Source of the DNA: Hydrangea macrophylla
Lineage: Eukaryota > Streptophyta > Magnoliopsida > Cornales > Hydrangeaceae
Length of the DNA stretch: 64,000 nucleotides
NCBI GenBank assembly: GCA_033977485.1
Contig: CM066988.1
Location: forward strand, 28,190,501-28,254,500
Direction: 5' to 3'
In this document: in pieces, positions 1 to 64,000 of the stretch
How positions within the stretch are numbered: the stretch's first letter is position 1
Layout of the letters: each line of letters starts with the position of its first letter
Position numbers and translations under genes: made by a program
The notes under the pieces: model-generated
What the model saw: only the letters and a program-made list of their open reading frames with translations
Database searches by the model: none
What the model was told of the DNA's origin: nothing

Positions 1-963
1 ACATGGAACCAAGGGCATGGGTTCGACCCTCTCACTGCTTGCCGTCTCATTACCGGCAACAATGAGCTGTCGTATCCCGCAAAGCCTAAAGCGTCTGCTT
101 TAACTTTTGAAGCCCGTCTTCTACATCACCTCCTTACCTACACTCTTCTTCCCCGTGCTGGAGGACGGGATTCTGTGTCTTTTTTGGATGTTTTTATAAT
201 TTGGTGTATTCTTGAGAATAAACCTTTTGACCTTCCTTGGCTTATCTGTCGCCACATTGGCGAATGTCAAAAGAAGTCTAAGACCAGCTCTTTGCCTTAT
301 GGGTTTGCCTTGACGGTTGTTTTTCGTCATTTCAAAGTCCCTCTGGAAGACGAACTTGACCGTCACGACCCTGCTCCTACAGATTTCTATTCCTCCACCA
401 TTCTATCCCTAATGGGATACAAACTTGTCGGGAACGCGTTTGTTCCCAAAGTCACTCCTGCTCCTCCTGTTGCTCCTACTCCTGTTCCTCACATTTCTGA
501 TACTCAAACTCCTCCTCCTCCTCCCTCATCCTCTGCTCCATCTTCTTCGTCTGCTCCTCCTCCTCCACCTTCTACACATACTGACTCACCACCTCCAGAT
601 GTCTTGGAGCAGTTATCTGTCATTTCTGCTCAGGTGTTGAGCCTCTCCACTTCTATATCCTCTCTCGCCTCTTCTCACTCTCAGGCCTTTGAGTCTCTTC
701 AGGGCTCTATCTCATCTGCACAGCAGCAGACTATGGAGACACAGCAGCGAGCCATAGAGTCCTTACGAGCTGATGTGCTTGAGATTGGGGGCTCTCTGGA
801 CACCTTGCGTACCTCGACTGCTGCTACTCAGGAGCTTGTCGATCGTCGCCTCTCGTCTCTCCAGTCTTCCCTTGATGATGTTCGTGAGGAGATGCGCGTG
901 ATAATATTTGACTTGGTATTACTCGATAGTGTGTTCTGTAGGGTGATTGGATGGGCAAATTGA
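1..963 (+). CDS. envelope-like / plant-transposon-type ORF, 5' end cut by window
   Basis: The frame is open from base 1, so the first ATG at 175 is internal and the true start lies outside. The N-terminal half is a globular segment with the words LLTYTLLPRAGG and SFLDVFIIWCILENKPFD, which I associate with proteins annotated as putative plant transposon domain. A Pro/Ser-rich linker follows (about residues 150-200 from base 1), then a heptad-like stretch rich in Leu, Ser and Gln (about 200-300) that looks like a coiled coil. The stop is at 961-963. In Sireviruses an ORF in this place has been called envelope-like because of its coiled coil; function is unproven. I see no signal peptide or clear membrane segment in the visible part. 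The shorter ORF at 425-640 is a frame shadow of the Pro-rich linker. Confidence 0.6.
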   Translation, partial: TWNQGHGFDPLTACRLITGNNELSYPAKPKASALTFEARLLHHLLTYTLLPRAGGRDSVSFLDVFIIWCILENKPFDLPWLICRHIGECQKKSKTSSLPYGFALTVVFRHFKVPLEDELDRHDPAPTDFYSSTILSLMGYKLVGNAFVPKVTPAPPVAPTPVPHISDTQTPPPPPSSSAPSSSSAPPPPPSTHTDSPPPDVLEQLSVISAQVLSLSTSISSLASSHSQAFESLQGSISSAQQQTMETQQRAIESLRADVLEIGGSLDTLRTSTAATQELVDRRLSSLQSSLDDVREEMRVIIFDLVLLDSVFCRVIGWAN

Positions 964-1456
964 CAGATAGATAGACAGTTATCATTTTTGGCTTAACTCA
1001 AAACCTACATTGTGTATGTTGGATAGCTATATGGATATCTTGGTTATTTATTTTGTTTGTTTCCTTAAACTTTATTGCAAGTAAATGCATATCATCATCT
1101 TTTGAACCATTTCCTTATATGTGTTGTTTATTTCTATTCTATATCAACATCCATGTTTATTGTTTTTCCATTGCTCGGGGAGATGATATAAATTTTTCCG
1201 ATGATTCCCGACACGTTTCCTCCACCCTTGCATCAATTTAGGGAGAGTTTTGCTTCCTTGCTTCCTTGTTTTTTTAATGATGCCAAAAGGGGGAGAAAAT
1301 GGTGTTGCATTGTGATTGCATATGGTTATGAATATGGTTATGAATGTTCAGTCTAGTGAATTAATTGCTAACAATTAATTTTTTTTGATTTCTCTCTTAC
1401 ATAGAATTTCTTTGTATAGGCAACTAGTAATTTGTCATCATCAAAAAGGGGGAGAT
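964..1456 (+). promoter_or_regulatory. S1 3' spacer with two polypurine tracts
   Basis: No coding sequence is seen in this 493-bp spacer. Two polypurine tracts stand out: aaaagggggagaaaa at about 1285-1299 and aaaaagggggaga at 1443-1455. The second directly abuts the LTR and would prime plus-strand DNA synthesis. Both follow the word atgatgcc or atcatca. More than one tract before the 3' LTR is a known Sirevirus trait. Confidence 0.7.
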
Positions 1457-2607
1457 TGTTAGCCCCAAGGCTTTACTCCTTTAGTTTTGATGATTAACAA
1501 ATTACTAAGTCGCATATCTAATGAACTTGATTGATTAAGAATGCAGAAAGATCAAAGAATTCAAGATTTCATTATGAGCCTTGATGTTTTCAGAACAAAG
1601 AATTAAGGCCTATTGAAGAGATATTTGTTATTGTCTTGGGTCAAACTATCTTTTAGGACTCTTTGTAAAGCACTTATTGTTTGTGAACATCATCCTTAGT
1701 GGCTCAATTGACTCCATAAAGAAATCAAATCTTAAACCTGAAAAATCTCTTGAAAATGCAGTAAAACAGTCGACTGATCCCCCGATTCAGTCGACTGAAT
1801 GGTCCAGTCGACGGTACAGTCGTCTGTGTTGGACAGTATGTTCTTTTTGACAAAACCAGTCGACTGCCACCACGACTCAGTCGACTGATATCTGTGCCTG
1901 TTAAAAATTCTCTGAACCTTTTGAAACTTCAGTCGACTGTCCTGCTAATCCAGTCGACTGAACGACTTCGAGAAACACAGTAACGGCTAGTTAACTGCAT
2001 TTAATGAAGGCTTTAAATTTCCCACCTACTTCCAACGGTTGGAAATCTTAAAGAAGCTATAAATACATGATTTTGAACTTCTTAAAAGCTCTCTCTTTCT
2101 TTTTTCAATCCAACTTGAATATAATCCATTCATTTACTATTGAGCATTAAGTTTGGTGAGATCATAAAGAATATTGCTCTAGCTATCAATTGTATTCATT
2201 GAAGAGCATTTATTGTGAGCTTTATCTTGTATTCATCCACTCTTTGAGAGAGAGTTTTTCTTATTGTATCTAAATTCAATTTGTAAAGGAAGGTTGTGAT
2301 TAGGGTTGGTGTAACCCTAGATCAAGTGAAGAAGGATTTTCTTCCTTGAGAAGATTGTAAGGGTTTGATCTTCACCCCAAGAAGGTTAAGCTAGTGGAAT
2401 CCTCAAGAAAGTGTTCTTGAGGGGTGGAAGTAGGGCGCGGTGTGCGGTTTCCCGAACCACCTAAAAATTCGGTTTGCATTGTGTCTCTTCTTTCTTTCTC
2501 TCCTTTGCATTTGATATTTCTTTTGGGCATTTAATTTTGAACAAATTTTTAATCTTCCTATAAACCTTATTCACCCCCCCTCTAAGGTTTCCACATTTGG
2601 GCCAACA
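1457..2607 (+). repeat. S1 3' LTR (1151 bp)
   Basis: The LTR starts TGTTAGCCC and ends GGGCCAACA, a near-perfect terminal inverted repeat, and directly follows a polypurine tract. It carries a cluster of CAGTCGACTG palindromes (1767-1960) and a TATA box (TATAAATA, 2058-2065), followed by leader-like sequence. The 5' partner is outside the window, so its age cannot be judged. Confidence 0.85.
1767..1960 (+). promoter_or_regulatory. Palindrome cluster CAGTCGACTG upstream of S1 TATA box
   Basis: Exact CAGTCGACTG copies sit at 1767, 1788, 1857, 1878, 1930 and 1951. Variants lie at 1805 and 1817. Three pairs are each spaced exactly 21 bp start to start. The cluster ends about 100 bp before the TATA box at 2058. 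Position and symmetry suggest paired binding sites for a dimeric DNA-binding protein; this is inference. Confidence 0.7.
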
Positions 2608-5600
2608 AAGATGATATTTTCTTTCCACGTGCTTTCCTCCTTTGTGGTTCCTTGGCTCCTTGGATTGAGCAACTGCCCCACTATTATCACAATGAAGAGT
2701 AATAGGGGACTATGCTAATGGTACCACTCCCAGTTCTATCAAGAACTACTTGAGCCAAACAGCTTCCTTAGCTGCCTCACTAGCTGCAACATATTCAGCT
2801 TTTGTTGTGGAATCTGCAACGCATTTCTGCTTGATGCTTCTCCAACTTACAGCACCACCCCCAAGAGTAAACACATATCCAGACGTTGACTTTCTCGCAT
2901 CCTTGTCTGACATGAAGTCAGAATCTGTGTAGCCAACTTAAGCTAAGTCTTCTGCACTATAAATGAGCATATAATCTCTAGTGCTTCACTGCTGTCCAGT
3001 GATCTGGACCGGGATTGGACTGATATCTACTGACCATGCCTACAGCAAAATAGATATCCGGTCTGGTGCAGGGCATCGCATACATATGGCTACCCACCGC
3101 AAAAGCATAGGGGTATCTTAGCGATGCGATCTTTGTCCTCCTAAGTCTTGGGACATTGACTCCGAGACAGTGAAAGTCCATGCCTAAATGGTAGAAACCC
3201 CTTCTTGGATTTATCCATGGCAAACCTAGTCAATACTTTATCAATGTAGGAAGCTTGAGATAATCCCATTATCTTATTCTTCCGATCCCGAATAAGCTTA
3301 ATCCCTAAGATCAGATCCCGAATAAGCTTAATCCCTAAGATATAGCATGCCTCACCAAGATCTTTCATGTAAAAATTACTGGCTAGCCACACTTTCACTA
3401 TTGAAACTACTCCTATATCATTCCCAATGAGTAGGATATCATCAACATATAGAACTAGAAACACCACCGCGCTTCCTTCACTTTTCTTGTACACCCAAGG
3501 CTCATCCATAATCTGTTCAAATCCAAATGAATTGACAGCATGGTCAAAACGAATGTTCCAACTCCTGGATGCTTGCTTTAGCCCATATATGGACTTATGC
3601 AGCTTGCATACCATACCTTCCTGACTATCAGCTATGAACCCCGTGGGTTGCAGCATGTAGATGTCCTCATCTAGATGGCCATTCAAGAATGCCGTCTTGA
3701 CGTCCATCTGCCATATCTCGTAATCCAGACACGCTGGAATGGATAAGAGAATTCGGATGGACTTAAGCATAGCTACTGGCGAGAAGGTTTCCTCATAGTC
3801 AATGCCCTTTCTTTGAGTAAACCCTTTTGCTACAAGCCTAGCTTTGAAGGTCTCTACCTTCCCATCCGATCCTCTCTTCCTCTTATAAACCCACTTACAG
3901 CCAATGGGTTTAATATTAGCAGGTGGATCCACAAGTTCCCAAACCTGATTGGAGTACATGGACTCCATCTCAGCTTTCATTGCTAGTTTCCAAGATTTTG
4001 AATCCTGGTCAGCAACTGCCTCCTCATAAGTGGTAGGATCAGAATCAGGTTCTTTGGGAACTACTTCATAAGCTTCTCCCAAGAATATGAATCTTTCAGG
4101 TGCCCTGATAGTCCTCCCACTACGACGGGGCTCTTTCCTAGGATTCTGTGAGGGTGTGGTAGTTTCAGTTTCAGTTTCTTGATTAATTATGACTACTGGG
4201 GATTCTGAGGACTTTTCTTGAACTTCTTCTAGAATTATCCTTCCTCTGGGTTTGTGGTTCATAATATAATACTCTTCCAGGAAAATAGCATTTGTGCTTA
4301 CAAACACTTTCTGTTCCCTAGGATTATAAAAATACCATCCTTTTGTTCCCTTTGGATATCCCACAAAATAACATACTTCTGATCTTGATTCCAACTTCCC
4401 AGCGTTCCCCTTCAGCACATGTGCTAGACAACCCCATATCCGAAAGTGTTGCAAAGAGGGCTTTCGTCCACTCCATAACTCTCGGGGTGTCTTAGGAACA
4501 GACTTAGTTGGAACATGATTTAGTATGTATTTTGTTGTATCTAAAGCAAAACCCCAAAGAAACAATGGCAATTCAGAATAACTCATCATAGACCTAATCA
4601 TGTCTAAAAGTGTCCGGTTCCTTCGTTTTGCTACACCATTCTGTTGAGGCGTGCCTGGTGTAGTCAACTGAGACAGAATCCCATTCTGTGTTAGATGGTC
4701 AATAAACTCATTAGATAGATATTCACCACATCGATCTGATCGAATGGCCTTGATACTTTTCCCTAATTGCTTCTCCACTTCAGCCCTAAATTCTTTGAAC
4801 TTTTCAAAAGAATCGAACTTGTTGTGAAGTAGGTAAACGTATCCATACCTAGAGAAGTCATCGGTGAATGTAATAAAGTATTCATATCCACCTCTAGCTC
4901 TAATGTTTATTGGACCACATACATCTGTATGTATTAAATCCAATAAGTCTTTGGCCCGATTACCTTTTGAAGAAAAGGGTCTCTTTGTCATTTTACACTC
5001 CAAACGAGATTCACAGACAGGTATAGGTTCTACAACTAAGGAAGTTAAAATACCTTCCTTCACCAGCTTGTTAATCCTGTTCAGATTAATATGACCTAGC
5101 CTCATGTGCCAAAGTCTTGTTGGATTATGTGAAGGTTCCTTTCTTTTAGCAGGCGTGTTTGCCATTAAGTTATTCAATTCCATATTAGATAATTCAAAAG
5201 ATATAGGTGTCACTAAAAACAAACCATTTGATAAATTACCAGAGTAAATAAAAGAACTATTCTTTTTAATCACAACTCCAGAACTAAAACTAACTAAATA
5301 ACCTTTATTCGCAAGTAATGAAACTGAAATAAGATTTCGCCTTATAGTAGGCACATATAAAACGTCTGATAATACCAAAGTTGTATTATTAGGAAATACT
5401 AAAACTACGACTCCAATTGCAATAGCTGAAACTGTTGCACTAGATCCCAAGGTAAGCTTGATTTGCCCATCACTACACTGGCTGGTCTGCCTGAACCCCT
5501 GCAACGAATTACAGACGTGATTAGTGGCTCCCGAATCAATACACCAGGTAGTTGAAGTATCCGTTAAATAACTTACTTCAATTACAAGAGATTCGATCAT

Positions 5601-5792
5601 GCTTTGGGCCTTCTTCGTAGCCAAGTATGCAGGACAATTTCTCTTCCAGTGCCCTAGTTCCCCGCAATTGAAACATTTTCCTTTGGGTTGCTTGGCACCT
5701 ACCTTTCCTTTTCCCTTACCATTTCCCTTCTTGATCCCTCCAATGGGACCAGGTGTACCTTTATGAGCCTTGTTCCCTTGCTTCTTCTTCCT
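2608..5792 (-). pseudogene. C1 pol polyprotein remnant (protease, integrase, RT, RNase H)
   Basis: The largest open stretch is 5624-3141 (827 aa from its first Met). Before it a zinc knuckle [14 protein letters not shown] is encoded in the same frame as gag. Protease shows DSG at residues 30-32 of that stretch. Integrase has its first Asp (234) and second Asp (297), but the third acidic residue 36 positions on is Lys (333, codon AAA) instead of Glu. The second Cys of the zinc motif is Arg (207). RT keeps YVDD. A 30-bp tandem duplication repeats ILGIKLIRD. The frame ends at a TAG at 3141, is then shifted, and loses about 20 bp near 2980. The RNase H words YTDSDFMSD and ADSTTKAEYVAASEAAKEA follow, up to the S1 insertion. 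It cannot encode an active integrase. Confidence 0.9.
3284..3343 (-). repeat. 30-bp in-frame tandem duplication in C1 RT
   Basis: Two copies of a unit beginning gatcccgaataagcttaatc lie at 3284-3313 and 3314-3343 and differ only in the last bases. The result is a ten-residue repeat after the RT palm. It keeps the frame and is absent from C2. Confidence 0.9.
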
Positions 5793-6458
5793 CTAGCCTT
5801 TGCCTTTAGGCGTAGGCTTAGAAGAGGCAGCCTTCTCAATATTGAGAATTAAAGACTCTCCCTTGACAATCCCCTCTGTTGCCATTAAAGAGTTCATCAA
5901 TTCACTCAATGAATAATCAACCTTGTTCAAATGATAGTTCAGTTTGAACTGATTGAAAGACGATGGCAGCGAGTTCAGAGCAATGTCAACCTGAGTCTCA
6001 AGGTCGATTTCGCCACCCAGAACTTCCAGTACATTAAAATAACCAATCATTTTTAACATGTGTTCACGTACTGGTGTTCCTTCTGACATCTTAGTGTTTA
6101 AGATCATCTGCATGGTACTTTGCCTAGTAGTGCGACCTTGGGAACCAAACATCTCATTAAGGTTGAAGATCATATCTTCAGCTGTGGCAACTGACTGATG
6201 TTGGTGTTGGAACACATTTGACATAGATGCCAAAATGTAGCAGCGGGCCATCTCATCAGCCTTTTGCCAATGAGCATAAGCGTCATCAGTCCCAGCAGGA
6301 GCATCGGGAGCTGGAGGGGCAGGACAAGGTGTGGTGAGAACATACTTGTACCCCTCAGCAGTCAAAACTATGTCTAAGTTCCTTTTCCAATCCACGTAAT
6401 TAGGTCCAGTTAACTTGTTTTGGTTGAGAATAGTGGCAAGTGGGTTGAATTCAGACAT
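5793..6458 (-). pseudogene. C1 gag (capsid part), ends at an in-frame TAG
   Basis: The 221-residue frame starts MSEFNPLATILNQNKLTGPN, a copia capsid N-terminus, and is clearly related to the start of C2 Gag-Pol in the same window. It ends at TAG (5793-5795) within a Lys/Gly-rich tail. Translation past the stop stays in the same frame into the zinc knuckle and pol. In C2 the equivalent place is continuous, so I take the TAG as a mutation and not a recoding signal. Gag would form the RNA-packaging particle. Confidence 0.85.
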
Positions 6459-8560
6459 TGTGATAGCTGAAAATCAATAGTAAACATGTATAACTAAATG
6501 AACATGTTATTTGACAATAATATGTCGTATTGAAGTCCTCATAAACAATACAAAATATGATGTCGTCAGAATATCAATTTATAAAACAATGTCTCCGAGG
6601 GGAGGTCATCACTTTATGAATTGATTGGGAAGCCCATCATAATCAACCGCTGTGTAACTCTTACAAATTGATTTATGACTCCTGACACTTCAGTCTCTAG
6701 TGACTTCATTAAAACTCCGAGGAGAGTCTCTTAATGAAGCATTAGTGTAGTGTTTACCATCAATTAGAATCCAATGACATCCGTTTCAAGTAGTGCCTCC
6801 GAGGGGAGGTCATTCTCTAATACGTCTCATTTATTCTATCTTTTAAGAAATTCATGTCTAGTAACCGATGAATCAAATACCGTCCGAAGGGAATGATCGC
6901 AGATGAATCTGTGACTCATGATATCCTATTCATTTTACAATGAATTATTGATGGAAGACCGTGAGGTTACATAAATTGTAAACCTCTCTCCCACTAGATA
7001 ATTTGAGATTGAGGATTTTTATATGGTCCATACATTCACACTTTTATATTTAAAATCTCATTTTTAATAAAATTTTGAACTTTTACGTTTTTTAAAAAAA
7101 ATGTTTTAAAATTTTTAGAATGAAGTATGGATCCATTTTGATGTTCAACATATTTATATTAGGCATATAAAAGGACATGAACAACAAAAACTAAAAGAGC
7201 ATGCATAATAAAACAAATAAATTGCAATTTAAATGCCCTTTTCTCTCATGACTGTCTTCGTGAACTCTTCATGAACTCCTTCATGTTGGCACCTTCTCCC
7301 TTGACTGTAAAGTAATCCCTACACTAAGTTACATTTATCCCTATACCCCTTGCGAGGTGTATAATGATCTAAGGAAAAGATAAATGCATAGTGGCCTAGG
7401 GAAACCACAACAGCTCTCCTTTGCAGAGGAGTGGAGCTGTAGTGCCCTTTACAATTTGCCATAAAAACCATAATAATATTAATAATAAATTGTCATGAGA
7501 GATTAGGTTTTTATGAACTGCAAGGAAAAAGTTAGCACATGCATATATTGGCAATATCATATATGGCAACTATACATATGAATCAAATTCAAGATAATAA
7601 AGCTAACACAAAGACTTATGGATTTCCAAAATTAATCCAAATCTAATTTGGACTATTCTATTAACTAAATCAACATATATGTTTCTAGTTTAAAACCAAC
7701 AAATATAATGATAACCCCAATTTACTTTCCAAAAAAAATTGTGAGAATAGAATCAGTAATGATTTTAAACAAGGAAATAATAAAAAATATTTCCTGTTAG
7801 CAAGACATATATACACCATATATGTATACTGAAACTTTTGACTTCCAAAAGGATTATCAATGCTTGGAAATTAAAATAGGGTTCAAACACTATTATTTAA
7901 TATTATGGGCTACATTAACTCACTAGTTTACTTGATCAAATCAAATAAAATAGGGTAGCAAAAAGAACAAAACCGCCCATGGATTACCAAAAATAAAGCA
8001 GCCACCATGACTATCATGGCCGCTGACCATGTGAGTGGCCACCATGTGTGCAGCCAATGTACACAACCCATGCACATAGTGGAAAATCCTAATGGGTCCA
8101 CGGCGCAGCCACCATGACACTCATGGCCGCTGCCCATGCAAGTCACCACCATGTGCGCAACCCATGTGCACAACTCGTACACATGGTGATAAACCTAATG
8201 GCTCCTTGTACCCACGGCCAAGATAAAAAATTAATAAAATAAAATTTGGTTCCCTGGCCGCCACCCTTGCAAAGCATATATAGATCATACCTCAAACACC
8301 AATGGATTTGACATAGTGGGTCTAATCATGACCTCTTATAATATATACCAAGAGATCAAGTTATCATTCCATGTGTTCAATAAAAAAAATAATGGAATTA
8401 AAATGGCCTTGTACCAAGACATGCAAGCTTTGTAGAGTGTAAGCCGAAACTGTTAGAGTTTTTAAAAAAAAACTTTAATGGCCGAAACCCTCTAGAACCA
8501 TATTAATGTTAATAAACCATTTTGGAAATCCATAAACTAATCACATGCAAGGAATAAGTT
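6459..8560 (-). other. C1 5' leader, about 2.1 kb, no ORF
   Basis: No coding region is seen between the primer site and gag. Near gag, the motif tccgaggggaggtcat recurs with variation (about 6594, 6716, 6799, 6893), each in a block that repeats words such as aatgaa and catcac. A comparable series (gatggagagg, gatagggagg) is present in the leader of C2. A 107-bp direct duplication lies at 7998-8216. The remainder is AT-rich and featureless. Confidence 0.6.
7998..8216. repeat. 107-bp direct duplication rich in CATG
   Basis: Copies start at 7998 and 8105 with gcagccaccatga and share atcatggccgctg-like and aacccatgcacat-like words. CATG occurs over a dozen times. The minus-strand ORF over it (84 aa) is a by-product of the repeat. 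Confidence 0.7.
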
Positions 8561-8573
8561 GGCTTTGATACCA
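8561..8573 (-). promoter_or_regulatory. C1 primer-binding site
   Basis: On the minus strand the site reads TGGTATCAAAGCC, two bases after the 5' LTR. Plant copia elements use TGGTATCAGAGC, complementary to initiator tRNA-Met; this copy has one change (A for G). Confidence 0.85.
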
Positions 8574-8575
8574 AT

Positions 8576-9946
8576 TGTTGGAAACAATTTCCAATCGCAG
8601 CGGAAAATTGATTTTAAAATTTTTTAAAGCGGATCAAAAGCTTATTCGATTCCATATGATAATGGGTGAAAACAATATAAATTCACCTTTGAGATCTGTT
8701 GGATCCTTTTTGAGAACTATTCGTGTCCTTCTTTCCTAGCAGCCTTCACCTCTATGACTTCAAGATGCACACCAGGAAGCTAGGGTTTATGTGGGTAACC
8801 CTAAGGAAGAAGATAACTTAGAGAGTATATATAAGAGAGAGAACAGATTATTTTTTGATATAAAAACCACTAAAGTGCCCGGCCCCCTTTACTCTTATAT
8901 ATAGTTATAGACCATCTATAACACTCTCTAACCCTAGTTATCTTATCCATGCGTCCAAACACCTGTTAAGCTAGGGATGGGACTTCTAGGGTTCATTAAC
9001 CTAGCTAAACTAAAATTGATTTCCATCCAACTCAACTCTTAATTTTAGGAAATTATTTTAGTAAATTATTATCAAATCCGCTATATGACAATAATTGAAC
9101 TCCAGATTTAATAAACATATTTATCCGAAGATAAAACCTAGACTTGTACAATAAAATACGGTGATGTTCCTCTACCAACGTATTCGTAATTATTTATGGG
9201 ATTAGTGAGTGTATCAACTATACTGTCAACCCGAAATTAATTACTTCTTATTATCCTTGAGCCCCAGTCACTTCTCATAAATTACTGAACATGACAACAA
9301 CGGCTTGCTGACAAGACTGCAATTCTCAGTGATTAACCTAATGACATTCTCAAGGGAATACTTACTCTCTACAGAGGGTAGATTTCATCTTGACAACTAG
9401 TGTTCACAATACTGTTCACTTAATTACCCAAGATATCCAGGTGTTGATCTGTGTAGACCTCACTGATTGATAAGTCAAAATAATCAAGTCAACAGCTTGT
9501 GTTCACAGTTATCTCAAGATTAAGAGCATATGTCATATACAAGTTTGAGTACCTATTAACCTATGTCAGCATATTGTTAATAGATTTAACTCAACGTCCG
9601 CCAATGCACCAAATGCACTAGCACATTAACTCAGAGTCACTACTCTAATGATTGAGACTTTTCATTCCACTAAATGGAAGTTAATGTGCTACAGTCTAAA
9701 CCTGATAAGCTATCCATACTTATCATTAATTGTGACAATTTTTAACAACTGCTAGTGATAATTTATATCTCCTATGTGTCAATCTAATTAACACAAATAA
9801 ATCTGACAATATTGTTAATGGATAAACACACCAAACCATTCAACTCATGAATAACACATATCTGAATATGTAAAGATGCTCATGAATATACGAATCATAG
9901 ATGTCTGATTACAATAACTAACTGGTTTGAGGGCATAATCCCAACA
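8576..9946 (-). repeat. C1 5' LTR (1371 bp)
   Basis: On the minus strand it starts TGTTGGGATTATGCCCTC and ends GAAATTGTTTCCAACA. A TATA-like stretch (tatatataag on the minus strand) lies near 8890 and another near 8830. The right flank ggctt (9947-9951) belongs to element A. The 3' partner LTR is outside the window. Confidence 0.85.
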
Positions 9947-10984
9947 GGCTTGCTTGCGGATTTATAGCTGCCATGGAGCTCTTCTAGATAAGGTAGGAAA
10001 TAACTGATGAATATTTATATGGTGAAAAATACCAGTTTATTTCCATAAACTGCTAAAATCTTCCATATCTTGTAAAAATATATGTATATACATACATGTA
10101 TATCTTGAATCTGGACTGAATTTGATTTTCATTCGGCTGACTTTCCCTCAAAGTAAAGATATATACAGTAACATATTGATATTATCTCCCAAAAGTGATA
10201 ATGTTCACTTCCCCAAATCAGATAATATCTTGAAATATTATTTTTCCTATTATGATAATGTTTCCCATATCTTGGAATATAATCTTGATAATATATGAAA
10301 AATTACCCTTATCATAATATAAAATTAGTATCACTTATGAAAGTTTTGATTACTTCCCATAACTTGCACACCAAATACTTGCCAAATAATAGCCGTAATA
10401 TGGAGTCCCAAATAATTGATCTGCCCGATAGAAACAGAGCCAAACAAAGCCTAAGCTGATGTGTGTCCATGCATCCCAATTGCTGAAAATGGATGGGTAA
10501 TCAACCACGTGTGGCCCACCAAATTTGACTAGCATTGATGTTAAACTAACATGTCCTACGACTGGCCCACCATTTGCATTGATTCTTTGAAAAATAATGG
10601 CAGACTAGCATGGCCCAAATGGCAGCCCGATGACCTCAAATGCACAGCCCGATGGAGTTTGAGGCCGATCAAAAATTGATGATGTTGGGTTGATCACCTG
10701 ACTTTTGGGACATATTTATAAAATGGTCAATTAAAGTAGTCATATTTGTAAGCACATCGGACTGAATGACCAAAATCCATCGGGCTGGTCTACCAGGCTG
10801 AATTATCAACTTGGAAGTAGCCCGATTGAAATAGTGGCCAGTCCGAATAAAACATGTATGTCAGCCCGACCAATTCCGAACCAATCACTTAACCATAATT
10901 TTATACGATCAATCTCTCAGTCCGATCATAAACCTCAATTGGCCTTAATTACAATTTAAAAAATGTAATTTTTAGGTGCAAACA
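9947..10984 (-). repeat. Element A left (3') LTR, partial
   Basis: This aligns by eye with 13082-14126, sharing gatttatag, tagataaggtaggaaat and the common end ttttaggtgcaaaca. The C1 insertion removed the proximal part. cccgat and ccgat words recur throughout. Divergence from the right LTR is several percent, so the element is not young. Confidence 0.85.
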
Positions 10985-11033
10985 ATTGCCCCCCTGGCTG
11001 TTTAAAATGAAAACACTTGAATTTTGAATAGCC
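10985..11033 (-). promoter_or_regulatory. Element A polypurine tract with stem-loop
   Basis: On the plus strand the LTR end is followed by attgcccccctggctg. On the minus strand this reads as a stem-loop (10996-11033) running directly into AGGGGGGCAAT and then the LTR. The stem pairs GGCT with AGCC and AAAAT with ATTTT around a 12-nt loop. The tract would prime plus-strand synthesis. Confidence 0.7.
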
Positions 11034-11835
11034 ATGTAGATCAGATCGATTACCTTTAGACTGATATCGGTCTTCCCCATGAGACCGATTATAATTGTTG
11101 CAACTATCTCATGTAATGCCCTTCTTACAAATAGATTAAATGAGGACAGAAGAAGGCGATGTGTCTTTCCTTTCCATCGAGCTCAGCATAATGAATAGGC
11201 TATGTCATGTTGGGCCCATCATGACTGTTCGCCATTTTACTTTAGCAGCTAACCAAAAGTTTTTGGTAATATCAAACGCATCCCACCAACTTTGACATCT
11301 TTTTAGCTCTTAGCCTACCAGGTGTAAACTCCATGGGACAAATTTTAACAGCTTCTACAGCCCTGGGCCCACCTTTACTTTCATGTGACCAATCTCTTGC
11401 CAATGGACCATGTATGGCTAGCTATAGCACAAATTCATAACTCGTTAGCCTCTTCTCGGACCACACATATTGATTGAACTATGACCCCATCAGTTTCATC
11501 ATGCCATGTCACATCGGTCTTGCCTTGAAGTCCGATTAACACAACCAAATTAACATTCAAATTTAGTCAGTAATCCATTTTTAGCATCCTAGCACGAATA
11601 GCATATTGACCGAATTAATTTCGGAATTCGGTCTTAACATTTTTCAGTCTTCTTTGATAATAATGATGGTGCAAAAACAGCCACCAAATAACATTCAATT
11701 TTGGATGACATCCACAAAGCCAACGTGGATGTATATTAATCTAAGCCAAATAATTAATTGGCTTAAAATATAAAAAATAATCGGTCATTATAACGAGACC
11801 GAAAAAATTGAACAACTCCTTCAGGGTTAACTTTC
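11034..11835. other. Element A 3' untranslated interior
   Basis: No ORF is seen on either strand beyond short shadows. gaccgat, cggtc and gatatcggtc words recur, as in the interiors of B1 and B2. Confidence 0.5.
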
Positions 11836-12600
11836 TCAAGGAATTATGTTCAAAAACTTCATGAACCGATTTAAAGTCAATCGGTCTCTGCGAAGCTTGC
11901 CCCCTCCAAGTGCTTCATCTCCAATTTCTTCATCACTAAGGGGGTCATTTTCATCGTCCACCTCGCCAACGGGAGGCTCTATGGCCGATACAGAATCACT
12001 CGGGCTATTACACTCTTCTTCTTTGGCCTCAACAAAATTGTCAGGCTTGTCTTGAATTTGGCCCCCGAGTGCTTCTTCTTCATCATCATCATTAGTGAGA
12101 GGCTCTTTAGCCGAAACAAAAAATTTTGGCTTGTCACTAGCAATTATTTTTTTGTCTCCTTGCCCCCCGAGCGGTTTGGATGGCGTGGTGACAATTTATT
12201 CGGTCTCATTTTTTAGAGATTCCAGTATTGCCAGGTTTGCTTTCGTGACCTCTTCAAGTTAGCAAAGCATTGCTCGGTTTTCTCCTGAGGACTCATTCAT
12301 TTCTTCAAGAGCACGATAAATGTTGTCACAAAGTAATTTCTCTCACCATTCACCGTATACAAAATCGTCTACAGACATGAACGAATTTCCCTCGGGTGGT
12401 TGTTCATCAGCTCCACTCGAAGCTTTGAGAAGGCCGATTTCCTAATAAAAAAATCGTATGTCAGCCTCAAAATGTTCTATCTCATCATAAAGATGACCAG
12501 TTTCATTCCAATATCAATCGTTGTTGAGACGATAGATTTTTTTCCCAAAGTTGGCATATTAACTCATTCCGCCAACCAATTTGGTTATTGTAGAAGGGTA
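11836..12600 (-). pseudogene. Decayed acidic ORF of element A
   Basis: The minus-strand frame ending at TGA (11836-11838) is rich in Asp, Glu, Ser and Pro, with repeated LGGQ/LGGG motifs and stretches such as NDDDDEEEALGGQ. At least two in-frame TAA codons interrupt it near 12200 and 12260. Upstream words LEEMNES and LEEVTKANLA resemble the LEETRTTMIAAMK part of the B1 ORF, and both proteins share the GGQ repeats. I recognise no domain. The codons for GGQ (ggg ggg caa) match the polypurine-tract core. The left limit is approximate. Confidence 0.55.
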
Positions 12601-12637
12601 GCCATGCTTCGGTGTGTGCATGGCTCATCACTTGGTT

Positions 12638-12655
12638 GTCCCACTGGGCGTGCCA
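12638..12655 (-). promoter_or_regulatory. Element A primer-binding site
   Basis: On the minus strand it reads TGGCACGCCCAGTGGGAC, three bases after the 5' LTR. B1 (29239-29256) and B2 (60678-60695) have the same site with one or two changes, which ties the families together. I cannot name the tRNA with confidence. Confidence 0.75.
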
Positions 12656-12658
12656 AAT

Positions 12659-14126
12659 TGTTTGCTATATTTATTAGTTCGGTGTGCCATAGCCTTGTGA
12701 GGTAGACCCAAACTTAATAAAATAAAATTTCCTAAAACCACTTGTGTGCGTGATACAAAAGGTTTCATAATCTAAACTTCAAATAGGCGAATGTGCGAAT
12801 AAGTAGGAAAGTACCCTTAGTCTAGGTCCTAGATAGTGTTGAAGCACACAAGTCTAGCAAGTGATGAAAAATAGAGAAGAAACAATTAAATAAAAAGACA
12901 GATTTTATTTAATTGACAGAGTGAAAGATAAATTACAAGAATATAATTAGAATGCTAAGAAAGCCTAGAAAAATAAAAAAAGAATGCATTAAGAATGCAT
13001 GTTTGAATGCTTTGGGATGCTTTTGTCGAAGTGACACGGTTGAATGCAGTGTATCGAGATGACGCGGAGTGGTTTGACTGCTTGGCCTTCCTGCTGATTT
13101 ATAGCAGCCATGGAGGTATTCTAGATAAGGTAGGAAATGACTGATGAATAATTATCTGGTAAAAAATACATGTTTATTCCATAAACTGCTAAAATCTTCC
13201 ATATCTTGTAAACATATATGTATACACATACATATATATCTTGAATCTAGACTGAATTTGATTTTCATTTGGCTGACTTTCCCTCCAAGTAAAGATATAT
13301 ATAGTAATATATTGATATTATCTCCCAAAAGTGATAATGTTTACTTCCCCAAATAAGATAATATCTTGAAATAGTATCTTCCCTATTATGATAATGTTTC
13401 CCATATCTTGGAATATAATCTTGATTATATATGAAAAATTACCCATATCATAATATAAAATTATTATCGCTTAAGAAAGTTTTGATTACTTCCCATAACT
13501 TGCCCACCAAATACTTGCCAAATAATAGGCGAAATATGGAGGCCCAAATAATTGATCTTCCCGATAGAAACAGTAGCTAAACAAAGCCTAAGCCGATGCG
13601 TGTCCATGCATCCCAATTGCTGAAAATGGATGGGCTATTCAACCACGTGTGGCCCACCAAAGTTGACTAGGTTAATGTTAAACTAACATGTCCCAAGGTT
13701 GGCCCACCATCTCCATTGACTCTTTGAAAGATAATGGCAGACTAGCGTGGCCCAAATGGTAGCCCGATGACGTTAAATGCACAACCCGATGGAGTTTGAG
13801 GCCGATCAAAAATTGATGATGTTGGGTTAATCACCTGACTTTTGGGACATGTTTATAAAATGGTCAATTAAAGTAGTCATTTGTAAGCACATCAGACTAA
13901 ACGACTAAAATCCATCGGGCTGGTCTACCAGACCAAATTATCAACTTGGAAGCAGCCCAATTGAAACAGTGGCCAGTCTGAATGAAACATGTATGTCAGC
14001 CCGACCAACTCTGAACCAATCACTTAGCCATAATTTAATACAATCTGTCTCTCAGTCCAATCATAAAACCTCAATCGGCCTTAAGCAAATTATAATTAAA
14101 AAAATGTATTTTTTTAGGTGCAAACA
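12659..14126 (-). repeat. Element A right (5') LTR (1468 bp)
   Basis: The LTR runs from TGTTTGCTATAT (plus strand) to ttaggtgcaaaca. On the minus strand it starts TGTTTGCACC. A TATA-like box (CTATAAATC on the minus strand) lies near 13088-13100. The right flank tctgg (14127-14131) belongs to G1; its partner is left of the window. The small ORFs here (13144, 13969, 14061) carry no recognisable domain. Confidence 0.85.
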
Positions 14127-14422
14127 TCTGGGGAGAAAGATCTGTACGCGTTCGTTTGATCGAAACAAGTTAGATCGATTGAGAACATGTCGGTCAGGGT
14201 TTGACAGATTGAGAAGGGCTAAATCAATTAGGAACGGGGACCATGTCATAAATTATGTCAGTAGGGTTTTAAGTGATCAAAAAGGGTTCGATCGATTAAA
14301 ACTCCACAATTTCAATCGATTGAAGTTAGTTCTATCTATTGAACATCATTTTACAGGTATGATCCAGGCTAGTATACAGGATTTTATTTATTACATATAC
14401 ATGAAAAATATAGGGTATTACA
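14127..14422 (-). repeat. G1 3' LTR, first 296 bp
   Basis: On the minus strand the LTR begins TGTAATACCCTATATTTTTC right after the chromodomain-coding end and a purine stretch (aagtggtggatga). It is cut by element A at 14127. tcgattga-type words recur (about 14170, 14290, 14320). The rest of the LTR should lie left of the window. Confidence 0.7.
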
Positions 14423-16422
14423 TCATCCACCACTTATTAAAAGCTTTCATCCTCAAAATCTAAAGTAGTGTGATCAAAACAAAAAAAATAGAAACTTCTC
14501 GCACATCTTCAACTCTAACTCCCATGAGGTTTCTCCTTCATCGTGGTACTTCTGTTGAATCTTTACCAATGGAATCTCCTTATTCCTGAGCTTCTTGATT
14601 CCTCAATCCAAGATTCTCACTGGTCCTTCATTGAATATGGAATTATCATTAACTTCTATACCCTCGAAGTTAATCTTGTGTGTTGGATTATGGGTACACT
14701 TTTGCAACATACTGATGTAGAAGATGTTGTGCACGCTTGACATCTTTGGCGGTAATGCCAATCTATAGGCAAATTTTCCAATGCGTTCCAAGATCTCAAA
14801 TGGTCCGATAAATCGAGGTGATAGCTTGCCTCTCTTCTGTCCAAATCTAACAATTTTGCTAACTGGTGAAACCTTGAGCAGTACATGATCTCCAACTGCA
14901 AATTCTAAATCCTTATAGTGTTTGTCAGCATAACTCTTGTGTTTGGTTTGCGCCATACTCATCTTTTCACGTACTTCTTGAACTTCTTACTGGTTTCACG
15001 TACTATCTCTGACCCTAGAAGTTGAGTGTCTCAAACTTTGACCCAATATAACGGCAATCAACAAGGTCGTTCATACAGAGCTTTGAATGGTGCCTGCCCT
15101 ATGCTCGTATGCTAGTTGTTGTTTTAGGCAAACTCTGTCAACGAAAGGTGCATCTCCCAAGAACTCTCAAGTTCAGTGTCATTCCCATTGCTGCCTGGAG
15201 ACTTTTCCAAAACTCTATAGTGAACTGTGAATCTTGATTTGACACAATCGAAATAGGTACACCGTCTAGTCACACGACTTGCTGAATGTATATCCGACTC
15301 AACCGTTCTACCTGGTATGTCATGTTATAGGAAATAAAATGTGCCGTCTTCGTTAGTCAATCAACTATTACCCAAATAGCGTTGTGGTTTTGCTGAGACC
15401 TCGGTAAACCTACCACGAAATCCATAGTGATGTTGTCCTATTTCCATTGGGGAATTAGTAATGGTTGTAGAAGTTTGGGTGATTTCTGGTGTTCTGCCTT
15501 TACTTGCTTATAAGTAAGGCACTGAGATATGTACTCAGATACTTCTCTCTTTCTTCCTTCCCACTAGAAATTTCTCTTTAAGTCTATGTACATCTTCGTA
15601 CCTCCAGGATGAACAGTAATCCGTTATTTATGTGCTTTGTCCAATATTTCTTTTCAGAGATTATCTTCGTTAGGCACATAGAGTCTACCTTTTCATCTTA
15701 GGGATCCATCCACGCTTATGATCTATACCTCGGGTTCCTTGGCCGACATCTTAGTGAACCATAGTGTAAAATCCTTGGTGGTTCATTGAGCCTCTATGAT
15801 ACAATTGATCAGGGTCTGCTATATGACCTGACACCCAAGGTGTTATCCTTTCCCTGATTCTATTGTTTGAAGGTCAAACTCGGCTAAAGTCTCTAAGGCC
15901 TTCCATTCTCGAACCAATATGGTAGCAATGATCAAACGAGGTTGGCAACTCAAAGAGTTGGCCCCAACATTTGCTTTGCCTGGATGTTATTGTAATGAAA
16001 AGTCATAGTCCTTGAGTAATTCTATCCATCTCCTTTGTCGCATGTTCAACTCCTTTTGAGAGAATATATACCTGAAACTCTTATGATTTGAGAATGGATT
16101 AAACTTCTCGTCATAGAAATAGTGTCTCCATATCTTTAATGCAAACACTATCGCTGCTAACTCCAAGTCATTCGTAGGATAATTCTTTTTATGTGGTTTT
16201 AGTTATCTTGATCCATATGCAATAACATTTCTATCTTGCGTCAGCACACATCCAAGTCCTTGGTGTAATACATCACTGTAGATTGTAAATCTCTTCGCTC
16301 TTGGGTTTTGCCAATACTGGTGCAGAGGTCAATATTCCCTTTAGCTCTTGGAATGCACCCTCGTGCATATCTGTCCATTTGTACTTCATCTCCTTTCTTG
16401 TCAAGATTGTCAATGGTCCTGC
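14423..16422 (-). pseudogene. G1 gypsy pol remnant: RNase H, integrase, chromodomain
   Basis: Read from 16422 down, words typical of a chromovirus pol appear: ILTRKEMKYKWTDMHEGAFQ after RT, then RNase H, then integrase (LTKTAHFI, then FWKSLQAAMGMTL). The longest intact stretch (14962-14603) carries the GPY/F-type motif RFIGPFEILERIGKFAYRLAL. The frame then runs into a chromodomain-like end with RNKEIPLVKIQ and ETSWELE. Frames are broken many times; the catalytic Asp in the integrase word is Asn (VSNQDSQF) and the region after it is deleted. A chromodomain targets integration to chromatin marks in this clade. The element is dead. Its RT lies at 40742-41415, beyond G2. Confidence 0.85.
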
Positions 16423-19400
16423 TGTGGACATGCTGCCTCCATGAGCCCACCCCCATTCCTTGTTTCCAGTGGGGTTTCAGAATTAATTTTCCTTTAGTTT
16501 TGAAATCAAAGTTGATTTGAAGAAAAGAAAAGGTCTATTGAAAATAGATACAGATTCGCCACTTGGTCTTTAGGGAACCAAGAAATTCAATTCTGACTCA
16601 CCCAAATGGATAAAGGGCACCAGCCTTTCATAATCAAAGAACTTGGCTTGGGGTTTTGGTACGAGAGAGGATAGAGCCTTTGCCATGACTAAAACACCAT
16701 CAACTCGTCCCGTCTTTCAACAGGCCTCAATTAGCATCCAAATAATCATCTTATACTATGTTTGATTCGACAATTAATACTATGATAGTATATTGCATCT
16801 CATAAAAATTTTGAAATGAAAAATCAAAAGATAAGATATCATTCATAAGATCTAGCCAAGTATAACATAATGCAAAGGTGAAAGATCACACAAACAAACC
16901 TAGGAAAAATCGTCTAATCATATATAAAGTAATCAAGTTTTCCTAATCTAAAGGGGACATGAATTGTTTTTTCGAAACAAATAATCAAAAAAAACAAAAA
17001 ATGCTTAGCAAGCTAGTATGGTGCATGTTAATTTTAGAGACAAGGAGATCTCTCAATCCCCAGGATGGATGAGAAGAAAGATTAGATCTAGGGGGGAGCA
17101 TGAACGTGTGATCAAGTTCGTTCCTTATAATCTCCTTAGATTAGGAGTCATGAAAACTCCAAATCTTGCACGGATGCAATGTATGATCCTAGAATGTGCA
17201 AAGGTTGTAGTGTGTTCGTGTACATGGACTTTCTAAAGTGACTTAGAAGTCTAAAATATGAATAAATGTATGGAGAAAATCATCATGGGATATGCACAAA
17301 TATAGTATGGACCACTACCTAAGATATAAACTAATTTAAAGTACATATAAGAATCAAATCAAAGGATAGAAGTAAAAGTATACTTGATGTGAATAGTGGA
17401 CAGAACAGTGAGTTGATCTTGTGAAATTGGAAAAGTGAGGTTAGATATGTTTTTCATGTATAGTTTTTATGGAGATCATCCTTATTGTGTCTAGAACACA
17501 TATCAAGAAGCTAAACTTCAGTAACTATCACAGATGGAGAGAAACATATAAACAATAGGGGTCACTCAGAAAAAGAGTCTGTACTGTCGACTGAAATGTC
17601 AAAATATCTTAGAAAATAAAAACAAAACATCTAGAGGACTATATTATACAGAAAGTTCCCTAAGACACTGAAGTTCAAGGGAAAAATGAGTTGGGACCAC
17701 TCATTTTGGAAAGATTTTATGAAAAACATGTTAAAAGTCAACCTAGCTGCTGTGATAGCAACAGCTGAATGTTTGAAAGGAATGTTTGGGTCCAAAATGG
17801 ACCCCTTTCAAGTGTTTCCAAGTGAAACCGAAAATCATGGGTGTTCTCCAACAAGTTAGGATGACTTTTCAAGTGGTCCTGTATTCATATATTTAGTATT
17901 GGACTCAGAATAATTCTTTGAAGTTAAGTAGCTCACTGTTTTGAAGATTTTGTTTGAGAAAAACAAAGTTTATTCCTAGGAATCCAAATATTGGGGGTTT
18001 TAGAAATGCTTTAAAATAGGGTTTTGAAATTGTATTTTCAACACTCAAAGAGGATTAAAACTACTTGTAATATCAACCTCTAATTCATTTAGAGAACCTC
18101 CAAGATTATTGGAAAGGATTTTTTTATTTTGGAAATAACCTCTAGAATACATAGGAATGCATTGGGGTTGTGATCATCATCTTTCAAACATGCTTTTGAG
18201 GTCAAGAACTACTATCCATTAGGATTCACTCACCTCAAACATCATGTCATCATCTAGATGATGATGAACTAGTATGTAGATTAAAAAAGATCAAAAGAAA
18301 TGGGGTGAGAGGAGATGAACAAATATATGAACAAGCAAGTAGATAGCAATCAATAGATGATATTCATAGTGATTTTGGACTTGAAGCTTGATGTTCATTC
18401 ATATATGGTGACTTTGGACATGGAAGTAGCTTCCTAACTCAAGATTGCTCAAGAATGGTGGTTAGGGAGGGTTTGGATGTGAAATATATAGAAGAATAAT
18501 GGAAGAACTTGAGTTTAGAACTCACTTTCTATAAAAAAATCAGTGGAAGAAGCTCCATTTCTCACTTCTAACCCTAAGCATATCTCTCATTCTCTTTACA
18601 ACTTTTCTAAGCTTTGCACTTGGCCACCCCCAAAATGAAGAGCAAAGGGGGGGTTTATATAGGCCTATTTGGGGTCGTTTTGGGATTTAGAAAGTGCTCC
18701 CATTTGTCCCAAACATATGTGAACATAAAACTACAACATTTTGGCTTTGAATTATTCAATTTGGACCCCCAAAATAAACTACAAAAATGGCTTCAGCGGG
18801 GGTTGAGTGCCGCCATGGCACTGGCCATGTGATTCCGTGGCAGTGGTCCAGAGCCTCCACGACACTGCTCCTCAGACGCCCAAAATTTTGTATTTAGGCC
18901 CCTAGAGGTTCTGGTATTCACGAAAATGCTCTATTTCGTCCAAAATTCACAAAAAATGCGTACGAACTCCAAATTGAGCTTGTGATATACCCTTGGAAAG
19001 GTAATGGAGTCTACTTTCTATAAAAAATAGTTCATAGATCGGTTACTTTGAAATATTTGCGGTATTCGCTATAAAAGTCGATTTGATCGCCATTTTCACC
19101 TTTAGAAATTTATAATAAATTTGTTTTAAATCCAAAAATTTTGTGCGATATACCATTGGAAAGCTATTGACCTCTAGTATCCATGAAAAATGTTTGAAAA
19201 TGATACAGCACTCTGGTTTCAAAGTCCACTTTTAGGTCAAATTGGTCGAACTTAGGATTTCCAGGAAGTTTTGGGAAACTCTGGGAGATCCCAGGAGCTG
19301 ACATTTTCGTTTGATTTTGCTTCAAAACTCATTTTTAGTACTTTTTTATGACGTAGCATGTTTCCAAAATTTTTGGTCCAAATCTGGGATTGTTTGGGCT

Positions 19401-19542
19401 TTCAAGGGCATTTTGGTCATTCTAAGCATTTTGAGAGATAGAACTAACTTCTAGGAGTCCTTTTTGAGTGTTTTTTTATCATTGTGAACCACCAAGCTAT
19501 GGGTCTCCTAAATCTGATAGTCAAAAAAATGGGGTGTCTACA
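16423..19542 (-). repeat. G2 left (3') LTR, 3120 bp
   Basis: It matches the three pieces of the right LTR with visible divergence (several percent plus indels, including about 150 bp near 17520 absent on the right). A minus-strand TATA box (CCTATATAAACC) is at about 18655. The ORFs in this LTR (16308, 17018, 18614) are not conserved in the right copy and carry no domain. Confidence 0.85.
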
Positions 19543-19601
19543 GTTTGCCCCTCTTTGGCATGAACTTGCGAGGCAACGCTTGTCGTAAGCGAATGCCAAA
19601 G
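19543..19601 (-). promoter_or_regulatory. G2 polypurine tract with perfect 8-bp stem-loop
   Basis: On the plus strand gtttgcccct follows the LTR, then CTTTGGCA (19553-19560) and its exact reverse complement TGCCAAAG (19594-19601). On the minus strand the stem-loop precedes AGAGGGGCAAAC and the LTR. The architecture is the same as in A, B and D. Confidence 0.75.
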
Positions 19602-20217
19602 CTTTGAAGAGATGGGTCTTTTTGGAGGCTACAGATTTAGGATAAAAGCATTGCAAAGATGCAATGATGAAAAACATGATGCTAAGGTCAGTGCTGGTCA
19701 TGCTCTACGTGAGCTGCCTACGTATCCCAAGGGGATTCAGACCAGGACGTAGTTCAGGGCACAAATGAACAAATCACACATGCAGAACAAGACAGGTAGA
19801 TGCTATGCTATGAGGATGATATGCAATGCATAGCTATGATATGAACTGTGTATTGAGTTCTGTTGTGATTCTATTATGACTATAGTATATTTGCCAGCTT
19901 TAACGGGTTTTATGCATGCTCTTTATGTTACCAATGACCCTAGCATGAACTGGTGATGTGGGGTATGCCACTCTGAGTGGGCTTGTATTGTACTAGTGCT
20001 TCTGACTATGATGTAGTGGCCTACCACGGTCTGAAAAGACTCTGGGTTTCAGAGAAAACTTCTCAAATTGCAGAAAGTGTGCTTCGCGAGCAAATAAAAT
20101 CGAATGTGGGGTCCTTGAGGATGACAATTAAAGATAACCGATGGACACGGAAGTCCTAGATACCAAGCGATGGATGAAGAAGTCAAGATAGCCAACAGGA
20201 GAGGGATTTTGCGATAA
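19602..20217. other. G2 interior, unique part with one 'ctacgtatcc' motif
   Basis: No gene is seen. At about 19711-19760 the words ctgcctacgtatcccaagg, attcagac and cgtagttcaggg match the unit of the array at 23405-23765, so this looks like an isolated copy. Confidence 0.5.
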
Positions 20218-20960
20218 GCGAGAAAGCTCACGATAGTTGAGGAAGATTATGGTTTTTTTAGGAAGCTCACGATAATCGATAGATAGGTGAGGGGGCTCAT
20301 GATTTGGACAAAGGAGTGAGGAAGCTCATAATAAGTAAAAAATGGTCATAATTTTGGATAAAGGAATGAGGAATCTCAAGATAAGTGAGAAAGCTCATAA
20401 TTTTGGGCAAAGGAGTGAGGAAGCTCATGATAAGTGAAGAAGCTCACGATTTCGGACAAAAGAGTGAGAAAGCTCATGATAAGTGAAAAAGCTCATGATT
20501 TTAGATAAAGGAGCGAGGAAGCTCACGATAAGTGAGGAACCTCACGATTTCGAACAAAGGAGGGAGGAAGCTTACAATAAGTGAAAAAGTTCACGACTTT
20601 GGACAAAGGAGTGAGGAAGCTCACGATAAGTGAAAAAGCTCGTGATTTTGGACAAAGGAGTGAGGAAGCTCACGATAAGTGAGAAAGCTCATGATTTTGG
20701 ACAAAGGAGTGAGAAAGATCACAATAAGTGAGAAAGCTCACAAGTTTGGACAAAGGAGTAAGGAAGCTCACGATTTTGGATAAAGGAGTGAGGAAGCTCA
20801 CAATAAGTGAAGAAGCTCACAATTTTGGACAAAGGAGTAAGGAAGCTCACGATAAGTGAGAAGACTCACAATTTTGGATAAAGAAGGGAGGAAGCTCGCT
20901 AGAAGTGAGAACGCTCATGATTTTAGATAAAGGAGTGAGGAAGCTCACGATAAGCACTGG
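20218..20960. repeat. Tandem array, about 49-bp unit (G2 interior)
   Basis: About 14 copies of a unit built from aggaagctcacgataagtga, then aaagctcacgattttgga and caaaggagtg. Copies are degenerate and irregular in length. The repeat is not coding. Confidence 0.85.
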
Positions 20961-21239
20961 ACATGGAGCCTTGGATTGTGAATAGACAATGCTTGCACTA
21001 CGAATTGGGTTCTTTTGACTGTGGGCGGTGTTTTTTATTCGTTGGCCAGTTCTTGGGTGATCAATTCGAAAAGCCGGTTCTGGTTTCCCGGAGTTGATTT
21101 TCTCTATTTTCTTCTGCTGGGGATGGTACTAGATTCTTTGAGAATCTCTCTTAGTTGTTTTAAATTCTTGATCTAGAACTAGGATTCAAATCCAAGTCTC
21201 TCACGGTTGATCAAATCTTGTAATGGTCAGTCTGAAAAG

Positions 21240-21600
21240 CCTATTCAGGCCTCCAAGATGATTGACGGACGTGGAAGCACTAATGATGGGTATGGAATCC
21301 CTAAGATGATTGACGGATGTGGAAGTCTCAGATATCAAAGAGTAGACGGGGTAGCCTGAGATAACTAATGGACGCAAAAGTCCTACCTCAATCTAGAGGG
21401 TCTATAATGAAAGATTTACCTCAATTTAGAGGGCTAACTACAACAGATTTGCTTTAAACTAGAGGGCTGACAACGAAGGAATTGCCTCAATCTGGAGGAC
21501 TGACGATAATAGATTTACCTCAATCTAGCGGCCTGGCAATGAAGGATTTGCCTCAATCTAGAGGGATGACAACAAACGATTGTCCTTAATCTAGAGGGAA
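21240..21600. repeat. Two short tandem arrays (G2 interior)
   Basis: At about 21255-21330 the word gattgacggacgtggaag repeats. From 21385 to 21600 a roughly 36-bp unit with ttacctcaatctagagggct repeats about six times. No coding potential is seen. Confidence 0.75.
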
Positions 21601-21639
21601 TAATGAACATGACATATTTTGAATGAGAGCAACTATGGA

Positions 21640-22200
21640 TTAATGAACTGACAATGTATGAATCGAGATGACGAGTTGATAGTGAACTACTGCGACTACC
21701 ATGGATTGAACTGATGATGTACGAATTGAGATGACCAGTCAACAGTGAACTACTGTGACTATCATGGATTAAACTGACGATGTATGAATCAAGATGATGA
21801 GTCGACAGTGAACTACTATGACTATCATGGATTAAACTGATGATATATGAATTGAGATGACAAGTCGATAGTGAACTACTGTGACTGCCACAGATTGGAT
21901 CAACGGTTGGACTAACCGTGATCAGAAGGAATGATGATGTACAAATCGAGATGACAAGTTAATAGTGAACTAGTGTGATTGTCATGGATTGGATTAACAG
22001 TTGGACCAAGCGTGATCAGAAGGAATGACGATGTACGAATTGAGGTGACAAATCGATAATGAACTACTGTGACTTTCATGGATTGGATCAACGATTGGAC
22101 TAACCGTGATCAGAAGGAATGACAATGTATGAATCAAGATGATAAGTCGACAGTGAACTACTGTGACTATCATGGATTGAACCGATGATGTACTAATCGA
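21640..22200. repeat. Tandem array with about 62-bp unit and longer variants
   Basis: The unit contains gatgtatgaatcaagatga, gacagtgaactactgtgac and tatcatggattgaactga. Some copies carry an extra roughly 40 bp (gatcaacggttggactaacc), giving a two-level pattern. About eight copies. Confidence 0.8.
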
Positions 22201-22954
22201 TAAGCCTATTGGGGATAAAACTGAATCTACTGGGAAGGAATAGTAAGATGTACTATGCTAAGGATGAAGGCAATACACCCACTGATAGGAGTAAATGTAT
22301 GATTCTATTGGCGGCTATGGATTTGACATTGATGGAGGATGATGATCAACAGCTATGCATGGTCTTATGTTGCATGGATGAAGGAAGATCAACAGCCACT
22401 CATGGAATTATCTTGCATAAACAAAGAAAGATGATCAACAGCCACTCATGGACTTATGTTGTCAGGAGATGATGGTTAGCTTTTGACGGCTTGGAAAGGG
22501 ATGAGATTTACCCCAAGTTTGGATACTTCTCATGCTGATGCCTTGACTGGTGCAGGAATAGTGTTTGGTTCTCCTGCTTGTTTTGTCCTTGGAATGCTCT
22601 TAAAAATTTTATAACTTGATTTGGAAAATTCATTATTAGTCACTGTCAACTCACTTATTTGAGACTACAACAGACTCAAAGACCGACATACATCGACGCA
22701 CGTACGAGGGCGACACATTTGACACCAAATTGGAAGAAGTTTGACTTGCCAAGATTTGATGTGCATTTGTCATAGATGATTCCATTTCACTCATCTTAAC
22801 ATGGTAGCACTTTGCTAATAAATTTGATTTTTGAAAATTCTCCCTATTGATCTAGTCGATTCTATGCTTTTCCAGTATGTGCTTTGAATTAGTGCCTTAG
22901 CTTATAGAATAAAAGATATTCCATTTCAAATATTTTCAAAACAACTTGGTGCCT
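22201..22954. other. G2 interior with a short 46-bp repeat
   Basis: From about 22330 to 22460 the words gatgatcaacagc and catggtcttatgttgcatgg repeat three times; this makes the short ORF 22209-22472. The remainder is AT-rich with no gene seen. Confidence 0.5.
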
Positions 22955-23222
22955 TGAAAACTTGCCCTAGGCGTGAAGGGATCATGTTAGGCAAGCAGGG
23001 TTTGCCCTTAGTTGAGGTGTAGGAAGTGGAATTCATAGGCAAACGAGGTGGGTTACCGAGTTTGCCCCTAGTTTGGACAATGGTTTATTAGAGGTTTTGG
23101 GTAAATGAGGTAGGTGACTGAAGTTTGCCCATTGTATGAAGGATAGATAGTAAAATTTAGGCAAATGAGGCAAGTAGCTGAAGTTTGCCCCTAGTATGGA
23201 AGGTGATTTTCTGGCTTGAGGC
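22955..23222. repeat. Tandem array, about 63-bp unit with gtttgcccctag
   Basis: About four copies containing ggcaaacgaggtgggt, gaagtttgcccctagt and a purine run. The word gtttgcccct is identical to the sequence at the G2 polypurine tract (19543-19552). Confidence 0.65.
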
Positions 23223-23404
23223 AATGACCACGACTTTAATTCTCTCAAATGCTTATAACTTTTGCCTAGGCACCAGTGAGGTGACCTAGAGAGCTCTTTT
23301 CTCTCTTTTGTTATTGCTCACCTTGGATTTAACTCTAATTTTTGCCTAGGCGTCCTTTTGGATTTTCTACCTAGCGAACCATCCTTCTTTTCTTTTTTGA
23401 AAGT

Positions 23405-23765
23405 CTGCCTATGTACCCCTGAGCGGGGATCAGGTACAACATAGTTCGGGCCAGGACCTTGAAAGAAGAAGGGTTAATATGGGTGCCGACTGAACTAATG
23501 CGGTTGCCTACGTATCCCTAAGTGAGAATCAGGTCGAGCATAGTTCAAAGCAAGGCTTGAAGGAAAAGGGGTTGATGATGGTGTCGACCGAACCGATGCA
23601 GTTACCTATGAATCCCCGAGTAGGAATCAGGTTAAGCGTAGTTCAAGGCGAGACTTGAAAGAAGAGAGGTTGATTATGGTAGTGTTGATCGAACCGATGC
23701 GGTTGCCTACGTACCCCCGAGTGGGAATCAGGTCGAGCGTAGTTCAAGGCGAGGCTTTGAAAGAA
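23405..23765. repeat. Tandem array, about 100-bp unit with cctacgtatcc
   Basis: Four copies with ggttgcctacgtatccc, gagtgggaatcaggtcgagc, gtagttcaaggcgagg and tcgaccgaaccgatgcg. A single related copy sits at 19711-19760 near the other end of the interior. Confidence 0.8.
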
Positions 23766-25429
23766 ATTGGTTGAGGGTTTTTTAAACCAATCGTCAAAGA
23801 AGTTCAAAGTTAGGTAATTTTGCTTTTCATGTAGTTGATTCATGTGAGATCTTTCGATCGTAATCTCAAAATTACATAATGTGCATGTCAGCTCTCAGAA
23901 TTTGTTTATAGTAGTTCGGAGCTTTTTGAAATATGATCTAGACACATTCTCTTGATGTACCTTGAAGTGTACAATTCTCTGTATCACAAAAATTTTCTTT
24001 CTTTCATTTTTTCCATCATTTGGCCTGGCTAAGGTCAGATCTTAGAAATCAATACCTTTTCTCTAACTTTTGCCTAGGTGCCCTTTGAGTTTTCAACCTA
24101 GCGAGCTTTTCCATTTCTTTTCTTTTTTTTTTTTTGAAAGTGGAGATGAAACTCAGTGAAATGTTTGGCTACCATCAAGGACTAAGTTTGCATTTTCAAT
24201 CGGACAGATTGCACGGCTCCCAATTGGATTGGGCTCAAGGCTTTGAAATGGTAGAAAAGGGTGTTGGGTAAGCCCCAAGTCGATTCCAAGTATGTCTTTT
24301 CAAGATTGAGGCAAGTGCATCTTTAAATTCTTAAAGTAAGGCTATTCAATTCTCGGCTCTTCATCAACGTCAGTGCGAAATCGAATTTGACCTTTTCAGG
24401 ATTCTTTTTTTTTGTTTGATGCAAAAATTTATTAGCAGAGTAATATCCATGATAATTTGAAAAGTGACATTATAGTTCACTGATCCATGCATTTATGACT
24501 CGACACATCAGGTTAAGCAAAATGAGATTTCATTCCATTAAAAGAGAAGGATTATACTGCTCGACACAGACTCACAACAACTCGATGACAGACAGGCTCG
24601 ACCACAAGACTAAACTTGAAGTAGATTCAAAACATAGGACAAACTAGACTAGACTCAACCTGGTCTCAAATGGAGTGTCACGGTGACTCGCTTATTCTTT
24701 TATATTTTTTTTCGAAAGAGCATCCTCATTTGCTTTGCCAGCAAAAGTCCCAAACACCACTACTTCACTTGCACAAGTCCAACATTCAAGAGCCTTAGCA
24801 AAAGGGATCATTTGAACAAATGAGCTAGGGGCTTTTTGGTTGACATGGGTTGGATGGGTGATGGCTTGATGATTTTTTGATCGATGAGGTCTTGGATATC
24901 ATGGCAAAGGCGTATACGACCGTTGATGTCATGGGCTCGGCCTTGATGGGTTTATGATGATCTGGGTCAGTCCACAAACAAGACAATGAATCTGGGGAGG
25001 TACAAAAGTGTCCTTATCCGGGACTAAGATAGAAGTAAAAGCCCAAATTGACAAAGGCACAAAATACTTCTTATGGACTCCTGGTGGGGAAAGATGATCG
25101 AAATTTTGAAGAATTTATCGATTTGAACTGATGACGGTTGAAGCATGTATACAAATTCTATACAGTGATTGAGATGGGTAAGGATGACGATACATATGCA
25201 TTTGATGTGTAGAGACTAACACATGTGAGACTGACGAGATGTGTGTGCATGCAAACTGACATAAATTGTGTATGCACATGAGATAAGCATGCGAATGCAA
25301 GCCCTAATCTATATGATGCCCTTACTTCTAACATATAGTAGTTAAGCAAGTATGGTCCTAACCATACAGAGTGTGCTAACTTTTCTTTCCAGGATGAACG
25401 CTGTCATGGGGAGGTGAGGAAGATAGGTT
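23766..25429. other. G2 interior, no gene seen
   Basis: This is low-complexity and AT-rich sequence. The words ttttgcctaggcgcc and gcgagct recur at about 23270, 23340 and 24065. The small minus-strand ORFs at 25115-25349 have no domain. Confidence 0.45.
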
Positions 25430-26350
25430 TGCTCTTTGAGGAATAAGAATCTGAGAAAATTTATAAGTAGAGATTTTTGGAAAATCTAGGTGAATTTTGG
25501 TAGTATTTCTAGGAAACAGGGATTTATGAGAAATCTAGATCATTTGGACAAAGTTTCTGAAAGAAACAGGTATTTCTGGGTGAGTTGGACAGAGCTTCTA
25601 GGAGAAACTGGAAAATCAGAGTTTCTGGGAGAAACAAGGTAAATTGGGAAAGGTTTATGGGAAAAACAAGGATTTTTGGGAAATCTAGGCGGATTGGATA
25701 AAGTTTTTGGGAGAAACTAGGAACTCAGAGTTTTTGGGAGAAACAAGGTAATTTGGGAAACGTTTCTGGGAAAAATAGGGATTTCTGGGAAATCTAGGCG
25801 GATTGGATAGAGTTTCTGGGAGAAACTGGGAACTCAGAGTTTCTGGGAGAAACAAGGTAAATGGGGAAAGGTTTCTGGGAAAAGTAGGGATTTCTGGGAA
25901 ATCTAGGCGGATTGGATATAGTTTTTGGGAGAAATTGGGAAATCAGAATTCCTGGGAGAAACTGGTACATCTAAACATTTCTGGGAAGTTCGCACGGAGT
26001 TGCTGGGATTTTTGGAAAATTTGGGAGATTTGGATAGAGCTTCTAGGAAAACAGGTATATTTGGGTGAGTTCTTGGGAAATGGGAATTTCTGGGAAGCTT
26101 TGGTAGAGGTTCAGGAGAAACATGGATTTTCTGGAATTTTTGGTGAAACAAAGATACCTGGGGAGTTGGAACAGGGTTTCTGGGGGAAGCAGGAATATCT
26201 AGGTAATTCGGACAGAGTATCTAGGGGACTTAAATATATCAGAGTTTCTGGAATAAAACAGAGATTTTTGGGTAATCTGGGGAGAAAGAGGGATTTCTAG
26301 GAAATCATTCAGATAGAGTTTTTAGGAGAAACAGGGATATATTGATGGGC
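25430..26350. repeat. Tandem array of 'tttctgggagaaac' units
   Basis: Units of roughly 115-125 bp are built from shorter words: gggatttctgggaaatctag, ggattggatagagtttctgg and gagaaacaaggtaaattggg. The best copies are at 25560-25950 and decay to the right. The 165-aa ORF at 25803-26300 and its antisense partner are products of the repeat. The words aggatttccaggaagttt and ctgggagatcc in the G2 LTR (about 19253-19300) look related. Confidence 0.8.
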
Positions 26351-26651
26351 AAAGTTTCTAGATGAAATAAGGATACATGACGGGAACGGGAACAGGTGAT
26401 GATGGTGATCATACTGTCTAGCAAGATTTCATAATCCTATGTCTTAGGACCAACAAACAAGGTTTGCGGTGTATATCTTTGTGAACATGGAGCAGACATC
26501 CTTACCATGGTGCCTAGGCAGGTCAACTCAATGTGGTCACATGTGTGTGATTGCCTTGGGAATCATAAGAAGGAGGTTCTGCCTTATGCCACATAAGCAA
26601 CTACACCGCGCAGAGGTTCTGCCTCATTCCACATAAGCGTATAAGCGCCTC
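26351..26651. other. G2 leader next to right LTR
   Basis: Two copies of a motif around aggttctgcct and ccacataagc lie at about 26572-26635. A normal primer site is not obvious, so the exact inner end of the right LTR is uncertain within about 30 bp. Confidence 0.4.
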
Positions 26652-27232
26652 TGTAAGCCCACCCCCGTTCCTTGCTTCCCGCGGGGTTTCGGAATTGATT
26701 TTCCTTTAGTTTTGAAATCAAAGTTGATTTGAAGAAAAGAAAAGGTCTATTGAAAATAGATATAGAGTCGCCACTTGGTCTTTAGGGAACCAAGAAACCC
26801 AATTTTGACTCACCCAAACAGATAAAGGGCAACAGCATTTCATAACCAAAGAACTTGGCTCGGGGTTTTGGTACGAGAGAGGAAGGAGCCTTTGTCATGA
26901 ATAAACACCCTTAACTCACCCCGTCTTTCGACGGGCCTCAATTAGCATCAAAATTATCATCTTATACTATGTTTCATTCGACAATTAATACTATGATAGT
27001 ATATTACATCTCATAAGAATTTTGAAATGGAAAATCAAAAGATAAGATATCATTCATAAGATCTAGCCAAGTATCACACAATGCAAAGGTGAAAGATCAC
27101 ACAAACAAACCTAGGATAAATCGTATAATCACATATCAAGTAATCAAGTTTTCCTAATCTAAAGGGGACATGAATTGTTTTTTTTAAACAAATAATCAAA
27201 GAAAACGAAAAATGCTTAGCAAGCTAGTATAG
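26652..27232 (-). repeat. G2 right (5') LTR, first piece
   Basis: It starts tgtaagcccacccccgttcc and matches 16437-17012 of the left LTR. It ends at the B1 target site tatag (27228-27232). Confidence 0.85.
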
Positions 27233-27903
27233 TGTTTTGGCTAAAAATTAAATTGACCCGGCGTGCCAGGGGCTTTGTACGAAGACCCAAACGTGTAGCC
27301 AAAATGATCCCTAATCGTTGTTTGATACGGATCAGGCGATGTTGGGAAGTAGGGATGACCCTTCCCTTAAGGTCCAATCACTCTGATGCGAGTAATTTAG
27401 TTGAGCGATGAAATTGAGTACAAAATTCTAATCAATAGATTCGAACAAGTGATGCACTGTAATTGATATGCTTACATTGAACAAGCAGCAACACTAATAC
27501 ATAAAAAAGAAAAGAAAAGACATTAACAAGGCAAGTCTTGTACATGGCTGGAGGAAAAAGGAGAAAAGTAAAACAACATATGATCTTGACAGTAGCAAGT
27601 AAACGTGAAAAGAAAAAAAAACAGTAATGGGTGAGCAATAGACTGCTTTGAGCCGCAAGGGGCTGTGTGGCTGTGTGTTAGCCTCCCTCAAATGTTTATT
27701 ACCTTTGTGTATATATAGATGTGCTAAAAATAACTCCCCCACTAAGTTGGCCACTTCCCCACTAAGTTGGCCACTTCCAAATCCATTAACCATTACCCAC
27801 TAGCAAAACTCCCCCACTAAGTGTATGGTTAATTTGCCACTTGTATAACACACAACCGGTCATAAATATAAAAAATATGTTTTTATATTTTAGGGTGTAA
27901 ACA
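27233..27903 (-). repeat. B1 left (3') LTR (671 bp)
   Basis: It runs from TGTTTTGGCTAAAAATTAAA to tattttagggtgtaaaca. A minus-strand TATA box (CTATATATAC) lies near 27712. It carries a 19-bp internal duplication (ccactaagttggccacttc) that is single in the right LTR. Confidence 0.9.
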
Positions 27904-27954
27904 ATGCCCCCCTGGTTCTTTGAAAATGAAATGTAATGTAATTTTTGAAGAACC
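27904..27954 (-). promoter_or_regulatory. B1 polypurine tract with stem-loop
   Basis: Plus strand atgcccccct is followed by GGTTCTT (27914-27920), AAAAT, a 13-nt loop, ATTTT and AAGAACC (27948-27954). The stem is 7 bp plus 5 bp with a symmetric 2x2 internal loop. On the minus strand it runs directly into AGGGGGGCAT and the LTR. Confidence 0.75.
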
Positions 27955-28683
27955 GTGTATACAATTAGACCGTTTTTTTTATTTTTTATTTTGGTGCAAC
28001 ATCGGTCTCAAATCAAAGCCCGATATCAGTCTTGGATTAGTCTGATATTGGTCTCAAAGCACTAGCCATTTCCTGACTTGTCTCTGTAGATGCCATATAA
28101 ATACCTCCATCACCTTCAAGTGTGGGTCCAACACTTGCACCCATTTGATATGTAGTCAGATGGCCTCGATCCTATGGTACTGACTGAATGTTGGGTCACC
28201 AGCCACCACCATAGCACATGTGGTGGATATCTTGGGACCACCATGATAATTGAGATGTGCATTTGGGCAAATACAACACTATACATGCGTTACAGAAAAG
28301 AGACCGATATCGGATATCATTAGTATGATGGATTTACCTTTACCTGACACTTGGGCCCCACTTGTTTGACCTTTTCTTTAACAAATTTGTTGCCACCCGC
28401 TGCAGAGGAATTGTCTGATTTAAATTGATGAAGCACGCATTCCTTCATCAGTCACATTTTTTCGATTAGAAAATGATATCATATTATGTGGCTGCTCCAA
28501 TTAAGGCATCTGAACCCACAAATTCCCACAAAGGTACAATATTCATATCGGTCCATATAGGCCCGATGTATTGTGGTGACTGAAATTAAATTGCAAAATC
28601 GGTCAATATTTTTTAATTTTATAATAATACTATAATTGAAGGAACCACCAAATTAGATGCCAAATTTGATGGGCTCCACAAAG
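27955..28683. other. B1 3' untranslated interior
   Basis: No ORF is seen. ccgatatcgg, atcggtc and cccgat words recur, as in A and B2. Confidence 0.5.
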
Positions 28684-29232
28684 TCAAAGTGGAAGTAAGT
28701 TTACAAAGACCAAGTAAACAATTGGCTTTGTGCATAAACTATTTTTGGCAATAATGCCAAAATAATTGATCAACTCCTCGGTGATAGCTCTCCTCAAAAG
28801 GGGTTGCTCACTTTTAATAAATTTGGGGGCCGCAATAAAGTCACTCAGCCTATGTGAAACTTGCCCCCCAACCGCCTTCTCGTCGTCACCAACACTAGCG
28901 GGAAGAGTATTAGCCAAAATAGAAATTATCGGCCTATCACTAACAATTTTTTTTTCGCTGTCTTGCCCCCCAACCGATTTAAAATGCCTTAAACCGAGAT
29001 GGACAAAGTGACCAATTTCTTGATTTGTAGAGGCATCATCGGCCACTTTTGGCCATTTAAATTTTTTCGCGGCCTCTTGAAAAATTATTTTCATGGCCGC
29101 TATCATGGTTGTCCGTGTCTCTTCGAGGTGGAGAGTATACTCTTTCTGAACACGGATCAATTCTTCGAACTTGTGAAGAAAAACGTTGAAAAAGTCACAC
29201 GAATCATTTGATAAGTGCTTTTCCATCCTCAC
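28684..29232 (-). CDS. B1 ORF, 182 aa, unknown function
   Basis: This is the only intact ORF of the B family. The first 70 residues look helical (FEELIRVQKEYTLHLEETRT), the middle carries two GGQ motifs (VGGQDSEKK, VGGQVSHRL), and the C-terminus is hydrophobic (YLVFVNLLPL). It starts at ATG 29232, only a few bases from the primer site, which suits a gag position. No capsid, zinc knuckle or enzymatic motif is visible. The same ORF in B2 is broken and a related acidic ORF in A is broken, so selection is not evident. The plus-strand ORFs at 28766 and 28999 are shadows. Confidence 0.6.
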   Translation of the reverse strand: MRMEKHLSNDSCDFFNVFLHKFEELIRVQKEYTLHLEETRTTMIAAMKIIFQEAAKKFKWPKVADDASTNQEIGHFVHLGLRHFKSVGGQDSEKKIVSDRPIISILANTLPASVGDDEKAVGGQVSHRLSDFIAAPKFIKSEQPLLRRAITEELINYFGIIAKNSLCTKPIVYLVFVNLLPL

Positions 29233-29238
29233 TCGGCT

Positions 29239-29256
29239 GTCCCACCGGGTGTGCCA
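29239..29256 (-). promoter_or_regulatory. B1 primer-binding site
   Basis: On the minus strand it reads TGGCACACCCGGTGGGAC, three bases after the 5' LTR. It is shared with A and B2 apart from one or two bases. Confidence 0.75.
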
Positions 29257-29259
29257 AAT

Positions 29260-29911
29260 TGTTTTGGCTAAAAATTAAATTGACCGTGCGTGCCAGGTGC
29301 TTTGTATGAAGACCCAAACGTGTAACCAAAATGATCCCTAATCGTTGTTTTATACGGATCAGGCGATGTTGGGATGTAGGGATGACCCTTCCCTTAAGGT
29401 CCAATCACTCTGATGCGAGTAATTTAGTTGAGCAATGAAACTGAATACAAAGTTCTAATTAATAGATTTGAACAAGTGATGCACTGTAATTGATATGCTT
29501 ACATTGAACAAGCAGGAACACTAATACATAAAAATGAAAAGAAAAGACATTAACAAGACAAGTCTTGTACACGGCTGGAGGAAAAAGGAGAAAAGTAAAA
29601 CAACATATGATCTTGACAGTAGCAAGTAAACGTGAAAAGAAAAAAAAATAGTAATGAGTATGCAATAGACTGCTTTGAGCGACAGGGGGCTATGTGGCTG
29701 TGTGTTAGCCTCCTTCAAATGTTGATTGCTTTTGTGTATATATAGATGTGCTGAAAATAACTCCCCCACTAAGTTGGCCACTTGCAAATCCATTAACCAT
29801 TACCCACTAGCAAAACTCCCCCACTAAGTGTATGATTAATTTGCCACTTGTATAACACACAACCGGTCATAAATATAAAAAAATATATTTTTATATTTTA
29901 GGGTGTAAACA
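29260..29911 (-). repeat. B1 right (5') LTR (652 bp)
   Basis: It has the same ends as the left LTR and differs by scattered substitutions and loss of one 19-bp repeat. Minus-strand TATA is near 29742. Confidence 0.9.
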
Positions 29912-30979
29912 TATAGTGCATGTTAATCTTTGAGACAAGGAGATCTCTCAATCCCCGGGACAGATGAGAAGGAAGATTAGATCGTGGGGGGAGCATGAAT
30001 GTATGAACAAGTTCATTCCTTATAATCTCCTTAGATTAGGAGTCAAAAAAACTCCAAATCTTGCATGGATGCAGTGTATGATCCTAGAATGTGCAAAGGT
30101 TGTAGTGTATTTGTGTACATGGACTTTCTAAAGTTACTTAAAAGTCTAAAATATGAATAAATGTATGGAGAATATTATCATGGGATATGCACAAATATAG
30201 TATGGATCACTTGCTAAGATATAAACTAATTTGAAGTACATATAAGCATCAAATCAAAGGATGGAAGTAAAAGTATACTTGCTGTGAATAAGTGAGTTGA
30301 TCTTATGAAATTGGAAAAGTGAGGTTAGACATGTTTTTAATGCATGATTTTTTACGGGGATCATCCTTATTATGTCTAGAAACAGAGTCCGTATGATACA
30401 GATAGTTCCCTAAGACACTGAAGTTCAAGGGAAAAATGAGTTGGGACCACTCCTTTTGGAAAGGTTTTCTGAAAAACAAGTTGAAATTCAACCTAGCTGC
30501 TGTGACTGCAACAGCAGAATGTTTGAAAGGAATGTTTGGGTCCAAATGGACCCTTTTCAAGTGTTTCCAAGTCAAACCAAAAATCTTGGGTGTTATCCAA
30601 CAAGTTAAGAAGACTTTCCAAGTGGTCCTGTATTCATATATTGAGTATTGGACTCAGAATAATTCTTTGAAGTTAAGTAGCTCACTGTTTTGAAGATTTT
30701 TTTTGAGAAAAACAATGTTTATTCCTAGGATTCCAAATATTGGGGGTTTTAGAAAGGCTTTGAAATAGGGGTTTTGAAAGTATATTTTCAACACTCAAAG
30801 AGGATTAAACCACTTGTTATGTCAACCTCTAATTCATTTAGAGAACCTCCAAGATTAGTGGAAAGGTTTGTTTTATTTTGGAAATAAGCTCAAGAATACA
30901 TAGGAATGCATTGGGGTTATGATCATCATCTATCAAACATGTTTTTGAGGTCAAAAGCTACTATCTATTAGGAATCACT
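29912..30979 (-). repeat. G2 right (5') LTR, second piece
   Basis: It continues the G2 LTR after B1 (matches about 17020-18228 of the left copy) and ends with the C2 target site tcact (30975-30979). The ORFs at 30303 and 30436 are non-coding overlaps on opposite strands. Confidence 0.85.
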
Positions 30980-32594
30980 TGTTAGGAAATTGCGTTCCCA
31001 GAATCCGTTGACAGTGCATATAAGTTGGTACTGCAAAAATTTTACGTGAAAACTATAATAACCCTACAAGGGCGGAACTAGGGTTACCTTGAACTGCAAA
31101 ATTGGATTGCTGTAGTAGATGAATCGAGAACACGGGCTCGATAACAGCTCACGATCTTCTACCGTATTCCTTTGCTGCCAGAATATCGAACTGAGTGTGG
31201 GCTCTTTCGAAATCCTTTTAGTTTTCTGCTCTTCCCTCTTTACGTTCTATTTTCTATTCCCAGTTATAACACTCTCTTTGATTGCTATGACGATTCAATC
31301 CTGATCACATTGATCCGACAAAGATGTGTTCGTCAGGAGGATCAAACGATCTCCGATTTACTTGAATTTTTAACAGCAGCTCCGTCTCGACGTCAGGAAC
31401 GTTGTGTAAAAAATTCAGCAACTTTCGATCAGTATCGAGAAGTCCGAAGCTCTTTTAGTGAGCGTTGTCCGACGCTAGCGATCTACACTCCTATGTCTCT
31501 TGAATGCTCACAGAGACTAGGGTTTGGTGGAAACCCTTCTAGAAGAAAGCTAGGAGGTCAAGGGAAGCTTAGAATATGAAATCATGCAACCTGAGAGAAG
31601 AGCCAAGGCAGCATATATATAGGCTACGATAGGGACCATAAGAAGTCAATAAGGAATAGGCTTCCTAATGGAATTAGGAAACCCTAATTCGAACTGAATC
31701 AGATTCCTATTTCCATAAATTATAATTCATACCACTAAAGAATTATAATTGCACTCCTACCCTTATCTCAAAAATATATATCGAGCTCCATGTTATTAAA
31801 TGCTTATTATCTCCCCATGTTAAGATTACAGATATCCATTAATTAAATATAATTACTGACAATCATATTTAATTAATTTCTTAAAATTCCTTGAGATCCT
31901 CTGCTTAACTTATCTGATATGTCGGATACAAAATCCACCTGCAGGGTTTGACATAATCAAAACTTATAAGCTTTCTCAAGGGGATATCATCAATCCCAAA
32001 ATTGAGACATGGATTCCATCATTAATTAATATCCACCACACAATTAATATTGCCACCCAATCCAATGAGATATTGACCCATTTAAGGATCTCACCCTTTT
32101 AGGGATCAAAGTGTAAATATCAAATGTACGTGTCTACAAATTAACTTAGGATTTAGAGCATAAGCACTCATAATAGCCATGAGGTATTAATTATCTTATA
32201 AGTCAGTATAAAGATAATTACCCCAAGTCGGTCCTGTTTAATACACAAAATGTACCAGCGTGGTGAGTTGAAACTATACCGTTTCCCGCAGTCAAGACAA
32301 ACCTACTACAACACCATGCTGCAGTCCTACCGATGGTGTGTCCAATCCCATCTAAGACTGTAAACCAAAATCTTACATTCTATAATATCTGATGGCCTGA
32401 TCTTCCGTGTGTAAGCCGAACTCTACACACCAAACCACCTACTATATAGAATGAGAGACACACATGCATAATATTAAATAAATAATATAATACAAACATT
32501 GCCCACACAGATTCTCATAAAAATGGAATAACTTATTTTATTAAAATAATAAATTAACTACATAAAGCATGGCTTTTAGTATATATCACTAACA
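30980..32594 (-). repeat. C2 left (3') LTR (1615 bp)
   Basis: On the minus strand it starts TGTTAGTGATATATAC and ends GCAATTTCCTAACA. A minus-strand TATA box (CCTATATATATG) is near 31610-31621. The ORFs at 31119 and 31172 recur identically in the right LTR (37946, 37999) because the LTRs are identical; no domain is seen in them. Confidence 0.95.
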
Positions 32595-35500
32595 ATCTCC
32601 CACTTAGACTCAAAGCCATGAAGTGACACACCTCACTCCAACTAATGGCTCTACCTCCTAGGATAAACACATATCCTGAGGTAGACTTTCTGGAATCCCT
32701 ATCTGACATGAAATCAGAATATGTGTACCCAATGGGTACAAAACTGTCTGCTTGGTAAACTAACATATTGTCTCGAGTCCTTTTCAGGTACTTGAGAATA
32801 TTTTTCACCACAGTCCAATATTCTTGCCCTGGATTAGACTGATATCTACTAACCATGCCAACAGCAAAGCAGATGTCAGGTCTAGTACATAACATAGCAT
32901 ACATTAGGCTTCCTACTGCCGAGGCATAAGGAACTGCCTTCATCTTCTCTATCTCATCAGGTGTCTTAGGACACTGATCCTTAGATAGAGTAATTCCGTG
33001 TCTGAAGGGAAGGAATCCCTTCTTGGAATCTTGCATGCTAAACCTTGCAAGGATATTGTCAATATAAGTGCCTTGTGACAAGCCCAACATCCTATTCTTG
33101 CGATCTCGCATAAGCTTGATCCCTAGGATGTGACCGGCTTCTCCCAAGTCCTTCATATCGAATAGACTGGATAACCATACCCTTACAGAAGATAATACCC
33201 CCACATCGTTTCCGATTAGCAAGATATCATCCACATAAAGTACTAAGAACACCACCACTCTTCCATCATGTTTCTTGTACACACAAGATTCATCCGCACA
33301 TTGATCAAAACCAAAAGACTTGATTGCTTGATCAAAACGGATATTCCAAGACCTAGATGCCTGCTTAAGTCCATAAATGGACTTCTTAAGCTTGCACAAC
33401 ATGTGTTCTTGGCCCTTCGCAATGAACCCGTCTGGTTGCATCATATAGATGCACTCGTCAAGATTTCCATTTAGAAATGCTGTCTTGACATCCATTTGCC
33501 AAATTTCATAATCGAAATGTGCAGCAATGGATAAGAGAATCCGGATAGACTTCAGCATTGCCACCGGCGAAAAAGTTTCCTCATAATCGATTCCTTCTTT
33601 TTGAGTGAACCCTTTCGCAACAAGCCTTGCTTTAAAGGTTTTCACCTTACCGTCTGCTCCTCTCTTCTTCTTATAGATCCACTTACATCCAATGGGTTTT
33701 ATTTCATTAGGTGGTTCTACAAGATCCCAGACTTGATTGGAGTACATGGACTCCATTTCAGACTTCATAGCCTTTTGCCAAAGATCTGCATCTTTATCTT
33801 GGAGTGCTTCATTGTAGTTACAGGGGTCGGTACCTTGTTCGTCAGGGACCCAGTCATAAGACTCTCCCAAGAACATATACCGGTCAGGTTGAATAATAAC
33901 CCTCCCACTACGACGAGGCACAACCCGTGTCTGTGTATCACTGATATTTTGTTGTGAAGATTCTGAACCTAATACACCATTATCTACACGTTGTACTGGT
34001 TCAGGAACCTGCGTGTTAATGGTTGGTTCGGGATCTACACGAGTTTCGATAATCCTCCCACTACGACGTGGTAATGGAATATCGATAACTCTTTCTTGTG
34101 GTGTTTCTTCTCGTACCGTTGGTATCGAAGAAGTATATGTCGGTGTCTTTCCTCTCATTTCCTCTAGAACAATACGGCTTCTGGGCTTGTGGTCCATAAC
34201 ATAGTCCTCTTCTAAGAATGTGGCATTGGTGCTAACAATAACCTTCTGATCCTTAGGACTATAAAACAGACCACCTTTAGTTCCTCTTGGATACCCAACA
34301 AAGAAACATACTTCTTTTCTTGATTCCAACTTTTCTGCGTTCCCTTTCAGCACATGTGCTGGACTACCCCAGATCCGAACATGCCGCAGACTAGGCTTTC
34401 GCCCAGTCCACAATTCCGTGGGAGTAGTAGGTACTGACTTAGATGGTACCAAGTTTAGAATGTATGCGGCTGTCTCTAATGCGTGTCCCCAAAAGGAAAT
34501 TGGTAAATCCGAATAACTCATCATAGATCTTACCATGTCCATAAGAGTCCTGTTCCTTCTTTCTGCCACACCGTTCTGCTGAGGCATACGGGGTGCAGAC
34601 AATTGGGATGTAATCCCTTGCTCCAATAAGTATTCCCTAAACTCTCCCAAGAGGTACTCTCCACCACGATCAGATCGTAGTGTCTTGATACATTTACCTA
34701 GACGCTTCTCCGTTTCAGCCTTGAAGTCTTTGAATTTCTCAAAGCATTCAGACTTACGCCGCATCAAATAAATGTACCCATACCTTGAGTAATCATCGAT
34801 GAAAGTGACAAAGTACTCAAATCCCCCTCTTGCTTGGACAGTCATAGGACCACACAAATCAGAGTGAACCAGTTCCAACGGCTCTCTTGCTCTATAGCCC
34901 TTGGCCGAGAATGGCCTCTTGGTCATTTTACCTTCCAAGCAGGATTCACAAACTGGAAGTGCCTCCACTTCCAATGAGCCTAATGGCCCATTTTGAACCA
35001 GTCTTTGAATCCTTTTCAAATTAATATGACCAAGGCGTAAGTGCCAAAGATGCGTTTGGTTCATCCTCGAAGGTTCTTTTCTCTTAAATGGCAAACTATT
35101 TGTGTTATTCAATTCATTAAGTTGCAGTATAGGAGAGATATGATTTATAATATAAAGATCATCTACCAATTGACCAGAACAAATAAAACGTTTATTTTCT
35201 TTAATAACTACTACTTTATTAAAATGAACTGAATATCCATTCTTTACTAAACTAGAAACTGAAACTAAATTCCTTCTAATAGAAGGTACATAAAAGCAAT
35301 TTCTTAATATTAAAATTCTATCTCTACCAAAACTAAGATGTAGATCTCCTACTGCAACTGCTGCTACTCTCGTAGCATTTCCCATATATAGATAAATCTC
35401 TCCATCACTGAGCTGCCTGGTTCCCTGGAACCCCTGCAAAGAATTGCATACATGATCAGTGGCTCCCGTATCTACACACCAAGTACCGGTAGATCGGACC

Positions 35501-36351
35501 GCTAAACACGATTCAACAACTAGTAAATGAGATTTACCTTGATTGTTCTGTCTGGCGAGATAAACTGGACATTGCTTCTTCCAGTGTCCTGGCTGCTTGC
35601 AAACAAAACATTTGCCTTTAGGCTTTCCCGGTTGTCCTCGTGGCCTTTGGATTGGCGGAGGACCCGCGGCCTTCTTTTGAGCCTTTTTCATTTTCTTCTT
35701 GCCTTTCGGCTTTGAAGTAGAACCTTTCTCAAACACAAGAGCACTCCCTGACTTTCTGTTGAGACCCTCAGCTGCCTGAAGTTCTTTAAGCAGCTCCGCC
35801 AAGGTATATTTAAATTTATTCATGTTGTAATTGAGGCGGAATTGCTTAAAAGACTCTGGCAGTGACTGGAGTACGATATCGACCTGGGTTTCCCCGTCAA
35901 TTTCAGCTCCAAGGATCTCTAGTTCATTAAGAAGAGATATCATCTTAAGAACATGATCCCTTACAGGCGTCCCCTCAGCCATGGTTGTGTTCATCAAGTC
36001 TTTCATAGCAACCTGCCTAGCAGCACGACTTTGATCCCCGAACATCTCTCGGAGGCTCTCCATCATGTCATAGGCACTGGTCATTGACTGATGCTGATGT
36101 TGCAGAACATTTGACATGGATGCCAAAATGTAACACCGCGCCATCTCATCAGCCTTGACCCATTTCTTGTGAGCCTGGGTTTCCTCAGCGGTTGCCCCCT
36201 CACCAGGTTGCTCAGGACATACTTGAGTAAGCACAAACTTGTACTCTTCAGCAGTTAACACAATATCCAAATTCCTTTTCCAGTCTATATAGTTTGGTCC
36301 AGTAAGTTTGTTTTCTTTAAGTATAACAGCAAGTGGATTGAAAGTACCCAT
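32554..36351 (-). CDS. C2 Gag-Pol polyprotein, 1265 aa, RNase H truncated
   Basis: One uninterrupted frame. Domains in order: capsid (about 1-200), zinc knuckle C248-C251-H256-C261, protease DTG (294-296), integrase zinc motif H437-H442-C468-C471, integrase catalytic D498-D561-E597 with 35 residues between the last two, RT with D954 and YVDD (1039-1042), then the start of RNase H. At the RNase H start the usual first Asp is Tyr (YTYSD, 1209-1213). After AISWSE (1235-1240) the frame jumps into 3' untranslated sequence and stops inside the LTR. The Glu and later Asp of the active site, still recognisable in C1, are missing. The polyprotein would make particles, cut itself and integrate DNA, but should not degrade RNA in hybrids unless helped in trans. 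The plus-strand ORFs within it are shadows. Confidence 0.95.
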
Positions 36352-37793
36352 TTAAAAGCCTGAGAATCACACAACATAAATAATTACGTTTGGGCAAAAA
36401 TTACTATGGATTCGATTTGAAAATATTGGTTCCCTCTACCATATTTGAAAGGAATCCGCCAGCAACCTGATACACCGTGAATAGTATGACTCGATGGGAA
36501 GCCATATACTATCCATCATTTGTTCAGATAGACAATTGCCTTTTAATTTTACTATCCAGGCAATGTACTTTGCCTAATAAAATTAAACTGCTGACTTGCT
36601 TTGGTCCTATAAATAATAACAGTGACTCAGATGGAGAGGATATTATTATTTATAGCTAAGTGTATACCATCACTTAATTCTAGGTCAAGAGTTCTGTGAG
36701 GAACACCTCTGATGGAGAGGTGACCCACACCAACAATCACCCAAAACATTCTTTTAAAGAAGTTTGTACTGATGATTCCATGATCAACTTCATCCGATAG
36801 GGAGGATGACACTAGAGCCATCACACAAAATTAATCATATCATCTACAAACCAGTGATGGAGACCATGGGATTTATACTTGATAAATTCCCTCTCCCACT
36901 TAGAATTTTAAAAAAATTGAGGGTTATAATTTTTTTAGAAAAACTTTTAATTTAATTAATAAAAAATAATGGAATACTTGACAAGGATTAATTCATCCTT
37001 ACTTGTGAAACCCACATGTGTAGATAATAAAATCATTCTATTCTCATGATTTTAGAAAATAAGTACTTATGTTTTCAAATTATGGAATTAGTTTTATTTC
37101 TAAATACACATGTAGTTGTCCATCATTTTAAATTAATTAAATTAAACATGCAGCTAGACATCTGAAATAGGTCTAGGAACAATTATCCATGTTGTCCTAT
37201 TCATTAAACATGAAACAATAATAATCATTCAATCACACATAAATAAGGAAACCACAATAAAATAGGAATCCCACTATTATGGTCAAGCTGCAACTCTTGT
37301 GAAGAAATCTTCATGGAACCCAATTAACTCTATGTCTCCACTACGCAACTGCCTTCCAGAACTCTTTTCTGAAATAGCCTCCAAAAATTGCCTCCAGATT
37401 GCTTTCTGAAACTGCTTGTAAACTGTCTTCACGAACTGTCTTCACGGATTTACTTGAGATATATTACACAAACCCTATGCCTCCGTAAAGGAGTTCACAT
37501 GCTATTTCTTTGCAGTAAATTAACCACACATCAATCAAGCGTGGGATCCAATACACACAAATCCTATGCCTCCATAAAGGAGTTCACATGCTATATTAAA
37601 ACAGCAAAATTAACCACGGATAAAACCATCGTGGGATCCAATCACACAAAATCCGTGACCATAATAGTGGAATAAGAACACTTCAAAACAAGGGTTAGCA
37701 CAGTTCTACGTTCTATCCATCCATCAAAACACGCATAAGATCTGTTTTATTGGACAACATGGTTGCATCCAACCCATACGCAGAATCAACGTT
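36352..37793 (-). other. C2 5' leader, 1.44 kb
   Basis: No ORF is supported. Near gag, motifs gatggagagg and gatagggagg recur at about 36630, 36710 and 36797, comparable to tccgaggggagg in C1. A direct duplication of about 90 bp lies at 37466-37650 (words cctatgcctcc, aaaggagttcacatgctat, gtgggatccaat). Confidence 0.6.
37466..37650. repeat. About 90-bp direct duplication in C2 leader
   Basis: Both copies hold cctatgcctcc, aaaggagttcacatgctat, attaaccac and gtgggatccaat. The small plus-strand ORF 37388-37675 follows the duplication and is not recognisable. Confidence 0.75.
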
Positions 37794-37805
37794 GCTCTGA
37801 TACCA
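37794..37805 (-). promoter_or_regulatory. C2 primer-binding site
   Basis: On the minus strand it reads TGGTATCAGAGC, the standard plant copia site complementary to initiator tRNA-Met, one base from the 5' LTR. Confidence 0.95.
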
Positions 37806-37806
37806 C

Positions 37807-39421
37807 TGTTAGGAAATTGCGTTCCCAGAATCCGTTGACAGTGCATATAAGTTGGTACTGCAAAAATTTTACGTGAAAACTATAATAACCCTACAAGGGC
37901 GAAACTAGGGTTACCTTGAACTGCAAAATTGGATTGCTGTAGTAGATGAATCGAGAACACGGGCTCGATAACAGCTCACGATCTTCTACCGTATTCCTTT
38001 GCTGCCAGAATATCGAACTGAGTGTGGGCTCTTTCGAAATCCTTTTAGTTTTCTGCTCTTCCCTCTTTACGTTCTATTTTCTATTCCCAGTTATAACACT
38101 CTCTTTGATTGCTATGACGATTCAATCCTGATCACATTGATCCGACAAAGATGTGTTCGTCAGGAGGATCAAACGATCTCCGATTTACTTGAATTTTTAA
38201 CAGCAGCTCCGTCTCGACGTCAGGAACGTTGTGTAAAAAATTCAGCAACTTTCGATCAGTATCGAGAAGTCCGAAGCTCTTTTAGTGAGCGTTGTCCGAC
38301 GCTAGCGATCTACACTCCTATGTCTCTTGAATGCTCACAGAGACTAGGGTTTGGTGGAAACCCTTCTAGAAGAAAGCTAGGAGGTCAAGGGAAGCTTAGA
38401 ATATGAAATCATGCAACCTGAGAGAAGAGCCAAGGCAGCATATATATAGGCTACGATAGGGACCATAAGAAGTCAATAAGGAATAGGCTTCCTAATGGAA
38501 TTAGGAAACCCTAATTCGAACTGAATCAGATTCCTATTTCCATAAATTATAATTCATACCACTAAAGAATTATAATTGCACTCCTACCCTTATCTCAAAA
38601 ATATATATCGAGCTCCATGTTATTAAATGCTTATTATCTCCCCATGTTAAGATTACAGATATCCATTAATTAAATATAATTACTGACAATCATATTTAAT
38701 TAATTTCTTAAAATTCCTTGAGATCCTCTGCTTAACTTATCTGATATGTCGGATACAAAATCCACCTGCAGGGTTTGACATAATCAAAACTTATAAGCTT
38801 TCTCAAGGGGATATCATCAATCCCAAAATTGAGACATGGATTCCATCATTAATTAATATCCACCACACAATTAATATTGCCACCCAATCCAATGAGATAT
38901 TGACCCATTTAAGGATCTCACCCTTTTAGGGATCAAAGTGTAAATATCAAATGTACGTGTCTACAAATTAACTTAGGATTTAGAGCATAAGCACTCATAA
39001 TAGCCATGAGGTATTAATTATCTTATAAGTCAGTATAAAGATAATTACCCCAAGTCGGTCCTGTTTAATACACAAAATGTACCAGCGTGGTGAGTTGAAA
39101 CTATACCGTTTCCCGCAGTCAAGACAAACCTACTACAACACCATGCTGCAGTCCTACCGATGGTGTGTCCAATCCCATCTAAGACTGTAAACCAAAATCT
39201 TACATTCTATAATATCTGATGGCCTGATCTTCCGTGTGTAAGCCGAACTCTACACACCAAACCACCTACTATATAGAATGAGAGACACACATGCATAATA
39301 TTAAATAAATAATATAATACAAACATTGCCCACACAGATTCTCATAAAAATGGAATAACTTATTTTATTAAAATAATAAATTAACTACATAAAGCATGGC
39401 TTTTAGTATATATCACTAACA
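37807..39421 (-). repeat. C2 right (5') LTR (1615 bp)
   Basis: Same length as the left LTR, with one substitution found by eye. TATA near 38437-38448 on the minus strand drives the element. Confidence 0.95.
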
Positions 39422-40741
39422 TCACTCACCTCAAACTTCTTGTCATCATCTAAATGATGATGATTTAGTAAGTAGATAATGAAAGATCAAAAGAAATGGA
39501 GTGAGAGGAGATGAACAAATATATGAACAAGCAAGTAGATAGCAATCAATAGATGATATTCATGGTGATTTTGGACTTGTAGCTTGATCTTTCACTCATA
39601 TATGGTGACTTTGGACATGGAAGTAGCTTCCTAACTCAAGATTGCTGAAGAATGGTGGTTTGAGAGGGTTTGGTGTGAAATATGTAGAAGAATAATGGAA
39701 GAACTTGAGTTTAGAACTCACTTTCTATAGAAAATCAGTAGAGGAAGCTCCATTCTTCACTTCTAACTCTAAGCATATCTCTCATTCTCTCTACGACTTT
39801 TCCAAGCTTTGCACTTGGCCACCCCCAAAATGAAGAGCAAAGGGGGATTTATATAGGCCAATTTGGGGTGATTTTGGGATTTAGAAAGTGCTCCCATTGG
39901 TCCCAAACATCGGTGAACATTAAACTACATCATTTTGGCTTTCAATTATTCAATTTGGACCCCCAAAATAAATTACAAAAATGGCTCCGGAGGGATTTGA
40001 ATGCCACCATGACACTGGCCATGTGCCGCCGCGGTAGTGGCCTAGTGCTGGCGGGTACTGCTCCTTAGACGTCCAAAAATTTGTATTTAGGCCCCCCAGA
40101 GGTTTCGGTATTAGCGAAAAGGCCCTATTTTGTCCGAAATTCACAGAAAATGCGTACGAACACCAAATTGAGCTTGTGATATACCGTTGGAAAGGTAATG
40201 GAGTCTAAATTCCATAAAAAATAGTTCGGAGATGGGTCACTTTGGAAAACTTTGCGGTATTCACGATAAAAGTCGATCAGATCCCCTTTTTCACCTTCGA
40301 AAATTTGTAATAAATTCGTTTTAAATCTAGAAATTACGTATGATATACCATTGGAAAGGTATTGACCTCTAGTATCCATGAAAAATATTTGAAAAATGAT
40401 ACGACACTCCGGTTTCAAAGTCCACTTTTAGGTCAAATCGGTCGAACCTAGGATTTCCATGAAGTTCTGGGAAACTCTGGGAGATCCCAAGAGCTGACGT
40501 TTTCGTTTGATTTTGCTTCAAAACTCATTTTAAGTACTTTTTTTTACGGCATAGCATGTTTTCAAAACTTTCGGTCCAAATCTGGGAGTGTTTGAGGCTT
40601 TTAGGGGCATTTTGGTCATTCTAAGCATTTTGAGAGATAGAACTAACTTCTAGGAGTCATTTTTGAGTCTTTTTTGATCATTGTGAACCACCAAGCTATG
40701 GGTCTCCTTAATCTAATAGCCGACAAAATGGGTTGTCTACA
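39422..40741 (-). repeat. G2 right (5') LTR, third piece
   Basis: It continues the G2 LTR after C2 (matches about 18224-19542) and ends ggttgtctaca at 40741. Minus-strand TATA (CCTATATAAATC) is near 39850. The ORFs at 39868, 39950 and 40125 are not conserved. Confidence 0.85.
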
Positions 40742-41415
40742 TCTGCAATCTTGGAGAATCCTTCCATGAATCGCCGATAATATCCAGGCCGACCAAGAAA
40801 ACTCCTAACTTCAGTTGAGTTGGCCAGTCTATTCCAACTCAAGACTGCATCGATCTTGGATGAATCTACTGAGATACCATCCTGAGATATCCCAGAAATT
40901 TGACTACTTGTAGCCAAAATTCATATTCACTAAACTTCGCATACAATTGATTGTCTCGTAATGTATGCAGAGCAATCTGTATATGTCTCTTATGCTCTTC
41001 CTCCATCTTGCAGTAAATCAGGATATCGTCGATGAATATTAGAATGAATTAATCCAGATAAGGCATGATATTCTATTCATTAAGTCCGTGAATACTGTTC
41101 GGGTGTTAGTCAATCCGAAAGACATAACTAAAAACTCATAATGCCCATATCTTGTCCTGAACGCAGTATTTGACACATCCTCTAGTCAAACCAATAATTG
41201 GTGATATCCTGACTATAGATTGATTTTTGAAAAGATCCATGATCCTTATTGTTGATCGAATAGGTCATCTATCCGAGGAAGTGGATATTGATTCTTGATC
41301 GTGACCTTGTTCAAATCTCTGTAGTCGATACGGAGTCGAAGTGTTCTATCATTCTTCGTTGCAAATAATATCGGTGATTCCTAAGGTGACGTACTTGGGA
41401 GTATAAATCCTAGAT
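40742..41415 (-). pseudogene. G1 gypsy reverse transcriptase remnant
   Basis: On the minus strand from 41410: GFILPST, then [28 protein letters not shown], then decayed palm sequence, then DGISVDSSKI and VRSFLGRPGYYRRFMEGFSK. This is the RT and RT/RNase H connection of a chromovirus. It joins directly to 16422 when G2 is removed. Frames are broken. Upstream protease and gag are missing, cut at the CACTA-like sequence. Confidence 0.85.
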
Positions 41416-41436
41416 CATGCTACAAGGAAAATTGCT

Positions 41437-41780
41437 ATTTATGTCACTTAAAAGTGACATAAATAGATATTTATGTCATTTTATTTGTAGTAGAAAGTGA
41501 CATAAATGGCGGCGACATAAAAACTTTAAAAGTGACATAAATAGTTTATAAAAGCGACATAAATGTTTCATAAAACCAAAACACATGATAATAAAAAGTG
41601 ACATAAATACCATTTTTTATGTCACGTTTAACTTAAAGTGACATAAAAATATTGAAGTGACATAAATACCAACAAAAATATTACATTAAAGTCTTAAAAG
41701 TGACAAAAATACTTTAAGTGACATAAAAATTTTAAAGTGACATCAATACTTTATAAAAGTTACATAAATGTTGAGTTATG
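41437..41780. repeat. Subterminal 'aagtgacataaat' repeats with a 13-bp hairpin
   Basis: ATTTATGTCACTT (41437-41449) and its exact reverse complement (41452-41464) form a perfect 13-bp palindrome with a 2-bp centre. Direct copies of agtgacataaat and variants continue to about 41770. In CACTA elements such repeats bind transposase. Confidence 0.8.
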
Positions 41781-41990
41781 TCAGTTTTCTTAAAATAACA
41801 TAAATGTTTGAAACATAATTTTTTAAGAAATGATAATTGCATCAAATATATACCACCCTGCACAAAATTAAATCCAGCTCAATTATCTATTCCAATCAAT
41901 AAATTTCATCTATTCATCTCAATATCAACCAAGTGGAATCAACAAAAAATTTATATAATCGATCCCCATGTGCAAAACCAATCACATATA

Positions 41991-42446
41991 CATGTTATAT
42001 TCATCAAAAAGTACTACCCAAACTATGGAAAATAACAAAAAAATTAACCCAACAAAAAAGTGATTTCACTTGTTAGAACTTCCCATCAAAATTTGAACCT
42101 TTGTACTTACAAAAAAAAAAAGGTTTCATTAATTAATTACTTGTATATATAAATTAATAATAAAAGAGCAAAGGTAAGTTTTGATGTTTTGAGAGACCAA
42201 AATGGGTTCCGACACTCGCATGTTATATTCATCAAAAAGTACTACCCAAACTATGGAAAATAACAAAAAAATTAACCCAACAAAAAAGTGATTTCACTTG
42301 TTAGAACTTCCCATCAAAATTTGAACCTTTGTACTTACAAAAAAAAAAGGTTTCATTAATTAATTAGTTGTATATATAAATTAATAATAAAAGAGCAAAG
42401 GTAAGTTTTTGATGTTTTGAGAGACCAAAATGGGTTCCGATACTCG
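41991..42446. repeat. 228-bp tandem duplication
   Basis: Copies start with catgttatattcatcaaaaa at 41991 and 42219. They are almost identical, differing mainly in a poly-A run, and end with the first part of the 178-bp unit (accaaaatgggttccgac). Confidence 0.9.
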
Positions 42447-43735
42447 GAACGACACGGGGCCGAAACCTACCCTTCCTACTCATCTAAATAGACTTGTAGG
42501 AAGAAACGGTACGGAAATCTGACTCACAGATTGCAAGTTAGATGCAAATACACAAATTCATAGACTTAGGCCTTCTAAAAATAAGTTTTGATGTTTTGAG
42601 AGACCAAAATGGGTTCCGACACTCGTAATGACACAGGACCAGAGCCTACACTTCCTACTAACCTAAATAAACTTGTAGGAAGAAACGGCATGCAAATTAG
42701 ACTCACAGATTCCAAGTATTATGCAAATACGCAAATCCATAGACTTAGGCCTTTTAAAACTATGTTTTAACGTTTTGAGATACCAAAATGGGTTTTGGCA
42801 CTCGTAACGATACGGGACCAACCTACACTTCATACTCACCCAAATAGACTTGTAGAAAGAAACGGCACACAAATCAGACTCATGGATTGCAAGTTAGATG
42901 CAAATACACAAATTCATAGACTTACCTAAATAGACTTGTAGGAAGAAATGGCATACAAAAACTAAGCTTTAACGTTTTGAGAGACCAAAATGGGTTTTCG
43001 CACTTGTAACGACACGAGACTGGAATCTGCACTTGCTACTCACCTAAATAGACTTGTAGGAAGAAATGGCATGTAAATCGGACTCACAAATTGTGGGTTA
43101 GACGCAAATACGCAAATTCATAGACTTACGCCTTCTAAAATTAAGTTTTGATGTTAGAGAGACCACAATGGGTTCTGGCACTCAGAATGACATGGGATTG
43201 GAACCTACACTTCCTAATCACCAAAATGACTTGTAGGAAGAAACGACATGCAATTTTGATTCACGGATTGCAAGTAAGACGCAAATATACAAATTCAAGT
43301 TTTGACATTTTGCGGGACCAAAATGGGTTTCGACACTCGGAACGATACGGGACTAGAACCTACACTTCCTACTCAACTATATAGACTTGTAGGAAGAAAT
43401 GGCATGCAATTCTGACTCACGGACTACAAGATAGATGCAAATACGCAAATTCATAGACTTAGGCCTTATAAAACTAAGTTTTTAAGTTTTGAGAGACCAA
43501 AATGGGTTCAATTACTCGGAACGACAAGAGATTGAAACCTACACTTTCTACTCATCGAAATAAACTTGTAGGAAGAAATGACATGCAATTCTAACTCACA
43601 GATTGCATGTTAGATGCAAATAAGCAAATTTATAGACTTAGGCCTTCTAAAACTAAGTTTTGACATTTTGCTAAAATGGATTCTGGCACTCGGAACAACA
43701 CGGGACCAGAACCTACACATCCTACTCACCTCGTG
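42408..43735. repeat. Tandem array, about 178-bp unit, eight copies
   Basis: Units contain gagagaccaaaatgggttc, gacactcgtaacgacacggg, cctacacttcctactcacc, aaatagacttgtaggaag and gcaaatacgcaaattcatag. Starts are near 42410, 42586, 42762, 42965, 43145, 43297, 43475 and 43653. Copies differ by a few percent to 15 percent and in length by indels. The small ORFs here are array products. Confidence 0.85.
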
Positions 43736-44189
43736 GTTAATAGACCAGTCACAAAAATTGCAGCATGGTGGACGGATGTAATTCCGTTCATGTGTCTTGT
43801 CTTAATAAGAGATAAGTTTATTATTTCAATAATTTAGAACAAATAAAAATTGTTTCAGAAAATTTATTCTCTTTAAACTACTTTTTTTTAATTACTGAAT
43901 GTGAGCCCCTAAAGAACCCACAAAATAATGATTTTTTACCTCTATGTTTTCCTCCTTGGGCTAAAAAGGCATGTGAAGAGTGGCACTGCACTGAAATTCC
44001 TAAATGCCATTCTATCACTGAAATTTTGAGTAAAACTAAGAAATAAGTAGTGATGGAATGACATATGTAAAGAGCATTGAGATGTAAAGTAAAGAGCATG
44101 TGAGTTGTTCCCTTAAAGCAAGGAATGAAATCTATAAAATAAGCAAAAAGAAAGAAAAAGAATTAATGTTTATATTACTATGAAATTTG
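43736..44189. other. No gene seen
   Basis: AT-rich sequence between the array and the callose-synthase fragment. The ORF 43878-44099 has no domain. Confidence 0.4.
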
Positions 44190-44245
44190 CTATTTGAGTT
44201 AGCACACCATGGTTGATCTACTACTCTAAAAACTACTTTCTTCTT

Positions 44246-44665
44246 AATGGCAAGATTACTTGAGTCTGTACTTGCAAAACGTTGCCTCCCAGAATCATTG
44301 CTAATATGACCAAGTTCTACTAACTCACTGGGAGAAGATTCAATATACCGAATCTCATTCACCATCATGTCACAGGTTACAACTTCTAACATATCTTGCA
44401 GCACCAACACCACCCTATCTTTCTTGGATGAATCAACATCTTTCTACAACATGCAAAGAAGTCAAGTTTCCAAGTTATGCAAAAAATACAATTACACTCT
44501 GTCTTAACTGGAGTAAATTGCAAATGGCTATCCTTCCAAAATGACCCACTAGTATTTCCACAATCTCCACAAATTTCTTGCAAAGAGTAGGCAAAGGACC
44601 CATTCTGAAATTTGCGAGAGATGTATTCTTTGAAATGCTGCTTCCAACACTTCTTATAGGGTATT
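44246..44665 (-). pseudogene. Callose synthase (glucan synthase-like) gene fragment, two exons
   Basis: On the minus strand, exon 1 (about 44665-44550) encodes NTSLANFRMGPLPTLCKKF and VEIVEIL. A 106-bp intron with GT..AG ends follows (44549-44444). Exon 2 (44443 to about 44246) encodes SSKKDRVVLVLQDMLEVVT, CDMMVNEIR and SNDSGRQRFASTD. Both exons join in phase. These words match the region of plant 1,3-beta-glucan synthases before the catalytic domain, which make callose at the plasma membrane. The fragment covers perhaps 100 of about 1900 residues and cannot be functional. Kept introns mean it was moved as DNA, as happens in transposon capture. Similarity is from memory of the family and should be checked by search. 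Confidence 0.75.
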
Positions 44666-45260
44666 GCCCATGGCTAGAGCCATTACCAAATGCTAACCAT
44701 GCGAGATTTCAATCAAGAACTAATTTCCTATATACCACCATGCTTGAGGGTAGTATATATAAAAAAAAAATTAAAAATTCTAAGTTAAAAATGAGCAGTT
44801 AAGTTTACTCACCAGTTGTATAACGTTTAAAAAACTGCGGTAAATTTTTTTTTCTCTACTTTGTTAATTCATGCCTTCTGGGGAACTAACCCATCAAGTG
44901 AATTATCAATATAAACAACAAAACTTACTCACCAAAATATAATGAAAATATCACACTTGGGTCTTTTTACATCTCAAGATTTGCAAAATAAATAACTAAG
45001 AAGAACCATTTAAATAAATTAAAAATATCTTTAGCAAGCTTGGAGCAAACTACCAATTAGAAAAAGCTACCCCATATTATCTGTAGGAAGCTTGGAGAAA
45101 ACTACCTATTAGAAAAAGCTACTCCATATTACCAAAGTATCTTATTTTATTTGGGTGAATTTTCTTAACATGCAGAAAGAGCAATCAACAACAATGTATT
45201 TTTAATTTCCCCAAAGTCTTGAATCAAACAACGCTCGTGGTTTACATTTTATTTGCAAAT
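44666..45260. other. No gene seen
   Basis: AT-rich; a short direct repeat (aaactaccaattagaaaaagc-like word, followed by taccccatatta) occurs at about 45047 and 45098. There is no recognisable terminal repeat of the CACTA element here. Confidence 0.4.
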
Positions 45261-45573
45261 TGTTGAATTTGAGCATCCAACCCAAAACCAATTGGCAATG
45301 GGTGGATTGGCCCCTTGAACTCATATATTGAGTAGCTAGGTTATAAGTCCCCAATGTGGGACAAACAATCTCAACACGCCCCTGCACGTGTGGCATGACT
45401 GAGAGCCAAACACGTGGATTATTGAGATAGGGTGATATGGAGCATACGTGAACAAATTGGCCCAACAATAACCTGCTCTGATACCATGTTGAATTGGAGC
45501 ATCTAACCCAAAACCAATTGGCAATGGGTGGAGTGGCCCCTTGAACTTATATATTGAGTAGCTAAGTTATAAG
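45261..45573 (-). mobile_element. TRIM (miniature copia LTR element), right LTR truncated
   Basis: LTR 1 (45261-45376, 116 bp) starts TGTTGAATTTGAGCATCC and ends atctcaaca. A polypurine tract (minus strand gcaggggcg) follows. The interior is 110 bp, the copia primer site lies at 45475-45486 (minus strand TGGTATCAGAGC), and LTR 2 starts at 45487. LTR 2 stops after 87 bp where another LTR-like sequence (TGTCACGCTCC) begins. The tiny size and lack of coding are typical for TRIMs. Confidence 0.85.
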
Positions 45574-47100
45574 TGTCACGCTCCAGCGTTGTGATAATTA
45601 AGGGAAGTAAGCTTCCTTATCGAACCCGTAGGCTCATAACACGTTACAGATCGCATGATCGTTCAATTACCAACGAAATACAAAATATCAGATTGATAAT
45701 AACAGCAGAAGTGATTCTAAGTTTAGCGGAAGCAAAAACAGAGTCTTACATCTTTAGTTATACATAATTAAATATTACAGTCATCCAAAGCCCAAAAGAA
45801 ACAGAAGTCTGGGCCAAACAGCCAATAACAACAACATAATTGGAGATCAATAAAGGTTCCCCTAGCATAATAGAATAGCTCCAACAGCATGACCTCTTCA
45901 GTTGGAAAAGCTCCATCCTTCCTGGTCAACGTGCTCACCATCAAATTCATCCAATGGAACGACATCTCCAGTACCTGGAACTATAGCAGCTGGACACGGA
46001 TATCCAGGGACCACACGCCCATAAGCTGGAAGCTGAGTGAGATACAAGAATGCACAAATAATATGAACATATACTAAATTTATGTTATCACTTAGAAATT
46101 ATTGCGACGTTACGCAAGTTCTCTCCCAAAACCAATGTTCTCCCCGAATACATGACCATAAAATGCAAAACAACACTCACAAATCCACCGTGCTAACAAC
46201 TCACAACACAATACTAGTAGTACTAGCTTCTACCCATGACCACAATAACACTAACCCGACGATGCTAGCTCCCATCATATATGACAGACAATGCAAGCCC
46301 AAATTAGCCACAAATCACAAACAAGCCCAACTTGGCCACAACACAACTCCTAGCCTATAATTGGCCTAACTCTATCGTCCTAGCCCACAATTGGCCCTAA
46401 CACAATAGCATACTTCCACACAACCATTCATGACCCTCATATGCAAGATACGGCCACACATGGCCCACATAATAAATCATACGGCTACACATAGCCCTCA
46501 TTTCATCACCTAGCGCATAATTGGCCCTAACTCAATCGCCTAGCCCATAGTTAGCCCTAACTCAACACCGGCACAACACAATCGATCACAACATACTAAC
46601 AATAACACCTCATGAAACACAACTGACATCAATGCCATGAGGTCACACAACTGATGCAAACATTCACAAAACGATCGGCGAGGTTATTTAACACCACCAT
46701 GCAACACAACCATGCTCTCATGCATCCATCAACATACTTATTCATTTTAGATACATTATTCACGCATTTACAATTATTACATCGTTAATGATTCAACCCA
46801 ATGCGTTCCATTAACATTACAAGATTGATCATAACAAAGTACTAACGATGATATGGAATTCGACATGTTAAGAATCCAACATACAAACATGGTGCTATTG
46901 AAAAAGCATTAAGTATGGCTATAGAATTGGTCACCTCGTCCACACATAACATATACAATTCCATTGTACAAAACCTATTAGTTTTAACATTCAAATAACC
47001 AAAGAATCCAGACACTGTTAAGCTCGAGCGCTCGGATCACTCGAGCGCTCGCACTTGCTTGAGTGCTCAGGTTTAGCTGTTCAAAACATTATATGTTTTA
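45574..47100 (-). repeat. LTR-like sequence E, inserted in the TRIM LTR
   Basis: On the minus strand this ends GGAGCGTGACA, a common end of gypsy LTRs. It contains seven imperfect copies of a roughly 30-bp word (tagcccataattggccctaa) at 46320-46570 and two CGAGCGCTCG palindromes (47025, 47042). No ORF is supported. The right limit, where G3 gag begins, is uncertain within about 50 bp and no matching target duplication is seen; a truncated solo LTR is the best guess. Confidence 0.5.
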
Positions 47101-47109
47101 GCAGCTTTA

Positions 47110-47709
47110 AAACCCATACAAAACTTCTTTCCAAATCCTGGTCTTGCTTGGTTCGAGCGTGAGATACCATAACTAGGCGGCACCAGTTAAGGTTTATTAG
47201 AATAGGATGGCCATCATTATGGTGCTCAGTCCACTAGGCTGGAAGGCCCCAATGCACATTTGGACGTGGCTACGAGGATTCCCTATCCCATCAAATTTAT
47301 CAAAGATCAGCATTTTGAAACCAACGGGAAACATCTCACGAACTCTATCGTACAATCCTTCTAACTCCAGCAGATAGGTGTCAACTCCCTGAGCTTTACG
47401 GACCACTCTCTCAAGCTTTTCTACCTTTTCAGCCATTTTTGCCCTCTCGGCTTTTTCCTTCTCTATTTTCTCTCTCTCCGCTCGTGGTATATTGACTCTT
47501 TGTACCTCTGGTTCATCATACCAGTCTTCTTCTCTTGCAATCGAAGGGTCAACAATCTGTGGATTTGCCTGAGGTGGCTGTCGTGCCATGGTCTCCATCA
47601 TAACCATCATGTGGTTCACATTTTTGACCTACCACCTAATTTGCTCGGCTTGTTGTTCTACCAATGCCCTTAATTCTGCTACTTCCCTTGCATTCCCCTC
47701 AGTTGCCAT
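47110..47709 (-). pseudogene. G3 gag remnant
   Basis: The frame starts at ATG 47709 (MATEGNAREVAELRALVEQQ). An in-frame TAG comes soon after, then an open stretch (47619-47197) with an acidic/basic helix (EREKIEKEKAERAKMAEKVE) and the capsid words GVDTYLLELEGLYDRV, FPVGFKM, FDKFDGIGNPRSHVQM and GAFQPSGLS. Stops follow, then TLTGAA. Order and words are those of Ogre/Tat Gag. It is not functional. Confidence 0.8.
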
Positions 47710-48996
47710 GATGTCCTATCTTCTTACTAACCTTGTCATGGAATCTCTGTACCAAATAGGGCTTGATTTGGGTGCTATCTTGCCTACAGTCACATTTTTT
47801 TATAATTTTATTTTGATCAATTTTAATTGATTTTAAAAGAATGATTATTCTCCATTCATTTTATTTTTTGCACTAATTTTATTGATTGCAAATGCTCATG
47901 AATGGTTCATATGTCACACGATATAATTCATGTGTGTGTGCTTACTCTATATGCCAAAGAAATGAAAATCCTAATCCTAACACATAAGACACATAAGCAC
48001 ATAAAATCCTTGTCCAAGTCAAGTGTGCCAATTTCTCCTTTATTGTGATCCTCACCACCCTCTCCAAGGTTGGATATTTGAAATTTTTTTGAAAAGTCAT
48101 TTTGAAGGCATCCCTTGGATGATAAGATTTTTTTTTGAAAACAATTCTTGAGAAATCTTTTGAGAAAGACGATGTTTAAACATTTCTCAACAAATATGAT
48201 CAGGTTGAAGTTTTGCTTTGAAATTCATTTGAAAAATATTTCTCCCAAAAACAGTTCCTAAGATTTTTGGATTTTCCTTTTGAAGATTGATCATGTGAAA
48301 ATATACCTTAACAAAGGTTAGTTTGGAGCTTTGCTTGACCAAAAGAAAACATTCGGGGATAAAAGGTGATGGTTTATCAAAATCTTGTTTGCTATCAAAA
48401 GTGAATTTAAACTTTCGGATGGAAGGATCACATTAATGAATTATCACCGTACTTGTCATGAATTCGAATGCATACAAGGTTAATGATACTTATCTTGACA
48501 ACAAATAAGAAGTGCAATCTTATAATCAAAATTTGGCACCTTCCCAAATGTCATGGGACATGAGAAGGAGTTGCTTAAAAGGTGATTAAAAGGTTATACA
48601 TCATACACCAAGTAAGCATCATCATCATCTCAAATAATCCCTTCCGGGCATACAAAAACTCCCTAACACATAACCCTAATCAAAAATTGATTTCCTAAGA
48701 TTGAAAGGTTCTATAGAAGTTATTATACAAAGGCTGGGTTTTGGTCAAATAAGGGACCCTTGACATATATTCGATAGGATGCTTTATATACAAACACATA
48801 GTACGAGATCAAGGGTGATCACACAGCTCCATGATAGCTTAGCCGATTGGGTTGCCCCGAGCCACCATGGTCATAGATCCGTGCGATCGACTGGCAAGAC
48901 ATGCAAGTGCAATGCAACGGGCACACAAAAATTAGCTAATTTGATTAGAAGGATGCTTACAAGTCTAATCTTCAAGTGAACCTAAAATCAAAAATT
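47710..48996 (-). other. G3 5' leader, no gene seen
   Basis: AT-rich, non-coding sequence between the primer site and gag. The short ORFs at 47588 and 48779 have no domain. Confidence 0.5.
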
Positions 48997-49046
48997 CTGG
49001 TCTGCGAAACTAGAGATTCTGGGTTCGATTCCCAGTAGAGTCCCCA
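48997..49046 (-). promoter_or_regulatory. G3 primer site: DNA copy of the 3' part of tRNA-Arg (positions 27-76)
   Basis: On the plus strand 50 bp fold as a tRNA from position 27 to the CCA end: anticodon stem (ctggt/actag), 7-base loop ctgcgaa, 5-base variable region, T-arm with ttcgatt loop (ctggg/cccag), 7-base acceptor strand, discriminator and CCA (49044-49046). Every segment has the canonical length. The 5' part of a tRNA is absent. The LTR starts three bases later. The minus strand would bind the primer tRNA. The anticodon reads GCG (Arg). Confidence 0.9.
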
Positions 49047-49049
49047 GAT

Positions 49050-52000
49050 TGTGGATACGGGACCCTAACCACATTTTAACTTTTTCAAATTCAAAAATGA
49101 GTCACCACTTAATTTTTTAAGAAAAAATAACAAACCATTTTAAAAGCAAACCGATCCTTTAGAAATCAGAGATTTATAGGTCCGAGGATTATGGAATGAG
49201 AGGGGAAGGAGCTCGGCAGACTAAAACACACCCTCTCAACCTATCTCATGACAGGCCTCTACTCAACATCCCTTTTTATCAAATTATTAATCTACGCATG
49301 CCCTCAACTAATACATAAGTATAAGTATACATTCCAAAAGCATGTTGAAAAGATTGTAAGATTGCTAACGATCAAAGGCATACAAAATTACATAATTCAA
49401 ATAGCAAGCGAGATGACATGCAAATACGGAACAAAGAAACTTACTCGGGATCTAGCTACGATATAGAAACGTGCATATGCATACAAAAAATAAAAAAAAA
49501 AACCCTAGAAAAAGAGTCTTTAATTCACATATTACACATAAGGCAAGACCTAGTCTAAGGTGTCGCGCATGGAGTCGAAAATCAATAAAATCAAGAAACA
49601 AAATAAACGAGTGAATAGTCAAGAAATTATACCTCAATAGTGCTACAAAACAAAGGTTAGTCCACATGCTTTGAACACAATATAATATCAAATCCGAAAT
49701 TATACCAAACTCCTAGCTTAAATCTAACAAACATGGAAAAAGTTGACAAAATCATAAATTCCTTCCAATTTGTTGACATCACAACATCTCTATAGATATA
49801 CAAGTCTCAACTAGGAGCCAATGCTATGTCGATATAGATATGATACAATCTCCACATGATTAAAAAGAATCCATGACTAGGCTCAACCAATTATGGCTTA
49901 TCACAATACAAGACAATGTCCTAAATTACAAGAATCAATACACATGTGAAGATAATGAATGCATGAACATGAATAAGTTGAGAATCATTCATTGATTTAG
50001 ATCAGTTAGCCTCTAGATTTAAGCTTAAATAACTTTGGTCAAAACATTTTTTAAGTTTTGGGTCATAGAAAAATTGTTTGGACCATCATTTACAAGGTTT
50101 ACTGAATCTATCGCAGAATTTCAGGAATTACAAAGAAAGAATCAAATATTCAAAAATAGAAAACTCATGGTTCCCATGGTTTGATCTTAATGCTTTTTGG
50201 ACACAAGGTGCCTCTGTTCTAGTGTCTAACCCAAAAAGTAAATCAAGAATTAAACTGTCCGATCTCCGAGAATTGGACAATGACCAGACACTACTTAGAA
50301 TTTATAAACTCTCTGTCCAGAGATCTTGTGTGATTTTCTAAAAAAGTAAACCAATCAAAATTTGTTCAAAATATTTAGGGAATCTTACTAATTCCTTTAA
50401 ATTCATGGAAACAATTATTTGAAGCTCAAAATCTTGGTTCAAGGCTCTGATCTAAGCAATTTAAAACTAACTTACTGTTATGGAATTTCGAACAGAGAGC
50501 AATTACTTTTCAAGACTCATGATCTAACCAAGCTAACCATGAAATCTAGTCAAAATAAAATTTACAGTGATAGATCTATGAGTTAAGAACAAATTCCAAT
50601 TAGTCTCATCCAAATTCAACGCATCATGATTTAATTAAAAATCTTTGAACACAGGTCGTCATTGAAATCACTGCACCATTGTTGAATTGACATCCATAAT
50701 GCAAAACCAAGCTAGATCTAGGATTCTTTAGAGTATCTAGACCAAGTATGATTATAGTCCATCATAATATCACTTGTATATCATAGAATTCATGGATTTA
50801 GCCTTGAAGAAATCCCAACATAGAACTCTAAAGAGAGCCTAGACATGGGTTCTTAGGACTTACTCAATCCCTTAAGTGAATAAGAGCTCTTGAATTCAAT
50901 AATCAAACCAAGAGAACAACTAGACCCGCATCTAACCCCTCTCCCAAATATATGATCCTTGAGGATTGGAAACTCAACTTCTATGAACTTCAATGAAACA
51001 TGAAGAGTTTCATAAGCCTCCACATGGATGAACCAAAGCCATAGGCATAGGCTTAGATTCATGGATTATCTAAAGGTATCATTTAAATTTTCTCTAACCA
51101 TCTCATAATTATGGAATTATAGAGAATTAGAGGAACTAATCTCAAGAAATTCCAATAGTATATAGAAAGTTCTATGGAACTCAAGAGAAGAGTATGAACA
51201 AAAGGAAATGAAGTCGAGTCTCAATTGATGATCCAAATTGAATTTTACTTTGAAACCTTGTTTTATTTTAAATCCAAACACTATTTAGACCCAATTCAAC
51301 AAATACAAGAGAGAATTCAATCACAATTCTAGTGGTGTGTGATGAAATGAGGTTAGAAGAGACTTTTTAAAAATTGTGTAAAAGATCCTAACGTATTCTA
51401 TGAATTGTGATTGAATATAGATTAAGAGCAAGTTAAATAAGAGAATTACCTCTAAAATTCTCAGAATTTTCTTTTGTTTTACGAAGATCTTCAAATTCTT
51501 AAAGCTCTTCTTCACCGTTCTTCTTCAATCTGTTCTTCAAATTTCTTCTTCAATCTCTTCAAAACTCAAGTAATTCACTAGCTTCTTTGCCTTCTCAAGG
51601 ATTCCATCAAGTTCCAACCCATGTAATGGAGATAAACATCTACTTATATAGACCATTTTAACAGTAAATTCAGGGTAACCATCCATGAGCAATGGAATCA
51701 ATACTTATCTAAAGAAAAACAATCTGTTATAGCTGACGGAACTCAACGAGTTATTTGCGGCACTCAACGAGTGCTAGTGTGGCTCTCACTGACTACCGGG
51801 ATGGCACTTATTGAGTGCCAGCGTGGCACTTTGCAAGTGCTACCAGATTTGCCATTTGCTGGCTTGTATTGATTTCAATTTTGTCTTTTCTTAAATTTTC
51901 TTTTCCTTTATTTTTCAAAACCTTTTCTCAAAATGGTTTAAACAATAACCCATTTTTTTCAAAAATTTTTTTTTCACAATACCTCCAAACTTGATTTTAT

Positions 52001-52209
52001 ATTTCCTATATGTATTTTACACCCGAAATTTTCTAAACATGACCCGGTCTCTTCCAGTTTTTTTTTCCTATTTTTCAGAGATTTGAGAACCTTTCCGAAG
52101 AGCTTGAAATGCCCTGAAGACTTTCAAATCCATCGGACATTGTCATCATCAGACTTAGAGGTAATAAGTCCCCTAAATTCGATAGTTGGTCAAAATCGGA
52201 GTGTCTACA
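49050..52209 (-). repeat. G3 5' LTR (3160 bp)
   Basis: Plus-strand ends are TGTGGATACGGG and cggagtgtctaca, so on the minus strand it starts TGTAGACACTCC. A minus-strand TATA box (TCTATATAAG) lies near 51645. The same general plan as the G2 LTR (similar end words, similar length) suggests one superfamily. The ORFs in it (49248, 49452, 50078, 50853, 51321) show no domain. Confidence 0.85.
51741..51841 (-). promoter_or_regulatory. Dyad cluster upstream of the G3 TATA box
   Basis: ACTCAACGAGT occurs at 51741 and 51762, exactly 21 bp apart. GGCACT..AGTGCC and GCACTT..AAGTGC dyads start at 51803 and 51825. On the minus strand the cluster lies about 100-200 bp upstream of the TATA box, the same place as the S1 palindromes. 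Confidence 0.6.
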
Positions 52210-55007
52210 ATCATAAACTTTGGTGAAGTATATCTAAAGGAAGTTAAAATTAAAGCGTGCCTTAAAATGTGGGTGTAGTATTAATAAAATGGGTTCCCCA
52301 TATTTAGTTCTATTTTTTCATAACCTTATACGAATTATACGTAGTTATGAGTTAATAACTTTGACTATAAGTAATAGACCCGAACTGTCTTGTCACATAA
52401 ACTCATAAAATCTGTGCAAAACCAAAACTGTATGGCACAGTTTTAAACAAGAAAAAGATCATACCAATTTGGGAAGCTAGTACAACTTAGGATACCACCT
52501 CACCACCATAAATCCATTGGATAAACTCCCAACCCAAACACCACCCGAATTACCACCCCACCATCCCTCAACCCACCAGACAACTACACCGACCCTCAAC
52601 AGTCGGCCTCATTTTCCCTCCTAAGTTCACACGACTTCAATCAATCCCTCTTAACCCCTCTCATCAATGCAGCTATGGATATCTGCATATGCATGTGTGT
52701 ATGTATACCAAATGTGTGTATATATCAGATAATATAGAGAGAGATAGTCACTAGAATGGAGAAGAGAGCAAAAATAATCATTCACACACACACTGGCCCC
52801 CCACTATCCTCTGCTTTCCTCACATACACCCTCAGGACACACACACTCACAGAAGGAAGTGGAGAAGAAGAAACAAACTGAAGATAGAGAGAGAGAGATA
52901 GAGAGAGAGAGAGGGAGAGAGAACCGAGCCTGAGAGAGAGAGAACCGAGCCTTATTGGGTAAACCCCTATACCCTCCTTGTTTATTTCTATATTTTCTGA
53001 GCTCTCTAGGCTATCATAAAGCACAAACGCACACATCCATGACCCCAAATCAGAGCCTAAAGCTCACTACACAACCAGATCGCCGTTAGAGCACCACCTT
53101 GGAGCCTGAATTTCCAACCTTCACAAAAGCTCATAATACCTATATCAAATGAACCCTTAGTATTCCATTAGACTCCTACAGTAGCAGCTTTTGATTTGGC
53201 AGAGCCAAACATGGCCTACAAGCCATTATCGTCTCAAAACCCCAAAAAGAATAATCGTCTATTCTGAGCCTTAAACGAATGAATCAGTCTTCCATCTCCG
53301 AGTATGTTGTAGAGGACCCCATTTCGATCCTTTTGGGGTTAAAAACATGTATTTCTATAGAGAGGGGAGTGAGCTATTGCTTCTAGAGTATTTTTCGGTC
53401 ACCCGCGACCCACTAGTGGCGAGCTTCGCTGGACAAGAAGGTGACAACCCATTTAGCTTCGGGTTATAACAATCGGGTAGGACCAGGTACGGGTACGTGT
53501 TAGTATGTATCCGTATTTGGATTAGGATCTCAGTTCGGTTCGGGTTTAATTACAACCATGGATCTTTTAGGTGGCACAACGTCATTTTGACGTCGGGCCA
53601 GAGTTGGGTCGGGTTTGGGTAAACGGGGCAGAGCGTGTGGTGTGTGTTAGTGGATCCGGGTATGGAAGCGAGTACGGTTTGTGTCAGATATTCGGGTTGG
53701 GTTATATTGTATTTATATATAGGAAGTCTGTTTAGGACGGGTCGAGTCAGGGTCTAACCCATTGGGTCACCTTTGGGTTTCTCTGTGTGTAGAAACGACT
53801 AACCCGTTTTGAACTGAGTCTGTTCGGGTAACCCATGACATGATTATTATTATTATTATAAATAATCATTATGTATATATATATGTTTTATTATATGTAC
53901 TTATTTTCAGTAAATAGATATATGTTGTTATCTAGTATTCCCAATTATTTAAAAATAGTTTTAACTCCCAAAACTAAGTTTTAAATATTCTGAAATATTA
54001 TTTTAAATAATATTCTTATATTCTACTATTATATTGTATTAAGTATATATCATACTTCTTATTTATTTAGTTAAAATTAAATACGAGCATCAGTTTTAAA
54101 TTAAATAATTAGGTAATAAATACCTAACGACTATTTTAAAATATAGAAAAAAATTATATAAATTACCCCAAGGCCTAATGTCGTGGGTTTATAAATTATT
54201 ATTTACAAAACGGCAACCTTAGTATTTTAATTACATATATATAAAGACCCATTTGGTTGTCTCTTAATTAATTTAAATACCAAATGGACCCCGAAAATTG
54301 CGAGAAAAATACCACTAGCCTATTTTGAGGCCTAATATTTAATAAAAATATTTCTAAGGACTAATTGTCCATGTAAAATATATTTTATAATTATAGGATG
54401 CATAAGTCTATTATTATGTGATTAAGACTTCAATAGTTCATAGTAAATAAACCGTAACCTAGAAAAATACGCGGTCAGTTCCTAAATTCCTAGAATGATG
54501 TATAGATCTATTTTTCTAAGTTTAGTGACTTTTGTACTCAGTCAAAAATACAGCTTACTATTAGGACCAACACTGGTATAGGAAACCCTGCTTTTTAGAT
54601 GACGGACTCTGATTTGAGTCTAGTCAATGGCGTTATAGTCAGAATGATGTCTAGATCATCATGTTAACGTTTAGGAACCCATCCGGCACAATTACCATTA
54701 TGCCCCTATTACCAGCATGCATGTTAATCGCCATTCTATATATTAATATGAATTGTAGGGACCAAAGCTACACTTATTTTTCACAAACTTGCATCGAGGT
54801 GAGTCGTCCTAACTCACTTGGTATATTATAGAAATACTCCATGTGTATTATGTAAATATCCCGTGTATCCTGTGTGGACATATTTGATGAGTATTGTCTG
54901 TGCTTAACTTAAGATTAACTGCTTAAATGAAATGCATGTCTAGATAACTATACTCCATGCTTAATTGATAATTGTTATTATGATTCATGCTTGTTACGTT
55001 ATACATA
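52210..55007. other. LTR-like, non-coding sequence left of B2
   Basis: No gene is seen. Contents are a Pro-codon-like C-rich stretch (52490-52650), a TATA-like word (tatatatcag, about 52718), a GA-rich block, and G/T-rich then AT-rich DNA. The succession of TATA-like word, GA tract and long AT-rich tail is similar to that after 61765, so it may be a gypsy LTR. Ends are not defined. Confidence 0.35.
52883..52950. repeat. (GA)n microsatellite
   Basis: A run of gaga with gata interruptions, followed by two copies of gagagagagaaccgagcc. Confidence 0.95.
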
Positions 55008-55374
55008 TGTTTTGGCTAAAAATTAAATTGACCGGGCGTGCCAGGGGCTTTGTACAAAGACCCAAACGTGTAACCAAAAAAATCCCTAACTCTTGTTTGA
55101 TACGGATCAGGCAATGTTGGGAAGTAGGGATGACCCTTCTCTTAAGGTCCAATCACTCTGATGCGAGTAATTTAGTTGAGCGATGAAATTGAATACAAAA
55201 TTCTAATCAATAGATTCGAACAAGTGATGCACTGTAATTGATATGCATTCATTGAACAAGAAGCAACACTAATACATAAAAAAGAAAAGAAAAGACATTA
55301 ACAAGGCAAGTCTTGTACACGGCTGGAGGAAAAAGGAGAAAAGTAAAACAACATATGATCTTGACAGTAGCAAG
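55008..55374 (-). repeat. B2 left (3') LTR, first piece
   Basis: It matches 27233-27600 of B1 and stops at the D target site gcaag (55370-55374). Confidence 0.9.
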
Positions 55375-55867
55375 TGATGATGCCAAAAATTGGTAAGAGT
55401 AAAGTAGAGCAATTTAAGGAAAGAGAGAGTAAAAGACTATTTTTTGTATGTGGTTCGGCCCTGTTAATGAAGGTACCTACGTCCACGGGTGTGTCTGAGC
55501 ACGTTCACTAGCAGATCACCGGCGGGCCTGGTGAGCCAACAAAGATGGGCAGCCCTACCAGTAATACCGGCCGGGTGTATACATATAATGGTGAATTTTG
55601 TAGAGGAGCTGTGTAGACTAAAGAGTTGGCCGTACCCTTCATGAGGGGTGAGAGGTCTCTTTTATAGATGTAAGAGACCTACTCATACATGGATAAGGAA
55701 ATATAATCCTATTGATATAGATTGACACCAATCAAGTAAGTTTCCTAATTGTATTAGGATTGATTGACATTAATTAAGGGGGTTTCCTAATTGGATTAGG
55801 AAATAGATGCACTTTCCATTAGTCTTCTAGCTTGAGTAGGAAACTGCCCATAATTTTGGGTGTATCA
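55375..55867 (-). repeat. D left (3') LTR (493 bp)
   Basis: It runs from TGATGATGCCAAAAATTGG to ttttgggtgtatca. Minus-strand TATA (CTATAAAAG) is near 55660. Confidence 0.9.
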
Positions 55868-55922
55868 GTTGCCCCCCATTTCCAAGATTGGCCAGATGCT
55901 ATATCGGGGCAAGTTTGGAAAT
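55868..55922 (-). promoter_or_regulatory. D polypurine tract with perfect 8-bp stem-loop
   Basis: Plus strand gttgcccccc is followed by ATTTCCAA (55878-55885), with its exact complement TTGGAAAT at 55915-55922. On the minus strand the stem-loop precedes GGGGGGCAAC and the LTR. Confidence 0.75.
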
Positions 55923-55989
55923 TAGTTGATGCCACTTGCCACTGTCTGAGTGCTTGAGGAAGCTGCCTCGGGGCTTCTGAGCCTGGTGA

Positions 55990-56196
55990 GTCCTCGGGAA
56001 CTGGCTGAGAGTTGAGACCCTGCCTAGCTCGGGACCTTTAGGTGCTCGGGGACTGACCGAGAGTTGAGACCCGGCCTAATTCGGAGTCTTTGAATGCTCG
56101 GGAAGTGACCGAGAGTTGAGACTCGGCCTACTTCGGAGTCTTTGAATGCTCGGGAAGTGACCGAGAGTTGAGACTCGGCCTACTTCGGAGTCTTTT
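55990..56196. repeat. Tandem array, about 55-bp unit (D interior)
   Basis: Four copies with gctcgggaagtgaccgagag, ttgagactcggcctactt and cggagtctttgaat. The last two are almost identical. Each contains short inverted repeats CTCGG/CCGAG and GACTC/GAGTC. Confidence 0.85.
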
Positions 56197-56199
56197 TTG

Positions 56200-56460
56200 C
56201 TTAAGTTAGCTCCCAGGATGGTTATCTTCTGCCCGTAAACCTTCGTCAAGGTTGTGGGAGAAGAATTTAACCATGTTGGAAAAGCCGACCCTAAAGCGTA
56301 TTGCTTTAGGGTCCTTTTTATGTTAACTCCCCAGGATGGTTGTCTTCCGCCCAGTTAGCCTTCGTCAAGGCTGTTGGGAGAAGAGCTTGACCATGTTGGC
56401 GGAGCAGACCTAAATCACGTTGCTTTAGGGTCCTTTTGCTCCTCTATCGTCGGCCAACCT
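56200..56460. repeat. Two copies of an about 115-bp unit with hairpins
   Basis: Units share ccaggatggtt, ccttcgtcaagg, gggagaag, accatgttgg and ttgctttagggtcc. In copy 1 GACCCTAAAGC (56287-56297) and its perfect complement (56303-56313) form an 11-bp stem with a 5-base loop; copy 2 has a weaker version. Confidence 0.8.
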
Positions 56461-56775
56461 AAGGGATATTAGTCACCTGTATCGTCGGTCTGGACCTAAG
56501 TGGAGTGAATGCCTCTGAGTACTGTAGGTGCTGGGGTTGTCCAAGATTTTGACTTAGTTATCCGCGAGGCCTGTAAATACCCGGTGTGATTACCTGTTTA
56601 GTTCACTACGCCATCTTGCCCCCCAAGCTTTCGCTAAGATGAGGGTCTTAAAGAGGCTATGATCTGTAGGTAACCGACCTGGAACATGGTAGTTGCAGGG
56701 TCCTTTGAAGCTTGCCATCTTCAGCCACCTAGGGGGTTTGCCCCCATTGTCGGCTGGACCTAAACGAAGCTGGTG
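56461..56775. other. D interior, no gene seen
   Basis: G/C-richer than its surroundings, with words such as ccccccaagc and cggctggacctaa; no ORF is supported. Confidence 0.4.
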
Positions 56776-57011
56776 CCTCGGGCGTGACCCCGAGGTCTTT
56801 AGTGCCTTGGTTCGGAGCCTGAGGTCTTTTTAGTGCCTGAGTTCAGAGCTCGAGGTCTTTTCAGATGCCTCGGGGTTAGGCCCGAGGTCTTTGTAGATGC
56901 CTCAGGGTTAGGCCCGAGGTCTTTGTATGCCTCGGGGTTAGGCCCGAGGACTTTTTAGATGCCTCGGGATTAGGCCCGAGGTCTTTGTATGCCTCGGGGT
57001 TAGGCCCGAGG
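56776..57011. repeat. Tandem array of CCTCGGG..CCCGAGG hairpins
   Basis: About eight units of 34-42 bp. Six keep the inverted pair CCTCGGG and CCCGAGG separated by a six-base loop (usually gttagg), with at most one mismatch; two are degenerate. The arms are perfect 7-bp stems. Confidence 0.85.
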
Positions 57012-57019
57012 ACTTTGTA

Positions 57020-58472
57020 TAAACTCTGACAATCGGTGGAGCCTTACGCGGTGATCAGGCAAGTACCACTGTAGTTGGGCTCACCTAGACCGATGGAGAC
57101 AGGAGGTCGGATCAGGATCGTCAGGCTCTGGATCTCTCTATGTTGGAGGCAAAGTCGGAACTGCTAGATCCTGACCGATGTAAACTGGAGGTCGTGTCAG
57201 GGCGGCCGGACTCAGACCACTGTGAACTGGAGATCGTGTCAGGGCTACCGGACTCTGACCGCTGTGAACTGAAAGAACTGTCTGAACTCCCGGGCTGATC
57301 TCGCTTTCGCTTACTTCGGGAAGACTTGTTGCTGTCTCGGTCGGGGTTTTTGATCTTTAGAAACTCTTCAATGTTGATGTATTTTCCAACCCTCTCTGTG
57401 AGTTCGACTAAGGTTATTGGTCAATTTTTGTGGAACGATGCGGCGCACTTGGTGTGTTAAACTCCCGAACAGAAGGCTATGATGGCAATTGTCTCGTTCA
57501 AATTGCGGATTTGAAGCTTCTGCTGGTTGAACCGGTCGGTGAACTCCTTGAGGGACTCATTATTTTTTTGTCTGACTGTCAGTAGCTGCATGTCTGGCTT
57601 TGGCCGCTCATGCATACCGGTAAACTGGTTGATGAATTGCTGGCTGAGTTATTTGAAACTGCAGACCGATCGGGACTCCAAAGAGTAGAACCACTGCATG
57701 GCCGGGCCTTTCAAAGTGCTGGGGAAGGCTAGGCAGTGTAGCTCATCGGAGTTGGTGGCTAGGGCCATCTGAGCCTTATAGGTCCGGACGTGGTCGACCG
57801 GGCTTTCCGAGCCGTTGTATGAATCTAGCCGAGGCTGCTTAAATTCGCGCGGGATAGAGAACCTCGTGATCAGGCTGGAGAATGGTGACTGTGTCTCGGT
57901 ATCGGCTTGATTCGGAACACGGTTTTGACCAAGCTTTTTGGCCACTCCGTCGATCTGCTTCTGTAAGTACTTGATTCAGGCTTCACTCCTTCCCGACCGG
58001 TATCTGAGGAGCTGGTCGGGTTGGTGGAAGAGGCTTCTTCATGGCAGGGTGCTGTCCTCTGGGATCGGGCTCGGCTATGACTCCGGGTAACCGTTCGCCT
58101 AGGGACAACTTTGCTCTTGATCGAGTGACCCTGGACTGATTCCCGGGCCATACGCCCCTGCCTTTCCTCTCGGGCAGCACACCCACTGTTGATGTCTCTG
58201 GCATCCTCAACATGGGACGGGTTGGCTCGGGTCCGTTGCCTGGTCAAGATCGGTTCTCGACCGTACGCAATGTTCCCGGGTCGTTTCCCGGCCACTGGAG
58301 GATTGCTTTGCTGGGCTAGTAATGCTTCGATCTGTTGCTGGATTTGACGCTGGCCCTCCAAGAGATGTGTGAGGGTTGCGGTGATTTGCTTAGATGTCAG
58401 GATTGCTGCAGTCGACGCCGGGGCCGAAGGAACATCCCGGTCGGACTGCTACGCAGCCTTCTTTGGTGGCAT
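57020..58472 (-). pseudogene. D gag remnant
   Basis: On the minus strand it starts MPPKKAA at 58472, with a TAG three codons later in the frame of the 58361-57870 stretch (QRQIQQQIEALLAQQ). It shifts frame near 57900 into FKQPRLDSYNGSESPVDHVR and LAFPSTLKGPAMQWFYSL, the capsid core of gypsy gag. It then shifts on to LLTVRQKNNESLKEFTDRFN and a Ser-rich tail with three repeats of a QRSESGSPDT-type unit (57120-57290). No zinc knuckle or protease is seen. Confidence 0.8.
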
Positions 58473-58511
58473 ATTGATCAGTCAAGAATTTGTTGATGAG
58501 AAAATTTGTCG

Positions 58512-58530
58512 TTTCCCAGAGACGGCGCCA
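58512..58530 (-). promoter_or_regulatory. D primer-binding site
   Basis: Next to the 5' LTR the minus strand reads TTGGCGCCGTCTCTGGGAA. This resembles the TGGCGCCGTTGCC-type site complementary to tRNA-Asp, with differences. Confidence 0.7.
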
Positions 58531-58533
58531 AGC

Positions 58534-59026
58534 TGATGATGCCAAAAATTGGTAAGAGTAAAGTAGAGTAATTTAAGGAAAGAGAGAGTAAAAGACTATT
58601 TTTTGTATGTGGTTCGGCCATGTTAATGAAGGTACCTACGTCCACCGGTGTGTCTGAGCACGTTCACTAGCAGATCACCGGCGGGCTTGGTGAGCCAACA
58701 AAGATGGGCGGCCCTACCAGTAATACCGGCCGGGTGTATGCATATAATGGTGAATTTTGTAGAGGAGCTGTGTAGACTAAAGAGTTGGCCGTACCCTTCA
58801 TGAGGGGTGAGAGGTCTCTTTTATAGATGTAAGAGACCTACTCATACATGGATAAGGAAATATAATCCTGTTGATATAGATTGACACCAATCAAGTAAGT
58901 TTCCTAATTGTATTAGGATTGATTGACATTAATTGAGGGGGTTTCCTAATTGGATTAGGGAATAGATGCACTTTCCATTAGTCTTCTAGCTTGAGTAGGA
59001 AACTGCCCATAATTTTGGGTGTATCA
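58534..59026 (-). repeat. D right (5') LTR (493 bp)
   Basis: Same ends and length as the left LTR. Confidence 0.9.
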
Positions 59027-59335
59027 GCAAGTAAACGTGAAAAGAAAAAAAAACAGTAATGGGTGAGCAATAGACTGCTTTGAGCCGCAAGGGGCTGTGT
59101 GGCTGTGTGTTAGCCTCCCTCAAATGTTGATTAACTTTGTGTATATCTAGATGTGCTGAAAATAACTCCCCCACTAAGTTGGCCACTTCCCCACTAAGTT
59201 AGCCACTTCCAAATCCATTAACCATTACCCACTAGCAAAACTCCCCCACTAAGTGTATGGTTAATTTGCCACTTGTATAACACACAACCGGTCATAAATA
59301 TAAAAAATATATTTTTATAAATTAGGGTGTAAACA
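59027..59335 (-). repeat. B2 left (3') LTR, second piece
   Basis: It resumes the LTR at gcaagtaaacgtgaaaag and ends tagggtgtaaaca. Confidence 0.9.
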
Positions 59336-59385
59336 ATGCCCCCTGGTTCTTTGAAAACGAAATGTAATGTAATTTTTTAAGAACC
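59336..59385 (-). promoter_or_regulatory. B2 polypurine tract with stem-loop
   Basis: GGTTCTT (59345-59351) pairs with AAGAACC (59379-59385). The inner AAAAT has become AAAAC, while the outer 7-bp stem is intact although the B2 ORF has decayed. Confidence 0.7.
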
Positions 59386-60124
59386 ATGTATACAACTAGA
59401 CCGATTTTTCTATTTTATTTTTTTATTTTGGGACAACATCAGTCTCAAATCAAAGCCCGATATTAGTCGAATATTTGTCCGATATTGGTCTCAAAGCAAT
59501 AGCCATTTCCTGACTTGTCTCTGTAGATGCCATATAAATACCTCCATGGCCTTCAAGTGTGGGTCCAACACTTGCACCCATTTGATATGTAGTCAGATGG
59601 CCTCGATCCTATGGTACTGACTGAATGTTGGGTCACTAGTCACCACCATAGCACATGTGGTGAATATCTTGGGCCCACCATGATAATTGAGATGTGCATT
59701 TGGGCTAATACAGCACTATACATGCGTTACAGAAAAGAGACCGATATCGGATATCATTAGTATGATGGATTAACCTTTACCTGACACTTGGGCCCCACTT
59801 GTGTGACCTTTTCTTTAACAAATTTGTTGCCACCCGCTGTAGAGGAATGGTCTAATTTAAATTGATGAAGCACGCATTCCTTCATCGGTAACATTTGTCC
59901 GATTAGAAAATGATGACATCATATTACGTGGCTGCTCCAATTAAGGCATCTGAACCCACAAATTTCCACAAAGGCACAAGACTCATATCGGTCCGTATAG
60001 GTCCGAAGTATTGTGGTGACTGAAATTAAATTGCAAAATTAGTCAATATTTTTTTTATTTTATAATAATACTGTAATTGAAGGAACCACCAAATTAGATG
60101 CCAAATTTGATGGGCTCCACAAAG
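59386..60124. other. B2 3' untranslated interior
   Basis: Homologous to 27955-28683 of B1; ccgatatcgg-type words; no ORF. Confidence 0.6.
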
Positions 60125-60671
60125 CTAAAGTGGAAGTATGTTTACAAAGACCAAGTAAATAATTGGCTTTGTGCATAAACTATTTTTGGCAATAATGCCA
60201 AAAAAATTGAACAACTCCTCGGTGGTAGCTCTCCTCAAAAGGGGTTGTTGACTTTTAATAAATTTGGGGGCCGAAATAAAGTAACTCAGCCTATGTGAAA
60301 CTTGTCCCCCAACCACCTTCTCGTCATCACCAACACTAGCGGGAGGAGTATTAGCCGAAATAGAAATTATTGGCCTATCACTAACAATTATTTTTTCGCC
60401 GTCTTGACCCCAACCGATTTAAAATTCCTTAAACCGAGATGGTCAAAGTGACCAATCTTGTGATTTGTAGAGGCATCATCGGCCACTTTTGGCCGTTTAA
60501 ATTTTTCGCAGCCTCTTGAAAAATTGTTTTCATGGCCGCTATCATGGTTTTCCTTGTCTCTTCGAGGTGGAGAGTATACTCTTTCTGAACACGGATCAAT
60601 TCTTCAAACTTGTGAAGAAAAACGTTGAAAAAGTCACACAAATCATTTGATAAGTGCTTTTCCATCATCAC
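60125..60671 (-). pseudogene. B2 copy of the B-family ORF, broken
   Basis: Two pieces (60671-60429 and 60316-60125) match the N- and C-terminal parts of the 182-aa B1 ORF, with frame loss in between. The first GGQ codon run has decayed. Confidence 0.8.
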
Positions 60672-60677
60672 TCGGCT

Positions 60678-60695
60678 GTCCCACCGGGCGTGCCA
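60678..60695 (-). promoter_or_regulatory. B2 primer-binding site
   Basis: On the minus strand TGGCACGCCCGGTGGGAC; matches B1 and A with one or two changes. Confidence 0.75.
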
Positions 60696-60698
60696 AAT

Positions 60699-61361
60699 TG
60701 TTTTGGCTAAAAATTAAATTAACCGGGCATGCCAGGGGCTTTGTACGAAGACCCAAATTTGTAACCAAAACGATCCCTAGTCATTGTTTGATACGGATCA
60801 GGCGATGTTGGGAAGTAGGGATGACCCTTCCCTTAAGGTCCAATCACTCTGACGCGAGTAATTTAGTTGAGCAATGAAACTGAATACAAAATTCTAATCA
60901 ATAGATTTGAAGAAGTGATGCACTGTAATTGATATGCTTACATTGAACAAGCAGCAACACTAATACATAAAAAAGAAAAGAAAAGACATTGACAAGACAA
61001 GTCTTGTACACGGCTGGAGGAAAAAGGAGAAAAGTAAAACAACATATGATCTTGACAGTAGCAAGTAAACATGAAAAGAAAAAAAAACAGTAATGGGTGA
61101 GCAATAGACTGCTTTGAGCCGCAGGGGGCTGTGTGTTAGCCTCCCTCAAATGTTGATTGCCTTTGTGTATGTATAGATGTGCTGAAAATAACTCCCCCAC
61201 TAAGTTGGCCACTTTCCCACTAAGTTGGCCACTTCCTAATCCATTAACCATTACCCACTAGCAAAACTCCCCCACTAAGTGTATGGTTAATTTTCCACTT
61301 GTATAACACACAACCAGTCATAAATATGTAAAATGTATTTTTATATTTTAGGGTGTAAACA
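60699..61361 (-). repeat. B2 right (5') LTR (663 bp)
   Basis: It runs from TGTTTTGGCTAAAAATTAAA to ttagggtgtaaaca and carries the partial 19-bp duplication seen in B1's left LTR. Confidence 0.9.
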
Positions 61362-61764
61362 ACGTCATACACTCGCCTGAACACTCATATGAATGTAGTC
61401 GTGTCATGATGTCAAAGTTGACATCTGCATGGTTAGTCGAGGAGACTAAACCAATTCTATTGTCATACATGTTTGAGTGCACCACAGAAGTCCGAGTAGT
61501 ACAGTCAAATCAATGGGAGCAACGATAAATGCTATTGGGCCTTGTGAGGTGACGATAAAAAGTACCCATTCAAATCTATGGAGTTAATCATAAGTTAGTG
61601 GTTTATAATGCTATTGGACCCTGTGAGGCGATGATAGCAAAATATCCATCTAAGTCTTGAATACAAAAGTTACCAATTATAATGCTATTGGTCCTTGTTT
61701 GGCGACGATAGCATTGTAACTATTATATTCTGCATGCAAAGTCACGAGGACCTAAGAGTAAAGT
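61362..61764. repeat. Short tandem repeats right of B2
   Basis: Three copies, 80-90 bp apart, of a word like aatgctattggaccctgtga followed by ggcgatgata (about 61528, 61607, 61690). No ORF. Probably part of an old gypsy LTR interrupted by B2. Confidence 0.5.
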
Positions 61765-64000
61765 TGTAACAACCCTAAAATTTTTAAGTGTGTAAATAAT
61801 AATTTTCAGTTATCAATATTATATGAGTGTGCCTATGTATGACACGTGTCTGAAAATTTTAAGTTTGGAGGACCCATAAATTAAATCATAGTGAGTCCGT
61901 TGAGTTTGAGTGTTATATTTTATTAATTTGTGTTTGTTAAAAAAAGTGAAGGGTTGATATGTATTTTTTTTATATAGTGTTTACAGGCCTGCGAATGTCT
62001 CAAATAGTGTATCTGGTATTAAAATTAAGTACCCGGGGCATGAGTACCCTTTGGGCTAGCCATTTTAGTAGTTTGGGTTACATTCTGGGCTTATATGGGT
62101 CTCTTTTGTGAGCCCATAAGAAGAAAAACGGGATTATTAATATTTATGTGAGTGTTATAATATATATTGTGTGTGAATTATATGTATATACATAGATAAG
62201 ATATCCTAGGGTTAGTTAAAACAAAAGAAGAAGAAAAAGAAAGAAAGAGAGAATAGACGTGAGATAGAGAGAAAGAGAGAAGAGGCAACCCCAGCCACTT
62301 AGAAGAAGAAAAAGAAGAAAAAGAGAAGAGAATGGAGGAGGCTTCATTAGCTTTATTCCAGAGAGTTCATCATCATCAACATCATCTTTCTTTTCCCATG
62401 TCGGTGACTAAACATTTAGATTTATAGGGTTGATTCATAGTTTTGATTGATTTTCGATTTATATGTTCATTGTAGTATAAATAAATTGTATGGATGGGTG
62501 TTTACATAGATACAGATCTATAGTGATATATGCATATGTATATACATATATATATATCAAAGGTTGGATATGAGTTATTTAGGAAATTAAAGAAAAAAAA
62601 GACTAACACAAATTAGGATTTGGGTAAAATTGAAGAAAACTCTCAGATTTGTTTTAGAAAATAATTCGTATTAATTCATATATTTGTTGTTAGTAAAATC
62701 GTATGCACTAGTCAATGTAAAACGCGATTCTGCACGTTTTTTGTCTAATGGTGTTTTTTCCAATTCTACACCGTTTGGGCAGAAAATTCATATTACAGTA
62801 GCAGAAAATGTCAACTCCGAATTTCAAATTATGTCTATGAAAATTGTTAGAGATGTTTCTTTGTGTGGAATTATTATGAGGATCAATTTCAACCAAGGTT
62901 GGTTTTGGGGCTATTTAATATAAGATTTGTTTGGGACAGTTTTAAAAAGCACTGTTGAGTGCTGATTTTAAATGCTATAACTTATGCTATGTGCGGTATT
63001 AAATGATGATTGTGGAAATACTACGTTAAAGACGTGAATAGAATTTTTGCGCAAAGGCCTTATCGTGAATAATCGGATAATGATAATCCATTGAATAAAT
63101 GATAAATTCCCAAAGTGGTCAATGACGTGATTAAACTCTCATGAATGGGTACGTATGTGAATTAACGTAGATGGTAAAAAATGGTTTCAAGTTCCTTAGT
63201 GTTCACCACTCCCCGTTGTGTGATATTTTTTTTTTGGTAGCTTGACTTGCTGAGTGTACCCTTTTACCAGTGGCTTCGTGATCAAGCTGGCCTAAGCCTT
63301 ATGCTTGGCTTCATTTATAGATGTCTAGGCATATTGACCAAACTTGTGTTGTGTATACCTGGTTTGGTTGATACCCCAACCAAACTGGCACCAGAGTGGA
63401 CGTTGGTAGTATTTCCGGGCATACATGGGATATATGTGTGGGCTGTACCATGGAGGGTGCCCAAGTGGTGATGCTAGGAAATTGAATAATGAATCGTTCA
63501 TAAAAAGTAAGTTAACCATGAATAGTGTGACCTTAGTGGTGAACCTAGGGTGAAGAAAAAAAATGACAGTGATTGTAGAGCGTTAAATGCAAATGGATAA
63601 ACTGTTGCCAAATATGAAATTGAAAACTCGAAATGGTTACAATGGTATAACGCAAAAGAAATTGATTAAATGATTTGGTATTGGAGAATTGCTTATTATG
63701 ATAAGGATTTGTGCTAACTCTCGAGTTGCAGGATGGTGGGTGATGTTGTCAAAATCAAGTTCTTATTTAACCCTATTAAAAATGTAGTATGTTGAAAGTA
63801 GGGTGTCGAGTCCACAGGGATTACAATGTAATAAGGCTTGTTGGGTGCTTAACAACTAATTATAATGCGAGGAGCAATTAACAAACTAAGAAATAAAATT
63901 TGAGTCTTTGCGACTTCGAGATTGGTTTAATTTGTATAAGACTATACTACAATGACTATTTAGTAAGAGAGGGAATAAACTTTGAGTAAATCTAAGTTTA
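61765..64000 (+). repeat. Putative LTR start and following sequence, unresolved
   Basis: TGTAACAACCCTAAAATTTT at 61765 resembles the start of chromovirus LTRs. A TATA-like region (tatatgtatatac, about 62180) is followed by a GA-rich leader-like block (62220-62340). The rest is AT-rich, with a short ORF at 62684-62923 and another at 63247-63471 that I do not recognise. The word gtcgagtccacagggatta lies at about 63808. The right end lies outside the window. Confidence 0.35.

Follow-up and report, generated by a model that had tools for sequence, protein, structure and literature searches.

The 64,000-nt stretch of Hydrangea macrophylla DNA analysed here (the window) holds a broken member of a very abundant LTR retrotransposon family whose tRNA primer site is extraordinary in length. 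Window positions 48997–49046 match tRNA-Arg-like positions 27–76, with all arms canonical in length. A usual primer site is about 18 nt long, the plus strand being halted by m1A58; products of far greater length are regarded as dead ends. The best single explanation for the 50-nt site is its capture from a mature, inosine-bearing tRNA-Arg, a reading to which we assign a probability of roughly 55%.

On the forward strand, 48997–49046 divides into CTGGT/CTGCGAA/ACTAG (positions 27–43), AGATT (44–48), CTGGG/TTCGATT/CCCAG (49–65) and TAGAGTC (66–72), followed by C73 and CCA; the anticodon loop, CTGCGAA, is of Arg type, and the discriminator C directly precedes the CCA. This exact split agrees with the extent and canonical arms proposed in a first-pass annotation of the same DNA, and the site scores 31 bits with the Rfam tRNA model, above the gathering score of 29; with an E-value of 0.017 for the window, it is the sole match at that level in the 64 kb. 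The annotation had also held that the 5′ part was lost, and the 5′ third of the tRNA is truly missing: a more permissive scan with the tRNA model aligned A/T-rich leader where the D arm belongs, and ARAGORN reported no tRNA gene in the 64-kb window. Lacking a D arm and an ARAGORN gene, the site is not the complete cloverleaf by which a nuclear tRNA gene is recognized.

The 50 nt comprise two parts, both on the minus strand. The conventional 18-nt primer-binding site, TGGGGACTCTACTGGGAA, occupies 49029–49046 and is complementary to tRNA positions 59–76; a 32-nt extension at 48997–49028, complementary to positions 27–58, takes in the anticodon arm, the variable loop and the 5′ half of the T arm with its loop to position 58, again with canonical arms. 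Opposite tRNA position 34 the element carries a C at 49004 (minus strand; sense G34). Every tRNA primer site starts with TGG and so includes the complement of CCA; the CCA tail, which had been put forward as evidence, is therefore no separate evidence and is uninformative about the extension. The site has the TGG 0–5 nt from an LTR end and the complementarity of at least 12 nt to a tRNA 3′ end that define a primer site; the match does not end near position 58–59 after 18 nt, and instead runs on to position 27 in all 21 rows of the alignment described below.

The annotation had placed the sequence at a retrotransposon primer site, and its surroundings bear this out: it lies 3 nt from an LTR end, on the minus strand, with gag remnants beyond. 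Read on that strand, the order is the LTR end ..GTATCCACA (...CCACA), the spacer ATC (49047–49049), TGGGGACTC..., 32 nt of further tRNA complement, and the leader. The 3′ part of the 5′ LTR (49050–49734, minus strand) has its ...CCACA terminus at 49050 and can be traced as far as 49734, the limit of the match to a second copy, L042; identity between the two copies over 48378–49734 is 81%. Of 28 additional 10-kb stretches, 8 flanking the window and 20 sampled at intervals along its contig, only the one with L042 contained a copy, whose site has the full 50 nt and G34. In L042 two stretches align, both in one orientation, with a single stretch of L036, and a direct repeat in L042 is therefore probable. 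The window copy itself is incomplete, since a search of the window and of 80 kb of flanking sequence found no second LTR belonging to it.

The gag remnants begin about 1.4 kb beyond the primer site and lie in one frame interrupted by stop codons. They include a 143-codon open piece (47200–47628, minus strand; ..FDKFDGIGNPRSH..) and a continuation in the same frame at 47110–47199 (minus strand), where a three-frame view shows stop codons (..TLTGAA-LWYLTLEPSKT..). Its motifs suggest that the open piece is a Ty3/gypsy gag of the Tat/Ogre kind; it gave nothing in Pfam at its cut-off and no match in a protein search. The assignment to the Tat/Ogre (OTA) group draws on these motifs and on the use of tRNA-Arg, with gag remnants alone adjoining the site; we call the element Tat/Ogre-like. 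This part of the window is best explained as the primer site, with the adjoining end of the 5′ LTR, of a broken, minus-strand Ty3/gypsy (Tat/Ogre-like) LTR retrotransposon.

Within U5, the motif GTGGTGACTC (49099–49108, minus strand) is common to other LTRs: it recurs at 26774–26765 (minus strand) in another LTR of the window, at 16562–16553 (minus strand) with one change, and at 3231–3240 of L002, a contig discussed next. Its consensus, GTGGYGACTC, is a repeat, within the LTR, of the 9 letters that open the tRNA-Arg primer site (TGGCGACTC). The motif may make a further contact with the tRNA, or may stem from an ancient duplication of the primer site.

L002 (NZ_QPKJ02000028.1) offers a contrast in length. 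It is filed under a Solirubrobacter assembly and is probably plant contamination of that assembly, given its low GC (0.35) and its plant-like LTR end and primer site. An LTR-like end, ..TTCACA, is followed by the spacer GAT, at the same place as ATC in the window, then by TGGCGACTCCACTGGGGA and by sequence unlike tRNA. The window element thus resembles the L002 element in LTR end, 3-nt spacer, 18-nt site and U5 motif, but in L002, a single control, only 18 nt match the tRNA, in keeping with the textbook account.

We then searched the genome (2.22 Gb, 19 contigs) with an 81-base query, 48980–49060, which returned 1,460 first-look candidates; the 40 that were scored, including the window, all span the full 50 bases at 93–100% identity. 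From the 39 other scored matches, 20 sisters of about 200 nt each were fetched from many contigs and joined with the window into 21 rows, none of which was dropped; these sisters were picked from the best matches to the window copy, a choice that would miss shorter sites. In every row the tRNA-like part covers 27–76, with A/T-rich leader on one side and spacer on the other, the end at 27 being defined by canonical arm borders. All 20 sisters among these best matches keep the 32-nt extension and reach position 27; an end of the similarity at position 58, which the first-pass annotation had named as contrary to its reading, is not seen in them.

An exact 31-mer (positions 29–59) with G34 occurs at least 3,000 times genome-wide (1,502 + 1,498), against 127 occurrences of its A34 counterpart, and reversed-pattern controls for both gave 0. 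The tRNA likeness of 48997–49046 is therefore not due to chance, as the site and its flanks are repeated across the genome and the controls are empty. The family is very abundant, with many 50-nt sites, and the over-long site is inherited family-wide. The expectation that many copies would share 27–76 with G34 was borne out (19/20 sisters have G34); the idea that this copy is the fossil of a single event of its own was not. A further alternative, that a tRNA retropseudogene or SINE fragment came to lie beside an LTR by chance, would account for a tRNA-like sequence with CCA and a lost 5′ part, but is contradicted already by the placement of the tRNA-like part 3 nt inside the LTR end in 20/20 fetched sisters from many contigs, the same place as the 18-nt site of L002; we consider it hardly credible.

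The 21 rows separate the letters of the family from those of the window copy. Position 34 is G in 20 rows and A in one, and A is found in 21/21 rows at positions 37, 58 and 67. Other positions vary: 41 (C in 13, T in 8), 60 (C in 16, T in 5), 66 (T in 14, C in 7) and 73 (G in 18, A in 2, and C in the window only). The window copy's T41, T60 and C73 are minority or private letters; G34 and A37 are those of the family. Eight of the 127 A34 places were opened, and all eight are elements with the same leader, with GAT after the CCA in seven and TAT in one. Such A34 copies are as expected from C-to-T decay of the strand that the element itself occupies. A tRNA gene could be present among the G34 places beyond the sisters or among the other 119 A34 places; the 100 of the 127 A34 matches that were listed include no G37 version.

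Which tRNA the site matches can be addressed from several sides. The primer is presumably tRNA-Arg(ACG), an identification based on the element's anticodon loop. Most of the 20 sisters have G73 and C60 in the 18-nt part, and in L042 and six of the 20 sisters (L046, L047, L057, L059, L060 and L064) this part is the exact complement of UCCCCAGCAGAGUCGCCA. According to the published reports, that sequence has been described as 'miR5072' in raspberry and lily, a safflower small RNA reads CGTTCCCCAGCAGAGTCGCCA, and those of mulberry, Coccomyxa, pitaya and Murraya have a GGAGTC variant. The small RNAs named miR5072 in the seven plant or algal studies resemble a mature tRNA 3′ end with CCA, and this is what we infer them to be. 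Of the seven, four extend as far as position 58, each with T/U at it, which may reflect m1A58 misread in sequencing cDNA.

There are tRNA-Arg(ACG) genes on two viral contigs, L010 (7310–7384, minus strand) and L011 (1895–1969, plus strand); their GTCTACGAAACCAGAGATT is the same as in L042 except at position 34, and both share the anticodon arm, with A37. Looser patterns matched six viral contigs, four in a chance-like manner and the two that carry the tRNA-Arg gene. The anticodon-plus-T-arm pattern was absent from the viral contigs and prokaryote genome contigs scanned, and the 18-nt site was absent from the viral contigs scanned; the prokaryote genome contigs gave four exact matches to it, three bacterial-looking and the fourth L002. 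As the T-arm and acceptor pattern matched one viral tRNA-Asp gene, that half alone is not diagnostic of Arg.

The letter at position 34 bears on the link to a mature tRNA. Eukaryotic tRNA-Arg genes reading CGN have A34, which is edited to inosine, and eukaryotic tRNA-Arg genes with a GCG anticodon are not known. G34 is a strong clue because of this editing and because a primer site fitting I34 has a precedent in Bianca elements, as described in one survey (PMC6317226), and an inosine origin of G34 is likely.

Capture would have proceeded as follows. Once, in an ancestor, plus-strand strong-stop DNA would have passed position 58 of the attached primer tRNA and halted after position 27, a stop that m2,2G26 would fit as a block. 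Inosine 34 of the mature tRNA would have been copied as C in the plus strand, giving G34, and the over-long end would have been incorporated in a new copy at the second strand transfer. Afterwards the first 18 nt would be re-copied from tRNA in each round and the extra 32 nt passed on via genomic RNA; pairing between the long site and the tRNA could then reach deep into the anticodon arm, which may be why the site is retained.

Several results favour this capture reading. All 40 scored matches have the full 50 nt, the G34 31-mers far outnumber those with A34, and the A34 places opened are all elements. The 18-nt part in L042 and six sisters is the exact complement of plant small RNAs that resemble tRNA 3′ ends. 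When the window copy is compared with L042, 31/32 positions agree in the extension, against 86/99 in the adjoining leader and 72/100 in the first 100 nt of the LTR side; the 18-nt part is identical at 15/18.

A published HIV-1 study bears on the capture reading in both directions (PMC13191261). In its favour, strong-stop DNA goes past position 58 when m1A58 is missing, and native tRNA yields a minor product to position 37; against it, activity in transfer is confined to products with ends at 58, 55 or 54, so that an extra step would be needed. An accepted strong-stop product ending at 27 would be new.

Position 58 complicates the account. The first-pass annotation had read the site as a trace of reverse transcription through m1A58, and here its argument fails, as A58 is present in 21/21 rows without m1A trace. 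Copying through m1A58 often gives a mismatch, and the unaltered A in every row counts against error-prone copying through that base. Either the copied tRNA was without m1A58, or T was correctly inserted, or a match to the tRNA was subsequently maintained at the site. The annotation had also drawn attention to position 37. Plant tRNA-Arg(ACG) has G37; A37 may need no modification story, since the same arm of the viral tRNA-Arg(ACG) genes has A37. As a whole, its interpretation holds for the extent, the place, the missing 5′ third and the shared G34, and gives way on the one-copy fossil, the CCA and the m1A58 trace.

G34 and A37 could be the letters of the host tRNA-Arg gene itself. The 32-nt extension might have been acquired when the element recombined with, or switched template to, a tRNA gene, a pre-tRNA or a tRNA pseudogene; G34 would then be genomic or an early mutation, and no modification would be recorded. 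Such an origin would agree with A58 lacking an m1A trace and with the A37 of the anticodon arm shared with the viral genes; on the other hand, GCG tRNA-Arg genes are not known from eukaryotes, and a gene copy has no natural stop at 27. We judge this origin unlikely, and capture from the mature tRNA remains our preferred reading.

Variation among the sisters bears on possible constraint on the long site. Pairwise differences were computed over six blocks among the 20 sisters, the window row excluded. The extension (27–58) has the lowest mean pairwise difference of the six (0.027, with 4/32 columns varying), a value that is a hint only because the sisters were selected by likeness to the query. 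The 18-nt part (59–76) stands at 0.056 (3/18 columns), the two leader blocks at 0.049 (10/36) and 0.088 (16/36), and the 12-nt block of spacer and LTR end at 0.043 (1/12); further into the LTR the mean reaches 0.39 (43/52). The higher variability of the 18-nt part than of the extension counts against the capture reading, since renewal of that part from one tRNA species in every round would not lead one to expect it.

One may postulate that selection for extended pairing maintains the extension: the long site would be used now or formerly, pairing would extend across an unwound anticodon arm of the tRNA, C would be kept opposite I34 as its best partner, and the origin of the extension would be left open. 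The low variation of the extension, its near identity with L042 and the Bianca precedent (PMC6317226) all speak for such selection; however, choosing sisters by similarity lowers variation over the whole query, the block of spacer and LTR end is about as quiet, and the 18-nt part is no more uniform. Selection of this kind seems to us distinctly improbable as the explanation of the site. A related proposal is a working 50-nt site, in which strong-stop DNA would regularly run through a tRNA-Arg lacking m1A58 until blocked at position 26, strand transfer would accept the long end, and the genome would store thousands of I34 reads; we put this forward as a tentative possibility.

The family can be set beside several known systems. 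Plant Ty3/gypsy OTA elements (Tat: Ogre, Retand, TatI–III) are non-chromovirus elements that use tRNA-Arg among others, as here; the survey describing them looked no farther than 50 nt from the LTR for tRNA 3′-end matches of 12 nt or more, and in its accessible portion reports no 50-nt site, in contrast to the window family (PMC6317226). The same survey describes half-tRNA-Ile sites in the Ty1/copia element Bianca that, like the window family, fit a tRNA with A34 edited to inosine; the Bianca primer is a half-molecule, whereas the window site starts at position 76 with the CCA of a whole tRNA and continues through the anticodon loop (PMC6317226). In lentiviruses and spumaviruses a primer over-extension sequence, a tRNA match beyond position 58 next to the 18-nt site as in the window, tolerates over-long strong-stop DNA; active products there extend only to 55 and 54, as far as the available portion of the report states, against 32 nt to position 27 here (PMC13191261). 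We found no description of a 50-nt primer site in the open-licence literature, where letter matches were only to a 16-nt tRNA end.

The very many 50-nt sites suggest that transfer once accepted a longer strong-stop product, which was propagated from then on. If G34 is derived from inosine, the family holds a heritable genomic record of tRNA editing, and the m1A58, I34 and G26 states of the host could be tested against element sequences. The site also advises caution with primer-site finders restricted to the last dozen tRNA bases.

The window contains other repeats besides this element. A Ty1/copia element at 30980–39421 (minus strand) has LTRs 99.94% identical over 1,615 bp, encodes gag, integrase and RT domains in an open frame of 1,265 codons, and is probably young; adjoining its LTR is TGGTATCAGAGC, which we take to be a usual primer site of the tRNA-Met type. 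A second LTR-like pair, 16435–19542 and 26647–40741, starts with TGTAGACA on the minus strand, its pieces being 89–92% alike, and two insertions, a likely solo LTR (27233–29911) and the copia element, split its right member. A tandem-like array (42402–43778), with a spacing of about 180 bp or multiples thereof and copies 61–83% alike to the reference, separates the gag remnants from the next element.
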